Positions 1 to 62,890 of a stretch of DNA of 62,890 bases are shown here, piece by piece. Position numbers and translations under genes: made by a program. How positions within the stretch are numbered: the first letter of the stretch is position 1; every line of letters begins with the position of its first letter. The notes beneath the pieces are model-generated. The model was not told the origin of the DNA and did no database searches. It saw only the letters and a list, made by a program, of their open reading frames with translations. Source of the DNA: Blautia sp. (GTDB lineage Bacteria > Bacillota > Clostridia > Lachnospirales > Lachnospiraceae); assembly GCA_017459635.1 (NCBI GenBank), contig JAFUCO010000046.1, positions 1 through 62,890 on the forward strand. The letters run 5' to 3'.

Positions 1-17
1 AAGCCGGTCAGTTGTAC

Positions 18-73
18 AATAAGACAGAGAACCGTCCCCTGTCTTAAGACAGGGGACGGTTCTCTGTCTTATT
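18..73. repeat. Perfect REP-like palindrome
   Basis: Two 28-base arms (18-45 and 46-73) are exact reverse complements with no loop and are built on AAGACAGAGAACCGTCCC. Related copies lie near 4434, 12382 and 28432. Elements of this kind are typical of intergenic repeats mobilised by REP-associated tyrosine transposases, but no such transposase gene is in the window. RNA from either strand would fold into a very long hairpin, so it may also stop transcription in both directions. The rest of 1-221 holds a second hairpin (about 83-110) and no gene. Confidence 0.8.
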
Positions 74-221
74 TTACAGGTTGTTGAAACTGCTTCTGCA
101 GCTTCAACAGCCGTACTGGGCATAGAACCGGGGCGCGTACCTGGATTGGCGGGTTTTGAGACGTTCTCCTTAAGTGTCTCAAAAAGTATAGTAAATGATT
201 TTGGAGTTTTTTCGTAACTGT

Positions 222-1289
222 TCAGAACAGCCTGAAGCACTTGCTGCTGAGCTTCTTTGTGCCGGTGGCAGGCATTGAAGGAAGCTGTGCAAGGATAATT
301 GCGCAGAACATTACTGCGCATCCTGTAAGCTCACGGCGGGATAGTGTCTGTCCGAGTATCAGCCATCCTGCCAGCATTGCTATACTGGACTCAAGGCTCA
401 TTATAAGCGAAGCTACGGTTGGGTCAAGATCCTTCTGCGCAATGATCTGAAGAGTATAGGCTATTCCGCTTGAAAAAACACCTGCATACAGTATGGGTTT
501 CCAGGCGGCCAGAAGCTGTGAAAGCTCCGGATGCTCAAACAGAAGCGCGGGAATGGCTGACAGCAGTCCGCTTACCAGGAATTCAATCATGGACAGAGCT
601 GTCCCGCTGCTAACCAGCGGTGAATAGTGATCGACCGCCAGGATCTGAAACGCAAACAGCACAGCGCATATCATTACAAGTATATCGCCTTTGCCGAGAG
701 AGAAACCTTCTTTGATGCACAGAAGATACAGCCCGACAAGGGCGAGGACGACGGCAGCCCATATAAAGGCGCCGGTCTTTTTTTTCAGAAAAAGCCCGAA
801 TACCGGGACAAGTATGATGTAGAGGGCTGTGATGAATCCGGCTTTGCCCACAGTTGTGTATTTTATCCCAAACTGCTGGAAATTGCTTGCCATGCAGAGA
901 AGAACTCCGCACACAATTCCTCCGGATATCAGTTTGTAAGAACCTGAATTATCCTTTCGGGAATTATCTGCTTTGTATTTATAACTGCCTGAGTTGCCGG
1001 CGTTAGATGGCGGGGTATTTGAAGTTTTGATCTCCCCGGCAGGACCGGTTTGGGTCATGAAGCCTGCTTTATTAAAATTACCCTGCGATCCGGGCCCTTT
1101 TTCTTTTTTGTTTATAATAAGTACGAAAGGAAATAATACTGCGGCTCCTATGAGAAACCTGACGCTGTTGAAAGTGAAGCCCCCAACATATTCCATTCCC
1201 ACACTCTGTGCTACGAAAGCAACGCCCCAGATGGCGGCGGTGAGAAGAAGCAGAAGGGAGCTTCGAACTGAAGATGATGTTTTGTTCAT
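222..1289 (-). CDS. DMT-family (EamA) membrane transporter with a hydrophilic insertion
   Basis: A 355-residue protein of the drug/metabolite transporter superfamily, expected to export or import a small metabolite across the cytoplasmic membrane; the substrate cannot be told. It has the usual two five-helix EamA halves, with the conserved start (AAIWGVAFVAQSVG near residues 18-31) and a second repeat ending in GWLILGQTLSRRE. Odd feature: between helices 2 and 3 (about residues 62-118) there is a Gly/Ser/Asn/Lys-rich stretch in which NSGSYK occurs twice. Normal family members have only a short loop there, so this looks like a local duplication that stayed in frame. The start at 1289 has only a weak ribosome binding site, so the exact start is less certain than the gene. 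A tandem repeat fills its upstream region. Confidence 0.85.
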   Translation of the reverse strand: MNKTSSSVRSSLLLLLTAAIWGVAFVAQSVGMEYVGGFTFNSVRFLIGAAVLFPFVLIINKKEKGPGSQGNFNKAGFMTQTGPAGEIKTSNTPPSNAGNSGSYKYKADNSRKDNSGSYKLISGGIVCGVLLCMASNFQQFGIKYTTVGKAGFITALYIILVPVFGLFLKKKTGAFIWAAVVLALVGLYLLCIKEGFSLGKGDILVMICAVLFAFQILAVDHYSPLVSSGTALSMIEFLVSGLLSAIPALLFEHPELSQLLAAWKPILYAGVFSSGIAYTLQIIAQKDLDPTVASLIMSLESSIAMLAGWLILGQTLSRRELTGCAVMFCAIILAQLPSMPATGTKKLSSKCFRLF

Positions 1290-1306
1290 GTCCGTATTCT
1301 CTGATA

Positions 1307-1475
1307 AATCTATGCTGTAAAAACCGTGCTGCGGAATCTATGCTGTAAAAACTGTGCTGCAGAATCTATGCTGTAAAAACTGTGCTGCAGAATCTATGAT
1401 ATAAAATTCGTGCAGTTGATCTCTGTGCTGTAAAACCGTGCTGCAGAATCCATGCTGTTGAATCTGTGGCTTCAG
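1307..1475. repeat. 28-bp degenerate tandem repeat upstream of the DMT gene
   Basis: About six copies of a 28-bp unit (core ATCTATGCTGTAAAAACTGT, then GCTGCAGA) lie side by side, starting near 1308, 1336, 1364, 1392, 1419 and 1449. The first three are nearly identical and the others are diverged. The array begins 18 bp upstream of the start codon of the minus-strand transporter gene, so it forms its 5' leader or promoter region. No coding function is apparent. Confidence 0.85.
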
Positions 1476-1538
1476 ATTGCTGAGAACGGATCCTGAACAG
1501 ATCGATTCTGTCCAGAATCCGTTCCGGAATGTCTGTGC

Positions 1539-2765
1539 TTAATTCTCTTTATTTTTTACTTCGCGCAGTTTCATGGCGCGGACCTTCAGCGGAAGGCCGA
1601 ACAGAGTTATAAAGCCTGAAGCATCGTGGTGGTCGTACATGTCACCGGTGGTAAATGAGGCAAGGGATTCATTGTACAGGCTGTATGGAGAAGTTGTGCC
1701 GGCCTTGATGATATTGCCTTTGTAGAGACGCATCTTTACTTCGCCGGTAACATATTTCTGGGTGGATTCGACAAAGGCCTGGATAGCTTCTCGAAGCGGA
1801 GTGAACCATTTGCCTTCATAGACTACCTGGGCAAACTGGGATCCAAGCTTTTTCTTGGCTTCCATGGTGTCACGGTCGAGTACGAGCTCTTCAAGCTGCT
1901 GGTGAGCTTCCATAAGAATTGTACCGCCGGGGGTCTCATATATTCCGCGGGACTTCATACCAACAACACGGTTTTCGACTATGTCAACAATTCCGATGCC
2001 GTTTTCGCCGCCAAGACGATTGAGCTCGGTAATGATCTCTGAAACCTTCATTGCTTTTCCATTCAGTGTTTTAGGAACGCCGGCTTCGAATGTCATTGTG
2101 ATGTCTGTCGCACGGTCAGGTGCTTTTTCGGGAGTAACGCTCAGAACGAGCATATCATCATAATTCGGCGCCTGTGAGGGATCCTCAAGCTCCAGGCCTT
2201 CGTGGCTGATGTGCCAGAGGTTGCGGTCGCGGCTGTAGCTGTGGCTTGCATCGAACGGAAGGTCAATGCCGTGAGCCTTGCAGAAAGCAAGCTCGTCGTC
2301 ACGGGACTGCATAGTCCATACATCAGTCATTCGCCATGGTGCTATGATCTTGATGTCAGGAGCCAGTGCCTTGATGCTGAGCTCAAAGCGTATCTGATCG
2401 TTGCCCTTTCCTGTCGCGCCATGGCAGATAGCTACAGCGTTTTCCTTGCGGGCGATCTCAACAAGACGGCGGGAGATTGCCGGTCTGGCCATGGAGGTAC
2501 CGAGCAGGTATTTATGTTCATAAACTGCTCCTGCCTGTACGCAAGGCATGATGAATTCATCGCAGAACTCATCCACGATATCTTCGATATACAGCTTGGC
2601 AGCGCCGGAGAGTCGGGCACGTTCTTCAAGGCCTTCCAGTTCGTTGCCCTGTCCGCAGTTGACGCAGCAGCAGATGACGTCATAGCCGAAATTTTCCTTA
2701 AGCCAGGGAATAAGCGCGGTTGTATCCAGTCCGCCGGAGTAGGCAAGTACGACTTTTTCTTTCAT
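1539..2765 (-). CDS. argG: Argininosuccinate synthase
   Basis: Joins citrulline and aspartate at the cost of ATP to AMP and PPi, the next-to-last step of arginine synthesis in the cytoplasm. The 408-residue length fits the family. The N-terminal ATP-binding motif AYSGGLD (residues 8-14) and the block ATGKGNDQIRFEL are both present. The start at 2765 is chosen because AGGAGG sits just upstream and the protein then begins directly with the nucleotide-binding strand; an ORF extension of 25 codons upstream has no support. It is transcribed away from argC. Overlapping ARG boxes 40-80 bp upstream imply repression by an ArgR/AhrC-type regulator with arginine. argH is not in the window. Confidence 0.97.
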   Translation of the reverse strand: MKEKVVLAYSGGLDTTALIPWLKENFGYDVICCCVNCGQGNELEGLEERARLSGAAKLYIEDIVDEFCDEFIMPCVQAGAVYEHKYLLGTSMARPAISRRLVEIARKENAVAICHGATGKGNDQIRFELSIKALAPDIKIIAPWRMTDVWTMQSRDDELAFCKAHGIDLPFDASHSYSRDRNLWHISHEGLELEDPSQAPNYDDMLVLSVTPEKAPDRATDITMTFEAGVPKTLNGKAMKVSEIITELNRLGGENGIGIVDIVENRVVGMKSRGIYETPGGTILMEAHQQLEELVLDRDTMEAKKKLGSQFAQVVYEGKWFTPLREAIQAFVESTQKYVTGEVKMRLYKGNIIKAGTTSPYSLYNESLASFTTGDMYDHHDASGFITLFGLPLKVRAMKLREVKNKEN

Positions 2766-2806
2766 AAAAAATCCTCCTGATACTTCATTCTTCGTGAAAT
2801 GAATAA

Positions 2807-2841
2807 TGTATAAAAATGCATAAATATGCATTCTATGCATT
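2807..2841. promoter_or_regulatory. Tandem overlapping ARG boxes upstream of argG
   Basis: Three successive matches to the ArgR/AhrC half-site pattern TGnATwwwwATnCA overlap head to tail: TGTATAAAAATGCATA (2807), TGCATAAATATGCATT (2817) and TGCATTCTATGCATT (2827). They lie between the argG start and its likely promoter. Binding of the arginine repressor is inferred from the motif; the regulator gene is not in this window. Confidence 0.7.
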
Positions 2842-2941
2842 CAAGTACTTTTTATGCCAGCACTTGATATTTTAACAACACAGGTAATATACAACACTTT
2901 TTTTAAAGTTGCAACACCTATTTAAAAAAACCAAAAAATGA

Positions 2942-2970
2942 TTGCATAATATGCAAAGCAGATGTATAAT
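2942..2970 (+). promoter_or_regulatory. argC promoter with an ARG-box palindrome over the -35 element
   Basis: TTGCAT (2942-2947) and TATAAT (2965-2970) are separated by 17 bases, a near-ideal sigma-A promoter. The -35 element is embedded in a perfect palindrome TTGCATAATATGCAA (2942-2956), which matches an ARG box. Arginine-dependent repression by occlusion is therefore likely. The leader to the argC start is about 240 bases long and carries tandem repeats. Confidence 0.7.
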
Positions 2971-3082
2971 CAGAAAACGTACAAGAAACATTAAGAAAAT
3001 GTTACAGCAGGGCTGCGCATGGAGACAGGCCGGCAGAAGCGTCGGCGGGCAGCCCGGTACAAGTCGGGCAGGCGGTTCTTGG

Positions 3083-3176
3083 GCAATGCGAACGGACCAG
3101 TGTAAGCTGAACATGGTTTAAGCAATGCGAACCGGGCCAGTGTAAGTTGAACATGGTTTAAGCAATGCGAACCTTA
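3083..3176 (+). repeat. 39/40-bp tandem repeat in the argC leader
   Basis: GCAATGCGAAC begins copies at 3083, 3122 and 3162 (the third is cut short). The units share CCAGTGTAAG and TGAACATGGTTTAA. The array ends about 40 bp before the argC start and lies wholly in its untranslated leader. Confidence 0.85.
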
Positions 3177-3216
3177 AAGTATGCCGGACTTGAAAATGAT
3201 CAGGGAGATTTTACAT

Positions 3217-4257
3217 ATGATAAAGGCAGGAATAATTGGAGCAACCGGTTATGCCGGAAATGAAATTGTACGTCTGCTTCTTGGACATCCCGAGGCAGAG
3301 ATCGTGTGGTACGGGTCAAGGAGCTATATCGATAAAAGGTATTCCGATGTATATCGGAACTTTTTTACACTTATCGAGGATAAATGCCTCGATGACAACA
3401 TGGAGGAGTTAGCAGCAAAGGCGGATGTGATTTTTACGGCCACGCCGCAGGGCTTCTGTGCGTCAATGGTAAATGAGAGAATGCTCTCCGGGACAAAGGT
3501 GATAGACCTGAGTGCGGATTTTCGTATCAAGGATATTGCCAGGTACGAGGAATGGTACGGGATTAAGCACCAGGCACCCCAGCTTGAGCCGGAAGCGGTG
3601 TACGGACTGTGTGAGATAAATCGTGACAAAATACGTGATGCGAGGCTTATTGCAAATCCCGGATGCTACCCGACATGTTCGATACTTTCTATCTACCCGC
3701 TTGTGAAGGAGGGAATCATAGATCCGGATACGATCATCATAGATGCAAAGTCAGGAACCTCAGGCGCCGGAAGAGGAGCCAAGGTGGACAATCTTTTCTG
3801 CGAAGTAAATGAAAACATCAAGGCATACGGAGTAGCAGGACACAGGCACACACCGGAGATCGAAGATCAGCTGGGGTATGCATGTGGAAGAGAGATCCGC
3901 ATCAGCTTTACTCCGCATCTTGTCCCGATGAACAGGGGAATCCTTATTACGGCTTACGCTTCACTTGCCCGGGATGCTTCAGATGAGGAGATCAGGGAGA
4001 TATACAACAGCTATTATAATAAAGAAAGATTTGTACGTGTCCTTGACCCGGATGTATGCCCGCAGACACGTTTTGTGGAATGCAGCAATTATGTGGATGT
4101 CAATTTCAAGGTCGATCGCAGGACCGGCAGGGTAATTATGATGGGAGCCATGGACAACCTTGTTAAGGGCGCCGCGGGACAGGCTGTACAGAACATGAAC
4201 CTGATGTTCGGACTTGATGAAGGAACGGGGCTGCAGGCAGTTCCTGCACTTCCCTGA
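3217..4257 (+). CDS. argC: N-acetyl-gamma-glutamyl-phosphate reductase
   Basis: Reduces N-acetylglutamyl-5-phosphate with NADPH to the semialdehyde, the third step of arginine synthesis. The N-terminus carries the dinucleotide motif GATGYAG and the active-site block NPGCYPT puts the catalytic cysteine at residue 150. HRHTPEIEDQ and the C-terminal NLVKGAAGQAVQN block are also typical. The start at 3217 (346 residues) is preferred over an in-frame ATG at 3181 because the protein then opens with the nucleotide fold and GGGAG lies 9 bases upstream. It is first in the argC-J-B-D run, all on the same strand but separated by 180-260 bp gaps filled with repeats. Confidence 0.97.
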   Translation: MIKAGIIGATGYAGNEIVRLLLGHPEAEIVWYGSRSYIDKRYSDVYRNFFTLIEDKCLDDNMEELAAKADVIFTATPQGFCASMVNERMLSGTKVIDLSADFRIKDIARYEEWYGIKHQAPQLEPEAVYGLCEINRDKIRDARLIANPGCYPTCSILSIYPLVKEGIIDPDTIIIDAKSGTSGAGRGAKVDNLFCEVNENIKAYGVAGHRHTPEIEDQLGYACGREIRISFTPHLVPMNRGILITAYASLARDASDEEIREIYNSYYNKERFVRVLDPDVCPQTRFVECSNYVDVNFKVDRRTGRVIMMGAMDNLVKGAAGQAVQNMNLMFGLDEGTGLQAVPALP

Positions 4258-4334
4258 TATATAGTGAACGCCGAAGATATCTTTGCACTGATGTTAGCGT
4301 TCGTATGATGGAAAATCTACACCAATAGTGAAAT

Positions 4335-4464
4335 GAAGCAAGAACTTCAATGTCATTACAAAAATAGATAGAGAACCGTCACATGTCTTACTAACAGAGA
4401 ACCGAAGCAAGAACTTCAATGTCATTTACTATAAATAAGACAGAGAACCGTCCCCTGTCTTATT
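4335..4464. repeat. Composite REP-like repeat between argC and argJ
   Basis: A full half-unit of the REP-like palindrome (AAGACAGAGAACCGTCCC then CTGTCTT) lies at about 4434-4463 and a diverged piece (AGAGAACCGTC) near 4371. Interleaved with them is a second repeated string, GAAGCAAGAACTTCAATGTC, present at about 4335 and 4404. The 264-bp gap holds no gene. Confidence 0.7.
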
Positions 4465-4521
4465 TGGCTGTACGGGGCGGAATAATAATCTCTTAAGGGT
4501 GTCTGGGAGGCGGAATGGATA

Positions 4522-5754
4522 ATGGAAAAGATCAGAAATATTGAAGGCGGCGTGACAATGGCGAAGGGGTTTCGGGCAGCTGCGGCGGAGGCCGGTATAA
4601 AGTACAAAGACCGCACCGATATGGCCATGCTGTATGCGGATGTGCCCTGCCGTGCAGCGGGAACTTTTACTACCAATGTGGTAAAGGCAGCGCCGGTAAT
4701 CTGGGACCGCGATATAGTGTATGATAAGGGGACTGCCCAGGCTGTGGTCATTAACAGCGGTATCGCCAACGCCTGTACCGGACAGGAAGGTATGGACTAC
4801 TGCCGCAGGACTGCGGAGGCAGCAGGTGCTGCGCTTAACATTCCTGCCGATTCAGTCCTGGTGGCTTCCACAGGCGTTATTGGAATGCAGCTTCCGATAG
4901 ACCGTATCACTGCCGGCGTAAATATACTTGCGGGAAAGCTTGCGGACACACCGGAAGCGGGGAATGATGCTGCAAGAGCAATAATGACGACAGATACAGT
5001 TTCAAAAGAAGCGGCGGTTCAGGTGACGCTGGGCAGCCATACAGTCACTATCGGCGGAATGTGCAAGGGATCGGGGATGATCCATCCCAACATGTGTACG
5101 ATGCTGAGCTTCATAACGACGGATGCATGCATCTCACAGGAGCTGCTTCTTTCGGCTCTTCGCGAAGATATTGTCGATACGTACAACATGGTATCTGTCG
5201 ACGGGGATACATCCACCAATGACACGGTTCTTCTTTTGGCTTCAGGACTTGCAGGAAATCCGGAGATAAGTGAAAAGAATGAGGATTACTTCCTGTTTAA
5301 GGAGGCTCTTCACGAAGTGAATACTGCTCTTGCAAAGAAGATTGCAGGTGACGGTGAAGGCGCGACAGCCCTCTTTGAAGTGAAGGTGGTCGGAGCAGCA
5401 ACAAAAGAGGATGCGGTGAAGCTTTCAAAGTCGGTGGTAGGCTCTTCGCTTACCAAGGCCGCGATATACGGACATGACGCGAACTGCGGCCGGGTCCTTT
5501 GCGCACTTGGATATGCAGGAGTGCCGTTTGATCCGGAAAAAGTTGACCTTACTTTTGAAAGCGCGGCCGGAACCCTTAAAGTGATCGAGAACGGTGTTTT
5601 CACTGATTTTGACGAAAAAACAGCGACAGAGATCTTGTCACAGGAGCATGTTACGGCTGTCGCAGATATGAAAATGGGCGAGGCATCCGCAACAGCCTGG
5701 GGATGTGACCTGACACATGAATATGTGACTATAAATGCGGATTATCGTTCGTAA
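4522..5754 (+). CDS. argJ: Glutamate N-acetyltransferase / amino-acid acetyltransferase
   Basis: Moves the acetyl group from N-acetylornithine to glutamate, so acetyl is recycled in the cyclic arginine pathway. This explains why no argE-type deacetylase is seen nearby. The precursor cleaves itself before a threonine: the conserved KGSGMIHPNM block is followed by CT, making Thr193 the likely nucleophile and new N-terminus of the beta chain. Most homologues have Ala-Thr at this point; Cys-Thr is a mild variant. At 410 residues it is full length. GGGAGG lies 10 bases before the ATG. Whether it also makes N-acetylglutamate from acetyl-CoA (bifunctional type) cannot be told from sequence alone. 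Confidence 0.96.
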   Translation: MEKIRNIEGGVTMAKGFRAAAAEAGIKYKDRTDMAMLYADVPCRAAGTFTTNVVKAAPVIWDRDIVYDKGTAQAVVINSGIANACTGQEGMDYCRRTAEAAGAALNIPADSVLVASTGVIGMQLPIDRITAGVNILAGKLADTPEAGNDAARAIMTTDTVSKEAAVQVTLGSHTVTIGGMCKGSGMIHPNMCTMLSFITTDACISQELLLSALREDIVDTYNMVSVDGDTSTNDTVLLLASGLAGNPEISEKNEDYFLFKEALHEVNTALAKKIAGDGEGATALFEVKVVGAATKEDAVKLSKSVVGSSLTKAAIYGHDANCGRVLCALGYAGVPFDPEKVDLTFESAAGTLKVIENGVFTDFDEKTATEILSQEHVTAVADMKMGEASATAWGCDLTHEYVTINADYRS

Positions 5755-5764
5755 AGTGATAACA

Positions 5765-5838
5765 GTGACGGCTGTAAGGATATTTTATCTCCCTGTGCCA
5801 TGCCTGCATGATCAGGACAGAGATATTTTTCCTGAAGA
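5765..5838. repeat. Degenerate hairpin related to the MITE-like family
   Basis: An imperfect inverted repeat (TAAGGATATTTTATCTCCCTG against GGACAGAGATATTTTTCCT, around a CATGCCTGCATG centre) resembles the hairpin arm of the elements at 21260 and 50560. It fills much of the 183-bp argJ-argB gap. No gene is seen there. Confidence 0.5.
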
Positions 5839-5937
5839 GGCTGTTTCCGGCATTAAGGATCCGGCTGCCAGGCATCGGTGCAGCACGGGCGGCGGGATTC
5901 AGAATGCATTTATTAAATCATACCGGAGGAACATAAA

Positions 5938-6828
5938 ATGGTAAAACAGGAATATCTTGACAAGGCGGCGGTACTGATCGAAGCCCTTCCTTATATACAG
6001 CGGTTTAACCGCAAGATCGTCGTTGTAAAATATGGCGGGAGTGCCATGCTTGACCAGGAGCTTAAGGAAAACGTTATCAAGGACGTTGTACTTCTTAAAC
6101 TCGTCGGGTTCAAACCGATAATCGTACACGGCGGAGGCAAGGAGATCAGCAGATGGGTTGGAAAAGCCGGAATGGAGCCCAGGTTTGTAAACGGACTCAG
6201 GGTGACGGACGCTGCGACTATGGAGATAGCCGAGATGGTTCTTGCCAAGGTCAACCAGGAGCTGGTTACTCTGGTACAATCGCTCGGGATTAAAGCAGTC
6301 GGTGTCAGTGGAAAGGACGGTGGACTCCTGAATGTGGAGAAAAAACTGTCCGATGGACAGGACATCGGCTTTGTGGGAAACATCAAAAAGGTCAATCCGC
6401 AGATCCTTTACGATCTGCTTGAAAAAGACTTTCTTCCTATTGTATTCCCTGTTGGATTTGATGATTCCTTTGCAACCTACAATATCAATGCGGATGATGC
6501 GGCCTGCGCTATCGCAGAGGCAGTGCATGCCGAAAAGCTGGCCTTTCTTTCGGACATCGAAGGGGTATATAAGGATCCGGATGATCCCGGTTCACTTATT
6601 TCGGAGCTCCGTGTGAGTGAAGCGCTGTCCCTGATCAAGGACGGCTATGTCGGCGGCGGCATGATACCCAAGCTTGGAAACTGCATTGACGCGATCGAGA
6701 ACGGGGTCAACCGTGTACATATTCTTGATGGCCGTATCCCCCACAGCCTGCTGCTGGAGATATTCACCAACAAGGGTATCGGAACCGCAATACTCCGGGA
6801 TAATGCAGAGAAGTTTGCGGAAGGCTGA
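5938..6828 (+). CDS. argB: Acetylglutamate kinase
   Basis: Phosphorylates N-acetylglutamate on the gamma carboxyl, the second and usually feedback-controlled step of arginine synthesis. The amino-acid-kinase fold is clear from KYGGSAM, the VHGGGKEI glycine-rich loop, [10 protein letters not shown] and the C-terminal [17 protein letters not shown] block. About 20 residues precede the first strand ([17 protein letters not shown]), which matches the extra N-terminal helix of arginine-inhibited hexameric enzymes, so feedback inhibition by arginine is likely. GGAGG lies upstream of the ATG. The length of 296 residues is normal. Confidence 0.97.
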
Positions 6829-6846
6829 AGCACAGAAAGCGATTGC

Positions 6847-7027
6847 TGTGCATCATTGACACGGGAGAATCAGTCGTATCATTGATACCGGAGTAAATTT
6901 CGGGATCGTTGATAGCAGAGAAAGGTGCCGGATGACTGATACCGGAGAAGAATGTCCGGATAGTTGATAATGGAGAAAAGCTGCCGGGGCACAGATGCGG
7001 AAAATCGTTCCGTATCACTTACAGGAG
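6847..7027 (+). repeat. 27-28-bp degenerate tandem repeat containing the argD ribosome binding site
   Basis: Six to seven diverged copies of a unit resembling GGATCATTGATACCGGAGAA fill the argB-argD gap. Copies can be followed at about 6850, 6878, 6904, 6932, 6958 and 7012. Most contain a GGAG core. The last, most diverged unit supplies the AGGAG that serves argD. Confidence 0.7.
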
Positions 7028-7036
7028 ATAAAGATC

Positions 7037-8233
7037 ATGAACATGCAGGAACAGATGAACAGAGCAGAGGAGAGCATCCTCCACACTTATAACCGCTTTC
7101 CGGTCGTTTTTGAGCGGGGGGAGGGTGTTTACCTTTATGACACTGAAGGCAGAAAATACCTTGATTTTGCTGCCGGGATCGCGGTTAATTCCCTGGGCTA
7201 TCATTACCCGGGCTATGATGAAGCACTGAAGGATCAGATTGACAGACTGACACATATTTCAAACCTGTACTACAGTGTTCCGCTTGCGGAGGCAGGCCGG
7301 AAAGTGTTAAATGCAAGCGGTATGAGCCGTGTGTTTTTTACCAACAGCGGTACCGAAGCTATCGAAGGCGCGATAAAGGCAGCCCGGAAATATGCTTATC
7401 AGAAGACCGGCCACGCCGGATTTGAGATAGTTGCGATGAATGAATCCTTCCATGGCAGATCGATCGGAGCACTTTCGGTTACCGGAAATGAGCATTACCG
7501 GGAGCCTTTTGAACCTTTGATGGGTGGCGTGCGCTTTGCTGATTTTAATGATCTTGAAAGCGTAAAGGCTCAGGTAAACGATAAGACCTGTGCTGTCATC
7601 TGCGAGACCGTCCAGGGAGAAGGCGGGATCCATCCCGCAAGTAAAGAATTCCTGCAGGGACTGCGTGCTCTTTGTGATGAGAAGGATATTCTGCTTATTC
7701 TGGATGAGATACAGTGCGGAATGGGACGTACCGGGCATTATTTTGCATGGCAGGCATACGGTGTACAGCCGGATATAATGACCTGCGCTAAAGCACTGGG
7801 GTGCGGTGTGCCGGTCGGGGCTTTTGTGCTGAATGAAAAAGCCGCTGCAATGTCTCTGGCTCCGGGAGATCACGGGACCACCTATGGAGGGAATCCTTTT
7901 GTCCTGGCAGCAGTGAACAAGGTCTTTGATATATATGAAAAAGATGGTATAATAAACCATGTACAGGAGACAGCACCGTATCTGGAGGAGAGGCTGGATG
8001 ATCTTGCCCACCGGTACAGCTGCGTCAAAGGACGCAGAGGCATGGGCTTCATGCAGGGACTGGTAATTGAAGGAAGGACGGTATCCTCGGTTGTAAAGGC
8101 ATCCCTTGACAAAGGGCTTCTGGTGATTTCGGCAGGCTCTGATGTGCTGAGGCTTGTTCCGCCGCTTATCATCACAAAAGAACACATAGATGAAATGGTG
8201 CGAATTCTTGAAGAGTGCCTTGACGAAGCCTGA
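7037..8233 (+). CDS. argD: Acetylornithine aminotransferase
   Basis: PLP-dependent class III aminotransferase that turns N-acetylglutamate semialdehyde into N-acetylornithine using glutamate. The 398-residue product begins MNMQEQMNRAEES with AGGAG 9 bases upstream; the ORF could be read from 6995 but without a ribosome binding site. Family marks are FTNSGTEAIEGAIKAARKY, the LILDEIQCGMGRTG block with the PLP-ring aspartate, and the Schiff-base lysine in CAKALGCG (Lys252). It is the last arginine gene before the secreted protease gene. Related enzymes also act on succinyl-diaminopimelate, so a second role in lysine synthesis is possible. Confidence 0.95.
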   Translation: MNMQEQMNRAEESILHTYNRFPVVFERGEGVYLYDTEGRKYLDFAAGIAVNSLGYHYPGYDEALKDQIDRLTHISNLYYSVPLAEAGRKVLNASGMSRVFFTNSGTEAIEGAIKAARKYAYQKTGHAGFEIVAMNESFHGRSIGALSVTGNEHYREPFEPLMGGVRFADFNDLESVKAQVNDKTCAVICETVQGEGGIHPASKEFLQGLRALCDEKDILLILDEIQCGMGRTGHYFAWQAYGVQPDIMTCAKALGCGVPVGAFVLNEKAAAMSLAPGDHGTTYGGNPFVLAAVNKVFDIYEKDGIINHVQETAPYLEERLDDLAHRYSCVKGRRGMGFMQGLVIEGRTVSSVVKASLDKGLLVISAGSDVLRLVPPLIITKEHIDEMVRILEECLDEA

Positions 8234-8267
8234 GGGTATATTTTCAGAACAGCGTGTACAAATATAT

Positions 8268-8350
8268 GATTCAACAGGCAAAAATCCCATCGCCGAAGGC
8301 GATCTGCAAGGATTTTTGCCCGTATCTGTTCAGGTTCTGAACAGATGCGA
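8268..8350. repeat. Two-hairpin dispersed element, copy A
   Basis: Hairpin one pairs GGCAAAAATCCC with GATTTTTGCC around an inner ATCGCC/GGCGAT stem (8278-8320). Hairpin two is ATCTGTTCAG paired with CTGAACAGAT (8324-8346). The same pair of hairpins, in the opposite orientation, lies at 19264-19336. Both copies precede genes for secreted proteins. It may also end argD transcription. Confidence 0.75.
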
Positions 8351-8405
8351 AACAGTTTCAAAGCATGTGTCTTTGCAGACGCCTTTGCTGTTTGGGAGGT
8401 TTAGC

Positions 8406-11400
8406 ATGAAATGGAAACAATTGAGAAGGAGCAGCGCATCACTCCTCCTGGCGGCTGCATTACTTGCTGTAAATACAGGGGCCTCCGGTGAGGAACTGCT
8501 TTATGATACGGCAGGAGAAGCAATCCCGGAGTATTCAGGAGCTGCTGAGGAAACGGGGCTTACGGAGGATGACCTGCTGTACGATGATCCGGCAGAAGCA
8601 CCGTATGAGGATATTCTGCCTGACAGCGGAGAATTTACAGATACATCTGAGGATGACTTTTTTGAAGAAGAGGGTACTGACGGAATCTTCAGTGAAGAGC
8701 TTGTTCCTGATGCAGATGATGGAGCGGATATCATTTCGTCCGGCACAGCAACAGCAGAGGAAGAACCTGAGTATGTGGAGTCGGCGGATATTCCTGCGTC
8801 GGCTGGCTCCGGTGACGAGGATATTCAGGACATTCCGGCTGGTGAAGAGGAGCTGCTTTTAGAAGATGAAACCGGAGAGAATGCAGAAGGTGTAAGATAT
8901 ATAAAGGGAAGGCCGCTGACAGATGAGGAAAGGGCTCAGCAGCTTGCTCCATTTGACAGTCTGCATGAGATCCCCGAGATATATATTGATCCTTCAGAGG
9001 AGGATCTTTCGTCGGAAACGCTGTTCCGGGTTGGCGCGGCAGCTTCTTATGACGCACGAAACAGCGGCCTTGTCTCGCCTGTCAAGAATCAGGGGGCATT
9101 TCAGGACTGCTGGGCCTTTTCTCTGGCATCTGATCTGGAAACATCACTCCTGATGGAAGGAAGCGGGCTGTTTGACCTTTCGGAAGAGCATCTGGCCTAT
9201 TTCTGGTGCCACAGGCAGAACGATCCGCTCGGAAATACCGCATATGATCAGAACACCATGGGCGGAGAGTACCACGATGGCGGAAATCCCCAGCTTGGTG
9301 CTTTCCATCTGAGCACATGGTCGGGAATGGCCTATGAAAGTACTTATCCTTCTGCCAAAGGACCCTTTGCTGCTTCTGCAGCTTATGATACGGCAGCCTA
9401 TGTAAAAAATGTCGCATTCTTTTCAAACAATAAAAGCAATTCGATGAGCGCAAGGGTCAACCGTATCAAGAATATGATAACCACCTACAAGTCTGCAACA
9501 TGTCTTATCTCTTTTGCGGCGACAGCGTATGCGAATCAGGGCAACTATTACAATCCTGATACAGCGGCATTCTGCAATCCGAAAGAAGGAAGTGTCAACC
9601 ATGCAGTCACTATTGTGGGGTGGGACGACAGTTATTCAAAAAACAATTTTAATGCAGTGAGCGGTGTCACGTCTGACGGAGCGTGGATAGTCAAAAACAG
9701 CTGGGGAAGCTCATGGGGAGATAATGGATATTTTTACATTTCCTATGAGGACATGTCGCTCAGCAGCGTGGTATGCACATCAGGAACAGCGAACCCGCAG
9801 TACCGGAACAATTATTTTTATGACGGGACCTGTGCCCTTGGAGCAGCTCAGATAGCTGCCGGTGAGTCGGTAGCCTGTATATTCAGAGCCAATGCCGGAA
9901 ACGGCAAAGCAGAGACTCTGGGAGAAATAGTTACAGGTGCAGGATCTGACAAAGCATCATTTTCCGCACAGGTATATCTTGGACTGAGCGATACATCTGA
10001 CCCGACAAGCGGTACAGCTGCGTGGTCAACGCCGCCACAGCTCACGCAGAATTATCTGGGAATGCAGACACACGCTGTTCCGGAGGTCGACATAGCTCCG
10101 GGGACTTACTATTCAGTGGTGCTTACAAACACTACCGGAAAAGCAATCAGCTATTATTTTGAAAAAGACATCCAGTACAGCTGGTGCAGTTTTACTGCAG
10201 GAACAGAAGCGGGACAGACCTTCAGAGGGACTGCCGGAAACTGGGCGGATCAGTCGGAGCTTAATGTTTCTCCCCGTATAAAAGCTCATACTAAAACTGA
10301 GAATTATACACCATCGATCTCAGCAGGGGCATCGGAGGTAACGCTGACTCTTGGACAGACATATAATATCCCGGTCAGTGCAACGCCTGCATCATACGGA
10401 TCTCTCGGGTATAAGATCAGCACTTCGAATAAAAGTGTGGCTTCTCTGTCCGGGAAAAAGATCACTGCCGCCGGAACCGGCAGGGCGACGATCACCGTAT
10501 GGAGCCTTAAGGCGCCAAATATCAGGAAAACAGTTACGGTCACAGTACTTCCAAAAGCACCGACAGGTCTGGCTGCATCTATGTCATCGTACAACAAAGC
10601 GAACCTGAAGTGGTCGGCAGCAGAAGGCGCGGACGGGTATATCGTTTATCGTCAGGAGAAAGGCGGGACATCCAGATACCGTGCCACCTGTGCCGGAAGT
10701 CAGAATTTAACATACACTGACACTGAGAACGCGTCAAATGATTTCTGGTTCCGTCCGGGGTATACTTACACCTACTATATAAGGGCTTACAAAACTATAA
10801 ACGGAGTCAAGTATATGGGAGCCGCTTCCGGAAGCAGGACGGTGACACCTTCATATACAAAAGAGACAGCCACTGTACGTACATTTACGGGATTATATAA
10901 TACCGTCTCCTACAATAAGATAACAGGTGCCGACGGGTATCGCATCTACCGCAGGATGAACAGCGGAAGCTGGAGCCTTATATACACAAGGACAAGCGGA
11001 ACTCCGGCCCCTTTGAAGGATTCAAAGAGCCTTGCTTTCCTGAACAAGTACCAGTACAAGGTCGTTCCGTACAGGCAGATAAACGGGGTCAAATATGATA
11101 TGCCGTATTCGTGCAGCGGAATTCTGATTACGGTTCCGAAGGTCACGGCTGTGTCAAAGATCAACAATACTTCAAATGGGCTGCAGATCATATGGAACCG
11201 TCAGATATCCTGCACCGGTTATCAGGTTTACCGGCGTGAGGGAACAACGGGGGAATTCAAGAGGATATTTACGATCAATGATCCGTCGCGCCTTTCCGTG
11301 ACAGATACTAAAGTTGTTAAGGGTAAAAAATATCAGTATTACGTTAAGGCGTTTGTTAAGCAGTTCTATCAGACCAGTGTGTTCGGCACATATAAGATCA

Positions 11401-11423
11401 GCGGTTCTGTGTTAAGGAAGTAG
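8406..11423 (+). CDS. Secreted C1 (papain-like) cysteine protease with Ig-like and FnIII domains
   Basis: A 1005-residue exported protease. An N-terminal signal peptide (MKWKQLRRSS then a hydrophobic stretch to about residue 27) is followed by a long acidic low-complexity region (about 28-180). The papain fold follows with Cys235 in QDCWAFS, His399 in NHAVTIVGWD and Asn431 in VKNSWGSSWG, so the catalytic set is complete. Next comes a lectin-like module of the type found in clostridial C1 surface proteases, a Big2-like Ig domain (about 640-720) and three FnIII-like repeats (each with a GYxVYRR or GYRIYRR strand). There is no sorting motif or membrane anchor, so it is probably released or held by its repeats. 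GGGAGG lies 6 bases before the ATG; the 72-codon upstream extension overlaps argD and is rejected. Its substrate is unknown. Confidence 0.9.
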   Translation: MKWKQLRRSSASLLLAAALLAVNTGASGEELLYDTAGEAIPEYSGAAEETGLTEDDLLYDDPAEAPYEDILPDSGEFTDTSEDDFFEEEGTDGIFSEELVPDADDGADIISSGTATAEEEPEYVESADIPASAGSGDEDIQDIPAGEEELLLEDETGENAEGVRYIKGRPLTDEERAQQLAPFDSLHEIPEIYIDPSEEDLSSETLFRVGAAASYDARNSGLVSPVKNQGAFQDCWAFSLASDLETSLLMEGSGLFDLSEEHLAYFWCHRQNDPLGNTAYDQNTMGGEYHDGGNPQLGAFHLSTWSGMAYESTYPSAKGPFAASAAYDTAAYVKNVAFFSNNKSNSMSARVNRIKNMITTYKSATCLISFAATAYANQGNYYNPDTAAFCNPKEGSVNHAVTIVGWDDSYSKNNFNAVSGVTSDGAWIVKNSWGSSWGDNGYFYISYEDMSLSSVVCTSGTANPQYRNNYFYDGTCALGAAQIAAGESVACIFRANAGNGKAETLGEIVTGAGSDKASFSAQVYLGLSDTSDPTSGTAAWSTPPQLTQNYLGMQTHAVPEVDIAPGTYYSVVLTNTTGKAISYYFEKDIQYSWCSFTAGTEAGQTFRGTAGNWADQSELNVSPRIKAHTKTENYTPSISAGASEVTLTLGQTYNIPVSATPASYGSLGYKISTSNKSVASLSGKKITAAGTGRATITVWSLKAPNIRKTVTVTVLPKAPTGLAASMSSYNKANLKWSAAEGADGYIVYRQEKGGTSRYRATCAGSQNLTYTDTENASNDFWFRPGYTYTYYIRAYKTINGVKYMGAASGSRTVTPSYTKETATVRTFTGLYNTVSYNKITGADGYRIYRRMNSGSWSLIYTRTSGTPAPLKDSKSLAFLNKYQYKVVPYRQINGVKYDMPYSCSGILITVPKVTAVSKINNTSNGLQIIWNRQISCTGYQVYRREGTTGEFKRIFTINDPSRLSVTDTKVVKGKKYQYYVKAFVKQFYQTSVFGTYKISGSVLRK

Positions 11424-11577
11424 AAGCTGCAGTCTGACAGAGAAAATGCCGCAGATAAAGACAACAGAAGTTGAGACCACAGTAAAAGGAGCGACAGAAG
11501 ATGAAGCCGCAGTAAATGAAGTCTCAATAAAAACCGGCAAATGAAACCTAAGTAAAGAAAACTTCAGCAAAGAAAAA

Positions 11578-11620
11578 CGCCTGATCTGTGTGTGAACATG
11601 GCAGATCAGGCGGTTTTTTA
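11578..11620 (+). terminator. Rho-independent terminator after the C1 protease
   Basis: CGCCTGATCTG pairs exactly with CAGATCAGGCG (11578-11588 and 11602-11612), followed by a T tract. The gap between 11424 and this stem is A-rich with weak repeats of CCGCAGTAAA and no credible gene. Confidence 0.9.
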
Positions 11621-11718
11621 TTTTGTTTCATCTTTAAGAAAAACAGAGCGGATGCATCGAAGGAGTGGGTAAAATGAACCCGTACCGCAGGCGGAGCGTC
11701 CGCTTTCTGCTGCGGGTG

Positions 11719-12162
11719 TCAGTTGATAACTACGCCCTTCTGAAGCATAACGTTTGCGTAGACGGCTTTTTCACCTGTAGCTATTATGCAGTAAGCCGTT
11801 TTGGCTTCTTCATAGAACGCAAAGCGCTCGATGTTGCCAACAGCAGAAGCGCCACGCTCATCGTATTTGGCGACGATATCGCGGTATGTATTCCAGATGA
11901 CGGGTGTTCCTACGGTGTCGCCTTTCATTACTTCCATAAGTGTGACAGGTTTTTCAACATAGGTGTCAAGCGGGATGACCTTAAGGATAGCATCCAGTAT
12001 CTCCGGAACGCCGTGACCGTCAAGACGGACTACGATTGAGTTTTTGCCCATGGATTCAACAGGGAAATTGCCGTCGGCAATGACTATACGGTCGCTGTGT
12101 CCCATTTCACAGAGCACTTTGAGCAGTTCGGGGGATAAGATTTCCGGAATTCCTTTTAACAT
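11719..12162 (-). CDS. fucU: RbsD/FucU-family sugar mutarotase
   Basis: Interconverts anomers of a reducing sugar so that the form used by the isomerase or kinase is available. At 147 residues it matches FucU (L-fucose mutarotase) better than the shorter-motif RbsD. The opening LKGIPEILSPELLKVLCEMGHSDRIV holds the catalytic His of the GHSD/GHGD motif, and a Tyr-rich end (AYCIIATGEKAVYANVMLQKG) is conserved. AAGGAG lies upstream of the start. It stands alone, convergent with the protease gene. The only deoxysugar gene in the window is rhaB, 30 kb away, so the link to fucose or rhamnose use is inferred from family only. Confidence 0.85.
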   Translation of the reverse strand: MLKGIPEILSPELLKVLCEMGHSDRIVIADGNFPVESMGKNSIVVRLDGHGVPEILDAILKVIPLDTYVEKPVTLMEVMKGDTVGTPVIWNTYRDIVAKYDERGASAVGNIERFAFYEEAKTAYCIIATGEKAVYANVMLQKGVVIN

Positions 12163-12381
12163 ACGATGATATCTCCTTTCATTTAAGCCATTAAGGCGGA
12201 CAGACCATCACCTGCAGGACCTTTGTCCGGCCATGTGCCGGTTTAAAGGGCATCTTCTTCTGTGCTTTTACGGCATCAGCGGTGACGGTGTTGTGTCTTA
12301 TGGCATTATTGTTTTATGAAAACAGTATACACCTCAAAAACAGGCCATGCAAGAGGCAGTAAAATGTTATCTGTTCACGAG

Positions 12382-12438
12382 TAAGACAGAGAACCGTCCC
12401 AATGTCATTTAGATAGTTCCATAGTTCCCCTGTCTTAT
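12382..12438. repeat. Interrupted REP-like repeat
   Basis: The left half (GTAAGACAGAGAACCGTCCC, ends 12400) and right half (CCCTGTCTTA, from 12428) of the REP-like unit are split by about 26 bp that begin AATGTCATTTAGATAG. AATGTCATTTA also occurs beside the copy at 4414. The remainder of 12163-12557 holds the comEA promoter and no gene. Confidence 0.7.
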
Positions 12439-12470
12439 TAGGAAAAATTATTTAAAAATCGTGAAAAGTA

Positions 12471-12499
12471 TTGTCAACTATGAAATAATTAGTTAAAAT
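12471..12499 (+). promoter_or_regulatory. Likely comEA promoter
   Basis: TTGTCA (12471-12476) and TAAAAT (12494-12499) are 17 bases apart. Transcription would begin near 12506. This leaves a possible TTG start at 12510 almost leaderless and supports the ATG at 12558. Confidence 0.55.
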
Positions 12500-12557
12500 A
12501 GGAAATGATTTGTATGAGAACCGGTTCTGGATTCGTAATGAAGAAAGGCCGGAGAAC

Positions 12558-13412
12558 ATGGCAGCAGATAAAAACAGAAATATAAAAGTTACCACAGAAA
12601 GAGTTCATTCCGCAGGAATATCGTTGACTGCGCTGCTTCTTGGAGCGGCCGGCCTTATGATGCTGGCTGCCGGATGCCGTGACAGGACGGTACGGTTTAT
12701 CGAACAGAACACCGAAGCCGTTTCGGATGTAGCAGCGTATGAAACAGATGATGCAGCTGGAGCATTTAATGCGGATGGCACAGATGATGCAGCTGGTACG
12801 TATAATGCAGGAGGCACAAATGATTCTGCCGGCACAGATGATGCCGATAATGAACCAGAAGCCGGAATACCGGGAAACAAAGATAAGGACGGAATGCAGG
12901 AGGATTGCGGGACAGCCGGACAGGATGATGCCTCTGAGAAGGAAGAGGAGAGCACCGGTATTTATGTAGATGTATGCGGAGCGGTCAGATGCCCGGGAGT
13001 ATATATTCTTCCCGAGGGCAGCAGAGCATACGAAGCTATCCTGCTGGCAGGCGGACTTACCGAGGACGCATTTGCAAGGGCAGTCAATCAGGCGGAAGTG
13101 CTGAGCGACGCAATGCAGCTGTACATTCCCTTTGAAGGAGAGGAGCCATATACGGGCACTGCTGTGGAGGATACGGTGCGAAGCGGTGAGGACAGTACAC
13201 CGGCTGAAACATCAGACGGACGCATAGACCTCAATACTGCCGGAATGACAGAACTGTGCAGCCTGGCAGGCATAGGAGAGTCCAAAGCATCGGCGATACT
13301 CGCTTACCGTGAAAAATACGGTCCGTTCGGCAGCATAGAGGAACTGAAGCAGGTCAATGGTATCAAAGACGGTACATTTGAAAAGATAAGGAACCAGGTC
13401 AAGGTAGATTAA
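12558..13412 (+). CDS. comEA: ComEA-type DNA receptor (SLBB and helix-hairpin-helix)
   Basis: Membrane-tethered protein that binds double-stranded DNA outside the cell and hands it to the ComEC channel during transformation. The 284-residue product has a basic N-terminus and one hydrophobic segment ending LAAGC, which may be a lipid-attachment site or just a membrane anchor. A long acidic low-complexity linker follows, with a repeated DDAAGTYNAGGT-like unit, then an SLBB domain (TGIYVDVCGAVRCPGVYILPEGSR) and two HhH motifs at the C-terminus (IDLNTAGMTELCSLAGIGESKA, then GPFGSIEELKQVNGI). An in-frame TTG at 12510 is an alternative start. comEC lies 3.3 kb away on the other strand. Confidence 0.88.
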   Translation: MAADKNRNIKVTTERVHSAGISLTALLLGAAGLMMLAAGCRDRTVRFIEQNTEAVSDVAAYETDDAAGAFNADGTDDAAGTYNAGGTNDSAGTDDADNEPEAGIPGNKDKDGMQEDCGTAGQDDASEKEEESTGIYVDVCGAVRCPGVYILPEGSRAYEAILLAGGLTEDAFARAVNQAEVLSDAMQLYIPFEGEEPYTGTAVEDTVRSGEDSTPAETSDGRIDLNTAGMTELCSLAGIGESKASAILAYREKYGPFGSIEELKQVNGIKDGTFEKIRNQVKVD

Positions 13413-13422
13413 GGAGAGTTAA

Positions 13423-14112
13423 ATGGCAAAAAAAGTTTTGGTAGTAGATGATGAAAAACTGATCGTCAAGGGCATCCGGTTCAGCCTGGAGCAGGACGGA
13501 ATGGAGGTGGACTGCGCCTATGACGGCGAGGAAGCTGTTGAAATGGCCAAGGCGGGGAAATATGACATCATCCTGCTTGACCTTATGCTTCCGAAGATGG
13601 ACGGCCTTGAGGTATGCCAGCAGATACGCGAGTTCTCCAATGTTCCGGTCGTCATGCTGACAGCAAAGGGTGATGACATGGACAAGATCCTTGGACTGGA
13701 ATATGGTGCTGATGACTATATTACAAAACCCTTTAACATACTTGAGGTTAAAGCACGTATAAAAGCGATCATGAGACGTACGGGAAATGATCATGAAGAA
13801 AAGGAAAAAGCCCGGACGCTGGAGGTCGGGGATCTCAGGATGGACTGTGAAGGCCGCAGAGTATTCATAGCGGGTAAGGAGATCAACCTGACAGCCAAGG
13901 AGTTTGACGTGCTTGAGCTTCTCGTAAACAATCCCAACAAGGTATACAGCCGCGAGAACCTGCTGAATATCGTATGGGGGTATGAGTATCCGGGCGATGT
14001 GCGTACCGTTGATGTCCACATCCGCCGGCTGCGTGAGAAGATCGAGACAAATCCAAGCGAACCAAAGTACGTACACACCAAATGGGGTGTGGGTTATTAT
14101 TTCCAGGCCTAG
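13423..14112 (+). CDS. OmpR/PhoB-family response regulator
   Basis: DNA-binding half of a two-component system. The receiver domain has the acidic pair Asp9/Asp10, the phospho-acceptor Asp53 in LLDLMLP, Thr in MLTAKG and the KPF lysine. The C-terminal winged helix shows the usual LTAKEFDVLELLVNNPNKVYSRENLL and VDVHIRRLREKIE blocks. At 229 residues it resembles WalR/MtrA-type regulators. It starts 10 bp after comEA, so the two may be co-transcribed. The kinase follows after a 245-bp gap that contains a terminator-like hairpin, which could lower kinase expression relative to the regulator. Confidence 0.93.
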   Translation: MAKKVLVVDDEKLIVKGIRFSLEQDGMEVDCAYDGEEAVEMAKAGKYDIILLDLMLPKMDGLEVCQQIREFSNVPVVMLTAKGDDMDKILGLEYGADDYITKPFNILEVKARIKAIMRRTGNDHEEKEKARTLEVGDLRMDCEGRRVFIAGKEINLTAKEFDVLELLVNNPNKVYSRENLLNIVWGYEYPGDVRTVDVHIRRLREKIETNPSEPKYVHTKWGVGYYFQA

Positions 14113-14283
14113 GGCCGTAGGAGTGTACCCGCTCTGGAGGATTGTGAAACGGTCGCTTTGAGTGTCTCAAAAGATATTGTTGAGAGACAGCATCAGCAGT
14201 TTTTCAACTGCAGCAGCCCGGAGCCGAAGGCGCGCGGCTGCTTTTGGGAGCAATCCTTCTGTGTTTCAAAGTATTAGATCAAA

Positions 14284-14345
14284 CAGGGGCTGTGAAAAAG
14301 GACCCTCCGGGAATTCAGGGGGATCTTTTTTTACAGCCCCTTTAA
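14284..14345 (+). terminator. GGGGCTGTGAAAAA-type hairpin between regulator and kinase
   Basis: AGGGGCTGTGAAAAAGGA pairs with the mirror block ending TTTTTTTACAGCCCCT, with an inner GGACCCTCC/GGGGGATC stem. It belongs to a terminator family repeated at 39984, 45149 and 52083. It sits just before the kinase ribosome binding site, so it is either a partial terminator or an attenuator. Confidence 0.6.
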
Positions 14346-14357
14346 GAGGAGTTTCTG

Positions 14358-15800
14358 ATGAAAGGGCGAAAAGGATTTCGTTTTTTTAAAAGCATGCGCT
14401 TCCGGATCCTTACGATCCTGATACTGCTTGGGATCATTCCAAGTCTTGCTGTGGGTGCGGCGGTGGTGCTCAATTATGAGAACCGTGCCATCGAAAACCG
14501 CAGTACCAACGTGAAAAAACAGTGTGAGATGCTCTGCAATCTGCTGATCCAGGAAAACTATATGAATGATCCGGGTTCGGAGATAGTGTCTACAAGGCTG
14601 GAACAGCTTGCGAATATATACAGCGGCCGGATCCTGCTTGTGGACAGGACATTCCGGATAATAAAGGATACCTATGGCACGGATGAAGGGAGGATCCTTC
14701 TGTCTTCACTGGTTACGCAGTGCTTCAAGGGCGATGCGGCAACAAGCTACAGCAGGGAGAACCAGTACATTGAGCTGGCAGTACCTGTGCGCAGCCCGGA
14801 TGTGAAACAGATGCAGGGCGTAATGCTGATATATGCCGGTACCAGTGAGATCAGGGCGACCATGCACGAGCTGGAGCAGAACAGCATCATCATCATCGGA
14901 ATTGTCATAGTCATATCGGTTATCCTGGGGCTTCTCCTTTCCAGAATGGTTGTAAGGCCTCTTTCAAGGATCACAAAATCGATCGAGGATGTGACTGACG
15001 GCCTGCAGACAGAGGCCATATCGGTTCCTGACTATACTGAAACAGTGCTTATCACCGAAGCGTTCAACAAGATGCTTTCAAGAATGAAGACCCTTGACGA
15101 ATCAAGGCAGGAATTTGTATCAAACGTGTCACATGAGCTGAAGACTCCGATGACTTCAATGAAGGTACTCGCAGATTCGCTTGTAGGACAGGAGGGGCTT
15201 CCGGAATCGCTTTATCAGGATTTCCTGGGGGACATAACTCAGGAGATAGACCGTGAAAACAAGATAATCACGGATCTTCTGTCGCTTGTAAAGATGGACA
15301 AGACGGCTTCGGGAGTAACGATCACTCATGTCAGTATAAACCGTCTGCTTGAGGATATACTGAAAAGGCTGCGTCCTATTGCGGGCCTTCGAAAGATCGA
15401 CCTTATCCTTGAAAGCTTCCGGCAGGTCGAGGCAGACGTGGATGAAGTGAAATTCACCCTGGCAATCAGCAACCTTGTTGAGAACGGAATAAAGTATAAC
15501 GTTGACGAAGGATGGGTGCGTGTCAGCCTTGACGCGGACCACAAGGACTTTTTTGTGACAATTTCCGATTCCGGCATGGGGATCCCTGAGGACCAGATAG
15601 AAAGGATATTTGAGCGTTTCTACCGTGTCGACAAGTCTCACTCCAGGGAGATAGGCGGGACCGGACTGGGCCTTTCCATAACAAGGTCGGCTATCGCGAT
15701 GCACCATGGAAACATCAAGGTTGCAAGCAAGGAAGGTGAGGGTACTATCTTTACAGTGCGTATTCCTCTTTCATATATTCCGGAGGAGGCAGGCAGATGA
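14358..15800 (+). CDS. Sensor histidine kinase
   Basis: Membrane kinase partner of the adjacent response regulator. Its 480 residues contain a first transmembrane helix (about 12-34), an extracytoplasmic sensor loop of about 135 residues, and a second helix near 175-193 (IIIIGIVIVISVILGLLLS). A HAMP linker, a dimerisation domain with the phospho-acceptor His259 in SNVSHELKTP, and an ATPase domain with N-box NLVENGIKYN, G1 DSGMGIPED and G2 GTGLGLSI follow. No PAS domain is evident, unlike WalK. Start: AGAGGAG precedes the ATG. The stop overlaps the next gene by 4 bp, so kinase and GerMN protein are translationally coupled. Confidence 0.93.
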   Translation: MKGRKGFRFFKSMRFRILTILILLGIIPSLAVGAAVVLNYENRAIENRSTNVKKQCEMLCNLLIQENYMNDPGSEIVSTRLEQLANIYSGRILLVDRTFRIIKDTYGTDEGRILLSSLVTQCFKGDAATSYSRENQYIELAVPVRSPDVKQMQGVMLIYAGTSEIRATMHELEQNSIIIIGIVIVISVILGLLLSRMVVRPLSRITKSIEDVTDGLQTEAISVPDYTETVLITEAFNKMLSRMKTLDESRQEFVSNVSHELKTPMTSMKVLADSLVGQEGLPESLYQDFLGDITQEIDRENKIITDLLSLVKMDKTASGVTITHVSINRLLEDILKRLRPIAGLRKIDLILESFRQVEADVDEVKFTLAISNLVENGIKYNVDEGWVRVSLDADHKDFFVTISDSGMGIPEDQIERIFERFYRVDKSHSREIGGTGLGLSITRSAIAMHHGNIKVASKEGEGTIFTVRIPLSYIPEEAGR

Positions 15801-16729
15801 ACGTAAAAAAAGCTTTAAGAGTATTTGCGGCGCTTTTCATCTGCATCACTGCGGTATTCATTGCAGTTTATGCTTCGGATGAAGAGGACGAGGAAAAAAA
15901 GTATTCGCTGTTTTATATGAACGGAAGCGAAACAAAGCTTGGGGAGGATGAGTTTAAGCCTGAAAAGGGTTCATTGAATTATATTCTGCAGACTATCATA
16001 GACACCTACAATACAGGGCACAGGAACGGTATAGCCAGGTATCTTCCGAACAATCTGAACATTGACTCATGGAGTATGGAGGACGGAACCCTGACGCTCA
16101 ATCTGTCGGAGGAGTACTTTGAACTCAGTACCCCGCAGACGGTACTGCTCCGTGCAGCCTTTGCCAGGACCTTTACCCAGTTTTCGGAAGTGCTCTTCGT
16201 CTTATGCAAGGTGGATGGTGAAGAGATCAAGGATGAAAATGGAAATCCGGTTGGAAGGATGAGTTCGGACACTTTCGTGGAAGTAAATTCGAGCGACCGT
16301 GATTCTTACCGGTATGATTCATTCACACTTTATTTTACTGATCAGGACGGTAAACGGCTGATACCTGAGATTCGCAGAGTATATTACAGAAGGAGTCTTC
16401 CGAAGGCAAGGGTGGCGCTGGAACAGCTGGCTAACGGCCCTATGGAGAAAGGAAACTATCCTACCATATCTTCAGATGTAACGCTTGAGAGCATTGTGAT
16501 CTCCGACGGCATCTGCTATGCTGATTTTGACAGAAGCTTTCTGGATGAACCTGTGGCAGGAGTATCTCCGGAGATAACCGTATGGTCGGTCGCCCATACG
16601 ATCATTGCCAACACTGAGGCTGAGAAAGCCGAGATCATGGTGGACGGCATGAGTGACGAGACAATGGGTGAGCTTGACCTTTATCAGTTTTTTGGATGGA
16701 ATGATCAGCTGTCTGCAATGCCTGAATGA
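15797..16729 (+). CDS. Membrane-anchored GerMN-domain protein
   Basis: A 310-residue protein with an N-terminal membrane segment (ALRVFAALFICITAVFIAVYAS) and two GerMN-type modules outside the cell. The first contains ARYLPNNLNIDSWSMEDGTLTLNLSEEY, the second KARVALEQLANGPMEKGNYPTI followed by CYADFDRSFLDE. GerMN domains occur in spore germination protein GerM and in LpqB. The ATGA overlap with the kinase gene ties it to signalling: the regulator-kinase-GerMN order recalls actinobacterial mtrA-mtrB-lpqB, where LpqB modulates the kinase. No lipobox cysteine is seen. A role in sensing or cell-envelope control is inferred from context. It is convergent with comEC, 17 bp apart. Confidence 0.85.
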   Translation: MNVKKALRVFAALFICITAVFIAVYASDEEDEEKKYSLFYMNGSETKLGEDEFKPEKGSLNYILQTIIDTYNTGHRNGIARYLPNNLNIDSWSMEDGTLTLNLSEEYFELSTPQTVLLRAAFARTFTQFSEVLFVLCKVDGEEIKDENGNPVGRMSSDTFVEVNSSDRDSYRYDSFTLYFTDQDGKRLIPEIRRVYYRRSLPKARVALEQLANGPMEKGNYPTISSDVTLESIVISDGICYADFDRSFLDEPVAGVSPEITVWSVAHTIIANTEAEKAEIMVDGMSDETMGELDLYQFFGWNDQLSAMPE

Positions 16730-16746
16730 TTTCTGCATCGGTGCGT

Positions 16747-19080
16747 TCATGAGATGTACCTTGATACATAGATCTGATCGTCTTTTACATAAAAGGTCAC
16801 AGCGCCGCTTTTCATAGTATATTCTATCTGGCACCCTGCCCGGCTGAGCCGCTCTATGGCTTCCGGTGCAGGGTGTCCGTATGTGTTGGTTTCTGAGCAG
16901 GATATGATGCATGCCTTAGGAGAGACTGCGCCTAAAAAAGCTTCCCCCGATGAATATCGTGAACCATGGTGGGCGACTTTAAGAAGGTCTGCAGGATGCA
17001 GAAGGCCTTCTTCAAGCAGCCTGTTCTCGGATGACATGCTGATATCTCCTGTAAAGAGAGCGGAAAAATCCCCGTATTCCGCGATAACTACCATTCCGTC
17101 TTCGTTTGGATCAGTAACCTGAGTGCCCGCCTGAGGGGACAGTACGCTGAAGGTTATTTCACCTTCCTGCAGGACATCTCCTCTTTTGGCATAAAGTACG
17201 GGTACTCCCGCTGCCGATGCTGCCTCCTTCAGTCTGTTGAAAGCGTCAGGAGGCGCTTTCCAGTCAGGAAGTATGAGAGCTCCTGCAGTTATACGGGTCA
17301 GATGTCCTGACATGTATTCAAGGAGAGACAGGATGCCGCTTATATGGTCGTTGTCAGTGTGTGATACGAATACAGCGTCGATGTGCGATATCCGCTGAGA
17401 TTTAAGGTAGGGCAGCAGTTGATAGCGGGCTATATTGTTCTTGCTGGAACTGCCGCTGTCTATAAGAAAAGTGCTTCCCTCAGGAGTATGCAGGATACTG
17501 CAGTCACCCTGGCCGATGTCCAGAAAAGTGACAGAGAACAGTGAAACCGGCCTGTATAAAAGGATTTCAAAAGAAAGGGCAGAGAATGAGAGAAGGATAA
17601 TGAGATATATAAGAGTGGTCTTAACAGCTGGCCGGGGATGACCGGAAGCCGATATGCGGACATTCTTTTCTGCGAAAAAGCTTCGGAGGAGACATTGATC
17701 TGCGGATGCAGAATGAAATTGCATGTTCATGCAGATTTCTCTGCACAGAAATAAGAAAATTACCAGCAGCAGGTAATACAGGAATATCTGGAACCCCGAT
17801 GGCTGTCCTGTTATGACGGTGCAGAACGGAAGGCGGGTGCCTGCTGAGGCGGTGATCTTCAGCAAAAACAGGGCTGTCCTTCCCGGGATTGAGAGGATAA
17901 TGCCGGCCGGGACAAAGAGACTTCCTGCCAGCATGGCCGCGAGAGCGCTTGCGAGGATGATGCCTGCCGCCGGAATCGCCAGGAGATTCAGGAGTATTCC
18001 GAAAAGCGATACTTCACTGTAACAGTACATTGTCACGGGAAGTGTGGACAGCAGGATGGAAAATGATAACAGCAGGCTTTCTGACACTTTTTTTAAAAAT
18101 CGCTTCGGGACGGGCAGTGGGTGCGCCGGCTTTGTAAGGAATATCCTGCGGAAGACAGGAAATATCCATCCCGCCCCGGCTGCTGCTGTGAAGGACATCA
18201 GAAAACCGGTGTCATAAAGGCACGCCGGACGCTCAAGCAGAAGAAGTACAGCGGCCAGAGAAAGTGCCGAGAGGGTGTCGTAGATCCGCCCGGTGATTTG
18301 GCCGGCACTTGCCGCAAGGAACATTATTACGGAACGGAGCGCTGATATTCCGCTTCCGGTTATCACACAATAGAAGATCAGGAAGAAAAGGGGAAGGAGT
18401 ATTGACACCTCAAGCCCGGCTCCGGCCTTCTTCAGAAGCCGCATAAGTCCGGTGCCAAGGAAGCTGACATGAAGACCAGAGACTGACAGTATATGCAGTA
18501 TGCCGGAAATCTGAAAGAGCATTGATGTTTCGTTGGAAAGGCCTGTCCGGTCGCCGAGCGCAACGGCTTCGAAAACAGGTGAATCACTGCCTGAGGTTTC
18601 TGAGAGTGCTTTTCGGAAGACCGCTCTGAGACGAAGGATAAAGGCTCTGGCACGGCTGTGCTCCTCTGATGATGCGACAACCTCAGCATCCTTAAGGGTG
18701 CAGAAGATGTTCCGGGCTGCGTAATACTGTCTGAAATCGAATTCTCCGGGATTCCGCCTGCCTTCTATTTCGGAAAGGCTGCCTGAGAGAATGAGCATTG
18801 TTCCGGGAAGGTATGCATCTGCTGCATCCAGGTCAACCCTGACTGAAGACAGCGGATGAGTTTCATCGCCGGATATCAGGCGGGTATTTCTAAGAACAAG
18901 TGATCTTTCGGTGGCAGAAAAGACTTCGCCGGAGATGAGGACTGACGGGTCAGAGATAAGTGTACGTTTAAGCTCACTGGTAACAGGATTTTCCCTGAAC
19001 AGAGGGATATGAAGCCTGTCCGTCAGGAACAGAAGTCCCATCAGGAGCAGACATGCAAGACAAAGAGGGCGTTTGATCAT
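16747..19080 (-). CDS. comEC: ComEC/Rec2 DNA uptake channel
   Basis: Polytopic membrane protein thought to pass one strand of transforming DNA into the cytoplasm. The 777-residue protein has the full architecture: an N-terminal OB-like extracellular domain between two hydrophobic segments, the Competence domain with GILHILSVSGLHVSFLG and a multi-helix core (about 230-460), then a metallo-beta-lactamase-like domain. The latter shows DIGQGDCSILHTPEG, FVSHTDNDHISG and VAHHGSRYSS, so metal-binding residues are kept and nuclease activity is plausible. Upstream lies a 19-bp block shared with the prepilin peptidase gene, plus a Spo0A-box-like motif. Full length with no frameshift, so it is probably functional. 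Confidence 0.95.
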   Translation of the reverse strand: MIKRPLCLACLLLMGLLFLTDRLHIPLFRENPVTSELKRTLISDPSVLISGEVFSATERSLVLRNTRLISGDETHPLSSVRVDLDAADAYLPGTMLILSGSLSEIEGRRNPGEFDFRQYYAARNIFCTLKDAEVVASSEEHSRARAFILRLRAVFRKALSETSGSDSPVFEAVALGDRTGLSNETSMLFQISGILHILSVSGLHVSFLGTGLMRLLKKAGAGLEVSILLPLFFLIFYCVITGSGISALRSVIMFLAASAGQITGRIYDTLSALSLAAVLLLLERPACLYDTGFLMSFTAAAGAGWIFPVFRRIFLTKPAHPLPVPKRFLKKVSESLLLSFSILLSTLPVTMYCYSEVSLFGILLNLLAIPAAGIILASALAAMLAGSLFVPAGIILSIPGRTALFLLKITASAGTRLPFCTVITGQPSGFQIFLYYLLLVIFLFLCREICMNMQFHSASADQCLLRSFFAEKNVRISASGHPRPAVKTTLIYLIILLSFSALSFEILLYRPVSLFSVTFLDIGQGDCSILHTPEGSTFLIDSGSSSKNNIARYQLLPYLKSQRISHIDAVFVSHTDNDHISGILSLLEYMSGHLTRITAGALILPDWKAPPDAFNRLKEAASAAGVPVLYAKRGDVLQEGEITFSVLSPQAGTQVTDPNEDGMVVIAEYGDFSALFTGDISMSSENRLLEEGLLHPADLLKVAHHGSRYSSGEAFLGAVSPKACIISCSETNTYGHPAPEAIERLSRAGCQIEYTMKSGAVTFYVKDDQIYVSRYIS

Positions 19081-19145
19081 AAGATGTACCTGACTTGGAA
19101 TTGACCGGAAGTTACATGTTTCAGGTTTTAGTATACCCGTTCGTG

Positions 19146-19175
19146 GAATCTATGTCCATAGGAGGTTTTGTCGAA
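19146..19175 (-). promoter_or_regulatory. comEC promoter with block shared with the prepilin peptidase gene
   Basis: Read on the minus strand, TTCGAC and TAGATT are 17 bases apart, and the spacer region contains ACAAAACCTCCTATGGACA. The same 19-mer with one change occurs at 28337-28355. TTTTGTCGAA (plus strand, 19166-19175) matches the Spo0A box. The promoter is 73 bases upstream of the comEC start. Confidence 0.5.
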
Positions 19176-19263
19176 TTACTTGCGTAACTTTATCTGTCGT
19201 GGTAATATAAGTAAGCGCTGTAAAATTAACACTGCGTTTTGAGTACTGTTGATCTATGATAAT

Positions 19264-19336
19264 CCGTATCTTTTCAGTACCTTCACAGATACGGGCAAAA
19301 ATCCATGCGAATCGCCTGGGGCGATGGGCTTTTTGC
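19264..19336. repeat. Two-hairpin dispersed element, copy B
   Basis: CCGTATC...CAGATACGG forms the first hairpin and GCAAAAATCC with GGGCTTTTTGC, around ATCGCC/GGCGAT, the second. It is the reverse complement of the element at 8278-8350. The rest of 19081-19407 holds the comEC promoter and no gene. Confidence 0.75.
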
Positions 19337-19407
19337 TTATTGTATCATTGATTGACAGTACTGATTCCAACGCGTGACGGGCATACAGCGGGAGAGGGGT
19401 TTCTTCC

Positions 19408-20670
19408 ATGAAATATTCACGGAAAAAACAAAAAACAGTCATTACACTGATTGCGATATGCGCATTATCGGCACCGGTACATGCTGCGCGCGACGGAGAG
19501 GCGGCGCGCATGGCATATACTTCTGATATGGCGGAACCGATGCTGGATAATGAGTTTACATCGGATTTCTATTTTATGAGACCGGTTGATATTAACAGTG
19601 ACGGGGTAGCGGAGCTTATCGTATCGCAGCTCACTTCCCGCCCGGTTATCTATTCATATATTGACGGAGCTATGAAACCGGTATACCAGGGGAACGGCGA
19701 CGGGGCAATAATGCAGTATTATCCGGAGTCCGGGATCTTTGCAGAAATGTCCGGACGAATGGGAGAATACCGTGTATGGTATGTGAGCTTTAACGGCAAA
19801 CGTGCAAGAGTGCTGTTCAGCTATTCCTACGAAGGCGAGCCTATGAGCCCGACTAACAGGGACTATATATTTGATAATTATGATGTCACCTGGTATAAGG
19901 GGAATTCCTGGACAGGGGAGGAGATCTCACGCAAGAGGTTTGAGAACCTTTTTCAGCAGATCATCGGGGATGCGGTGTGCATACCGCTGAGTTCTACAAT
20001 GTATGATAATACAGGAGAGAACCGTGAGAAGTATATACTGAACAGTCCGGTACCAACTGAGACGGATCCGGTGGCACAGCACATGGATTCGGTCGAGAAC
20101 CAGGCAGACGGTATAATGGTCAGCTGGAAAGCATCGACTAATGCGGATGGTTATGTTGTCTATCGCCGCCAGGGCAGCAATGCTGATGGGAATACGGAAG
20201 AAAGCGAATGGAGCAGTGTAGAAATAATAGATGGAAGGGACGTAACATCCTGGCTTGATGAGGATGCGGTGTCTTCCGGGACAGAAGGACAGCTGTACTA
20301 TTATACAGTCCGCGGATACATTGATGATACTTCAAATCAGAGCACGGAGTATGAAAAAGAAGGACTGGGAACAGCCAGGCTCAGCGCTCCGGAGATCGTG
20401 AGATGCGAGGATGCTCCGGAATGCATGTCATATGTAAGATGGACGTGCAATGAAGCCGCTTCCGGATATCTGGTGCAGTACAGTACAGATCCGGAGTTTG
20501 AGAACTGTGAGACTGCAGAGCTGCCGGATAAAGAAGCAGATCATTTTACAGGCGAAGGACTTACGGACGGCGAGACATATTATTACAGAGTGCAGGCATA
20601 CCTGAAAACAGGTGACATAACCAGTACCAGCAGCTTCAGCGAACCGCAGAAAATGACAGCCAGGCAGTAG
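19408..20670 (+). CDS. Secreted FnIII-domain protein of unknown function
   Basis: A 420-residue exported protein. The signal peptide (MKYSRKKQKT, hydrophobic core, cleavage near VHA-AR) is followed by a region with a calcium-binding-type loop (VDINSDGVAELIVSQ, about residues 54-68), as in FG-GAP/VCBS or dockerin-like modules. Two FnIII-like repeats follow (about 232-325 with GIMVSWKASTNADGYVVYRR, and 330-418 with SYVRWTCNEAASGYLVQYS). No catalytic motif is recognised and no wall-anchoring signal is seen. GAGAGGGG lies 8 bases before the ATG. The first 200 residues probably form a propeller-like fold with an unknown partner. The gene is divergent from comEC. Confidence 0.8.
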   Translation: MKYSRKKQKTVITLIAICALSAPVHAARDGEAARMAYTSDMAEPMLDNEFTSDFYFMRPVDINSDGVAELIVSQLTSRPVIYSYIDGAMKPVYQGNGDGAIMQYYPESGIFAEMSGRMGEYRVWYVSFNGKRARVLFSYSYEGEPMSPTNRDYIFDNYDVTWYKGNSWTGEEISRKRFENLFQQIIGDAVCIPLSSTMYDNTGENREKYILNSPVPTETDPVAQHMDSVENQADGIMVSWKASTNADGYVVYRRQGSNADGNTEESEWSSVEIIDGRDVTSWLDEDAVSSGTEGQLYYYTVRGYIDDTSNQSTEYEKEGLGTARLSAPEIVRCEDAPECMSYVRWTCNEAASGYLVQYSTDPEFENCETAELPDKEADHFTGEGLTDGETYYYRVQAYLKTGDITSTSSFSEPQKMTARQ

Positions 20671-20716
20671 TCCCATGGCTGCGGCTGTGGTATTTCATTA
20701 AGAGAGGAGCTCCAGA

Positions 20717-21253
20717 ATGACCGCATCAGAACTCAGCAAAGTCATAGCACCATATATTCCCGGGGAGAAAAACGGCCGGCGGAATTTTCTTCCGCTGTAT
20801 GCTGATCCCCGCACTATGGACCGGATATTGACATATCTGGCCGAACCTTTTCGTGGCAAGATCGATCTGGTGGTTTCTCCGGAACCGCTCGGCTTTATTC
20901 TTGGGAGCATGATGGCCAGAGAGCTGGGCACAGGTTTTGTCGCCCTTCGCAAAGGCAGAGACTATTTCGACGAGGATAAGGACACCATCTTCGCTTCCTA
21001 TATAGATCATCACAACAATGTGCAGTGCCTTGCCGTAATGAAGGACCTTATTCCGGCCGGAAGCCATGTACTTATAGTTGATGACTATATCGGGACTGCA
21101 GCTACTATGCAGTCCTGCCTTACGATACTGGAAGAAGCAGGAGCGTCTGCGGTCGGGATTGCATCTCTTGGAGCATGCTATCGCCGTGTGACCCGCGAGA
21201 TGATCGACTCCGGAATGGTGCACTGCATATGCAGGATCTCAGCAGAGGCATAA
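20717..21253 (+). CDS. Type I phosphoribosyltransferase-like protein
   Basis: A 178-residue protein with the PRPP-binding loop VLIVDDYIGTAAT (about residues 116-128), in which the two acidic residues and Thr contact the ribose-phosphate. The N-terminal part (DLVVSPEPLGFILGSMMARELGTGFVALRKG) follows the adenine phosphoribosyltransferase pattern. It could salvage adenine or xanthine, or act as a purine-responsive regulator. The loop has Ala-Ala-Thr where adenine enzymes usually have Thr-Gly-Gly-Thr, so the specificity is uncertain. GAGAGGAG is 8 bases before the ATG. It follows the FnIII gene by 46 bp, but a functional link is not apparent. Confidence 0.8.
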   Translation: MTASELSKVIAPYIPGEKNGRRNFLPLYADPRTMDRILTYLAEPFRGKIDLVVSPEPLGFILGSMMARELGTGFVALRKGRDYFDEDKDTIFASYIDHHNNVQCLAVMKDLIPAGSHVLIVDDYIGTAATMQSCLTILEEAGASAVGIASLGACYRRVTREMIDSGMVHCICRISAEA

Positions 21254-21259
21254 TATGAA

Positions 21260-21455
21260 ATAACCTTTCACGGCCGTAAGGAAATATACTCTGCCCTGCC
21301 ATGCTTGCATGAGCAGAGCAGAGTATATTTCCTTACAGGGTCTGAGCCCTTCATGCGGAATCTTTTTTGCGAAGCAGCGGTGAAGCCCATAAGGGCGAGA
21401 TTCCGAATGGAGGGCGCAGACCCCAGCCGCTTGCGGCTGGGCCGTGAATTGTAAC
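21260..21455. mobile_element. MITE-like element, longest copy with both ends
   Basis: The ends ATAACCTTTCACGGCC and GGCCGTGAATTGTAAC are imperfect terminal inverted repeats. Inside are a strong hairpin (GTAAGGAAATATACTCTGCC paired 21276-21336), a GAGCCCTTCATG block, a GCCCATAAGGGC hairpin, and AGCCGCTTGCGGCT. A near-copy in the reverse orientation lies at 50560-50745, and short relatives lie at 24883 and 34992. There is no transposase gene and no real ORF in it. Confidence 0.7.
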
Positions 21456-21485
21456 TATATATGTTCCTCAGGCGAAAAATATATC

Positions 21486-21514
21486 TTGACATTGCCGCAT
21501 TGATATTATAGAAT
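21486..21514 (+). promoter_or_regulatory. rpsT promoter
   Basis: TTGACA (21486-21491) and TAGAAT (21509-21514) are separated by 17 bases, about 78 bp upstream of the rpsT start. Confidence 0.75.
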
Positions 21515-21591
21515 AATTAAGCGTGTTTACGGGAGTGTCCGTGTCAGAGCCTGTGAACATCCTGATCATGTGAATAAAGGAGGTGTCATCA

Positions 21592-21852
21592 TTGGCGAAT
21601 ATTAAATCTGCAAAGAAAAGAATTTTAGTTAACAGAACAAAAGCAGCGAGGAACAAATCCATCCGCTCAGAGGTCAAGACTTCCATGAAGAAAGTTGAGG
21701 CAGCTGTAGAGGCAAAGGATAAGGCAGCAGCTGAGGCAGCTCTTAAGGATGCAGTCGCAACCATCAGCAGAGCTACTTCAAAAGGTGTTTATCACAAGAA
21801 CAACTGCGCACGCAAGGTTTCCCGTTTATCCAGAGCCGTAAACAGCATCTGA
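21592..21852 (+). CDS. rpsT: 30S ribosomal protein S20
   Basis: Small basic protein of the 30S subunit body that helps early assembly by binding 16S rRNA. The start is a TTG at 21592: AAAGGAGGTG (21577-21586) places AGGAGG 7 bases from it, and the product then begins with the canonical ANIKSAKKRILV after the initiator Met. A GTG at 21583 overlaps the ribosome binding site and is ruled out. The 86-residue length is normal. S20 genes often use rare starts, which permits autoregulation at translation; that is an inference here. A strong promoter and a terminator flank it, so it is a single-gene unit, convergent with holA as in many Firmicutes. Confidence 0.97.
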   Translation: MANIKSAKKRILVNRTKAARNKSIRSEVKTSMKKVEAAVEAKDKAAAEAALKDAVATISRATSKGVYHKNNCARKVSRLSRAVNSI

Positions 21853-21883
21853 GCTGTAATACGGATATAGATCATAAAAAACA

Positions 21884-21917
21884 AGCAGCCACAAACCGTC
21901 ATGTGGCTGCTTTTTTG
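21884..21917 (+). terminator. rpsT terminator
   Basis: AGCAGCCACA pairs exactly with TGTGGCTGCT over an 8-base loop, followed by six T. This is a classic intrinsic terminator 30 bp after the stop. Confidence 0.92.
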
Positions 21918-22104
21918 ATGCCGTTTAGGGCTGTGCAATTCTTGATGCCGTTTAGGGCTGTGCAATTCTTGATGCCGTTTAGGGCTGTGCAATTCTTGAT
22001 GCCGTTTAGGGCTGTGCAATTCTTGATGCCGTTTAGGGCTGTGCAGTTTTTGATGGTGTTCAGGGTCGTGTAATTTTTGATGCTGTTCAGGGCCGTGTAA
22101 TGGC
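21916..22104. repeat. 27-bp tandem array between rpsT and holA
   Basis: Seven copies of TGATGCCGTTTAGGGCTGTG plus CAATTCT start at 21916, 21943, 21970, 21997, 22024, 22051 and 22078. The first four are almost identical; the last three are diverged. The array begins inside the rpsT terminator T tract and ends about 40 bp from the holA stop. Read on the minus strand it would encode LHSPKRHQE repeats, but no ribosome binding site or start supports a gene. Confidence 0.9.
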
Positions 22105-22143
22105 TGACCTGGAAAGAGTTTTACATGCTGCAGAGAACAGGAT

Positions 22144-23160
22144 TCAGGCCCGGCTGTTTTTCGCGCTGCTGTATTTTATTATCATGAGTTCTACTGCGAG
22201 CCTGTCGGAAATACGGCCGGTTTTCACTGCCTCTTCAGTCTTTACATAATCAGAGACGATCATCTCCAGCTGTCTTACATTGTACTTTCTGGAGCATGCA
22301 AGAAGCTTTCGCACAACATAATCCTGCAATTTAAGGGCGGCTGCGGTTTCCTTTACTGATCTTCCGCTTCTGTCCATTTTTTTGGCAAACAGTATCTGAT
22401 TGAACTGTTTTGCCATAAGAGCCAGGATTTTAAGAGGCGCTTCTTTGAGAAACAGAAGGTCGGCATACAGATCCAGGGCTTTCTGCTGATCATTTTCGGT
22501 CACTGCCTGAATCATGACGAAGATCTTGTTCTCTATCCGGACAGTACATACTGCATCTATATCAGCAAGAGTGACAGTACTGCGTCCTCCTGTATAACCG
22601 ATGAGCTTATCAAGCTCATTGCGGATATTCCCCATATCACTGCCTGTACGAGACAGAAAAACAGAAGCATTTTTGGGCGATATGCTTTTATGGTTTTTGG
22701 AAAGGAAGCTGCCTATCCATTTTAGCAGCGTGGCCTCATCCGGCATGGTGAATTCGAGAGCCCGTCCATTTTCGTTGACACGCTTGTACAGACGGCTCCG
22801 CTTGTCGACCTGATCTTCAACAAATATCATATAAAGATAATCCGGAACGGATGCCACATAGTCTGTCAGCTCATCACATTTGTTCTTGAAAAAGCCGCTG
22901 TCCTCGATAAGGATTACCCGCCTTTCTGAAAGAAAAGGGAGAGTTTCCGCAATACCTATAATTTCTGAAACCTGTATATCCTTTCCTTCGAAATGCGAAT
23001 AATTGAGGGTATCACCGTCTGATATGAGCCCCTTCAGAAGCTTGTCTTTATTCTGACGGATCAGATAGTCCTCCTGGCCGAACAGGAGATACAGATGGCG
23101 AAGACTGTTGTTCTTCAGATCCTCTGATATGACATTCAGATTGTCAGGCTTATCTTTCAT
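22144..23160 (-). CDS. holA: DNA polymerase III delta subunit
   Basis: Clamp-loader subunit that opens the sliding clamp ring. The 338-residue product has the typical start (LRHLYLLFGQEDYLIRQNKDKLL), where the first domain keeps a Rossmann-like ATPase fold without a working P-loop. The C-terminal collar region (APLKILALMAKQFNQILFAKKM, then LKLQDYVVRKLLACSRKY) is also characteristic. Its start codon overlaps the stop of a small upstream gene (ATGA), so translation is probably coupled. Convergent with rpsT. Confidence 0.94.
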   Translation of the reverse strand: MKDKPDNLNVISEDLKNNSLRHLYLLFGQEDYLIRQNKDKLLKGLISDGDTLNYSHFEGKDIQVSEIIGIAETLPFLSERRVILIEDSGFFKNKCDELTDYVASVPDYLYMIFVEDQVDKRSRLYKRVNENGRALEFTMPDEATLLKWIGSFLSKNHKSISPKNASVFLSRTGSDMGNIRNELDKLIGYTGGRSTVTLADIDAVCTVRIENKIFVMIQAVTENDQQKALDLYADLLFLKEAPLKILALMAKQFNQILFAKKMDRSGRSVKETAAALKLQDYVVRKLLACSRKYNVRQLEMIVSDYVKTEEAVKTGRISDRLAVELMIIKYSSAKNSRA

Positions 23161-23285
23161 TCATCCCTCACTTCGGGCTTCTCAAATCCTGAGACTGCCG
23201 CTATGGCCGAAACAATTGCGATAATGACGGCTATCAAAGCCATGACACCAAAAGAAATAACGGCGGCAAGAACTCCTGCTTCCAT
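23157..23285 (-). CDS. 42-residue single-pass membrane peptide coupled to holA
   Basis: ATG at 23285 follows a perfect AGGAGG by 7 bases. The product begins MEAGVLAAVISFGVMALIAV, continues as one hydrophobic helix to about residue 32, and ends with a short charged tail (GFEKPEVRDE). Its TGA overlaps the holA ATG in an ATGA. The ribosome binding site, membrane-helix composition and coupling together make this a real gene, although it is too short for many gene finders. The function is unknown. It may only feed ribosomes to holA, or be a small membrane regulator or toxin-like peptide. Confidence 0.72.
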   Translation of the reverse strand: MEAGVLAAVISFGVMALIAVIIAIVSAIAAVSGFEKPEVRDE

Positions 23286-23387
23286 AATTTAGCCTCCTTT
23301 TAAACTGTGCAGAACGGGTTCTGAACAGCTGCTGCTTTTTTTAATCTGCTACATTATATCATTTTACGTACGACGGCGCCAGCCCTC

Positions 23388-24782
23388 TTAGAAAATATTA
23401 GATAAAGGTGTTTCTGACGGATCGATCTTTTCACGTACCTGATCTCCGATCTCAAACGGGGCACCGGTATCGGAAGACCTGCTTCTTCTGAGAGTGACCT
23501 GTGCATTGTCATCGGTCCTTACTGTAATCGTATCGGCAGTTTTTCCTGTGACAATCCCTGACACGTAAGAAGCGATCCTGTTCTTTTTAAGGCTCTGGGG
23601 ATCATCTCCAAATGCGAACAGCACGGAAATCCCGCCGGTTCCTTCAGCAGGAAGTTCACCGGTATAGTAAAGATCGACTCCGCTTCCACTAAGCGGCCCT
23701 CCGGGGAAATAGCAGGGGACCTGGGAAACATCAGAAACTGTCCATTCAGATGCTCCGCCAGGGATAAACTGCATAGAAGAGAGATCCAGGGACTGTATAT
23801 TTCCGTGAAGCTTCTGGTAAGCAGAAACCGGAGCGGCCTTCGGTGCACTCTTTATGGAATCCGGGCCCTGGGGACTGTTTTCTGCGGACAGGGCATCTCC
23901 TGACGCGGCTGCGCTTTCCTGATCAGCAGTGCTGTCCAGGGTGTAACTGCTGTCTGCCGCAGTGCCGTCCGGAGTGTAACTGCTGTCTGTCGCAATGCTG
24001 TCCGTGGTGTAACTGCCGTCTGTCGCAATGCTGTCCGTGGTGTAACTGCCGTCTGATTGTGTATAACTGTCTTCTGAAGCAGTGGCTTCAGGGACTTCTG
24101 CGCCTTCTGTATTATATGATACTGAGGGTGTGATCTTCCCGAGATCGGGTTTTTCAAACGGTTCAGTATCAGAGATGCTCAGTATCTTTACAAGAGGCGC
24201 GGATACGGGGGATCCGGTGCCTTCCGGTACATCCGGAAGAACGCCCATATAATGGATGTTTACTGTAAGGCCTGAACGTATGCCGCTCTGGTAATACTGA
24301 CGGGCGCCGGTTGAAACGCAGGTATAGGCTTTGCCGTCAGAAGTACTGAAGGTAACGGTATTGCCGGTAAGCCCCGTAAGGACGGCGGTCATTGACTCTT
24401 CCCGGAGGGCGCTCTGAGTATGAAGCTCATCAACTATCTTGAGGACTCTGACATTTGAGGCGGAGTTCTCATCAAGCTGTCCTTCGTAAATGACACTGAT
24501 CTCATCGCCTGCGATCATTCCATGGCTGCATTCGAGGGTGGCAGATGTGACGTCAAATGTGTAGACCTGTTCATCGGCAGAGACCGTCACATGGCTGCCG
24601 TCAAAGCCGGACAGTGCCCCGTTTATTTTGTCCATATATACACGCTCTTTGGGCTCTTCTTTCTGAACCGTTTCTGTATCATTGTGCGGGAGATACCGGT
24701 CTTTGAACTCCTGTGAGCTGCACCCGCAGGTGAAGAGGAGAAGCAGAGGGCATATGAATGTAAGGATTCTGATCTTTTTCAT
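23388..24782 (-). CDS. Repeat-containing lipoprotein of unknown function
   Basis: A 464-residue surface lipoprotein: KKIR, a hydrophobic core and FTCGC near residues 17-21 give a likely lipidation site at Cys21. Small beta-rich modules (IVxGxxVTVS-type: INGALSGFDGSHVTVSADEQVYTFD; MTAVLTGLTGNTVTFSTSDGK; SYVSGIVTGKTADTITVRTDD) recur at the N- and C-terminus and resemble repeated OB/SH3-like folds. Between them (about residues 240-285) is a tandem 11-residue repeat of the type SYTTDSIATDG, encoded by a 33-bp repeat at about 23935-24060. No catalytic residues are apparent. GGAG lies 4 bases before the ATG. Confidence 0.8.
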   Translation of the reverse strand: MKKIRILTFICPLLLLFTCGCSSQEFKDRYLPHNDTETVQKEEPKERVYMDKINGALSGFDGSHVTVSADEQVYTFDVTSATLECSHGMIAGDEISVIYEGQLDENSASNVRVLKIVDELHTQSALREESMTAVLTGLTGNTVTFSTSDGKAYTCVSTGARQYYQSGIRSGLTVNIHYMGVLPDVPEGTGSPVSAPLVKILSISDTEPFEKPDLGKITPSVSYNTEGAEVPEATASEDSYTQSDGSYTTDSIATDGSYTTDSIATDSSYTPDGTAADSSYTLDSTADQESAAASGDALSAENSPQGPDSIKSAPKAAPVSAYQKLHGNIQSLDLSSMQFIPGGASEWTVSDVSQVPCYFPGGPLSGSGVDLYYTGELPAEGTGGISVLFAFGDDPQSLKKNRIASYVSGIVTGKTADTITVRTDDNAQVTLRRSRSSDTGAPFEIGDQVREKIDPSETPLSNIF

Positions 24783-24882
24783 AATACTCCAGATTCAGCC
24801 GGCAGAAGTCAGGTTCCGGCATGAGGGGATTGCTGTGGTTGTCTTTACCGGAGTGAGTTTGGACTCTCACCAGAAATAGTAT

Positions 24883-24954
24883 GTTACTGTTCACGGCCGT
24901 AACGGCAAGATTCCGAATGGAGCAGCTGCCTGAGGTTGGGCCGTGAAGAGTAAC
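24883..24954. mobile_element. Short MITE-like element
   Basis: GTTACTGTTCACGGCC (24883-24898) and GGCCGTGAAGAGTAAC (24939-24954) are terminal inverted repeats. The interior keeps only the AAGATTCCGAATGGAG block of the longer copies. It sits in the 305-bp gap between the lipoprotein and the S-component gene; no gene is seen in the rest of that gap. Confidence 0.7.
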
Positions 24955-25087
24955 TTTTGTGCTGCTGCGGCTGCGGACAGATTAACAATAACTTGAAGCA
25001 GATGCTGAAATATGATAGGATATGCAGAACGGAACACAAGTGACAGCGGGATATACATATCCTGAACATATGGAGGCGTGTTTAAAG

Positions 25088-25654
25088 ATGCAGAAGAACA
25101 ATACACATATGAATAATACTGTGCTCCTCGTGTACATGGCTTTAATGACTGCCCTCAACCTTATATTTACAAGACTGATCGCTTTTGACCTGGGTCCTTA
25201 CAGGATCGCCTTCGGGCCTGTTGCCACCATTATGGCCGGACTTTGGCTCGGCCCCGTATGCGGGGGGATATGCGGCTTTATGTCAGATGTTCTGGGATGC
25301 TTCATAAAGGGATATCCGCCGAATCCGCTTATAACCGTGACAGCTGTGCTATGGGGAGTCTTCTCAGGCCTGGCAGGGAGAAGACTCACAAGGTTCACAG
25401 GACTTACCAGAAAGGGCCGCGCTTTTACGATAGCATCAGCTGTCGCAGCGGCAGGACTGATCGGATCGATCGGATTTACTACCGCAGGGCTGGTACTTAT
25501 ACTCGGGTATAATTTTTACGCGATATTTCCAGGAAGGGTGATCCAGACTGTCATCATGACACTGCTGTACAGCGTCGTGTGCTGCACCTTATATTTCAGT
25601 CCGCTGACTGTGATGATCAGGACTTCGCTTTACACGGAACCAGTAGGAGTATAG
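25088..25654 (+). CDS. ECF transporter S component, folate (FolT) type
   Basis: Membrane substrate-binding subunit that works with a shared ECF energising module (EcfA/A'/T), not present here, to import a vitamin. The 188-residue protein has about six hydrophobic segments and the family pattern PYRIAFGPVATIMAGLWLGPVCGGICGFMSDVLG, followed by NPLITVTAVLWGVFSGL. This resembles the folate group more than riboflavin or queuosine members, but substrate assignment is tentative. The ATG at 25088 is preceded by GGAGG at a rather long 12 bases; ATG at 25112 is an alternative. No THF riboswitch was recognised upstream. Its 3' end overlaps the next, opposite gene by 66 bp. Confidence 0.8.
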   Translation: MQKNNTHMNNTVLLVYMALMTALNLIFTRLIAFDLGPYRIAFGPVATIMAGLWLGPVCGGICGFMSDVLGCFIKGYPPNPLITVTAVLWGVFSGLAGRRLTRFTGLTRKGRAFTIASAVAAAGLIGSIGFTTAGLVLILGYNFYAIFPGRVIQTVIMTLLYSVVCCTLYFSPLTVMIRTSLYTEPVGV

Positions 25655-26491
25655 CTTTTTAAACCCAAGTGATCCGTAAAGCCTCCGGGCCGGTTCATTG
25701 TCTGAAACTACCTGAAGATAAGCATTTGCTGCGCCGCGCCGCTTTCCTTCTGAGAGGAGGCCGCAGCATATCATCCGGGCAATGCCCTTACGGCGCATGT
25801 CCTCTCTGACATGGATGGCATAGATGCCTATATAGTCCCTGTCAAGAATACCGAGACCGGTGGCTGCAATTTTTCCGTCAACACGGATGCAGGCACTGAC
25901 AGTTTCCTTCATAATAGCACGATACATGGATGGAACCACGGCGCGGTGAACGGCGTTTGTGGTTCCTTTTAATGTAAAGAGGGCTTCGATCCATTCCGGA
26001 GAGATGCTGTCTGAGTATTCAATACTATATGAGCTCCGCCGGGATTCAGACATGGCCTGAGCTGAAAGGCTCCCGGCAGGCACGGTTTGATTCGAAAGAC
26101 TCACGGCGCGCATGTTTTCATCCGAAAGACTTCCGGCAGGCGGGGCTTCGTAATTGTCATTTTCCGGGACGATGTCTGCGAGGGAAAGCGTCATTACATC
26201 GGTGCTGTGTTCGATGCTGTAGCCTCTGTTTTCAAGCATATAGTCAAAATCCGGTGAAACCAGAGGGCTGATCTTGAATATCACAGGCGAACCAAGACGC
26301 TCATATAGAGCCTCACAATGCGGGATCTTTTCACGCCAGGTGAGATGGGAGGTTCCGAACTGCTCAACACTGTTGGTGCGGTGTGTATAAAAATATGAAA
26401 AACGGATGATCCACCCGTCGTAAAGCTCCATCTTGTGAGAAGGCCAGGCGTTAAGCGACATGTCTTCGATCTGCTTTATCTGGTCGGTCAA
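25589..26491 (-). CDS. GNAT-family N-acetyltransferase
   Basis: Acetyl-CoA-dependent acyltransferase of 300 residues. The C-terminal GNAT core is clear: GIYAIHVREDMRRKGIARMICCGLL is motif A with the R-x-x-G-x-A loop, and NEPARRLYGSLGFKKLYSYWFRVK is motif B. The N-terminal half (NAWPSHKMELYDGWIIRFSYFYTHRTNSV) matches two-domain members. In the middle (about residues 117-148) is a small in-frame repeat, PAGSLSDENMRAVSLSNQ then PAGSLSAQAM, apparently a recent local duplication. The start is TTG at 26491 with GGGGGG 7 bases upstream. The substrate is unknown. Confidence 0.85.
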   Translation of the reverse strand: MTDQIKQIEDMSLNAWPSHKMELYDGWIIRFSYFYTHRTNSVEQFGTSHLTWREKIPHCEALYERLGSPVIFKISPLVSPDFDYMLENRGYSIEHSTDVMTLSLADIVPENDNYEAPPAGSLSDENMRAVSLSNQTVPAGSLSAQAMSESRRSSYSIEYSDSISPEWIEALFTLKGTTNAVHRAVVPSMYRAIMKETVSACIRVDGKIAATGLGILDRDYIGIYAIHVREDMRRKGIARMICCGLLSEGKRRGAANAYLQVVSDNEPARRLYGSLGFKKLYSYWFRVKRSPDHHSQRTEI

Positions 26492-26590
26492 AATCAGTCC
26501 CCCCTTTGCTATCTGCTATATTAACACAGTGAGTATGTTTTGACAAGGTGAGACAAATGGGACAGCAGGGAACCGGGGCGGTTGATGTCT

Positions 26591-27613
26591 TCATCTGATC
26601 TGCTCGTTAAGGATCTGACGCACATATCCGCCCATTCTGCTGCTCTCGAGCTGCTCAAGTAAGGCGGTGCCGGTTCCTGTGGGTATATCTTCAGGAGGCC
26701 TGATGCGTATTGTTTTTTCAAGAATCTCATGAGCGCCCCAGCTTTTGAGGGCTTCTTCATATTGCCGTACCTTTGCGAGTGATATCCTGTCTCTGAAAAC
26801 CGGCATCATTATATGCGTGCATCTGTCGAGTATGTGAAGCACGTCCTCCGTCTCGTTTCCGATATCAAGGACCAGTACTTCGTAACCGCTTTCCCGTGAC
26901 AGTATGTCGATCAGACGGGTAAACTCAGATCCTTCGGCTTCTCTGAGGTCCCAGGGAAACACGACTGGAGGTATATAATCTATCTTACCTGCTTTGGCTA
27001 CGGTTCCTGCCAGACAGCGCAGGAGTGAAACACTTATGTTATCCGTTTTCTGTCCGGCGTAATACAGAAGGTCACAAAGCGAACTGGTGCCTTCACTTCC
27101 AAGCAGATCCTGGAAACCCGAGTATGATTCAAGGTTTACATACAGAACAGACCTTGATCTGCCGAGGATCTGGGCAAGGGTCAGGGCAAAGGTCGTTTTT
27201 CCTGAACGGGCGACCGGCGAAAAAATGCCGAAGATCTCGATACCTCTTTTCAAAGCAGCGCTCCTGCATTCCGGATCGCTGCTTCCTTTATAATTCTGCA
27301 GAACCTGCCGTATCACTTCGGAGCATGCCTGATATTTGCTGACGCAGGGGTACTCTCCATATTCAGGGATGGTGTCCCCATCAGTCAGAAGCACTATGGA
27401 AGGAACAGGAAGTTCCTTCACTTCGGGGGTCAGCAGTACCGGATTTATAAGCAGAAGATCAATGGGATTGTCTTCAGCATAAGCAAGCAGCTTTTCACTA
27501 TCAGAAAATGCGGTGATGTCCATGGGAACAGCTTTCCGACGGGTCAGATAACCTGAGAAAGCGGCAGTATACTCGCGCTCAGGGTCACAAACCGCAAACA
27601 CTTCTTTTCTCAA
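26591..27613 (-). CDS. TadZ/CpaE-like ATPase (orphan Tad pilus component)
   Basis: A 340-residue protein with an N-terminal receiver-like domain lacking a usable phosphorylation site, then a MinD/ParA-type ATPase. The nucleotide-binding loop is deviant (SPVARSGKTT, near residue 135), and VLVLDIGNETEDVLHILDRC matches the Walker B region. In Tad/Flp pilus systems TadZ/CpaE places the secretion machine at a cell pole. The start is a TTG with GGAGG 9 bases upstream. The prepilin peptidase gene lies upstream on the same strand, but the tadA/B/C and flp pilin genes are not in the window. The substituted Walker A lysine positions make ATP hydrolysis uncertain. Confidence 0.8.
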   Translation of the reverse strand: MRKEVFAVCDPEREYTAAFSGYLTRRKAVPMDITAFSDSEKLLAYAEDNPIDLLLINPVLLTPEVKELPVPSIVLLTDGDTIPEYGEYPCVSKYQACSEVIRQVLQNYKGSSDPECRSAALKRGIEIFGIFSPVARSGKTTFALTLAQILGRSRSVLYVNLESYSGFQDLLGSEGTSSLCDLLYYAGQKTDNISVSLLRCLAGTVAKAGKIDYIPPVVFPWDLREAEGSEFTRLIDILSRESGYEVLVLDIGNETEDVLHILDRCTHIMMPVFRDRISLAKVRQYEEALKSWGAHEILEKTIRIRPPEDIPTGTGTALLEQLESSRMGGYVRQILNEQIR

Positions 27614-27754
27614 TATGTAATTCCTCCTTATAAAAATGTTATTTGAATCTGTCAGAGCACATTACACTCAGCCTGCTGTGTAACAAATTCTGAGAGAGGG
27701 GCTGATACTCACAGCCTGATGCGGGGAGTGTTTCATCAGGCCTGTTTAAATACT

Positions 27755-28258
27755 TCAGGAGACGAACAGCAGCAGATAAAGGAATATGGGGATGGTGAAA
27801 TGAATGTTCTCAGGATGTTCCATACCATGCTTTCTGTATGGTATGACACGGCGTGTTCTGATGCATTCATTCAGATACTGAAAAGCATATCGAAATCGGA
27901 TATATGTAATTTGTCTGGTGACAAGGATAAACAGGGAGATGACTGCTCCTGTGAAAAAAGAGCCTGCGATACATTTCAGAATACCCGAAGGCCCCAGAAT
28001 GGTTCCGAGGGAGCAGAACAGCTTGATGTCTCCGGCACCAAGCATTGAGAAGACGAACAGCAGAAAGAGGACTGAAAGTGCCGAAGCAGCTCCGGAGACA
28101 GCCAGAATGCCTCCTGACGGACCGCGCATCCATACCTGCCACAGAATCCCGGAGAAAAATGAGAAGAGTATCCACTCATTATCAATCCCCGAAAAAGTCA
28201 GATCCATGATCATTGCGGTCCCGGAAATAAAAAGCAGTAAAAAACTATCCAAAGACAT
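27755..28258 (-). CDS. A24-family prepilin peptidase (TadV/CpaA type)
   Basis: Integral membrane aspartyl protease that trims the leader from type IV or Flp prepilins. The 167-residue protein lacks the N-terminal methylase domain, as expected for the TadV/CpaA class. The two catalytic aspartates are in AMIMDLTFSGIDNEW and in the GxGD motif MLGAGDIKLF. The start at 28258 is fixed by AAGGAGG 9 bases upstream; the longer ORF from 28372 has no support. About 141 bp separate it from the tadZ-like gene. A comEC-like promoter block lies 79 bp upstream, suggesting shared control with DNA uptake, where a prepilin peptidase is also needed. Confidence 0.88.
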   Translation of the reverse strand: MSLDSFLLLFISGTAMIMDLTFSGIDNEWILFSFFSGILWQVWMRGPSGGILAVSGAASALSVLFLLFVFSMLGAGDIKLFCSLGTILGPSGILKCIAGSFFTGAVISLFILVTRQITYIRFRYAFQYLNECIRTRRVIPYRKHGMEHPENIHFTIPIFLYLLLFVS

Positions 28259-28330
28259 AGGCAGGTTCCTCCTTAAAAAACAGTTATGTCCAGGCATAAA
28301 TTGTGTGAGCATAATAATATACCGGCGAAT

Positions 28331-28419
28331 ATATCTTGTCCATAGGACGTTTTGTAACATTATGTCGAACAAAATCGAACCATGTCGAAAAATGTCGGAT
28401 TATACAAGAACGTGTCGAA
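28331..28419 (-). promoter_or_regulatory. Prepilin peptidase promoter with comEC-type block and TGTCGAA motifs
   Basis: On the minus strand TGTTAC and AGATAT are 17 bases apart around ACAAAACGTCCTATGGACA (28337-28355), one base different from the comEC block. On the plus strand TGTCGAA occurs at 28363, 28383 and 28413, and TGTCGGA at 28393. TGTCGAA is the core of the Spo0A box, so Spo0A control is possible. Confidence 0.5.
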
Positions 28420-28431
28420 AAATTATTAAAG

Positions 28432-28464
28432 AAATAAGACAGAGAACCGTCCCCTGTCTTATTA
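28432..28464. repeat. REP-like palindrome half-unit
   Basis: AATAAGACAGAGAACCGTCC then CCTGTCTTATT is one arm of the palindrome at 18-73, with short AATAAGACAG/CTGTCTTATT self-pairing. It lies just upstream of the aldolase promoter. Confidence 0.75.
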
Positions 28465-28474
28465 TAAATTACCC

Positions 28475-28526
28475 TTGACAATTTTAAAAATAATATGTAT
28501 TATAGTATTAAACCGAAACGTTTCGG
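28475..28526 (+). promoter_or_regulatory. Sugar operon promoter with a LacI-type operator
   Basis: TTGACA (28475-28480) and TATTAT (28498-28503) with 17-base spacing form a strong sigma-A promoter. CCGAAACGTTTCGG (28513-28526), a perfect palindrome, covers the transcription start region. The same GAAACGTTTC core lies at the promoter of the ABC operon (35081-35090). Repression by one or both LacI proteins of the island is inferred. Confidence 0.75.
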
Positions 28527-28573
28527 GTATTGTTTTTGTTATCAGACGGAAATCATAAAAGGAGGAAATGATT

Positions 28574-29425
28574 ATGCCACTTGTTACGTCAAAAGAGATG
28601 CTTCTTGATGCCCAGAAAGGTGGTTATGCTGTAGGCGCATTCAATGCTGAGAATATGGAAATGGTGAAGGCTATTATCCAGGCGGCTGAGGAACTGAAAG
28701 CGCCGGTTATGATCCAGACAACACCTTCCACTATCAGATACGGTACTCTTGATACTTATGCGGCGATAGTTGCGGCAGAGGCAAAAAAAGCATCTGTCCC
28801 GGTATGCCTTCATCTTGACCACGGCAGCAGCTTTGAACTTGCCGTGCAGGCTATAAAGGCAGGATATACATCTGTCATGATCGACGGCTCCAAGCTTCCG
28901 TTTGAAGAGAATATAGAAGTGACAAAAAAAGTAGCAGATGTTGCAGCGGCCATTGATATACCCTGCGAGGCTGAGCTTGGTAAAGTAGGCGGCAAAGAGG
29001 ATGACCTTGTTGCTGAGGCTGATACAAACACAGATCCAAAGGAAGCTGCAGAGTTTGTAGAGCGCACAGGGATCACATCCCTTGCGGTTGCCATCGGTAC
29101 AGCCCACGGCTTTTATGTTGGCACCCCGGTGCTTGACAAAGAGCGCCTGAGTGAGATCCGTAAAGTGGTTGACATTCCGCTGGTACTTCACGGAGCGTCC
29201 GGCCTCACGGATGAGGATGTAAGTGACTGCGTAAAGAGGGGCATCTGCAAGGTCAACTTTGCAACTGAGCTCCGCGCCGCATATACAAAAGCTGTAAGGG
29301 AACTCCTGGCAGCTGATGAAAAAGCGTTTGATCCGAAAGCATACGGAAAGACCGGAATTGCAGCTGTGAAGGAGCTTGTAATGTCCAGAATGAAAGTCTG
29401 CGGCTGTGACGGAAAAGCAAAATAA
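28574..29425 (+). CDS. Class II ketose-bisphosphate aldolase (fructose/tagatose type)
   Basis: Zinc aldolase that cleaves a ketohexose 1,6-bisphosphate to DHAP and glyceraldehyde 3-phosphate. The 284-residue protein matches the short GatY/KbaY/Fba class II group: HLDHGSSFE carries the catalytic Asp and first zinc His, GTAHGFY the second zinc His and LVLHGASGL the third. The length and the sugar-operon context favour tagatose-1,6-bisphosphate as substrate over a housekeeping FBP aldolase, but sequence by eye cannot separate them. The start at 28574 has AGGAGG 8 bases upstream, rather than the ATG at 28568. It is the first gene after the operator-bearing promoter. Confidence 0.9.
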   Translation: MPLVTSKEMLLDAQKGGYAVGAFNAENMEMVKAIIQAAEELKAPVMIQTTPSTIRYGTLDTYAAIVAAEAKKASVPVCLHLDHGSSFELAVQAIKAGYTSVMIDGSKLPFEENIEVTKKVADVAAAIDIPCEAELGKVGGKEDDLVAEADTNTDPKEAAEFVERTGITSLAVAIGTAHGFYVGTPVLDKERLSEIRKVVDIPLVLHGASGLTDEDVSDCVKRGICKVNFATELRAAYTKAVRELLAADEKAFDPKAYGKTGIAAVKELVMSRMKVCGCDGKAK

Positions 29426-29639
29426 TAAACGCGGTCATGATCACGATCCGAAATGTGACTGCTCCGTAACTGTTCAGGTCCTGAACAGATACATCGCTAC
29501 TTTCTCAGCAGGCAGGATAAAGCACATTATTCTGGCAGTGCACCCTGGGGAAGGCGCAGCTTAAGAAGAAATGCCAGGGCAGCGCAGGACAGGGCAAAGA
29601 GAATAAGCATATGCAGGCCAGCGGGGAGTTGAAACGTAA
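29426..29639. other. Intergenic gap with a CTGTTCAG palindrome
   Basis: CTGTTCAG and CTGAACAG pair at 29470-29488, a member of the dispersed palindrome family also seen at 8324 and 50803. No T tract follows and no gene is seen. Confidence 0.55.
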
Positions 29640-30650
29640 ATGGCAGCAACAATGAAGGATATCGCCCGGGTTACCGGACTCGGGCTAGCTACGATCTCCT
29701 CCTATCTTAATGGGGGAAATGTAAGGGAACAGAACCGGGTTAAAATTGAACAGGCCATAGAAGATCTGCACTACGAAGTAAACGAGGTTGCACGGGGACT
29801 CCGGACGCAGGCCACGCGTACGGTCGGCGTTGTGATACCGGAGCTGAACAATGTGTTCTGCTCACAGATCATCACGGGGATGGAGGATGCGCTCCGCTCG
29901 GAAGGGTATGCTACCATTGTATGCGACTGCCGGAGCGATACCGGACTTGAAAAAGAAGCAATAGATTTTCTGGTCAGGAAAAGGGTGGATGGCCTCGTCA
30001 TTGTACCGACGGATATTCAGGGGAGGAATCTCAGGGAATTCCTTAAGTCAGAAAAACCGCTTATACTGATCGACCGCCGTATTCAGGGTATTCACTGCGA
30101 CTCGGTACTTGTCGACAATCGCAGCGCTGCTTCCGAGGCAGTTTTGCATCTGATTAAAAAAGGCCATCGGAACATCGGTATCATCGGCGGTCCCCGGGAT
30201 GTGTTTACTTCACAGGAAAGGCTGGACGGATATGCCGCTGCCCACCGCATGGCCGGGATACCTGTTCAGGAATCCCTCATAATGCACGGCGACTATACGA
30301 TAAGAAGCGGGGCAAGGGGAATCCAGAAGCTGATCTCACGCAACCCGCATATGACAGCGGTGTTCGTGACAAACTATGAAATGACGATGGGCGCGGTGAT
30401 CGGACTCAATGAGCTTTCACTCAAGTTTCCACAGGATATTTCGATAGTAGGCTTTGACAATCTTGAATTTGCCAGGGCCTGCTCGCCTTCACTTACAATT
30501 GTATCCCAGCCGACGGTTGAGATAGGGGAAAAGGCTGCCGAGATAATGCTTTGCAGACTTTCTTCGTCAGGACAGGATGAGGAGCCAAAAATCATTCGCC
30601 TTGGCACTAAACTGATAGAAGGACGCTCGGTTGCGGATATAAGTGACTGA
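29640..30650 (+). CDS. LacI-family transcriptional regulator 1
   Basis: A 336-residue repressor with an N-terminal helix-turn-helix (MKDIARVTGLGLATISSYLNGG) and a periplasmic-binding-protein-like effector domain from about residue 60 (RTVGVVIPELNNVFCSQI). It lies second in the aldolase-kinase run, so it likely controls that unit and binds the GAAACGTTTC operators. Its recognition helix (LATISSYLNGGNV) is almost that of the second LacI at 40103 (LATISKYLNGGNV), so both may read the same site. The inducer is probably the sugar or a phosphorylated intermediate. GGGGAG is 11 bases before the ATG. Confidence 0.92.
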   Translation: MAATMKDIARVTGLGLATISSYLNGGNVREQNRVKIEQAIEDLHYEVNEVARGLRTQATRTVGVVIPELNNVFCSQIITGMEDALRSEGYATIVCDCRSDTGLEKEAIDFLVRKRVDGLVIVPTDIQGRNLREFLKSEKPLILIDRRIQGIHCDSVLVDNRSAASEAVLHLIKKGHRNIGIIGGPRDVFTSQERLDGYAAAHRMAGIPVQESLIMHGDYTIRSGARGIQKLISRNPHMTAVFVTNYEMTMGAVIGLNELSLKFPQDISIVGFDNLEFARACSPSLTIVSQPTVEIGEKAAEIMLCRLSSSGQDEEPKIIRLGTKLIEGRSVADISD

Positions 30651-30795
30651 ACGGCAGCATGCCGGAACAGTAAGGACATGCTGCAATATAACCAGTGCAT
30701 CTGCCTGGCTTTTTCGCTTATTGCGCCGGGCCGGAAACACTTACATAGTAAGAAGCTATGGTCATGAATCGTAACCTTGAACAGATGGAGGAAAA

Positions 30796-32310
30796 ATGAA
30801 ACAGCCATATCTTTTGGGAATAGATATAGGGACCAGTGCCTGCAAGGTGGCAGTGTTCGACCGGGAGGGACACGTAAAGTCCGCGGGAACCGGGGATTAT
30901 GCCGTGTATTATCCGCATCCGGGCTGGGCAGAGCAGGACCCCGAGGAATGGTGGCGTGTTATCTGCCGTACTGTGCGGGAGGTCATTCAAAAAGGGAATA
31001 TTTCTCCGGAGCAGATAGCCGGTGTTGGCATTGACGGACAAAGCTGGTCGGCTATACCTGTGGACAAAGAGGGGAGAGTTCTTGCAAACACACCGATCTG
31101 GATGGACACAAGATCCCAGTATATCTGTGACAGATTAAACCGTGAGATCGGAGAAGAACGGATATTTGAAACTGCGGGAAATTCGCTGCAGCCATCATAT
31201 ACAACGGCCAAAATACTCTGGTATAAAGAAAATTTACCGGAGGTTTATGGTAATATTTATAAAATACTCCAGTCCAACAGCTTTATAGCATTCAGGCTGA
31301 CCGGGGAGATGACACAGGATGTCTCACAGGGATACGGCCTGCATTGCTTCGATATGAAAAAAGCCGTGTGGGATGATGAGATGTGCGCTCTCCTGGGGAT
31401 ACCGAGGGAATTCCTTCCGGAGATCGTTCCCTGCGATCAGGTGATAGGCAGGGTGACAGAAGAAGCGGCGGCACTTTGCGGACTCTGCGAGGGCACACCG
31501 GTAGTTGCGGGCGGACTTGATGCCTGCTGCGGAACTCTCGGTGCCGGAGTCATCCACCCGGGTGAGACACAGGAGCAGGGCGGCCAGGCCGGAGGAATGA
31601 GCATCTGCCTTGATACATATAAGGCTGATCCGCGGCTCATCCTTGGCTATCATGTGGTTCCGTCTCTCTGGCTGCTGCAGGGCGGCACCACCGGCGGAGG
31701 CGGGGTGATGCGCTGGTTTGAGCATGAATTCGCCGACTATGAGCGCAGCATAGCTGCGGAGAAGGGAATGTCTTCCCTTGGACAGCTGAACGTTATAGCA
31801 GAGAAGGTACCTGCGGGGTCGGACGGCCTTCTGTTTCTTCCGTATATGGCGGGAGAGCGGTCACCTGTCTGGGATCCGGACGCGAAGGGTGTGTTCTACG
31901 GGCTCGATTTTTCGAAGACAAAAGGACATATGGTGCGTGCCTGCATGGAAGGTGTAGCGCTTGCCCTCAGGCACAATCTGGAAACCGCACGCGAGGCCGG
32001 TGCTGAAGCAGATGTACTGTGCGCGATGGGCGGATCCGCAAACTCGCTTCTCTGGACACAGATAAAATCAGACATTACAGGAAAAACGATCATAGTTCCC
32101 TCTTCTGATACGGCGACGACACTTGGAGCCGCGATCCTTGCGGGAGTCGGAACCGGAATGTATTCCGGTTATGAAGAGGCAGTGGCACTCACCGTACACG
32201 AGACCAGGAGACATGAACCGAACCCTGAGAACAGAGAGGTCTATGACAGAGCATACAGCAAGTACCTGAAGCTGTATGAGAGCCTGAAGGAATTGATGCA
32301 CAGCATGTGA
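30796..32310 (+). CDS. FGGY-family carbohydrate kinase (xylulokinase-like)
   Basis: ATP-dependent sugar or polyol kinase of 504 residues. The N-terminal phosphate-binding motif is GIDIGTSACKVAVFD; GVGIDGQSWSAIPVD and DTRSQ follow the xylulokinase pattern, and MGGSANSLLWTQIKSDITGKTI is the C-terminal signature. FGGY kinases act on xylulose, ribulose, glycerol, erythritol, xylitol and other polyols. Here no xylose isomerase is present; the next genes encode a sugar-alcohol-phosphate dehydrogenase and a PfkB kinase, so a hexitol kinase is the best contextual guess. D-xylulose remains the alternative. GGAGG lies upstream of the ATG. Confidence 0.88.
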   Translation: MKQPYLLGIDIGTSACKVAVFDREGHVKSAGTGDYAVYYPHPGWAEQDPEEWWRVICRTVREVIQKGNISPEQIAGVGIDGQSWSAIPVDKEGRVLANTPIWMDTRSQYICDRLNREIGEERIFETAGNSLQPSYTTAKILWYKENLPEVYGNIYKILQSNSFIAFRLTGEMTQDVSQGYGLHCFDMKKAVWDDEMCALLGIPREFLPEIVPCDQVIGRVTEEAAALCGLCEGTPVVAGGLDACCGTLGAGVIHPGETQEQGGQAGGMSICLDTYKADPRLILGYHVVPSLWLLQGGTTGGGGVMRWFEHEFADYERSIAAEKGMSSLGQLNVIAEKVPAGSDGLLFLPYMAGERSPVWDPDAKGVFYGLDFSKTKGHMVRACMEGVALALRHNLETAREAGAEADVLCAMGGSANSLLWTQIKSDITGKTIIVPSSDTATTLGAAILAGVGTGMYSGYEEAVALTVHETRRHEPNPENREVYDRAYSKYLKLYESLKELMHSM

Positions 32311-32426
32311 GACTGTACAAAAGCCTTAAGGAACATTTACGCAGTATCTGAAACTGCAAAATTTTTGCATAATATTTGAAGCTGCTCCGGCAGTTATCAT
32401 ATAAGATCAACAGGAGGAAAAATGCC

Positions 32427-33482
32427 ATGAAAGCGGCAGTAGTAGAAGCTAACGAAGACGTGCGCTATGAGGAGATACCTGAGCCTCAGGTGAAAAAAGG
32501 CTGGGTAAAGATCAAGGTAAAGGCATCCGGAATCTGCGGATCGGACGTTCCCAGAGTTCTTCATAACGGAGTTCATTTTTACCCGATAGTCCTTGGACAC
32601 GAATTTTCCGGGGATGTTGTCGAGGTGGGAGAAGGAGTAACAAAAGTAAAGGTCGGCGACAAGGTTTCAGGCGCTCCGCTTATCCCCTGCATGAAATGCG
32701 ATGACTGCCAGAATGGAAATTTCTCACTCTGCAAGCATTACAGCTTTATCGGCTCCAGGGAGAACGGAAGCAATGCGGATTACGTAGTGATACCCGAGCA
32801 GAACGCGGTACCGTTTGATCCTTCAATCTCATATGAGCAGGGAGCTATGTTCGAGCCATCTACGGTTGCTCTTCACGGACTTCTGCAGAATAATTACCAG
32901 GGAGGCCGCTGCGTGGCTGTCCTCGGAGGTGGTACTATCGGCATGTTCACAATGCAGTGGGCAAAGATCTTCGGCTCGAAGAAGGTAGTCGTATTTGACA
33001 TCAGCGATGAGAGGCTTGCACTGGCTAAACGTCTCGGCGCGGATGCAACAATAAACACCAAAAAAGAGGGCTTCATGGAAGAAGCAATGGCTGTAACAGG
33101 CGGGAAAGGCTATGAGTTCGTGTTTGAAACTGCCGGGCAGGTTCCGACAATGCAGATGGCCTTTGAGCTTGCTTCCAACAAAGCACGCGTCTGCTTCATA
33201 GGAACGCCGCATGTGGATCTTTCCTTTACCCCAAAGATGTGGGAGAATATGAACCGTAAAGAATTCTATCTGACAGGCTCCTGGATGTCATACAGCGCTC
33301 CGTTCCCGGGAAAGGAATGGGAACTCACTGCTCATTATTTTGCGACCGGCCAGCTGAAATTCGATCCTTCTTTCATTTATAAAAAGATCCCCATGAGTGA
33401 AGCGAACGAAGCCTTCCAGCTTTTCAAGACTCCGGGGCTTGTACAGGGCAAGATACTTCTGGTAAACGAAGATCTGCAGTAA
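32427..33482 (+). CDS. gatD: Zinc-dependent polyol-phosphate dehydrogenase (galactitol-1-phosphate 5-dehydrogenase type)
   Basis: Medium-chain dehydrogenase of 351 residues that oxidises a sugar alcohol (phosphate) to a ketose (phosphate) with NAD. The catalytic zinc ligands are in SGICGSDVPR and GHEFSG; the structural zinc cysteines are in CMKCDDCQNGNFSLC; the NAD motif is VAVLGGGTIG and the specificity Asp is in VVVFDIS. The stretches CGSDVPRVLHNGVHFYPIVL and SLCKHYSFIGSRENGS recall GatD proteins. In PTS bacteria GatD makes tagatose 6-phosphate from galactitol 1-phosphate; here no PTS genes are seen. AGGAGG lies 9 bases before the ATG. PfkB follows 18 bp later, so the two are co-transcribed. 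L-iditol/sorbitol dehydrogenase is the alternative. Confidence 0.8.
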   Translation: MKAAVVEANEDVRYEEIPEPQVKKGWVKIKVKASGICGSDVPRVLHNGVHFYPIVLGHEFSGDVVEVGEGVTKVKVGDKVSGAPLIPCMKCDDCQNGNFSLCKHYSFIGSRENGSNADYVVIPEQNAVPFDPSISYEQGAMFEPSTVALHGLLQNNYQGGRCVAVLGGGTIGMFTMQWAKIFGSKKVVVFDISDERLALAKRLGADATINTKKEGFMEEAMAVTGGKGYEFVFETAGQVPTMQMAFELASNKARVCFIGTPHVDLSFTPKMWENMNRKEFYLTGSWMSYSAPFPGKEWELTAHYFATGQLKFDPSFIYKKIPMSEANEAFQLFKTPGLVQGKILLVNEDLQ

Positions 33483-33500
33483 GAAGACAGGTGGAAAAAA

Positions 33501-34433
33501 ATGATACTGACAGTGACAGCTAATGCCGCGATCGATAAACGCTATGTTGTGGAACGGTTTGGCGTGGGAAGCGTTAACCGTGTAAAATCCTGCCAGGCCA
33601 ATGCCGGCGGCAAGGGGATCAATGTAGCCAGAGTTGCTTCGATAGTCGGCGAGAAGATGACAGCGACAGGTTTCCTCGGGGGACATGCCGGTAAATTCAT
33701 TTCCGAAAGAGTTGAAGCGAGAGGCATTAAAAGCGATTTTGTATGGTGTGAAGGCGAGAGCCGTACCTGCATAAACATATACAATGAGATCACGGGGGAA
33801 CAGACAGAATTCCTTGAACCGGGTTTTACCGTTACGAAGGAGGACTGTGACAGGCTGGTAGAAAAGTACAGCACTATTCTCCCGGACTGCCGTGTGGTGG
33901 CGATCTCGGGAAGTACTCCTGCAGGAGCCGGATCCGCGCTTTATAAAGAATTGATCTTTGAGGCCGAAGAGGCGGGGAAACCGGTAATCCTGGATACTTC
34001 AGGAAAGCTGCTTGAGGAATGCCTTGCTGCAAGGCCTACAATGATAAAGCCTAATATAGATGAGATAAGACAGCTTACCGGAAGACCGATGAACAGCCGT
34101 GAAGCGATCATCGCTGCAGCACGCGACCTGCATCATGAAGGTATCAGGATCGTTGTGATCTCTCTTGGCAGCAAAGGGTCGCTGCTGTCGTGCGATGAAG
34201 GAGTTTTCGACGTAACGGTTCCTAAGATAGAAGCCGCAAATACTGTCGGCTGTGGTGATTCGATGATAGCCGGATTTGCTGTCGGTATGTCAAGAGGACT
34301 TCCGATAACAGAAACTATAAGGCTTGCGAGCGCTGTATCAGCCGCAAATGCCATGCGGCTGGAAACCGGCTTCGTGGTGATGGACGATGTGAACCGCCTG
34401 ATGCCGCAGATCGAGATCCGCAAGATAAGATAA
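33501..34433 (+). CDS. PfkB-family kinase (1-phosphofructokinase / tagatose-6-phosphate kinase type)
   Basis: A 310-residue ribokinase-superfamily sugar-phosphate kinase. The N-terminal GGKGINVARV and the C-terminal NTVGCGDSMIAGFAVG (catalytic Asp in GCGDS) are the two PfkB signatures; the ILDTSGKLL and KPNIDEIRQL blocks are those of the LacC/FruK branch, which phosphorylates ketose phosphates. With GatD upstream and a ketose-bisphosphate aldolase in the same cluster, tagatose 6-phosphate (at C1) is the likely substrate; fructose 1-phosphate is the alternative. AGGTGG lies 6 bases before the ATG. It is the last gene of the plus-strand catabolic run. Confidence 0.9.
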   Translation: MILTVTANAAIDKRYVVERFGVGSVNRVKSCQANAGGKGINVARVASIVGEKMTATGFLGGHAGKFISERVEARGIKSDFVWCEGESRTCINIYNEITGEQTEFLEPGFTVTKEDCDRLVEKYSTILPDCRVVAISGSTPAGAGSALYKELIFEAEEAGKPVILDTSGKLLEECLAARPTMIKPNIDEIRQLTGRPMNSREAIIAAARDLHHEGIRIVVISLGSKGSLLSCDEGVFDVTVPKIEAANTVGCGDSMIAGFAVGMSRGLPITETIRLASAVSAANAMRLETGFVVMDDVNRLMPQIEIRKIR

Positions 34434-34497
34434 GAAAGGATACGCCTGATGATGCGCATCCATGGACTGAGTCTTAAGCAGCTGCTGTGCTATGCGC

Positions 34498-34890
34498 TCA
34501 GAGCCGCTGGGCGAATTCCACCTTTTCCTTATTTGGTCCTTCGATAGTGAAGTATTTGACTCCGTTATCCCAGAAAGGAAGAAAATGGATCTCATCGTTC
34601 AGAGTGTTTATACCGCGGGAGCAGATAAAATCATAGGCACCCTCGATGTCGTTTACGGATATGGCGAAGTGTTCTATTGCGCCATGGCACATATGGGCTT
34701 CGCTGCATTCGTACACCTCGAGCATCAGATTGCCGAGCTGCAAAAAGTTTACAACCGATCCGTCCTTCGGATCAGTCGTAGTATGGACTACATCGAAACC
34801 GAGCTCGGTGTAAAAGATAAGGGATTCCATCATGTCCTTTGTAGGGATGCCAATATGGGCAAGACCTTCTGTATAGTCGGTTATTCTCAA
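34498..34890 (-). CDS. VOC-family (glyoxalase I-like) metalloprotein
   Basis: A 130-residue single-domain member of the vicinal oxygen chelate fold. The metal set looks complete: His in LAHIGIPT, Glu in LEVYE, His in IEHFAISV and Glu in KVEFAQ. This HEHE pattern fits glyoxalase I-type isomerases and some epimerases. The TTG start at 34890 is chosen because AGAGG lies 9 bases upstream; a TTG at 34899 directly abuts it. It runs against the flanking sugar genes, between the catabolic and the transport units. Methylglyoxal from DHAP is a plausible target, but a sugar-derivative epimerase is equally possible. Confidence 0.82.
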   Translation of the reverse strand: MRITDYTEGLAHIGIPTKDMMESLIFYTELGFDVVHTTTDPKDGSVVNFLQLGNLMLEVYECSEAHMCHGAIEHFAISVNDIEGAYDFICSRGINTLNDEIHFLPFWDNGVKYFTIEGPNKEKVEFAQRL

Positions 34891-34991
34891 TTTATTCAAC
34901 CTCTTTTCTTTAATACGTTATGTGACGGTGATGCCGCCGCATAAGAATCATAACACAGGAATGAAATCACATCAAGTGAATAAGGTGTGTT

Positions 34992-35019
34992 GTTACTGTT
35001 TACGGCTGTGAACAGTAAC
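34992..35019. repeat. Solo terminal-repeat hairpin of the MITE-like family
   Basis: GTTACTGTTTAC and GTGAACAGTAAC face each other across four bases, forming a 12-bp stem. The arms equal the ends of the elements at 24883 and 21260 with the interior missing. It sits between the VOC gene and the ABC promoter; no gene is present in 34900-35214. Confidence 0.65.
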
Positions 35020-35041
35020 CACCAAATTCACAAAATATCTG

Positions 35042-35090
35042 TTGACAAAAAAATGTCCATGTAGGATAATAAGTATGCGTGAAACGTTTC
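35042..35090 (+). promoter_or_regulatory. ABC transporter promoter with a LacI-type operator
   Basis: TTGACA (35042-35047) and GATAAT (35065-35070) have 17-base spacing. GAAACGTTTC (35081-35090) lies at the start region, the same core and about the same position as at the aldolase promoter. The two units are therefore likely one regulon. Confidence 0.75.
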
Positions 35091-35214
35091 GTTCTGCCGT
35101 TCGTTTGACGATTATTCACAAAATCCTGCATTCTTTCGGGAAAAAGCGGAGAGCAGTAAGTGCCGCATACCCGCAAGGCATCGGGGCAAAGTACATTTAG
35201 CGGGAGGTAAGAAA

Positions 35215-36192
35215 TTGGAAGGCATTAAACAAAACCCAATCGTTAAGAAGCTGGGGTTCAACCGCATCATCCTGTTCTGCATACTGGTCCTTCTGTATGT
35301 GGCGTTCTCCATTGCCATTCCGGGATTTGCCGGCATGGCGCGTATCATGAGTATCCTCAATTATGTTTACTTTCTTGGATTCCTTGCGCTCGGCGTTACT
35401 TTTGTAATTGCAACGGGCGGCATCGATTTCTCAATTGGGCCGGTTATGTTCTGCTGTGCCCTTATCGCAGGCTATTCACTCAACACCTACAAGCTGCCGG
35501 TTGCTGCAGCCCTTCTGCTCAGCATCGTCATCGGCTTCTGCTTCGGAATCTTCAACGGATGGCTGGTTGCATTTGTAGGAGTTCCCCCCTTTATCGTATC
35601 AATGGCTTCGATGAACATTGCCAAGGGCCTTGGCTCTGTGTTCACAAAGACCCAGTCAGTCAGCTGGCCGCAGGCAAATGACCCGGAAGGCAGAGGATGG
35701 TTCCGTAACCTTGTCAAAGTCGGAGGCGTTCCCACCGGACTTATCATTTTTGCCATATTCGTAGTAATACTTTTTATCATCATGAACAATACCAAGCCGG
35801 GACGTTACATCCTTTCGCTTGGAAGCAATAAAGAAGCGGTCCGCCTTTCGGGCGTAAATGTACGCAAATGGCAGATGCTTGCATACGTGATATGCGGTAC
35901 TCTGGTAGGAATTGCCGCGATATTCTTTGTCGGAGCTTATACGACAGTACAGCCCGGTCTTGGCGACACTTACAACAATGAGGCAATAGCTTCATGTGTT
36001 ATGGGTGGTACTTCGATGGCCGGCGGTCTTGCCTCCATCGGCGGAACCGTTATCGGAGTGTTCGTCATTTCACTGCTTCAGGAAGGTATCATGGCTCTCC
36101 GTATGACAAAAGAGGTTCAGATGATAATCACCGGCCTGATCGTTATTGTGTTCGTGTATGCGGATGTTTCGGCAAGACGCCGCAAGAACTGA
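35215..36192 (+). CDS. Sugar ABC transporter permease 1 (RbsC family)
   Basis: A 325-residue integral membrane protein with about eight to ten helices and the branched-chain/ribose permease pattern (TGGIDFSIGPVMFCCALIAG, SLGSNKEAVRLSGVNVRKWQ, GGTSMAGGLASIGGTVIGV). It forms half of the membrane channel. The start is a TTG with GGGAGG 7 bases upstream. It is the first gene of the transporter operon; the ATPase follows 17 bp later. It differs clearly from the second permease at 37719, so the channel is probably a heterodimer. Confidence 0.93.
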   Translation: MEGIKQNPIVKKLGFNRIILFCILVLLYVAFSIAIPGFAGMARIMSILNYVYFLGFLALGVTFVIATGGIDFSIGPVMFCCALIAGYSLNTYKLPVAAALLLSIVIGFCFGIFNGWLVAFVGVPPFIVSMASMNIAKGLGSVFTKTQSVSWPQANDPEGRGWFRNLVKVGGVPTGLIIFAIFVVILFIIMNNTKPGRYILSLGSNKEAVRLSGVNVRKWQMLAYVICGTLVGIAAIFFVGAYTTVQPGLGDTYNNEAIASCVMGGTSMAGGLASIGGTVIGVFVISLLQEGIMALRMTKEVQMIITGLIVIVFVYADVSARRRKN

Positions 36193-36209
36193 TGAAAGGA
36201 GAAGGAAAA

Positions 36210-37706
36210 ATGGGTGAAGTTATCTTAACAATGAAAGGCATCGACAAATCCTTCCCCGGCGTACACGCACTGGATCATGTCGATCTGGAACTGAGAAAAG
36301 GCGAAGTTCATGCTCTTATGGGCGAGAACGGCGCAGGCAAATCGACCCTGATGAAGGTTCTCACCGGTATCTACACAAAGGACTCCGGAACCATCACCTT
36401 CGAAGGGAAAGAAGTGGAATTCCACAACACACACGAAGCTCAGGAAGCGGGCATCGTTATCGTTCATCAGGAGCTTAACATGGTAGGTGACCTGACGGTT
36501 GCGCAGAACATCTTTATCGGCCGTGAATTCAAGAAGGGCATAATGATCGATGACAAAAAGATGATCGCGGAATCCCGCAAGCTTTTTGATGAGCTGCACA
36601 TCGACATCGACCCGAAGGCCAAGATGAGCGACCTGACAGTCGGCAAGCAGCAGATGTGCGAGATAGCAAAGGCAATCTCCCATAAGGCAAAGGTCATTAT
36701 CTTTGACGAGCCTTCCGCGGCTCTGACAGAGAAGGAGATCGAGGATCTGTTCGTTATCATCCGTGATCTTCGTAAGCAGAATCTGGGCATCATCTACATC
36801 TCACACCGTATGGATGAGATCAAGGTCATTACCGACCGTGTCACGGTAATGCGTGACGGCGGTTATGTTGGAACCCTGATAACTGAAGAGTGTACAAAGG
36901 AAGACATCATCAACATGATGGTCGGCCGTGTCATCTATGAGGATCCGAAGACGCACAGCATGGTACCGGATGACGCTCCTGTAGTACTTAAGGTGGAACA
37001 CCTTAATGCAGGAAAGATGGTACAGGATGTAAGCTTTGAACTTAAGAAGGGCGAGATCCTCGGCTTCTCAGGACTTATGGGTGCGGGACGTACCGAGACA
37101 GCCAGAGCGCTGTTCGGAGCCGACCCGAAGACCGGGGGGGACATCTACATCAACGGCCAGAAGGTCACCATCAATTCCCCGGAGGATGCTGTTAAGCATG
37201 GTATCGGATACCTGTCAGAGGATCGCAAGCGTTACGGTATCGTCGTTCAGAAGACCATTACGGAAAACTCCACGATGGCAACGATGGAGAAATTCACCAG
37301 CGGCCTGTTTATAAACAAAGGAGCCGAGAAAAAGGCTGCCGAGCAGTATATTAAGGAGCTGGCGACCAAGACCCCGAGCGCGGATGAACTGGTCGTTAAC
37401 CTGTCGGGCGGCAACCAGCAGAAGGTTGTTATCGCCAAGTGGCTGGTCCGCAACTGTGATATCCTTATCTTCGATGAGCCGACAAGAGGTATCGACGTTG
37501 GTGCCAAGAATGAGATCTACAAACTGATGAACCGTCTGGCAGCAGAGGGCAAATCCATCATCATGATCTCTTCCGAGATGACAGAGATACTTCGTATGAG
37601 CGACCGTATAGTGGTAATGTGCGAAGGCAAAAAGACCGGCGAGATCAGGATAGAGGACGCTACTCAGGAAGCGATCATGGACAAAGCGACCAGGGATATC
37701 AACTGA
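36210..37706 (+). CDS. Sugar ABC transporter ATPase (RbsA/MglA type, double domain)
   Basis: A 498-residue fusion of two nucleotide-binding domains that powers uptake. The first domain has a full Walker A (GENGAGKST) and Walker B (VIIFDEPSAALT) but a weak signature (LTVGKQQM). The second has a degraded Walker A (GLMGAGRTE) and a full signature (LSGGNQQKV). This asymmetry is normal for RbsA/MglA/XylG proteins. AGGAG lies 8 bases before the ATG. An ORF extending back to 35994 overlaps the permease in another frame and is not the start. Confidence 0.95.
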   Translation: MGEVILTMKGIDKSFPGVHALDHVDLELRKGEVHALMGENGAGKSTLMKVLTGIYTKDSGTITFEGKEVEFHNTHEAQEAGIVIVHQELNMVGDLTVAQNIFIGREFKKGIMIDDKKMIAESRKLFDELHIDIDPKAKMSDLTVGKQQMCEIAKAISHKAKVIIFDEPSAALTEKEIEDLFVIIRDLRKQNLGIIYISHRMDEIKVITDRVTVMRDGGYVGTLITEECTKEDIINMMVGRVIYEDPKTHSMVPDDAPVVLKVEHLNAGKMVQDVSFELKKGEILGFSGLMGAGRTETARALFGADPKTGGDIYINGQKVTINSPEDAVKHGIGYLSEDRKRYGIVVQKTITENSTMATMEKFTSGLFINKGAEKKAAEQYIKELATKTPSADELVVNLSGGNQQKVVIAKWLVRNCDILIFDEPTRGIDVGAKNEIYKLMNRLAAEGKSIIMISSEMTEILRMSDRIVVMCEGKKTGEIRIEDATQEAIMDKATRDIN

Positions 37707-37718
37707 CAGGGGGATTAA

Positions 37719-38690
37719 ATGATGACGAAGAAAAAATCAATATTTACTCAGGAAGTTATCGTTGGAATCGTGCTGGTCGCCCTGTACTTTTTCTTCAGGA
37801 CCATCAGCGCCGACTTCGGTAAGTATACAACTTTCCTGAGCATGATGGATATTTCATACTATTATGTATTTATGGCTATCGGCGTGGCCTTCCCGCTTAT
37901 CACCGGCGGTGTTGATCTTTCGATCGGTACAGGAATGATCTGCTACGCTCTGGCAGGCGGCTTTATGATCCGCCAGTATGGCTGGCCTACCGGCCTTGCC
38001 ATCTGCCTGTCGATCGTTTTCGGTCTTGCTATCGGCCTTTTGAACGGTGTGCTGATCGCTCTTATGGGGCTGCCGCCTTTCCTGGCTACTCTTTGTACCT
38101 GTATGATCACCCGTGGCCTTGGCTCTGTTGTTACCGGTTCCTTTGCGGTTCCGTGGCCGACTGCCAAACAGCCTAACGGATGGTTCCACTCGATCTTCAA
38201 GATCACACTGGAAAACAAGACTAAAATTCCGCTCGGACTTGTCTGGGTTATCCTGCTTATGCTGATCATGCAGTTCGTGCTGGCACATACCAAATTCGGA
38301 CGTTACACTATAGCTATCGGTTCCAACAAGGAAGCTGCCATGCTTTCCGGAATCAATGTTAAGTTCTATCATGTGATGGTCTACGCGGTGAGCGGGCTTT
38401 TCGCAGGACTTGCATCTATCGCATACGGCGCGGTCATCAAGACCGTTCAGCCGGGTACCGGAGCCGGTATGGAGCTTGATGCTATCGGCGGTGCCATAGT
38501 CGGCGGCGTATCGGCATCAGGCGGATACGGAACCATATACGGAACAGTTATCGGAGCATATGTCATTATCTTCCTTAAACAGGGACTTCCGTACATCGGA
38601 TTTAACGCAAACATGCAGCAGATCATCACAGGCCTTGTACTTATAGGCGCTGTTGCCATCGATATTGTAAAGAGGAAAGTTGTCAAATAA
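37719..38690 (+). CDS. Sugar ABC transporter permease 2 (RbsC family)
   Basis: A 323-residue partner permease with the same family motifs (TGGVDLSIGTGMICYALAGG, AIGSNKEAAMLSGINVKFYH, GGVSASGGYGTIYGTVIGA). It starts 12 bp after the ATPase stop and ends 150 bp before the binding protein gene. Most RbsABC systems use one permease as a homodimer; here two related ones are encoded. Confidence 0.93.
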   Translation: MMTKKKSIFTQEVIVGIVLVALYFFFRTISADFGKYTTFLSMMDISYYYVFMAIGVAFPLITGGVDLSIGTGMICYALAGGFMIRQYGWPTGLAICLSIVFGLAIGLLNGVLIALMGLPPFLATLCTCMITRGLGSVVTGSFAVPWPTAKQPNGWFHSIFKITLENKTKIPLGLVWVILLMLIMQFVLAHTKFGRYTIAIGSNKEAAMLSGINVKFYHVMVYAVSGLFAGLASIAYGAVIKTVQPGTGAGMELDAIGGAIVGGVSASGGYGTIYGTVIGAYVIIFLKQGLPYIGFNANMQQIITGLVLIGAVAIDIVKRKVVK

Positions 38691-38756
38691 ACTCTACTAT
38701 TGCCTTATCACCTGTACATTATATGCAGCAGTTCAGAACAGATACCATTATTTCTG

Positions 38757-38784
38757 AAAATCACCCCGATGACGGGGGATTTTA
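38757..38784 (+). promoter_or_regulatory. Stem-loop between permease 2 and the binding protein gene
   Basis: AAAATCACCCC pairs with GGGGGATTTT over a GATGAC loop. No T tract beyond TTTT follows. A hairpin here could protect or process the message so that binding protein is made in excess over permease, as in other ABC operons; that role is inferred. Confidence 0.45.
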
Positions 38785-38840
38785 TAAAAGGGATCAGGAC
38801 GGTCCCGAAAATGATTCATTCACAAAAGGAGGAAAAACGA

Positions 38841-39944
38841 ATGATGAAAAAAGCTTTAGCAGTTATCATGTCTGCAGCACTGGTAGGAAGCCTTGCATGC
38901 GCACCGGTTTTCGCTGAGAACCTCTCCGATACTTCAGAGGGTATCGCTCAGTTTGATGGCCTTACCGCTAACGAGCCGTATGACTTCCAGATCGTTGTTA
39001 AATCATTCCAGTCAACATACTGGCAGGCAGCTCTGCAGGGTATGGATCAGGCAAAAGATGAGCTTGGTGTTACCTATTCAGCTCAGGGACCGGCTTCCGA
39101 ATCTGACATCGCAGATCAGGTTAACATGCTGAACAGCGCTATCAACGGCGCACCGGCTGGTGTTGGCCTTGCGGCATGCGATACTTCTTCCGTACTTGAG
39201 TCTCTGCAGACAGCAGCTGACAACGGTGTTCCGATCGTAGCATTCGATACCGGTATCGCAGATGCTCCGGAAGGCTCAGTAGTTTGTACAGTTGTTACAG
39301 ACAACGTAGCAGCAGGTGAGGTTGCAGCAGTTAACCTTTATGAAGCAATCAAGGATCAGCTTGGCGATGGCACTGTACGTATCGGTGAGATCAACCAGGA
39401 CAACTATGCTCTCAACATTCAGCAGAGAGGCCTTGGCTTCATCAACAAGATCATCGAGCTTGCAAATGCAGACGGCTACAGCGTAGCTATGGAAGGCAAC
39501 GAATACTATGTAAACGAAGCAGTAGGCGCTGTTGAAGGCGATGCAGACATCATCCTTGAGGTTCGTGTACCGGCTCAGACAACAGTTGATATGTGCTCAA
39601 CAGAAGCTGGAACTATCCTTGACAAGGAAGACACAATCGCTGTATTCGGTTCCAACCAGACAGCAGCTGAGGGACTTCTTGTTGCAAACGACAACCGTGA
39701 GGTTCTTGGCGACACAATCGTTGGTGTAGGCTTTGATGCCGGTACATCAATCAAGGCAGCTGTAGAAGACGGCACATTCCTTGGCGCTGTTACACAGTCT
39801 CCTCTGATGATGGGCTACTACTGCATCTACGCTCTGACCGCAGCAGCAAACGGCCAGGAGCTTATCGATGTTCCGACAGACGGTTACTGGTATGACGCAT
39901 CCAACATGGATGACGAAGCAATCGCTCCGAACCTTTATGACTAA
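38841..39944 (+). CDS. Sugar ABC transporter substrate-binding protein
   Basis: Exported receptor for the sugar or sugar alcohol, 367 residues, of the type I periplasmic-binding-protein fold (ribose/galactose/allose group). The signal peptide MMKKALAVIMSAALVG is followed by either a lipid site at SLAC (Cys20) or a cleavage after VFA. IVVKSFQSTYWQAALQGMDQAKDELGV is the usual first strand-helix, and GVGFDAGTSIKAAVEDGTFLGAVTQSPLMMGYY the second half-lobe. AGGAGG lies 8 bases before the ATG. The evenly biased codon use fits high expression. No ligand-specific residues can be assigned by eye. A strong terminator follows. Confidence 0.93.
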   Translation: MMKKALAVIMSAALVGSLACAPVFAENLSDTSEGIAQFDGLTANEPYDFQIVVKSFQSTYWQAALQGMDQAKDELGVTYSAQGPASESDIADQVNMLNSAINGAPAGVGLAACDTSSVLESLQTAADNGVPIVAFDTGIADAPEGSVVCTVVTDNVAAGEVAAVNLYEAIKDQLGDGTVRIGEINQDNYALNIQQRGLGFINKIIELANADGYSVAMEGNEYYVNEAVGAVEGDADIILEVRVPAQTTVDMCSTEAGTILDKEDTIAVFGSNQTAAEGLLVANDNREVLGDTIVGVGFDAGTSIKAAVEDGTFLGAVTQSPLMMGYYCIYALTAAANGQELIDVPTDGYWYDASNMDDEAIAPNLYD

Positions 39945-39983
39945 TTAATATTACCGTCTGAAAATAAAATTGATTGATTAGAA

Positions 39984-40020
39984 GGGGCTGTGAAAAAAGT
40001 TTTACTTTTTTCACAGCCCC
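39984..40020 (+). terminator. Terminator of the ABC operon
   Basis: GGGGCTGTGAAAAAAGT pairs with ACTTTTTTCACAGCCCC, a 17-bp perfect stem over a 3-base loop. The T run is inside the stem, as in the sister copies at 45149 and 52083. Confidence 0.88.
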
Positions 40021-40067
40021 TGTATTATTTGAAAATATACTGTTATATTGTTGTAAGAAGCGTGCCC

Positions 40068-40104
40068 GGGGTGGAGAAAAAGACTTTTTTCACACCCCTT
40101 TTTT
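40068..40104 (+). terminator. Second terminator hairpin between the convergent units
   Basis: GGGGTGGAGAAAAAG pairs with CTTTTTTCACACCCC, followed by TTTTTTA. It abuts the stop of the opposing LacI gene. Confidence 0.75.
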
Positions 40105-41116
40105 AGGCAATATCTTTTACGGATTCGTGTTCCTGAATATCAGTATCCAGAACTATATGCTGCGGCGGACTGTCTGCACCATTTTTCTTTTCCTCTGCTC
40201 TGAGGATGAGGAGTTCTGCCGCACGATATGCGAGCTGCTCGGTAGGCTGTACCGCTCCGGTGATGCGCGGACGGATGATCTCCGAGAAGATCATACTGTC
40301 AAATGCTATCAGGGAGACATCATCCGGGTAGCTGAAGCCGGATGAGCTGACAGCCATTACAGCACCAATAAGGATCTCATAGTTGCACAGGAATACAGCG
40401 GTCGGTGGCTCTGGAAGAGAAAGCAGCTGCTGCATGCCTTCGTAGCCGGAGGAGATCGAAAGGCCTTCAGCGGATATTATATATTCGTCCGGTATACGGA
40501 TACCTGCCTTATCAATAGCGGCAATAAAGGCGCTTAAGCGCTCCTGCCCTGTATACTCTGTATGGGATGAGATCACTGCGATTTTACGATGATGATTGCG
40601 GATGAGTATGTCTACAAGGCGTTCTGTAGTCTGCCGGTTTGAGACCAGAACGCTGTCACAGTCATCCTCCCTGAACACCCGGTCCAGACATATTACAGGT
40701 ATTCCTGCATCCCTGGCAATTTTAAGGCAGGAGGGATCATCGGAAACAGGCATTATGATAATTCCATCCACATTTTTCTGAACCATTGAGCGGATGTTCT
40801 GTTTTTCGGCTTCAGGATTTTTGTTAGAATCACAGATCATCATTCCATAGCCATGTTTCCTGAGATATTCTCCAATATAACGCAGAAGTGTGCCTACAAA
40901 CAGATTTTCTACGGAGAAGACGATAACGCCCATGACCCGGGTCTGATTTGTGACAAGGCTGCGGGCGTTTTCATTAACCTGATAATTCAGGGCTTTGACG
41001 GCTTCGTCGATCTTGATTTTGTTCTCAGGAAGGACATTGCCTCCGTTGAGGTATTTTGAAATAGTAGCAAGCGAAAGGCCTGTCCTGTTCTTTATATCAA
41101 CGATGGTCGAGCGCAT
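40103..41116 (-). CDS. LacI-family transcriptional regulator 2
   Basis: A 337-residue regulator, convergent with the ABC operon. The helix-turn-helix is IVDIKNRTGLSLATISKYLNGGNV, nearly identical in its recognition part to that of the regulator at 29640, while the effector domains differ. It thus looks like a paralogue that reads the same GAAACGTTTC operator but senses another ligand, or binds one promoter preferentially. AGAGG lies upstream of the ATG at 41116. No copy of the operator is seen at its own promoter. Confidence 0.92.
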   Translation of the reverse strand: MRSTIVDIKNRTGLSLATISKYLNGGNVLPENKIKIDEAVKALNYQVNENARSLVTNQTRVMGVIVFSVENLFVGTLLRYIGEYLRKHGYGMMICDSNKNPEAEKQNIRSMVQKNVDGIIIMPVSDDPSCLKIARDAGIPVICLDRVFREDDCDSVLVSNRQTTERLVDILIRNHHRKIAVISSHTEYTGQERLSAFIAAIDKAGIRIPDEYIISAEGLSISSGYEGMQQLLSLPEPPTAVFLCNYEILIGAVMAVSSSGFSYPDDVSLIAFDSMIFSEIIRPRITGAVQPTEQLAYRAAELLILRAEEKKNGADSPPQHIVLDTDIQEHESVKDIA

Positions 41117-41217
41117 TTTGAACCTCTTTATCCTTTAGGAAGATAAAACTGTACGGATGCCGCAGCATCAATAAGGAGTGAAGCAGCCTGCTGCGGTGAG
41201 GACTTCTTCATAACTTA

Positions 41218-42276
41218 TCATGGCCTGATTATGTGGAGTTTCTTCAGCAGACGTCCCCAGGGACCGACCCGTAAGAGGGCACTCCACAGAAGGGAAACGA
41301 TGATCCCGGCAAGCATGTATAACAGCCACCACATTCCGTCCGTATTATATCTTGAGCCTATGTCTATGGCTTTCAGCAGCGGCTCTCCTTCAAGATAAAG
41401 CTGATACATGACGACAAGACGGAAGGCAACAAAATGCCATATAAGTATATCCATCGAATATCTTCCGAGAAGGGATAACAGCTTCTTAAGAGGGATGAAA
41501 AGAAACAGCTTTCTGTCCTCAAGCCATCCGGAGATGATTATAGTTGTAAATGAACCCAGGCAGGCACATATGACAAACAACACGCGGTTATTGTATTTGT
41601 TGGTGGCCATAACCACCTCGGCAAAATGACCAAGCGTCCAGAACAGCGTTCCGAAAAGTATCGCGATAAGAAGCTTCCTGATACGAAAGACACCCGGAAC
41701 TTCAACTTTGAGGAACCTGCCCAGGGCAAAGAAGAAGCTGAGGATCAGTGTACGGCTCTGCAGCAGCGGAAGAGTATTGTAAAAGCCATATACTGCTATT
41801 GCGGCGAAAATGGCCAGGATAACATACTGTCTGAACCGGAAATCTGGTATGATCATATCAACGAGCCTGTAAGCAACCGAAATAAGGAAAAGCGCTCCAA
41901 GATACCAGGTGGCTGCCAGGTAGCCGGCGTCCTTGTTAAGGCAGAGGAGAGTCTGCCACATTGCCTCAATGCGATTGGCTGCCAGATCATTCCAGAAGCC
42001 GTTTGCCATTGCATATACCATGCGGATCAGCATGACAATGATATTTATCGATACAAACGGTATGTATATTGTCAGGATCTTTTTCCATACATACCGGAAA
42101 AATGAATCTCTGTCGTTATAGACATATCCCGAAAGTATCATAAAGAGGGGGAGATGGAAGAGATAGACATACTTATTCTCAGGCCCCATCGCGTGCCCGT
42201 AAACTACAAAAATGATTCCAAATCCTTTTGCGATATCTATCCATTCCATCCGCGTTTTATTAACTTTGGATGTCAT
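41218..42276 (-). CDS. Membrane acyltransferase (family 3, OafA-like)
   Basis: A 352-residue polytopic protein with about ten helices. The opening RMEWIDIAKGFGIIFVVYGHAMGP, with its catalytic-type His, and FHLPLFMILSGYVY are characteristic of acyltransferase family 3, which acetylates or succinylates surface polysaccharides or antibiotics. There is no SGNH extension. ATG at 42276 has GAGG 8 bases upstream; a GTG two codons before is possible. There is no partner gene, so the target polymer is unknown. Confidence 0.87.
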   Translation of the reverse strand: MTSKVNKTRMEWIDIAKGFGIIFVVYGHAMGPENKYVYLFHLPLFMILSGYVYNDRDSFFRYVWKKILTIYIPFVSINIIVMLIRMVYAMANGFWNDLAANRIEAMWQTLLCLNKDAGYLAATWYLGALFLISVAYRLVDMIIPDFRFRQYVILAIFAAIAVYGFYNTLPLLQSRTLILSFFFALGRFLKVEVPGVFRIRKLLIAILFGTLFWTLGHFAEVVMATNKYNNRVLFVICACLGSFTTIIISGWLEDRKLFLFIPLKKLLSLLGRYSMDILIWHFVAFRLVVMYQLYLEGEPLLKAIDIGSRYNTDGMWWLLYMLAGIIVSLLWSALLRVGPWGRLLKKLHIIRP

Positions 42277-42486
42277 GATCACTACCTCATCATAATAAAT
42301 AATAAATTGTACTGTCTAAGGCAAATATTACAATTATTATACAATATTATGGTAAAAAGGTCAATTTGAATCGATGGAAATGTTTCGCAAATGTTACGGA
42401 ACACATACGCGGAAAATACAGAAAAAAGTTTCCTGTGCCGGCCATTGTTGACAAATGTTAAAAAATGATGAAAATACTTCTCTAAT

Positions 42487-42532
42487 TTAAAAAATCATGT
42501 TATAGTGGTTATAATACTACAATTTCAGGAGG
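42487..42532 (+). promoter_or_regulatory. rhaB promoter with poor -35, and ribosome binding site
   Basis: TATAAT (42510-42515) is preceded 17 bases upstream only by TTAAAA. A consensus -10 with a poor -35 is typical of activator-dependent promoters and fits the AraC gene downstream. AGGAGG (42527-42532) lies 9 bases before the ATG. No other gene is visible in 42277-42541. Confidence 0.45.
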
Positions 42533-42541
42533 ATTGATGTT

Positions 42542-43942
42542 ATGGCAAACTATTATCTGGCTGTTGATATCGGTGCTTCGAGCGGACGTCTTATACTCGG
42601 GCATATGGAAAACGGACATATGGAGCTCGAAGAGGTTTATCGCTTTGAGAACGGCATGGTCAGGAAAAACGGACATCTGTGCTGGGAGTTTGACCGCCTG
42701 AAAAACGAGATACTTGCAGGTATGAAGAAGTGCCGTGAGATGGGTAAGGTACCTGTAAGCATGGGTGTCGATACCTGGGGTGTGGATTTTGTCCTGCTTG
42801 ACAAGGATGACAAGGTGATCGGTGATTTTGTAGGATACCGCGACCACAGGACAGACGGGATGGATGAAGAAGTATACAAGATCATTCCAAAGGATGAGCT
42901 GTATGCGCGCACAGGTATACAGAAGGCAATATTCAATACGGTTTATCAGTTGATGGCTGTGAAGAAGGAGCATCCCGAATATCTTGATGAAGCCTTCACA
43001 ATGCTTCATGTTCCGGACTATTTTCATTATCTTCTTACAGGGAAGAAAACATGTGAATATACAGAGGCGACAACCGGCCAGCTGGTTAAGGCCGACACAA
43101 AGGAATGGGACTATGAACTGATCGACAGGCTTGGTTATCCGAGAAGGATATTCCAGAAGCTTATTATGCCGGGAACGGTTATCGGACACCTTTCTCCTGA
43201 AGTTCAGGCTGAAGTGGGCTTCGACCTTGAAGTTGTAGCCCCGGCTACGCACGATACAGGTTCAGCGGTTCTTGCTGTTCCTGCGAATGATGATGATTTT
43301 ATCTACATTAGCTCAGGCACCTGGTCTCTTATGGGGATCGAACGCATGGAGCCTGACTGCTCTGCGGAAAGCTGCAGCCTGAATTTTACCAATGAGGGCG
43401 GATATGCAGGAAGATACCGTTATCTGAAAAACATTATGGGCCTCTGGATGATCCAGTCGGTACGGCATGAGGTCAATGACAGATACAGCTTTGCCGAGAT
43501 CTGCCAGATGGCTGAGGAAGCCAGGGATTTTCCGTCCAGAGTAGACGCTAATGACGAGTGCTTCCTGTCTCCTGACAATATGACCGAGGAAGTGAAGGAT
43601 TATTGCCGCCGGACAGGACAGAAGGTTCCGGAAACCATGGGCGAACTTGCAACAGTTATCTATACCAGCCTTGCAGAGTGCTATGCGCGCACAGCGAAGG
43701 AACTGGAAAAGATGACAGGAAGAACCTACAGCAGGATACATGTTGTCGGAGGCGGCTCGAACGCCGGATACTTAAATGAGCTTACCGCAAGGACTACCGG
43801 AAAAGAGATACATGCCGGTCCGGGAGAAGCTACCGCTATTGGAAATATAACTGCTCAGATGCTTCAGAAGGGTGAGTTTGGATCGATCGAGGAAGCACGT
43901 ACCTGTATTCACGAATCCTTTGGCATAAAAATATATAATTGA
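42542..43942 (+). CDS. rhaB: Rhamnulokinase
   Basis: FGGY-family kinase that makes L-rhamnulose 1-phosphate from L-rhamnulose and ATP. The 466-residue protein carries YYLAVDIGASSGRLILG, GVDTWGVDFVLLDKD, YRDHRTDGM and the C-terminal HVVGGGSNAGYLNELTARTTG, the pattern of RhaB rather than xylulokinase. The isomerase (rhaA), aldolase (rhaD) and transporter are not in the window. Some RhaB proteins also take L-fuculose, which would fit the FucU gene at 11719, but this is speculative. Confidence 0.92.
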   Translation: MANYYLAVDIGASSGRLILGHMENGHMELEEVYRFENGMVRKNGHLCWEFDRLKNEILAGMKKCREMGKVPVSMGVDTWGVDFVLLDKDDKVIGDFVGYRDHRTDGMDEEVYKIIPKDELYARTGIQKAIFNTVYQLMAVKKEHPEYLDEAFTMLHVPDYFHYLLTGKKTCEYTEATTGQLVKADTKEWDYELIDRLGYPRRIFQKLIMPGTVIGHLSPEVQAEVGFDLEVVAPATHDTGSAVLAVPANDDDFIYISSGTWSLMGIERMEPDCSAESCSLNFTNEGGYAGRYRYLKNIMGLWMIQSVRHEVNDRYSFAEICQMAEEARDFPSRVDANDECFLSPDNMTEEVKDYCRRTGQKVPETMGELATVIYTSLAECYARTAKELEKMTGRTYSRIHVVGGGSNAGYLNELTARTTGKEIHAGPGEATAIGNITAQMLQKGEFGSIEEARTCIHESFGIKIYN

Positions 43943-44165
43943 TTTAGGGTAGCCGGTGAACTGTTAGGAAATCCCGGATCTGATCTGAATGATACACGGA
44001 TGATCACCTGTCGGTTTCATGGCAATGCGCATGATGCTTTTTAGCTTTTACAGTAACGTTTCAGCGTTACCGAACTTCTGTAATAACCGACTGAAGAAGC
44101 AGGCAATACCGGGACGGAGCAGATTTTCTTCGTCCCATTTCTTCAAAGAAAGGCAACACCAGGCT

Positions 44166-45137
44166 ATGCAGAATATACAGGAAAGACTAGATGCTTATAA
44201 AAAACTAAACGATGAAGGAACGGATGACGAGAAGAGAAGGCTCCTGATCGTTGAACCCGGGTGCGCGCATGATGCCGCCCGGATGCGGGAGAATGGAGAA
44301 CTTATATCAATCGGTGTATACAGAAATTTTACACGGTTTGAAGAGCATCAGCACAGCTATATAGAAGCCTTGTTAGTGCTTCATGGAAGTATTATTAACA
44401 ATATCGATGGAAAAAGAGTGTCTATGGATGAGGGTGAGCTTCTGCTTATCAACAGGTTCAGCAGCCAAGGACTGATCTGTCAGTCGGGTAATACCTTAGT
44501 ACTCAGTATCGCCATTTTGCCTGAGTATGTGGATGAAGTTTATCGTCTGGCAGGCAATGATGATATAACTGCGGCTTTTACTGCCGATCTGCTTGTCGGC
44601 GAGAACAAAAAAGGAGAGTATATATGCTTTAAACCGTCAGACGTAACCCAGATCAGTAAGCTTCTGGATAATATGCTGTTTTCCAGGCTGGAGGGGGATG
44701 CAGATAAAAATTGGCTGCTGGAAACAACGATGGGTCTGATATTCTTTTACATACTTGACAACCTCCAGCATGCAGCCATGCGTTCACCAAGCCGTTATGA
44801 GAACATGGTGGCAATGACTGCCCTCGATTATATAGAGCACAATTACTGTGACGGGACACTGACTGACCTTAGCAGAAGACTGCACATGCCTACACACACT
44901 CTGAGCCGTATGATAAAGAAGACGACAGGGTTCAACTTTAAAGAACTGCTTCTGCAGAAAAGGCTTATAAAATCAGTGATGCTGCTGTGCGATACGGACA
45001 CGCCGATCAGTGAGATAGTGCAGGCGGTAGGATATGAAAACAACAGCTATTATCATCGGGTGTTCCGGGAAAAATATAATATGACACCGCGGATATTTCG
45101 TGGGAGATATTCGAAGAACAAGCAGATAAGGTTGTGA
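44166..45137 (+). CDS. AraC-family transcriptional regulator
   Basis: A 323-residue regulator with an N-terminal cupin-like sensing domain (FEEHQHSYIEALLVLHGSIINNIDGKRVSMDEGELLLINR) and a C-terminal double helix-turn-helix (LTDLSRRLHMPTHTLSRMIKKTTG, then ISEIVQAVGYENNSYYHRVFREKYNMTP). Its place behind rhaB suggests control of rhamnose genes. The start is uncertain: ATG at 44166 has only a weak AGGC upstream, and an earlier in-frame ATG at 44019 would add a non-conserved stretch. A hairpin terminator follows. Confidence 0.88.
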   Translation: MQNIQERLDAYKKLNDEGTDDEKRRLLIVEPGCAHDAARMRENGELISIGVYRNFTRFEEHQHSYIEALLVLHGSIINNIDGKRVSMDEGELLLINRFSSQGLICQSGNTLVLSIAILPEYVDEVYRLAGNDDITAAFTADLLVGENKKGEYICFKPSDVTQISKLLDNMLFSRLEGDADKNWLLETTMGLIFFYILDNLQHAAMRSPSRYENMVAMTALDYIEHNYCDGTLTDLSRRLHMPTHTLSRMIKKTTGFNFKELLLQKRLIKSVMLLCDTDTPISEIVQAVGYENNSYYHRVFREKYNMTPRIFRGRYSKNKQIRL

Positions 45138-45148
45138 GAAACAAAAGA

Positions 45149-45186
45149 AGGCTGTGAAAAAAGTCATTTTTTCACAGCCTCTTTAT
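45149..45186 (+). terminator. Terminator of the rhaB-araC unit
   Basis: AGGCTGTGAAAAAA pairs perfectly with TTTTTTCACAGCCT over 4 bases, followed by CTTTATTTC. It is a member of the GGCTGTGAAAAAA terminator family. Confidence 0.88.
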
Positions 45187-45258
45187 TTCTGTAAGAATCA
45201 AAGAGAGCGTTTTCTCCCCACACCTTTCTGAGAAATAAAAAGCTTCTGGGAAATTGTA

Positions 45259-46080
45259 TTAAACGGTTACTATGAATTTTTCTATTATCTCTGCTATGCC
45301 GTCGTGGTTGTTGTCTTTTTGGGTTATGTAGTTGGCGGATGCTTTTACTTCGGGGGAAGCGTTGGACATCGCTATGCCGGTATTTGCGGAACGTATCATT
45401 GATATGTCGTTTTCTGCGTCTCCGGCGGCTATGGTATTTTCAGGGGGGATGCCGAGAATTTCAGCCATGCGGAGGATGGCTTCGCCTTTATTGATACCTT
45501 TTTTAACTATCTCGACATAATTGTTGTTTGAGTAATATGTATCAAGAAGATCACCATACTCATCTGATATCCAGCTGCGGAGATCATCCAGCGGCTTTCT
45601 GCTGTTAAAATCTATCGCGAGTATCTTTTCTGGTGTCCTTTTAAGATCCCTGATATGTTCGATCACTCCCCACTGCATACCTATACGCCTGCAGTATTCT
45701 GAGACTTCAGCATCTGCGCACCTGGGCTCTACTATGACCTTTGACTCATCATAGGTCTGGATATGGATGCCTCGCCTTCCGGCTTCTGCAAACACTTTTT
45801 CGGTTATGCCGGGAGGCAGGGTGATTGAACTTATCACTTCTTTTTTGTGATTATCATAAAAAACACATCCATTGCAGGCGATCACGTAACAGCCGGGACT
45901 GTCAAGGTGAAGAGTATCGGCAAGGGGAGCAGTGCTTACAAGCGGACGTCCGCTGGTTATACTGATGCTGTGGCCGGCGGCAAGGGCCGCGTTTAAGGCG
46001 GCCCGGTTGCCGGCAGTTATCTGCTTTTTATCGTTCAGCAGGGTTCCGTCAAGGTCAAGGAAGAGGGCTTTTCTGTACAT
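45259..46080 (-). CDS. Cof-type HAD-IIB phosphatase
   Basis: A 273-residue haloacid dehalogenase-superfamily phosphatase with a C2B cap. The nucleophile motif [10 protein letters not shown] opens the protein, followed by SITSGRPL, a lysine motif and the [10 protein letters not shown] metal-binding motif. Likely substrates are small sugar phosphates or flavin/PLP-type phosphates. Its start lies inside the 3' end of clpB (46-bp overlap), so it is co-transcribed with the chaperone. Confidence 0.92.
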
Positions 46081-48659
46081 ATGGCATCAATCCTGAATTC
46101 CCCGTCTGTATAGTCCAGCACGAGGGTATCTCCTTCGTGTACGCCTCCGGAAAGGATCTTCCGGGCGGCGAGGGTCTCAACATGTTTCTGAAGATAGCGC
46201 TTCAGCGGGCGTGCACCGTAAACAGGATCATATCCTTCACTGATCACCTGTGCGCGTGCGTTGTCTGTAAGTGTCAGATGAAGTTCCTGCCCGGAAAGAC
46301 GGCCGTTCAGTTCATTCACCATAAGGTCTACTATATCACCGATGTTATCTTTGGTGAGCGGCTTGAACATGATGATCTCATCAAGCCTGTTGAGGAATTC
46401 CGGACGGAAGCGGGATCTCAATTCCTCCATCACACTTGCCTGGGCTTCGGGAATAATGTTCCCGCCATCGTCTATGCCGTCAAGAAGGTAATTGGATCCG
46501 ATGTTTGAGGTCATTATCAGGATGGTGTTTTTGAAGTCTACCGTCCTGCCCTGCGAATCCGTGATCCGGCCATCATCAAGCACCTGAAGCAGCACATTGA
46601 ATACATCGGGGTGTGCCTTCTCGATCTCATCAAACAGGATAACGCTGTATGGTTTGCGGCGAACGGCTTCGGTAAGCTGGCCGCCTTCTTCATATCCGAC
46701 ATATCCCGGAGGCGCTCCGATAAGGCGGGATACGGAGAATTTCTCCATATATTCACTCATATCGATGCGGACCATGTTCTGTTCGTCATCGAAAAGTGCT
46801 TCGGCAAGGGTCTTGGCAAGCTCTGTCTTGCCTACGCCTGTAGGCCCGAGGAACAGGAAGGAGCCGATCGGTTTAGTCGGATCCTTGATGCCGGCTTTGG
46901 AGCGGAGAATGGCATCGGTCACCAGATTGACGCCCTCATCCTGCCCGATCACTCTCTTATGAAGCTGATCTTCAAGTGAAAGCAGCTTCTTCTTTTCTCC
47001 TTCAGTCAGGCGGGAAACCGGGATGCCGGTCCATCTGGATATGATGCGGGCAATTTCATCGTCAGTGACCGCCTCATGAACCAGGCTGCTGCCTCCGGAT
47101 TTGGAATTCCTTTCCTCTGTCTCCAGCATCTGCTGCAGCCTTGGAAGCTCACCGTACTGAAGCTCTGCCGCTTTTTCAAGGTTGTATTCCTGCTGTGCCT
47201 TCTGGATCTGTCTGTTGACGTCCTCTATCTGCTCACGTATCTTCTGGAGCCTTTCCACAGCATGCTTTTCGTTGTCCCACTGGGCTTTCTTTGAGTTGAA
47301 GGAATCACGCATTTCGGCGAGTTCCTTTTCCAGTGTTTCAAGACGTTCGCGACTGAGGTTGTCGGTCTCCTTTTTAAGCGCGGATGCCTCGATCTCAAGC
47401 TGCATTATCTTACGACGCTGTTCATCGAGCTCGGTAGGCATGGAATCCAGCTCTGTCTTGACAAGCGCGCATGCCTCGTCGACAAGGTCGATCGCTTTGT
47501 CGGGGAGGAAACGGTCGGTTATATACCTGTGTGAGAGGGTGGCTGCGGCGACCAGCGCCCCGTCAGTTATCTTGACACCGTGATATACTTCATACCTTTC
47601 CTTAAGCCCGCGGAGGATCGATATAGTATCCTCTACAGTTGGCTCATCTACCAGGACCGGCTGGAAACGGCGTTCCAGGGCTGAATCCTTCTCGATATAC
47701 TTGCGGTATTCGTCAAGGGTAGTGGCACCTATGCAGTGGAGTTCACCTCTCGCCAGCATTGGTTTCAGCATATTGCCGGCATCCATGGCTCCGTCTGTCT
47801 TGCCGGCTCCGACGATAAGGTGGAGCTCATCGATAAACAGGATGATGCTGCCTTCACTTTTACGTACTTCTTCGAGGACGGCTTTCAGACGCTCTTCAAA
47901 TTCGCCGCGGTACTTGGCGCCTGCAACGAGGGCTCCCATATCAAGGGAGAATATCTTCTTGTCTTTGAGGCCTTCGGGCACATCGCCGGCCACGATACGC
48001 TGGGCAAGGCCTTCCACGGCGGCTGTTTTACCGACGCCGGGTTCACCGATCAGAACAGGGTTGTTCTTGGTCTTTCGTGAAAGGATGCGGACTATGTTGC
48101 GGATCTCGGCATCACGGCCGATGACCGGGTCAAGCTTCTGGCTGCGGGCCTTTTCGACCAGATCTACGCCATATTTATTGAGCGTATCATATGTGGCCTC
48201 CGGGTTGTCGCTGACGACCCGCTGGTTGCCCCTTACTGTGGAAAGGGCCTGCAGGAACCGCTCTCTGGTGATCCCAAACTCCTGGAAGAGTCGTTTTACT
48301 GAAGGGCTTGGGTCTCTCAGGACAGAAAGGAACAGGTGCTCCACGGAGACATATTCATCGCCCATCGCTTTGGCTTCATCCTCTGCGTTTACCAGAGATT
48401 TGTTCAGGTACTGCCCAAAGCGGAGCTGCCCGCCCGATACTTTGACAAGGCTGTCAAGAGCTTTCTGGACAGCGTTTACAAAGTAATCCGTGTTGATCTC
48501 CATCTTCTCTATAAGCTTTAAGATAAGGCTGTTTTCCTGCGTAAGCAGTGAATAGATCAGATGCTCCTGTTCAATTTCCTGGTTGCCGTATTCATATGCG
48601 ATCTTCTCCAGGTTCTGAACCGCCTGGATAGAGTTCTGCGTAAATTTCGTTAAATTCAT
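46035..48659 (-). CDS. clpB: ATP-dependent disaggregase ClpB
   Basis: Hexameric AAA+ chaperone that pulls polypeptides out of aggregates together with DnaK. The 874-residue product has the Clp N-domain repeat, a first ATPase ring domain ([13 protein letters not shown]), the coiled-coil middle domain (about 400-530), a second ATPase ([12 protein letters not shown]) and the C-terminal domain. The middle domain separates it from ClpA and ClpC. The start at 48659 follows AAGGAGGTG; the 17-codon upstream extension is rejected. A CIRCE element overlaps its promoter, so HrcA-dependent heat-shock control is expected. Confidence 0.97.
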
Positions 48660-48698
48660 AAATACACCTCCTTTGATCTTTTTTTCTGATCTACACGG

Positions 48699-48741
48699 AG
48701 TGTAACACAAGTTGTTAGCACTGTCAAGAGGTGAGTGCCAG
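48699..48741 (-). promoter_or_regulatory. clpB promoter overlapped by a CIRCE operator
   Basis: On the minus strand TTGACA (48722-48727) and TACACT (48699-48704) are 17 bases apart. TTAGCACTG, nine bases, then GAGTGCCAG (48715-48741) matches CIRCE (TTAGCACTC-N9-GAGTGCTAA) with three changes in all. HrcA binding would block the -35 element. Confidence 0.85.
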
Positions 48742-48763
48742 TTTTTCTGATAAATATATCTGT

Positions 48764-48796
48764 GAAAAAACAGAGGGCTGTGAAGACAGCCCCCTG
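48764..48796 (-). terminator. Terminator of the FnIII-SGNH gene
   Basis: Read on the minus strand, CAGGGGGCTGT pairs with ACAGCCCTCTG over a CTTC loop, followed by TTTTTT. It is a shorter member of the GGGCTGTGA family. Confidence 0.75.
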
Positions 48797-48802
48797 TTTC
48801 TG

Positions 48803-50392
48803 TTATGAGAGTGCAAGATATTGCAGTGCTTTTAGATAGATTCTTTTATAGGTACGTGTTGTATAGTGGAGACCGTCGTCTATTCCTATGTCTTTTCCTG
48901 CAGAGCCGTTGTCGGTACTGTAGCCGGTTTTCATCAGCCAGGAATAGGTGTTGATAAAGGCATAGGTGCCGCTCAGCCCGGAGGCTACTTTTCCGTTGAA
49001 GGTACGTACGCGCCATTCTTTACGGTCCAGGGTGAGGGATTTCTGGATAATTATGCTGTTCACAGGATTTACAGACATGAAGAACAGCCTGCAGTTCTTT
49101 TCCTGAAGATTCGGTGCTATGCCTCTAAGGTACGAGATGTACTGTTCGCTTACGGTCACAGGATTTACGGACAGGTTGTTGACGCCAAGACTAAATACCA
49201 CCGCAATGGGACGCGGGTCATTCATGTTCGTCCGGTTTATCTCGTTTAATAGCAGCTGGTACCCGGTATTCTGAAACCATACAAGGCCTTCTCCGACTTT
49301 GCCGATAAACGCAACATTCTTCTTTCTGTAATTGATGTTCTGGGCTGTCAGGGTCCTCTCCATTCTTACAGTACGTGAATCGCCTACAAAGATGACCTTC
49401 TTGTAAGCGGATAAGTCCGGCGATGAAAGCTGAGAATCGGTAAGATCGGGCTCGTCACTCCTGCGCATAAGGACAGCATACAGATGGACAGTGCCTTTTA
49501 CGTTGTTCATCGCTGCGTAAGCTTCGTATGCCAGGCTTAACGGCCTGCTCTGGCTCATCAACATACCCTTCTGACGTCCCCAGCCCATAAAAGTATATCC
49601 CGATGGATTGCTCATACACGGAAGAGTGTATGAGGAGCCGGGTATGACATCTATAGTACGGTAAACCTCACCATTATTATAGTGAAGGACTATTTTTGCT
49701 GTGACTTCAGGAATTTTGAAGCTTTTTGTGCATGTGGCGCTGTAGCTTGATATCGTCTGGTAGGAATTGTTTTTATGTGTACCGGTTGCTTTTGCCTGAA
49801 CCCTGAAGCTGTAAACCTGACCTTTTTCGAGTCCGTTGATGTAGGTTCCGAGAGTATTTGGACCACTGTATTTCACTTTCATCCCCGAACCGCTGAAAAC
49901 AGTGCCTTTGACCCATTGAACTCTGTAACCGGAAGCTTTATCTACTTTGCTCCACTTAAGCATCACCCCGTCTGAACCGTTGGATGTACAGGTAGTAATT
50001 GGCGTGCTTGAAACCTTAACGATAAATGTGGTCCCGTAACCGATTTTATTGCCCGAGCGGTTATATGCATTCACAGAATACTGATATACATTTCCACAGG
50101 AAGATGTTCCGGTATTAGTATCATCAAAGGATGTGCCGGTCGTGCTCTTCTGAACAGCCTTTGAGGCAAAGATGGCACCATTTGGCTTTGCATCTGTCCG
50201 GATGATTGTATAACGGTAAGCTCCGCTTACCGGCTTCCATCTGAGCATTACGCAGTTTGTCTTCTGTGAGACACTGGTAAACTGTATTCTTGCTGTTGCG
50301 GCTGAAGCATTCACTGAAAAGCCTGAGGCCATAAATATGGCACAAAGCAGCATGAACAACAGTGAAAACGTGTGTCTGACTCTATGTTTCAT
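48803..50392 (-). CDS. Secreted FnIII protein with an SGNH-hydrolase-like domain
   Basis: A 529-residue exported protein. A signal peptide ([10 protein letters not shown], hydrophobic core, cleavage near ASA-AT) leads into two FnIII-like repeats ([18 protein letters not shown] and [19 protein letters not shown]). An InlB B-repeat-like segment follows ([33 protein letters not shown]). The C-terminal third looks like an SGNH esterase: Ser339 in [10 protein letters not shown], Asn in SLGVNNL, and Asp/His in [16 protein letters not shown] wall-polymer or glycan deacetylase is plausible. The start at 50392 has GGAAGGTGG upstream. Confidence 0.83.
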
Positions 50393-50559
50393 TAAAAAAC
50401 CACCTTCCATAAACCGGCTTCTTAATAAAAGAAAAAACCGGGCGAACCAAAAACTGATACTATTTATTTTGCCTTCCTTTTTTATCTTTGTCAATGGTAA
50501 AAATCATCTATTTGATAAAATTTTACAAAAATGTTACAGGATTATGCCATGGATAGGGT

Positions 50560-50745
50560 CGAGAAGCGACGGTGGGACTTAACCCTCCATTCGGAATCTC
50601 GCCCTTACGGGCTTCAACGCCGCTTCGCGGCTGGATTCCTCATGAAGGGCTCAGTCCCTGTAAGGAAATATACTCTGCCCTGCTTTGCTCATGCAAGCAT
50701 GGCAAAGCAGGGCAGAGTATATTTCCTTACGGACGTTAATAACAA
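50560..50745. mobile_element. MITE-like element, reverse copy with a 29-bp hairpin
   Basis: This is a reverse-oriented relative of 21260-21455. GGAATCTCGCCCTTACGGGC, CGCTTCGCGGC and CTCATGAAGGGCTCAG are followed by a perfect 29-bp inverted repeat (50660-50688 with 50702-50730; core GTAAGGAAATATACTCTGCC). The outer ends are worn. The gap 50393-50983 holds this element, the palindrome at 50803 and no gene. Confidence 0.7.
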
Positions 50746-50802
50746 GTGATGTGGATGAGAAACTGATAATTGACATAACTCATATAAAAAGGTAAAATAA
50801 CG

Positions 50803-50834
50803 GTATCTGTTCAGGACGGGTTCTGAACAGATAC
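50803..50834. repeat. GTATCTGTTCAG palindrome
   Basis: GTATCTGTTCAG and CTGAACAGATAC are perfect arms around GACGGGTT. It is the same motif as hairpin two of the element at 8278-8350. It lies 150 bp upstream of the lipoprotein gene. Confidence 0.75.
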
Positions 50835-50983
50835 AAATAATGAATAATCCTGATCACTGATGAACTGATCCGGGATGATCAAAGACTATGGAATCCGTTG
50901 TAAAGGATCTGTGCTGTTTTGCGACAGTTCCTAAGGCAGGGATTCCTGGAGGGGAACAAAAAGATAGATATAAGGAGGACACC

Positions 50984-51997
50984 ATGAAAAGAAAAAGACT
51001 ACTTGCCATTCTGGCGGTTGCAACGGCGTTTTCGTACGTTCTGTCCGCCTGCAGTGTGGGGGGCGACAAGCCCAATAAGGAACAGGTTATAGTGGAAGAG
51101 ACTGTTGAAGAATCTACTCCGACACCGGAACCGTCTCCGACAGAGGAGCCTCAGGTATGGGAGCCGGTATACACATCTCAGGACGGAAGCATGTCTATAG
51201 AGATGCCTGACCAGACCTGGTCGAACAAGACGGATGCCAACGGGATCGTCAGCATCGAATCCGACAGCGGCAAAATTGTCATAATCCATGGAAAGGATGA
51301 GGACATGGATACCCTTGTCCTGCCTGATTCAGAGGATATGGCCATTACGCTTGAAAAAGCGAAGGAGCTTGAGGACGGCGAGTTCGAGGTCATGAACTAC
51401 AGCAACCGTGATCAGAACGGCGCGAATGTGATCTACTATACAGTCAGCTACAGCAACACTGAAAAGAGTGACGGGGTTTACAGGGAGATCGTCAAGTATA
51501 TCAGCAATGCCGATGAATATTATGAGATTACCGGTGACCTTACTACGGATGATGAGGAGATGGCCGGAAAGGTCATTACGGCTGTAAACAGCTTCAAGAT
51601 CCTTGGCGCATCATCTCTTGCAGGCACAGGCGAGACTGCGCAGGATGATGGCCGCGAAGCCCTTTCGCCGGAAGACGGGACAGAGGATGGCACTTCTGAA
51701 GGCGAGCTGGTTGACGCAGAACCGGCGGATGATTCTTCAGGATCAGACGGCTATACTGACGGCTATTCCGATGATGATCTGGCAGATACAAACCGTACAC
51801 GTACTATCTACCTTGACAGTGATGTCGGAATTGTCATAACAAACAATGATGACGGTACCTGGTCGGATGAGAACGGAAATGTATACACCTTTGATTCTTC
51901 GGATGATTCGATCGTGCGGAATCAGGATGACGTTGACTACTTCTATAATGGAGAACCCGGAAACGTCCGTTACATGTACAGAACTGAGGGAGAATAA
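50984..51997 (+). CDS. Acidic lipoprotein of unknown function
   Basis: A 337-residue lipoprotein with a canonical lipobox LSAC (Cys23), a short Pro/Glu/Thr spacer (TPTPEPSPTEEPQ), then a domain of about 170 residues. The domain (VYTSQDGSMSIEMPDQTWSN ... KVITAVNSFKIL) resembles surface PsbP-like or DUF-type folds found in clostridial lipoproteins. An Asp/Ser/Glu-rich linker and a small C-terminal module (YLDSDVGIVITNNDDGTWSDENGNVYTF) follow. No enzymatic motif is seen. AAGGAGG is 5 bases before the ATG. Two hairpins follow, so it is probably monocistronic. Confidence 0.82.
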   Translation: MKRKRLLAILAVATAFSYVLSACSVGGDKPNKEQVIVEETVEESTPTPEPSPTEEPQVWEPVYTSQDGSMSIEMPDQTWSNKTDANGIVSIESDSGKIVIIHGKDEDMDTLVLPDSEDMAITLEKAKELEDGEFEVMNYSNRDQNGANVIYYTVSYSNTEKSDGVYREIVKYISNADEYYEITGDLTTDDEEMAGKVITAVNSFKILGASSLAGTGETAQDDGREALSPEDGTEDGTSEGELVDAEPADDSSGSDGYTDGYSDDDLADTNRTRTIYLDSDVGIVITNNDDGTWSDENGNVYTFDSSDDSIVRNQDDVDYFYNGEPGNVRYMYRTEGE

Positions 51998-52003
51998 AAA
52001 CCG

Positions 52004-52124
52004 GGGGTAAAAAAGTTTACTTTTTTGCCACCCTTTGCCCCCCTTTTCCCCGGGCATGCTTTTTTGGTTATCCTCGAGGACCAGGGCTGTGAAAAAAGTA
52101 AAACTTTTTTCACAGCCCTTTTTA
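52004..52124 (+). terminator. Paired terminators after the lipoprotein gene
   Basis: GGGTAAAAAAGT pairs with ACTTTTTTGCCACCC (52006-52035). AGGGCTGTGAAAAAAGT pairs perfectly with ACTTTTTTCACAGCCCT (52083-52119), followed by TTTTAT. The second is nearly identical to the ABC-operon terminator at 39984. Confidence 0.85.
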
Positions 52125-52147
52125 TCTTGATGAGGTTGTACAGGAGA

Positions 52148-52218
52148 GATGACAGGGTTTGGGTGCAAATCTGAAAGGGGAAGATGACAGGGTTTGGGGT
52201 GCGGATCAGAAAGGAATT
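52148..52218 (+). repeat. 35-bp direct duplication carrying a ribosome-binding region
   Basis: GATGACAGGGTTTGGG starts copies at 52148 and 52183. Each copy continues with a CTGAAAGG/ATCAGAAAGG purine-rich site. The second is the ribosome binding site of the methyltransferase; the first precedes a decoy ATG at 52184. Confidence 0.75.
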
Positions 52219-52222
52219 GGCT

Positions 52223-52999
52223 ATGAGTGCTTATGAGGAATTTGCCAGGGTTTATGATTTGTTTCAGGATAATGTTGATTATGGGGCCTGGGCGGGATAT
52301 ATTTATGGGAAGCTTAAGCGGTTTGGTATAAATGATGGCCTTGTTCTGGATCTTGGATGCGGAACGGGGACTATGACGGAGCTGCTTGCGGGATTTGGAT
52401 ATGATATGACCGGGGTTGACGGGTCGGAGGAGATGCTGCTGCTGGCGGCGCAGAAGAGGGAAGAGTCGGGGCATGATATCCTTTATCTTCAGCAGGACAT
52501 GGCAGGATTTGAGCTTTATGGTACTGTCAGGGCTGTTGTCAGCTCCTGTGACTCACTCAACTACCTTCTTGAGGAGGAGGAACTTCTTACTGCCTTCAGG
52601 CTGGTGAATAATTATCTTGATCCCGGAGGAATCTTTATATTTGACATTAACACGGTATACAAATACCGTGAGCTTCTGGGGGATTCCACCATAGCTGAAA
52701 ACCGTGAGGAGGGCAGCTTTATCTGGGAGAACTATTTTGATGAAGAGAGCATGATTAATGAGTATGATCTGACTCTGTTCCTTCTTAGGGAGGATGGTCT
52801 ATATGAAAGATCGGAGGAGGTTCATTACCAGAGGGCCTGGAAGAAGGAGGATATATGCCGGCTGCTCAAAGAAGCCGGGCTTGAACTCCTGGAAATACAT
52901 GCTGCATATACAGATGAAGAGCCGGAAGAAAACACAGATCGGCTTATATTCATTGCGCGGGAGAAGGGTAAAATCTTTTCAGGTGAAGACGCCGTATGA
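52223..52999 (+). CDS. Class I SAM-dependent methyltransferase
   Basis: A 258-residue methyltransferase with motif I VLDLGCGTGTMTELL, an acidic residue in GVDGSEEML (motif II) and ILYLQQDMAGFEL (motif III). The C-terminal half (SFIWENYFDEESMINEYDLTLF) is that of a common Firmicutes group often annotated only as methyltransferase domain protein. The acceptor is unknown. AAAGGA lies 7 bases upstream of the ATG at 52223. It ends 28 bp before hslO and probably shares its transcript. Confidence 0.88.
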   Translation: MSAYEEFARVYDLFQDNVDYGAWAGYIYGKLKRFGINDGLVLDLGCGTGTMTELLAGFGYDMTGVDGSEEMLLLAAQKREESGHDILYLQQDMAGFELYGTVRAVVSSCDSLNYLLEEEELLTAFRLVNNYLDPGGIFIFDINTVYKYRELLGDSTIAENREEGSFIWENYFDEESMINEYDLTLFLLREDGLYERSEEVHYQRAWKKEDICRLLKEAGLELLEIHAAYTDEEPEENTDRLIFIAREKGKIFSGEDAV

Positions 53000-53027
53000 T
53001 ACTATTTAAATATATGGAGGACAGGAT

Positions 53028-53906
53028 ATGAGTGACTATATTATCAGGGCGATGGCTGCAAACCAGCAGATCCGTGCTTTTGCGGCTGTGACGCGGGACA
53101 TGGTGGAAACGGCCAGGCAGGATCATAACACAAGCCCGGTCGCGACGGCAGCCCTGGGAAGGCTTCTGACAGGCGGAGCCATGATGGGGACAATGATGAA
53201 AGGGGAAAAGGATATCCTGACCATACAGGTCAGGGGTGACGGGCCGATAGGCGGCATCACTGTGACATGTGACTCTCAGGGAAGGGCCAAGGGTTATGTG
53301 AACAATCCTGACGTCATCCTGCCAGCAAACGACAGGGGAAAGCTGGACGTGGGCGGTGCTGTCGGACACGGTTACCTGCAGGTGATAAAGGACATGGGCC
53401 TTAAGGAACCGTACATAGGGCAGGTAGACCTGCAGACAGGTGAGATAGGAGATGATCTGACCTACTACTTTGTCACAAGTGAGCAGGTGGCTTCGGCCGT
53501 CGGGCTGGGAGTACTGATGAACCGTGACAATACGGTCAGCCGTGCCGGAGGTTTTATTGTACAGCTGATGCCTTTTGCGGATGAAGAGGTGATCTCGCGC
53601 CTTGAACAGAACATCGGCCGTATAAAGTCGGTCACGGAACTGCTGACACAGGAGAATACTGCCGAGTATCTGCTCTCGCAGGTGCTTGACGGCTTTGATA
53701 TCGAGATAAGCGGAAGGACAGAGACGGAGTTTTACTGCAACTGCAGCAAAGAAAGGGTCGAAAAGGCGCTGATAAGCATAGGCCGTAAGGATCTGAACGA
53801 AATGATACAGGATGGAAAGCCTATTGAGATGAACTGTCATTTCTGCGGTAAAAAATATAATTTTACGGTAGAGGAACTGAAAGAGATCCTGCGCAGATGC
53901 CGTTAA
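53028..53906 (+). CDS. hslO: Hsp33 redox-regulated chaperone
   Basis: Holdase chaperone switched on by oxidants. The 292-residue protein has the N-terminal core (DYIIRAMAANQQIRAFAAVTRDMV) and the C-terminal zinc module with Cys237, Cys239, Cys270 and Cys273 (CNC and CHFC). Oxidation of these releases zinc and unfolds the linker to expose the client site. GGAGG lies 7 bases before the ATG. For an anaerobe this is a defence against oxygen and bleach-type stress. Confidence 0.96.
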   Translation: MSDYIIRAMAANQQIRAFAAVTRDMVETARQDHNTSPVATAALGRLLTGGAMMGTMMKGEKDILTIQVRGDGPIGGITVTCDSQGRAKGYVNNPDVILPANDRGKLDVGGAVGHGYLQVIKDMGLKEPYIGQVDLQTGEIGDDLTYYFVTSEQVASAVGLGVLMNRDNTVSRAGGFIVQLMPFADEEVISRLEQNIGRIKSVTELLTQENTAEYLLSQVLDGFDIEISGRTETEFYCNCSKERVEKALISIGRKDLNEMIQDGKPIEMNCHFCGKKYNFTVEELKEILRRCR

Positions 53907-53908
53907 GC

Positions 53909-54034
53909 TGCCGTGAACCGGTGCAATACGTGGTACTGGTAAAGAGAACTGCCGTGAACCGGTGCAATACAGTGGTACTGATGAAGAAAGCTGTCGGGAA
54001 TCGTGGGCAATAAAGTGGCACTGCTGAGGACGCA
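53909..54034 (+). repeat. 41/42-bp tandem repeat in the addB leader
   Basis: CTGCCGTGAACCGGTGCAAT starts copies at 53909 and 53950, and a diverged copy (CTGTCGGGAATCG) starts at 53992. Each has GTGGTACTG or GTGGCACTG near its end. The array fills the gap between hslO and addB up to the ribosome binding site. Confidence 0.85.
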
Positions 54035-54050
54035 CCCGGAGGGAGGGACT

Positions 54051-57000
54051 ATGGCACTTCAGTTTATTATCGGGGGATCGGGAACAGGAAAATCCCATAG
54101 GGCTTATGAAAGGATCATCCGGGAGGCACAGCGCTGCCCGGAAGTTCTTTATTATATTATAGTACCGGAACAGTTTACCATGCAGACCCAGAAGACCGTG
54201 GTAGAGATGAGTCCGGGCGGAGGTATTCTGAACATTGACGTTGTGAGCCTTACGAGGCTTGCGTACAGGGTCTTTGAAGAGACTGGCGGAGATTCTCTGA
54301 CAATGCTGGATGACATCGGTAAGAGCATGGTTATCCGGAAGCTTGCAGCTCAGAAGGAGAAGGATTACCCGTATCTTGGCAGCCAGATGCGAAAACCGGG
54401 CTGTCTTGATGAGGTCAAGTCGCTGATATCGGAATTCATGCAGTATGATATTTCTCCGGAGGATACTGCCGGGCTGGCGGAAAGGGCGGCAGAGAGAACG
54501 CTGTTGTCACTCAAGCTCAGGGACCTGAGCCGGCTTTACCGGGAGTTCCTTGATTATCTAAAGGACCGCTATATGACCGGGGAAGGGGTGATGGAGGAGC
54601 TTGCCGCGGCCATTGAAAAGTCGCAGCGGCTCAAAGGCAGCGTTGTGCTTCTTGACGGATTTACAGGGTTTACACCGGTGCAGCAGAAGGTTTTGAGAGC
54701 CCTTCTTGCGGCATGCCGTGACATGACGGTTACCGTCACAATGGATGAGGGTGAAAGAAAAAACACGGCCTGGTCCTTGTTCTCGATGAGCCGGAGAATG
54801 ATAAAGCAGCTCACATCCCTTACACGGGACATAAGTGAGCCGGTTATTTTAAAAGGAGGAGAAAAGACGCGCTTCAGTGAAGCCCCTGCCCTTGATTTCC
54901 TTGAGAAGAACCTTTTCAGGTATAACGGCAGGAGCTTTAATGGGGAGCCCGAAAACATACGGATGTTTGTCGCCGCGAATCCGGCGGACGAGATGGAGGA
55001 GACAGCCCGCAGAATATGCACTTTTGTCCGTAAAGAGGGACTTAAGTACGGCGACATGGCCGTGATAACCGGAAATATGGAAGAATACGCACCTGCAGCG
55101 CGGCAGGCATTTGAAGGCGCGGGGATCCCGTTTTTTATAGATGAAACGAAAAGCATTCTTGAGAATCCTCTGGTTGAATACCTGCGTGCATCGCTGGAGC
55201 TGATAGACAAAAGCTTCAGCTATGAGAGTGTGTTCCGCTATCTGAGGAGCGGGCTTACTGACATTACATCGGAGGAGACTGACCGGCTTGAGAATTATGC
55301 GAGAGCCCTCGGGATACGCAGTTTTAAAAGATGGAATGAGAAATGGGTGCGTGTATACCGCGGACAGGACCCGGCGGAGATGCTTAAGCTGAATGAAGCC
55401 CGTGAGAGATTCCTCTCGGAGGTAAGCGAACTCAGGGAAGGGCTTTCGGGCAGCAGTACGGTGGAGGATTACTGCACACAGCTTTTTGCCTTCCTCCGGA
55501 GAAACCGCATTCAGGAGAAAGTAAATGCTGCGAAGATTTCCTTCGGTGAGGCCGGTGACCGTGCGCGTGAGAAGGAATACGCTCAGGTGTACAGGATAGT
55601 GATAGATCTTTTCGACCGTATGGTCGCCATCATGGGGAACGAGAAGATGAGCCGGAGCGAGTTTATCAAGGTGTTGGACACCGGGCTCGGGAAGGCGAAG
55701 GTCGCGCTCATTCCTCCCGGACAGGATCAGGTGCTTGTGGGAGACATGGAACGCACAAGGCTCAGGGATGTAAGCGTGCTTTTTTTCGTCGGGGTGAATG
55801 AAGGAAATATTCCAAAGAATGTGTCTTCCGGAGGAATGCTCTCGGAGGCGGACAGGGATTATCTTGCGGAGGAGGGCATCGAGCTTGCCCCGGATCCTAA
55901 GGAGCAGATGAATATCCAGAGGTTTTACCTGTATCTCAACCTGACAAAACCCCGGAAGCAGCTGATACTTTCGTACAGCTGTGCAAACCAGAAGGGAGAA
56001 GCGCTCAGAAGCGCGTACCTCATAGGAAACCTTATGAATCTTTATCCGGCGCTTTCAGTAAAAAAGGCCGGAAAAGAGGAGGATCTTCTTCCTGAAAGAC
56101 CCGGAATGGGACTTATGTTCCTTGCGAGGGAGATGCCTTTTGAAGAGGGAGAGATGAGCCCTGAGACAGAGGAGCTTTTAAGGTGGTATCTGAGAAACAA
56201 GGACTTCAGGACCTCTGCAGAGAAGCTGGTAGAAGCTTCATTCATGAAAGCTCCCTCCGGGAGGATTCAGAGCACGGTGGCAAAAGCGCTTTATGGAGAT
56301 GTCCCGTTAAACGGCTCGACACGTCTGGAACGCTTTGCTGCCTGCGCGTGTGCGCATTTCCTCAGGTACGGGCTATCTCTGAAAGAGCGGAAGGAATATG
56401 AATTCAATTCGGCTGACCTGGGAAACCTGGTTCACAGTGTTCTTGAATACTTTGAGAAGGAACTGGCATCAGCCGGACTCTCTCTTCGCACGGTCGACGA
56501 TGAGACCCGGGATTCGCTTTTAGACCGGTGCCTTGATACGGCTGCCGCTGATTATGGCAATACCATACTTAAGAGCAGCGCAAGGAATGCCTGGATGGTA
56601 GAGCGGGCCAGGAAGATACTGCACAGGACTGTATGGGCGCTCACACAGCAGCTTAAGTGGGGACAGTTCGAGCCGGAGGGAGTGGAGATCGCCTTCCAGG
56701 GCGGCAGGATAGACCGACTTGATACCATGGTCGATAAGGAAAAGGTGTATGTAAAAGTCATCGACTATAAGACGGGAAATACCACCTTTGAACTGCTTAA
56801 GCTTTACCACGGCCTGCAGATACAGCTGGTTCTCTACCTGGATGCCGCAATGCAGATAGAAAAGACGAGGCATCCGGATAAGGAAGTGATCCCGGCAGGT
56901 ATCTTTTACTATAATGTGAAGGATCCGGTAATGGAAGGCTCTCTTTATGACGCTCCGGGAGAGATAGAGGATCAGATACTGAAAACTCTCAGGATGAACG

Positions 57001-57380
57001 GCCTGGTTACCTCCGACACAGATGTCATCAGGGCAATGGACAGCAGCTTTGTGTCTCTTCCGGTATCGGTATCCCTGAAAACCGGGGAGCTCGACAGCAG
57101 GTCCAGAAACCATGCTGCAAGCCCTGAGGAGTTTGATCTGATGGTCCGTTACGTAAAAGAGATGAGCCGGGAGAACCGCGGCAGGATTCTTGACGGAGAG
57201 ACTGCTGCTCATCCGTACCGCATGCAGCAGGAGACGCCATGCGATTACTGTCCATACAAGGGCTCATGCGGATTTGACAGAGGGATAAGAGGCTATTCGT
57301 ATAAAGACATACGTAAGATAGATAATTCAGGGCTCTGGAAGCTTATGGAGGAAAAAAGTGGGGATGGAGTGGACCAGTGA
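54051..57380 (+). CDS. addB: AddB helicase-nuclease subunit
   Basis: Subunit of the AddAB complex that processes double-strand breaks and recognises Chi. The 1109-residue protein has the Walker A GGSGTGKS near its N-terminus, a helicase-like body, and a C-terminal RecB-type nuclease (GRIDRLDT ... VKVIDYKTG). Cysteines in FAACACAHF and in CDYCPYKGSCGF mark the iron-sulphur staple around the nuclease. The start at 54051 (GGAGGG 7 bases upstream) replaces a 16-codon extension reaching into the leader repeats. It overlaps addA by 23 bp, so the two are translated together. Confidence 0.96.
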   Translation: MALQFIIGGSGTGKSHRAYERIIREAQRCPEVLYYIIVPEQFTMQTQKTVVEMSPGGGILNIDVVSLTRLAYRVFEETGGDSLTMLDDIGKSMVIRKLAAQKEKDYPYLGSQMRKPGCLDEVKSLISEFMQYDISPEDTAGLAERAAERTLLSLKLRDLSRLYREFLDYLKDRYMTGEGVMEELAAAIEKSQRLKGSVVLLDGFTGFTPVQQKVLRALLAACRDMTVTVTMDEGERKNTAWSLFSMSRRMIKQLTSLTRDISEPVILKGGEKTRFSEAPALDFLEKNLFRYNGRSFNGEPENIRMFVAANPADEMEETARRICTFVRKEGLKYGDMAVITGNMEEYAPAARQAFEGAGIPFFIDETKSILENPLVEYLRASLELIDKSFSYESVFRYLRSGLTDITSEETDRLENYARALGIRSFKRWNEKWVRVYRGQDPAEMLKLNEARERFLSEVSELREGLSGSSTVEDYCTQLFAFLRRNRIQEKVNAAKISFGEAGDRAREKEYAQVYRIVIDLFDRMVAIMGNEKMSRSEFIKVLDTGLGKAKVALIPPGQDQVLVGDMERTRLRDVSVLFFVGVNEGNIPKNVSSGGMLSEADRDYLAEEGIELAPDPKEQMNIQRFYLYLNLTKPRKQLILSYSCANQKGEALRSAYLIGNLMNLYPALSVKKAGKEEDLLPERPGMGLMFLAREMPFEEGEMSPETEELLRWYLRNKDFRTSAEKLVEASFMKAPSGRIQSTVAKALYGDVPLNGSTRLERFAACACAHFLRYGLSLKERKEYEFNSADLGNLVHSVLEYFEKELASAGLSLRTVDDETRDSLLDRCLDTAAADYGNTILKSSARNAWMVERARKILHRTVWALTQQLKWGQFEPEGVEIAFQGGRIDRLDTMVDKEKVYVKVIDYKTGNTTFELLKLYHGLQIQLVLYLDAAMQIEKTRHPDKEVIPAGIFYYNVKDPVMEGSLYDAPGEIEDQILKTLRMNGLVTSDTDVIRAMDSSFVSLPVSVSLKTGELDSRSRNHAASPEEFDLMVRYVKEMSRENRGRILDGETAAHPYRMQQETPCDYCPYKGSCGFDRGIRGYSYKDIRKIDNSGLWKLMEEKSGDGVDQ

Positions 57381-60300
57381 CCAGAAAAAGGTCATCACAT
57401 TAAGAAATAAAAGCATTCTTGTGAGTGCGGCGGCTGGTTCAGGCAAGACGGCTGTGCTCGTTCAGCGCATAATGCAGAAGCTTACGGATCCTGTGGCTCC
57501 GGTATCTGTTGACAGGCTTCTTATCATGACCTTCACAAGGGCGGCCGCCGGAGAGATGAAAGAGAGACTGCAGAGAGCCATCGAAAAGGCTCTCGCCGCG
57601 GATCCCGGAAATGACCATCTCCAGAAACAGCTTATGCTGCTTCATATGGCACAGATCACCACGATAGACGGCTTCTGCGGATGGATACTCCGCAACTATT
57701 TTCATCTTATCGGGCTTGACCCCGGCTACCGGGTGGCTGATGAGGGAGAGCTGGTTCTGCTTAAGCAGGATACGGCCAGGAAGGTGATGGATGAATTTCA
57801 TGATGAAAATGATCCGGAATTCAGACATATGCTGGATTCTCTTTGCACCGGAAGAACAGATGAGAGTCTGCAGAAAGAAATACTGCGTGTCTATGAGAAA
57901 GCGATGAGCAGTCCAGACCCTGAGGGATGGCTTGATGAGTGCCTGAAGGGCTTCGATGCCGGAAATGCGGAAGAGATGGCCGGGCTGCCCTGGATGGAGC
58001 TTCTGTGGAAAACAGTTTCTTCGGAACTCTCAGGGCTTCGGGAGAACATGGAATATGCCCGCGGCCTGTGCCTTTCTCCGGACGGCCCGTATCACTTTGA
58101 AGACGGCATTAACGACGGGCTTGAATATATAAGAACCTTATGCCGCCTGTGTGGTGCGCGAAATTATGACGGAATGGTCAGCTTTCTGGCAGATAATAAG
58201 TTCCCCGAGCTCTCGCGCAAAAGGCCGAAGGGGATCGATGATGACCTTAAACAGGCGGTATCGTCAATGCGAAATGAGACAAGGGCAGAGGTGGACGACC
58301 TGCGAAAATCATATTTTTTAACTGATCTTGAGGAAACTGCCGGGCTTCTTAAGATCAGCCGCCGGCCGGTTGAGATGCTTCTTAAGGTCGTAAGGAGATT
58401 CATGGAAAGGTTCTCACAGGAAAAGCGGGAGAAGAACATCCTTGATTTTACCGATATGGAGCATATGGCTCTACGGATCCTTTCACCGGGCGAAGGTGAA
58501 ACCGGGGGATCTGTGGCGGCCCGGGAGCTTTCGGAAAAATTTGACGAGGTCATGATAGACGAATATCAGGACAGCAATATGGTGCAGGAGCTCATTGCAA
58601 GGTACGTATCCGGCTGGGTGCAGAAGCGGCACAATATTTTCATGGTCGGGGATGTAAGGCAGAGCATATACCGTTTCCGGCTGGCGCGGCCTGATCTTTT
58701 TATCGGCAAGTACCGGAGCTTTTCGAAGGAAGACGGGGATGATGTGAAGGAGATAAGGGTCGATCTTGGCCGGAACTTCAGAAGCCGGCCTGAGGTGCTT
58801 ACCGCAGTGAATTACATCTTCAGGCAGATAATGGGGAGCGACCTTGGAGGGATCGATTATGGCGAGGATGAATCTCTCCATCCGGGAGCTGTTTTTCCGG
58901 AAGGGCAGGAGCCTTCCTTTCCGGTCACGGAGCTGCTGCTCATAAAGAAAGATGATCCGCTTGTACAGGATGAGGAGGAGGCAAGGACAGAGCGCGAGCT
59001 TGAGGCCATGCTGGTCGCGGAGAGGATACGCGGACTTGTCGGAAAACAGGTGATCTATGACAGGGATGAGGGCGGATACAGGCCTGTCAGATACGGGGAT
59101 ATCGCTGTCCTGCTTAGAAGCTTTACGGGATGGGCGGAGACATTTTTGGAAGTGTTTGCGTCCAGAGGAATTCCGGCTTATGCGGCGTCGAGGAGCGGGT
59201 ATTTCTCCGCTTCCGAAGTGGTGAATGTGCTCAACTTTCTCAGGATAACCGATAATCCCAGGCAGGATATACCTCTTCTGGGAGTACTTAAGTCGCCGAT
59301 GGTTTCCTGCACAGACGAGGAGCTGGCGCTCCTGCGCGTGAAATATAAGGATGGCATGCTGATCGACAGTATATATGCTTTTATTGCTGATGAAGACAGC
59401 GGGGCTTTGAAAAAGCAGGCGGAGGATCTGTCGGACTTACGCATGACAGGACTGGCGGATGAAAATGATGAAAATGGCGACCCCGGGGAGGAGCAGATGG
59501 AAGGTGCTTCGCCGCTCCGAAAGAAGCTTGCGGATTTCTGCGCTTTGCTTGAGCATTTCCGGGAAGCGGCCGTCTTTACACCGGTGCATCAGCTTATACG
59601 GGACATCCTGCGGGATACAGGTTACGGGATGCTGCTCAGGGCTATGCCGGACGGAGCGAAAAAAAGCGCCAATGTCATGATGCTGTGTGAAAAAGCCCTT
59701 GAATATGAAAAAACCAGCTACCATGGGCTGTTCCATTTTATCAGATACATAGAGAACCTTCACAAATATGAGGTGGATTTCGGCGAAGTCAGCCTTTCGG
59801 GAGAAGGTGAAGGGGCAGTAAGGCTTATGACCATCCACAAGAGCAAGGGCCTTGAGTTCCCGATAGTGTTCGTTTCGGGACTCGGTAAGGGGTTCAACTT
59901 CATGGATGCCAACGAACCGCTGCTTGTAGATGCCGATCTTGGTATTGCGACGGACGCAATACTTCCTGAAAGGTCCCTCCGGGTGCCTTTCCTTAAGAGA
60001 CGCATAACCCGGGACCACATCGTGGCTGAAAACAACGGCGAAGAGCTGAGGGTGCTTTATGTAGCCCTGACGCGCGCGGTTGAAAAGCTGATAATGACAG
60101 GCTCTATAGGAAACTTTGATAAGAAGATCGAAAAGCTCAGAAGCATTTCCGGCCGTGAACGCGAGCTGCTGCCCCTTACGGAAAGACAGAAGGCCCGAAG
60201 CTTTCTTGACTTTATCCTTCCGGCACTTGCCGGGCACAGATGCATGGACAGTGTATTTGCTTCCCAGGGGATATTTCCGGGGAAAAATCCTCTGCTCCAT

Positions 60301-61164
60301 GATGATCCTTCTGAATTTGATGTCAGGATATGTGATATCAAGGAGCTTATAAAGGATGAGGCGTCCTCTCTTGTGAGGGACATCTATGCTTTACAGTACC
60401 TGAGAGAGACGGATCCGGAGCAGACAGTATCCCCTGAGATAAGGGAGGAACTTGAAAAAAGATTCTCCTATGTCTATCCATATACTAAGCTTTCAGGGAT
60501 CCCGGTCAAGATGACGGTGTCCGAGCTTAAAAAGCGGAGTTACCATGACGACGAGGAGCTTGAGTATTCTAAAGAGGAGGAGCCGGTGATCCCGCTGATC
60601 CCGGATTTCCTGCAGGGTGAGAAGGAAGAGCTTCTCACAGGCAGCAGCCGGGGAACCGCCTACCACAGAGTCATGGAGTGCCTGGACTACAGCCGGGACA
60701 TTGCTTCTGATGAGGATGTGCGCGCTCAGATTGAAGGACTTGTAATTGAGAAAAAGCTGGGAGTCAAAGAGGCAGAATGTATTATAGCAGAAGATATAGT
60801 TACATTTGCGGCCTCGGATCTTGGAAGAAGGATGGCTGAAGCAGCAGGGAAAGGTGTACTTAAAAGAGAACAGCCTTTTATGATGCAGGTCCCGGCTTTA
60901 TCTATCGACCCGTCATGGGAAGCAGGAGAAAATGTGCTGATTCAGGGAATAATCGATGCGTATTTTTTCGAAGATGAGGATATTGTGCTGGTGGATTATA
61001 AGACGGACCGTGTTTACGGATCAAGGGGAGCGGAGAAGCTGGTCAGCCTTTATCACACGCAGCTTAGCGACTATGCAGCCGCCCTGGAACGGCTGACCGG
61101 AAGAAGGGTGAAGGAGAAGTATATCTGGTCCTTCACCCTGGGACGGGAGATCCTTCTGCGATAG
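57358..61164 (+). CDS. addA: AddA helicase-nuclease subunit
   Basis: Motor and second nuclease subunit of AddAB. The 1268-residue UvrD-like protein shows Walker A SAAAGSGKT, motif II in IDEYQDSN, motif III MVGDVRQSIYRFRLA, motif V MTIHKSKGLEFPIV, motif VI VLYVALTRAVEKLI, and a C-terminal nuclease motif GIIDAYFFEDEDIVLVDYKTD. The start is GTG at 57358 with GGAGG 6 bases upstream; the ATG at 57364 lies further than usual from that site. It begins inside addB. Confidence 0.97.
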   Translation: MGMEWTSDQKKVITLRNKSILVSAAAGSGKTAVLVQRIMQKLTDPVAPVSVDRLLIMTFTRAAAGEMKERLQRAIEKALAADPGNDHLQKQLMLLHMAQITTIDGFCGWILRNYFHLIGLDPGYRVADEGELVLLKQDTARKVMDEFHDENDPEFRHMLDSLCTGRTDESLQKEILRVYEKAMSSPDPEGWLDECLKGFDAGNAEEMAGLPWMELLWKTVSSELSGLRENMEYARGLCLSPDGPYHFEDGINDGLEYIRTLCRLCGARNYDGMVSFLADNKFPELSRKRPKGIDDDLKQAVSSMRNETRAEVDDLRKSYFLTDLEETAGLLKISRRPVEMLLKVVRRFMERFSQEKREKNILDFTDMEHMALRILSPGEGETGGSVAARELSEKFDEVMIDEYQDSNMVQELIARYVSGWVQKRHNIFMVGDVRQSIYRFRLARPDLFIGKYRSFSKEDGDDVKEIRVDLGRNFRSRPEVLTAVNYIFRQIMGSDLGGIDYGEDESLHPGAVFPEGQEPSFPVTELLLIKKDDPLVQDEEEARTERELEAMLVAERIRGLVGKQVIYDRDEGGYRPVRYGDIAVLLRSFTGWAETFLEVFASRGIPAYAASRSGYFSASEVVNVLNFLRITDNPRQDIPLLGVLKSPMVSCTDEELALLRVKYKDGMLIDSIYAFIADEDSGALKKQAEDLSDLRMTGLADENDENGDPGEEQMEGASPLRKKLADFCALLEHFREAAVFTPVHQLIRDILRDTGYGMLLRAMPDGAKKSANVMMLCEKALEYEKTSYHGLFHFIRYIENLHKYEVDFGEVSLSGEGEGAVRLMTIHKSKGLEFPIVFVSGLGKGFNFMDANEPLLVDADLGIATDAILPERSLRVPFLKRRITRDHIVAENNGEELRVLYVALTRAVEKLIMTGSIGNFDKKIEKLRSISGRERELLPLTERQKARSFLDFILPALAGHRCMDSVFASQGIFPGKNPLLHDDPSEFDVRICDIKELIKDEASSLVRDIYALQYLRETDPEQTVSPEIREELEKRFSYVYPYTKLSGIPVKMTVSELKKRSYHDDEELEYSKEEEPVIPLIPDFLQGEKEELLTGSSRGTAYHRVMECLDYSRDIASDEDVRAQIEGLVIEKKLGVKEAECIIAEDIVTFAASDLGRRMAEAAGKGVLKREQPFMMQVPALSIDPSWEAGENVLIQGIIDAYFFEDEDIVLVDYKTDRVYGSRGAEKLVSLYHTQLSDYAAALERLTGRRVKEKYIWSFTLGREILLR

Positions 61165-61221
61165 CGGGAGGACCCTTCGTGAAAGCAGAAGAACTTCTTC
61201 ATAACAGCGTGAGGGCCTTCT

Positions 61222-62673
61222 TCAGATCCGCCATCCCGCCGGAATCTTGTTCTTGAGGGTGCTGCCGGTAAGCTTTCCGAAGCCGAGCGGGTAATCGTCC
61301 GCGCACAGCAGCATCCACCCTTTGCCTGAAGGGGCTTCGGAAGGGGATATCTCTATCTGCGCCCCCGAAAGGAAGGAATTCAGGCGGGGGTCGTCGGGCC
61401 TCAGGCATATCCGTGCGGAAACATCCTGCGGAAGGAGTGAGAGGGCCAGAGAATGTGAAGGCTCAAAACGGTTCTTTTTGAGAATTCCCATATAGAGCCC
61501 GTTGCGGACGAAGGTGAGTCCCCGGATATCCGGGATAACAGAAGGAACATAGTAGACCGAGCCGCTGCGGATCTCAATGGCATCCGGGGTGATCTCTTTT
61601 CCGCCGAGAGAGCGCATCCCGATCTCATCAAAAAAGGCTTTTATGTACTGAAGCGCCTCGCCTTTTACAGATGACGGCCTTCCGGCATTTTCGCGTTTGC
61701 CGGGACGCCCGTGTGTTTTGCGGCGGGACGAGGGAGACTCTTCTTTAAATATATCGTTAATGTTCTGATCTGACGGCTCTTTCATGAGCAGGGCAGCGAA
61801 CTGTCCCTCACTTTCCATCTTGTGTGGATAGATCCGGACGCAGCTGCTGAGACCGGCGTATCCTTCAGTAAAACCTTCATACCAGGGCTCCGGCCTTACA
61901 AGGCGCATCCCGGGATGCGTATCAAGCAGATGCTTTATTACATCCTCGTCCTCTTCCTGCGAGAAGGTGCAGGTCGAGTAAAGGAGCAGGCCGCCGGGAC
62001 GAAGCATAAGTACGGCATTCTCCGCAAGCTTCTTCTGCAGCCTTGAAAGCGCAGCTGATTTTTCATTGCTCCAGTCGGAGGCAAGGGACGGATCCTTTCT
62101 GAACATTCCCTCCCCCGAGCAGGGGGCATCAAGAAGTATCTTGTCGAAATATCCTGCAAAAGGTCCGACAAGTCTTTCGGGATCCTCGTTAAGGATAAGG
62201 GAGTTTGCGCCTCCGGCAAGCTCGATATTGCGAAGCAGCGCCCTTACCCTTGAGCTGCTTATGTCGTTGGCTGCAAGAAGACCGGTGCCGTCAAGCTTTG
62301 ACAGGAGGGCGGTCGCCTTTCCTCCCGGCGCCGCGCAAAGGTCAAGGACCCGGTCGTTTTTTTCGACAGGCAGAAGGGAAGCCGGAACCATTGCGCCGGG
62401 GTCCTGCAGGTAATACAGTCCGGCCTGATAGAGCGGGCACTGTGAGGGACGTGTATCTTCATTATAAAAATAACCGCCGCGCACCCAGGGGACGGGCCGG
62501 ATGGGAAACGGACATATCTGCTCGAATCTTTCAGGAGTTATCCTGGATGTATTGACGCGCAGGGCAAAGGCACGGCGGGAACCGAAGCTTTTTAGAAAAG
62601 CCGGAAATTCATCTCCCAGCTGTTTTTCCATACGGGATAGAAATTCCGGAGGAAGTTCTTGTGCACAGTTCAT
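61222..62673 (-). CDS. RNA m5C methyltransferase (RsmB/RsmF, NOL1/NOP2/sun family)
   Basis: A 483-residue enzyme that methylates cytosine-C5 in RNA, most likely 16S rRNA. The SAM site LDLCAAPGGKATALLSKL and the two cysteine motifs, LDAPCSGEGMF and YSTCTFSQEEDE, are complete, giving the catalytic and release cysteines. A C-terminal PUA-like extension (about 370-483, GLTFVRNGLYMGILKKNRFEP) matches RsmF-type and Firmicutes YebU-like proteins rather than RsmB, which has an N-terminal NusB domain. The start at 62673 has AGAGGA upstream. Convergent with addA, 57 bp apart. Confidence 0.92.
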   Translation of the reverse strand: MNCAQELPPEFLSRMEKQLGDEFPAFLKSFGSRRAFALRVNTSRITPERFEQICPFPIRPVPWVRGGYFYNEDTRPSQCPLYQAGLYYLQDPGAMVPASLLPVEKNDRVLDLCAAPGGKATALLSKLDGTGLLAANDISSSRVRALLRNIELAGGANSLILNEDPERLVGPFAGYFDKILLDAPCSGEGMFRKDPSLASDWSNEKSAALSRLQKKLAENAVLMLRPGGLLLYSTCTFSQEEDEDVIKHLLDTHPGMRLVRPEPWYEGFTEGYAGLSSCVRIYPHKMESEGQFAALLMKEPSDQNINDIFKEESPSSRRKTHGRPGKRENAGRPSSVKGEALQYIKAFFDEIGMRSLGGKEITPDAIEIRSGSVYYVPSVIPDIRGLTFVRNGLYMGILKKNRFEPSHSLALSLLPQDVSARICLRPDDPRLNSFLSGAQIEISPSEAPSGKGWMLLCADDYPLGFGKLTGSTLKNKIPAGWRI

Positions 62674-62690
62674 GAAATATTCCTCTTTGC

Positions 62691-62719
62691 TTGACAAAAA
62701 ATGATTAAAGATATACAGT
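62691..62719 (+). promoter_or_regulatory. Outward-facing promoter near the window end
   Basis: TTGACA (62691-62696) and TACAGT (62714-62719) are 17 bases apart on the plus strand and point out of the window. A gene beyond 62890 or a non-coding transcript over the element below may use it. Confidence 0.45.
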
Positions 62720-62765
62720 ATTTCAAAATAGTGGTATAGTGTTGATGTAAGGCACTGTACATGAA

Positions 62766-62890
62766 TAACTTCCGAAAGATGCGAAGGATAAATTTCGCCC
62801 TGCAAGGCGGAGGAAGGAGGCGCAGCGGGCTGCGGCGACCGACGACAACGCAGTCAGGGCGGAATTTAGACAAGCAGATTTCGGAAGTTA
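62766..62890. repeat. Inverted-repeat element at the window edge
   Basis: TAACTTCCGAAA (62766) and TTTCGGAAGTTA (62879-62890) are exact 12-base terminal inverted repeats. Inside, AAATTTCGCCCTGC faces GCAGTCAGGGCGGAATTT, and a GC-rich centre (GCGCAGCGGGCTGCGGCG) can fold again. It looks like a small non-autonomous mobile element or a structured RNA. The window ends exactly at its outer edge. Confidence 0.6.

Follow-up and report, generated by a model that had tools for sequence, protein, structure and literature searches.

The galactitol PTS pathway consists of GatABC, GatD, GatYZ, and PfkA or LacC. Galactitol and altritol are also used by PTS-independent routes in Agrobacterium, which proceed through unphosphorylated tagatose. 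In an engineered yeast, galactose is converted to galactitol by a reductase and then to tagatose by a dehydrogenase (PMC6430769, available part); among FGGY polyol kinases, erythritol kinase EryA and glycerol kinase act on short polyols (PMC3245297, available part). The L-fucose pathway of Lachnospiraceae (FucI-FucK-FucA, with a CUT2 importer) is isomerase-first and ends in cleavage to lactaldehyde.

We analyzed a window of 62,890 nucleotides (the whole stretch of DNA studied) from a Blautia sp., and propose that a gene set of this gut bacterium probably carries an imported sugar, most likely L-galactose, through galactitol and a kinase to glycolysis. The set resembles the galactitol PTS pathway in its GatD-like dehydrogenase, its type of tagatose-6-phosphate kinase, and its GatY-type aldolase, but differs in having no GatABC, an FGGY kinase instead, and an aldose reductase-type AKR in its putative regulon. 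PTS-independent hexitol use is common to the Agrobacterium routes, although oxidation comes first there and phosphorylation is proposed to come first here; the yeast route has the same reductase/dehydrogenase pair replacing an isomerase, but, in the available part of PMC6430769, no kinase between the redox steps. All genes named in an earlier sequence-only reading were found at their positions. The single co-oriented island that it had described, however, is interrupted by a minus-strand VOC gene and consists of two units, one encoding enzymes (28568-34433) and the other a CUT2 importer (35215-39944); a separate promoter and palindrome precede each unit. The features are:

28475..28503, plus strand: enzyme-operon promoter, TTGACA, 17 nt, TATTAT (sequence; spacing computed)
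28515..28524, unstranded: palindrome GAAACGTTTC, part of CCGAAACGTTTCGG, candidate operator for LacI, 11 nt past the -10 element
28568..29425, plus strand: class II ketose-bisphosphate aldolase, GatY-like, proposed tagatose-1,6-bisphosphate aldolase (profiles, histidine motifs)
29640..30650, plus strand: LacI-family regulator LACI1, proposed palindrome binder (profile)
30796..32310, plus strand: FGGY kinase, proposed hexitol (galactitol) kinase (profile, active-site signature)
32427..33482, plus strand: GatD-like Zn-dependent polyol-phosphate dehydrogenase, proposed galactitol-1-phosphate 5-dehydrogenase, start taken as ATG 32427 (profile, PTS-operon relatives)
33501..34433, plus strand: PfkB-family 1-PFK/LacC-type (FruK/LacC) kinase, proposed D-tagatose-6-phosphate kinase (profile, motifs)
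34498..34899, minus strand: VOC/glyoxalase-fold protein (profile)
35042..35070, plus strand: importer-operon promoter, TTGACA, 17 nt, GATAAT (sequence)
35081..35090, unstranded: second palindrome GAAACGTTTC, 10 nt past the -10 element
35215..36192, plus strand: CUT2 permease 1, RbsC-like (profile)
36207..37706, plus strand: CUT2 ATPase, RbsA-like (profile, tree)
37719..38690, plus strand: CUT2 permease 2, RbsC-like (profile)
38844..39944, plus strand: solute-binding protein, L-fucose-type aldose ligand proposed (signal peptide by eye)
40103..41116, minus strand: second LacI-family regulator LACI2 (sequence)
42542..43942, plus strand: rhamnulokinase-family kinase, fuculokinase role proposed (relatives adjoin FucI or RhaA)

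The gene set is more than a chance assembly, since its members recur around the kinase in 59 related loci: where at least 4 kb was present on both sides of the kinase (n = 59), the GatD-like gene lay within 6.5 kb in 57/59, the aldolase in 55/59, the AKR in 50/59, and PfkB in 47/59. The VOC/glyoxalase-fold gene was seen near the kinase only in L032, L044, L051, L056, L058, and L107.

Both units begin with a strong promoter followed by the perfect palindrome GAAACGTTTC. Six exact copies of it occur genome-wide, three within listed ORFs and three at promoters, namely those of the enzymes, the importer, and, as the sole further promoter copy found, the AKR gene on another contig. At the scale of the genome, the bare 10-mer shows no enrichment (6 copies vs 10 for a reversed control); in 80 related loci, 75 copies were counted, 74 of them close to labelled genes, whereas 19 control palindromes of the same composition averaged 1.4 copies. 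The palindrome stands near FucU in 33 of these loci; it was not found near labelled genes in 24/80, some of which are incomplete, and outside Lachnospiraceae it was found in 1/13 loci. This arrangement suggests that the two units are co-regulated, with LACI1 as the putative binder of the palindrome; relatives of LACI2 occupy the regulator's position beside the kinase in some loci.

The AKR is tied to the kinase beyond this genome as well. In our panel of 200 genomes across 200 genera, it was found in 32/35 kinase genomes vs 3/165 others (raw counts, kinship ignored), the three kinase genomes in which it was not found being G005, G057, and G111; among FucI genomes, it occurs in 32/33 with the kinase vs 2/25 without. 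In other Clostridia it clusters with the kinase, often adjoining FucU (L-fucose mutarotase) and GatZ. Its best PDB relatives are mannose-6-phosphate reductase, aldehyde reductases, and aldose reductases, and the catalytic Asp, Tyr, Lys, and His are all present in DCAACY and FIHWP (located by script) and IMTKVW (by eye), which we take to be the aldose-reductase catalytic motifs. An AKR in the regulon would imply that the imported sugar is an aldose.

The importer points the same way. Its relatives adjoin L-fucose isomerase (FucI), including in L117, L118, and L129, in whose genomes the kinase was not found, and from this gene context we propose an L-fucose-type aldose as the ligand of the binding protein. 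Since importer relatives stand beside FucI and the AKR shares the regulon, the hexitol is probably made in the cell, contrary to the ABC import of a hexitol that had been suggested from the sequence. That suggestion, in which galactitol or another hexitol is imported directly and phosphorylated by the FGGY kinase while the AKR serves another purpose, now appears unlikely for this genome, where the AKR carries the same palindrome and the importer is of the type beside FucI; it may hold at L064, L136, L150, and L169, where the kinase is accompanied by other CUT2-type importer genes or dehydrogenases, with no AKR in the stretch seen.

The FucI-FucK-FucA pathway shares with the cassette an importer family, FucU, and often genomes (FucI is found in 33/35 kinase genomes), but FucI lies outside the regulon here, on contig C44, with no palindrome site of 0-1 mismatch nearby. 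We rejected L-fucose breakdown as the role of the cassette: RhaB-family kinases already stand beside FucI in related loci, PfkB and GatZ have no evident role for a 6-deoxy sugar, and proteins of the class II aldolase fold (PF00596) occur in 34/35 kinase genomes, one of those in this genome lying within a Pdu-like locus. The FucA model TIGR01086 found no match at E 1e-30 in the 35 kinase genomes; FucA absence was dropped because the model is too narrow, ORFs 29-34% identical to a FucA-like reference adjoining FucI in L121, L123, L125, L126, and L127. L-Tagatose formed by FucI was likewise considered as the FGGY substrate and demoted.

The enzymes after the kinase resemble those of the galactitol PTS pathway. 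The best NCBIfam model of the GatD-like protein is GatD, but at 318 bits it is far below the equivalog cut-off of 550; its best PDB relative is GatD 4a2c. The aldolase has conserved histidine motifs and matches the general aldolase model TIGR00167; at 383.2 bits it just clears the cut-off of 383 set by PRK12737, the NCBIfam model for the GatY subfamily, but does not reach the equivalog TIGR01858 (338 of 444 bits). The PfkB kinase carries GCGD and GGKG motifs. GatZ is absent from the enzyme unit. That PTS genes are missing, as first read, was borne out for the families searched: references for GatA, GatB, and GatC matched no window ORF of at least 60 aa at E 1e-3, and the genome's sole EIIA_2 match sits on another contig.

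Among 40 GatD-like matches in the 200 genomes, six have no FGGY kinase alongside. Four of these six (L162, L163, L167, and L168) are GatABC galactitol-type PTS operons, likewise from Lachnospiraceae, in which the GatD-aldolase set is present and the GatD-like proteins share 61-69% identity with that of the window; the genomes of the other two (L160 and L161) carry the kinase elsewhere. One of them, G179 (7% contamination), has FucU-AKR-FGGY (L142) separate from ALD-GatD-PfkB (L161), in the proposed pathway order. Several lineages have GatZ, a subunit of tagatose-bisphosphate aldolase, clustered with the kinase. The 13 loci outside Lachnospiraceae contain GatD-like genes in 13, AKR in 9, FucU in 7, GatZ in 5, and FucI in none, and the five GatZ loci have no GatY-type aldolase or PfkB nearby. 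Both PfkB and GatZ are missing in L072, L084, and L102. GatABC-type genes and the kinase stand together in L061 and L065, which counts against the model. On balance, the PTS operons with a GatD-aldolase set and no kinase, together with the co-occurrence of AKR and kinase, give comparative support to the idea that the FGGY kinase replaces the PTS step before GatD, tagatose-6-phosphate kinase, and tagatose-bisphosphate aldolase. Such an exchange would imply that the kinase product is a polyol phosphate.

This bears on the kinase itself, which the XylB model TIGR01312 places narrowly above its cut-off (383.2 vs 380.25 bits). Successive Met-His residues are the XylB-I signature (PMC3245297, available part); this kinase lacks them, having GQSWS where XylB has GQMHG. 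The pair is replaced in 94/94 related kinases (Ser-Trp in 87, Gly-Trp in 7), and the Trp is also kept in 13/13 further kinases. The GlpK active-site signature, given as Arg83-Glu84 in the available part of the source, differs as well. A rival reading is a ketose kinase, with L-tagatose, L-fuculose, D-tagatose, or D-xylulose as its substrate and the GatD-like enzyme or the AKR acting on the ketose phosphate. The XylB score and the frequent presence of FucI, which would provide L-ketoses, speak for it, but the uniform loss of Met-His, the polyol phosphate implied by the PTS exchange, and a FucI that has no palindrome here and is absent from the loci outside Lachnospiraceae make it improbable. 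Less probable still is a side branch of L-fucose or L-rhamnose use in which the AKR reduces lactaldehyde and the remaining genes handle a by-product, because, although L147 has FucI, a RhaB-family kinase, the importer, and cassette genes in one uninterrupted run, the FGGY-AKR pair adjoins rhamnose genes in L143, and the AKR adjoins a Pdu-like locus in L159, the AKR is rare in kinase-less FucI genomes and PfkB, GatZ, and a tagatose-type aldolase would have little to do. We propose instead an FGGY hexitol kinase, with galactitol its likely substrate. Our literature search found no paper with 'galactitol kinase' or 'hexitol kinase', nor a direct precedent, and the available part of a 2011 FGGY survey names glycerol and erythritol kinases, with galactitol, xylitol, and ribitol never occurring in it (PMC3245297); we could not contradict the earlier view of this activity as new.

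With modest confidence, we thus favor a LacI-controlled regulon for one aldose, routed through galactitol to the tagatose 6-phosphate pathway. The CUT2 importer would take up an L-fucose-configured aldose with a 6-hydroxyl, likeliest L-galactose, which the AKR would reduce to galactitol; as galactitol is meso, the L/D distinction would be lost. The FGGY kinase would then use ATP to form galactitol 1-phosphate, the GatD-like enzyme would oxidize this to D-tagatose 6-phosphate, PfkB (or PfkA where PfkB is missing) would yield D-tagatose 1,6-bisphosphate, and the GatY-type aldolase, joined by GatZ in certain relatives, would cleave it to DHAP and glyceraldehyde 3-phosphate.

For the source aldose, L-galactose is favored and D-galactose is possible. 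Galactokinase, considered as a marker of D-galactose use, was undiscriminating (25/35 kinase genomes vs 88/165 others, p 0.06), and was not found in this genome, which is 67% complete. L-Galactose is freed from corn xylan by a Bacteroides GH95 enzyme (PMC4491172, available part), and eight neighboring ORFs scanned included one GH29 and one GH95. A GH95 Thr/His difference was considered as an L-galactosidase marker after the same source; the GH95 beside L146 has the Thr, but the marker was left unused because structure 8zbv, named a fucosidase, has it too. The full proposal, that gut Clostridia convert L-galactose to meso galactitol and, by a dedicated FGGY hexitol kinase, feed the D-tagatose 6-phosphate pathway with neither isomerase nor epimerase, is offered more tentatively.

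In summary, comparative evidence supports reading the gene set as a galactitol/tagatose-6-phosphate pathway in a new form, with a kinase in place of the PTS, and the model predicts one regulon, three operators, and one new kinase. If true, it would assign a role to a widespread kinase now labelled xylulokinase by profiles, extend the FGGY family by a hexitol kinase, and provide Blautia and other Clostridia with a route for L-galactose, or a second one for D-galactose.

Contig C17, which makes up the window, belongs to a 2.67-Mb genome that is 67% complete, and the titles of this genome's closest relatives in the named genome collection are Blautia or Lachnospiraceae. The genes claimed by the sequence-only reading are present, arranged as follows.

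28568-34433: enzyme unit, comprising a GatY-like class II aldolase, a LacI regulator (29640-30650), an FGGY kinase (30796-32310), a GatD-like zinc dehydrogenase (32427-33482), and a PfkB kinase
34498-34899, minus strand: VOC/glyoxalase-fold gene, between the enzyme and importer units
35215-39944: importer unit, comprising a permease, an ATPase, a permease, and a binding protein

The nearest relatives of the dehydrogenase, the class II aldolase, and the PfkB protein are GatD, AgaY, and LacC, respectively. The VOC-fold gene lies close to the kinase only in L032, L044, L051, L056, L058, and L107. Elsewhere in the window, a rhamnulokinase-family gene (42542-43942), whose relatives occur with FucI, has neither an isomerase nor an aldolase seen adjoining it; and a short intergenic sequence (39945-40100 and 51743-52474; CEKSFTFFTA-like translated strings, by eye) may recur in L141 and L179, possibly as a dispersed repeat or terminator.

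The FGGY kinase matches a XylB-like profile by a narrow margin, and its best PDB relatives are 3ifr (an unspecified FGGY kinase) and xylulokinases. The XylB-I signature (PMC3245297) includes a consecutive Met-His. At this position, 94 aligned kinase members (some from overlapping loci) carry (i) Ser-Trp in 87 and (ii) Gly-Trp in 7, and the Trp is retained in all 13 further members. GQMHG itself occurs among the 13 other FGGY proteins encoded in these loci, in at least 3 of them. Judged by its active site, the kinase is predicted not to be a xylulokinase.

We compared the best 80 of 395 related stretches from named genomes, collected in one scan, and counted genes within 6.5 kb of the kinase in the 59 loci with at least 4 kb on either side. 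The GatD-like gene was found in 57, the aldolase in 55, an aldose-reductase-type gene (AKR) in 50, PfkB in 47, the LacI regulator type of the enzyme unit in 38, FucU in 30, FucI in 10, and GatZ in 2; galactitol-type PTS genes appeared in 1. The kinase occurs in 35 of 200 genomes sampled from 200 genera of the family (E 1e-120) and in 26 of 391 class-wide (E 1e-140), 24 of them outside the family. In 13 loci from 13 of these 24 genomes, the kinase neighbors GatD-like (13), AKR (9), FucU (7), and GatZ (5) genes, with FucI beside it in none. Among the cassette copies, that in L105 adjoins a sulfatase-like ORF and ABC genes (by eye), and that in L076 lies under a DeoR-type regulator with rhamnulokinase-like, second FGGY, FucA-like, and TIM-barrel epimerase-like genes (the last by eye).

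The GatD-like protein had 40 matches in 37 of the 200 genomes (E 1e-110), six of them lacking such a kinase nearby. Four of these six (L162, L163, L167, and L168) instead contain GatA, GatB, GatC, and an aldolase, two with PfkB too; the genomes of the other two (L160 and L161) carry the kinase elsewhere, beside AKR (L143 and L142). As counter-examples, L061 (two proteins checked) and L065 combine PTS genes with the kinase. GatZ is a tagatose-bisphosphate aldolase subunit; it accompanies the kinase, with no PfkB seen, in L056, L097, L098, and L136 (whose contig soon ends), and the five GatZ-containing loci outside the family have neither PfkB nor a GatY-type aldolase nearby. Together, the GatABC exchange and the GatZ linkage point to D-tagatose 6-phosphate as the product of the GatD-like step. 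The earlier proposal that an ATP-dependent hexitol kinase would replace the PTS step is the best reading of these comparisons. In the mostly non-subscription literature searched, neither "galactitol kinase" nor "hexitol kinase" occurred, and no account of such a gene set was found.

AKR, also present in 35 of the 200 genomes (E 1e-110), coincides with the kinase in 32 (p 3.4e-30, ignoring phylogeny); G005, G057, and G111 have only the kinase, and G013, G093, and G107 only AKR. FucI is found in 33/35 kinase genomes versus 25/165 others, and among FucI genomes AKR is present in 32/33 with the kinase versus 2/25 without, which indicates that AKR follows the kinase and not L-fucose use. In the PDB, AKR comes closest to enzymes that reduce aldoses, aldose phosphates, or aldehydes, and NCBIfam placed an AKR relative as DkgA/DkgB, far under cut-off. 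From this co-occurrence, AKR would belong to the pathway. In L157, L158, and L159, AKR without an FGGY kinase adjoins a different Zn dehydrogenase, an arrangement resembling a polyol pathway; this enzyme scores 27-28% against the GatD-like one. L159 resembles a Pdu-like locus of the window's genome (L139, contig C18, 7059-14879), which holds a class II aldolase-fold protein, an aldehyde dehydrogenase (checked in L159), and PduS/PduT-like ORFs (names by eye).

A shared palindrome, GAAACGTTTC, precedes both the enzyme genes and the importer genes, 11 and 10 nt past the -10 of TTGACA-17-TATTAT and TTGACA-17-GATAAT promoters. A third promoter copy (TTGCAT-16-TATAAT, 14 nt) lies upstream of AKR on contig C34, a gene already picked out by sequence alone. 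The bare genome-wide count is uninformative, because the reversed control word gives 10 copies versus 6; the remaining three lie inside ORFs, two long and one of 132 codons that may be no gene. Across the 80 loci (1.458 Mb), there were 75 copies, 74 close to labeled genes (aldolase in 43 loci, FucU 33, permease 8, kinase 6, the LacI type encoded at 40103-41116 5, GatZ 2), versus 5 for the reversed word and a mean of 1.4 for 19 palindromes of the same half-composition. No copy lay near these genes in 24 of the 80, some of them incomplete; some palindrome-less loci have DeoR- or ROK-like regulators instead. Of the 13 loci outside the family, one contained an exact copy. A LacI protein is predicted to bind it.

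The importer ATPase relatives (28 sequences) form one family that mixes cassette-linked with FucI-linked members; FucI-linked copies also occur where the genome gave no kinase match (L117, L118, and L129), these being more distant (binding protein, 38-41%). These FucI-linked relatives and AKR point to an imported aldose, contrary to the hexitol import first proposed. FucU substrates are aldoses. An aldose reductase and a tagatose 6-phosphate product fit an aldose with galactitol as its alditol, namely L- or D-galactose, and FucU and the fucose-type importer favor L-galactose. One study reports L-galactose in corn xylan and a gut GH95 enzyme releasing it (PMC4491172); a Pfam scan of eight hand-picked neighboring ORFs gave one GH29 and one GH95. 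D-Galactose is also possible. Galactokinase occurs no less often alongside the kinase (25/35 genomes versus 88/165 others), and the cassette is therefore no simple substitute for it.

All activities being predicted, the comparative evidence is best read as a hexitol kinase that would stand in for the PTS; its hexitol substrate probably arises within the cell from an aldose taken up from outside, instead of being imported itself.
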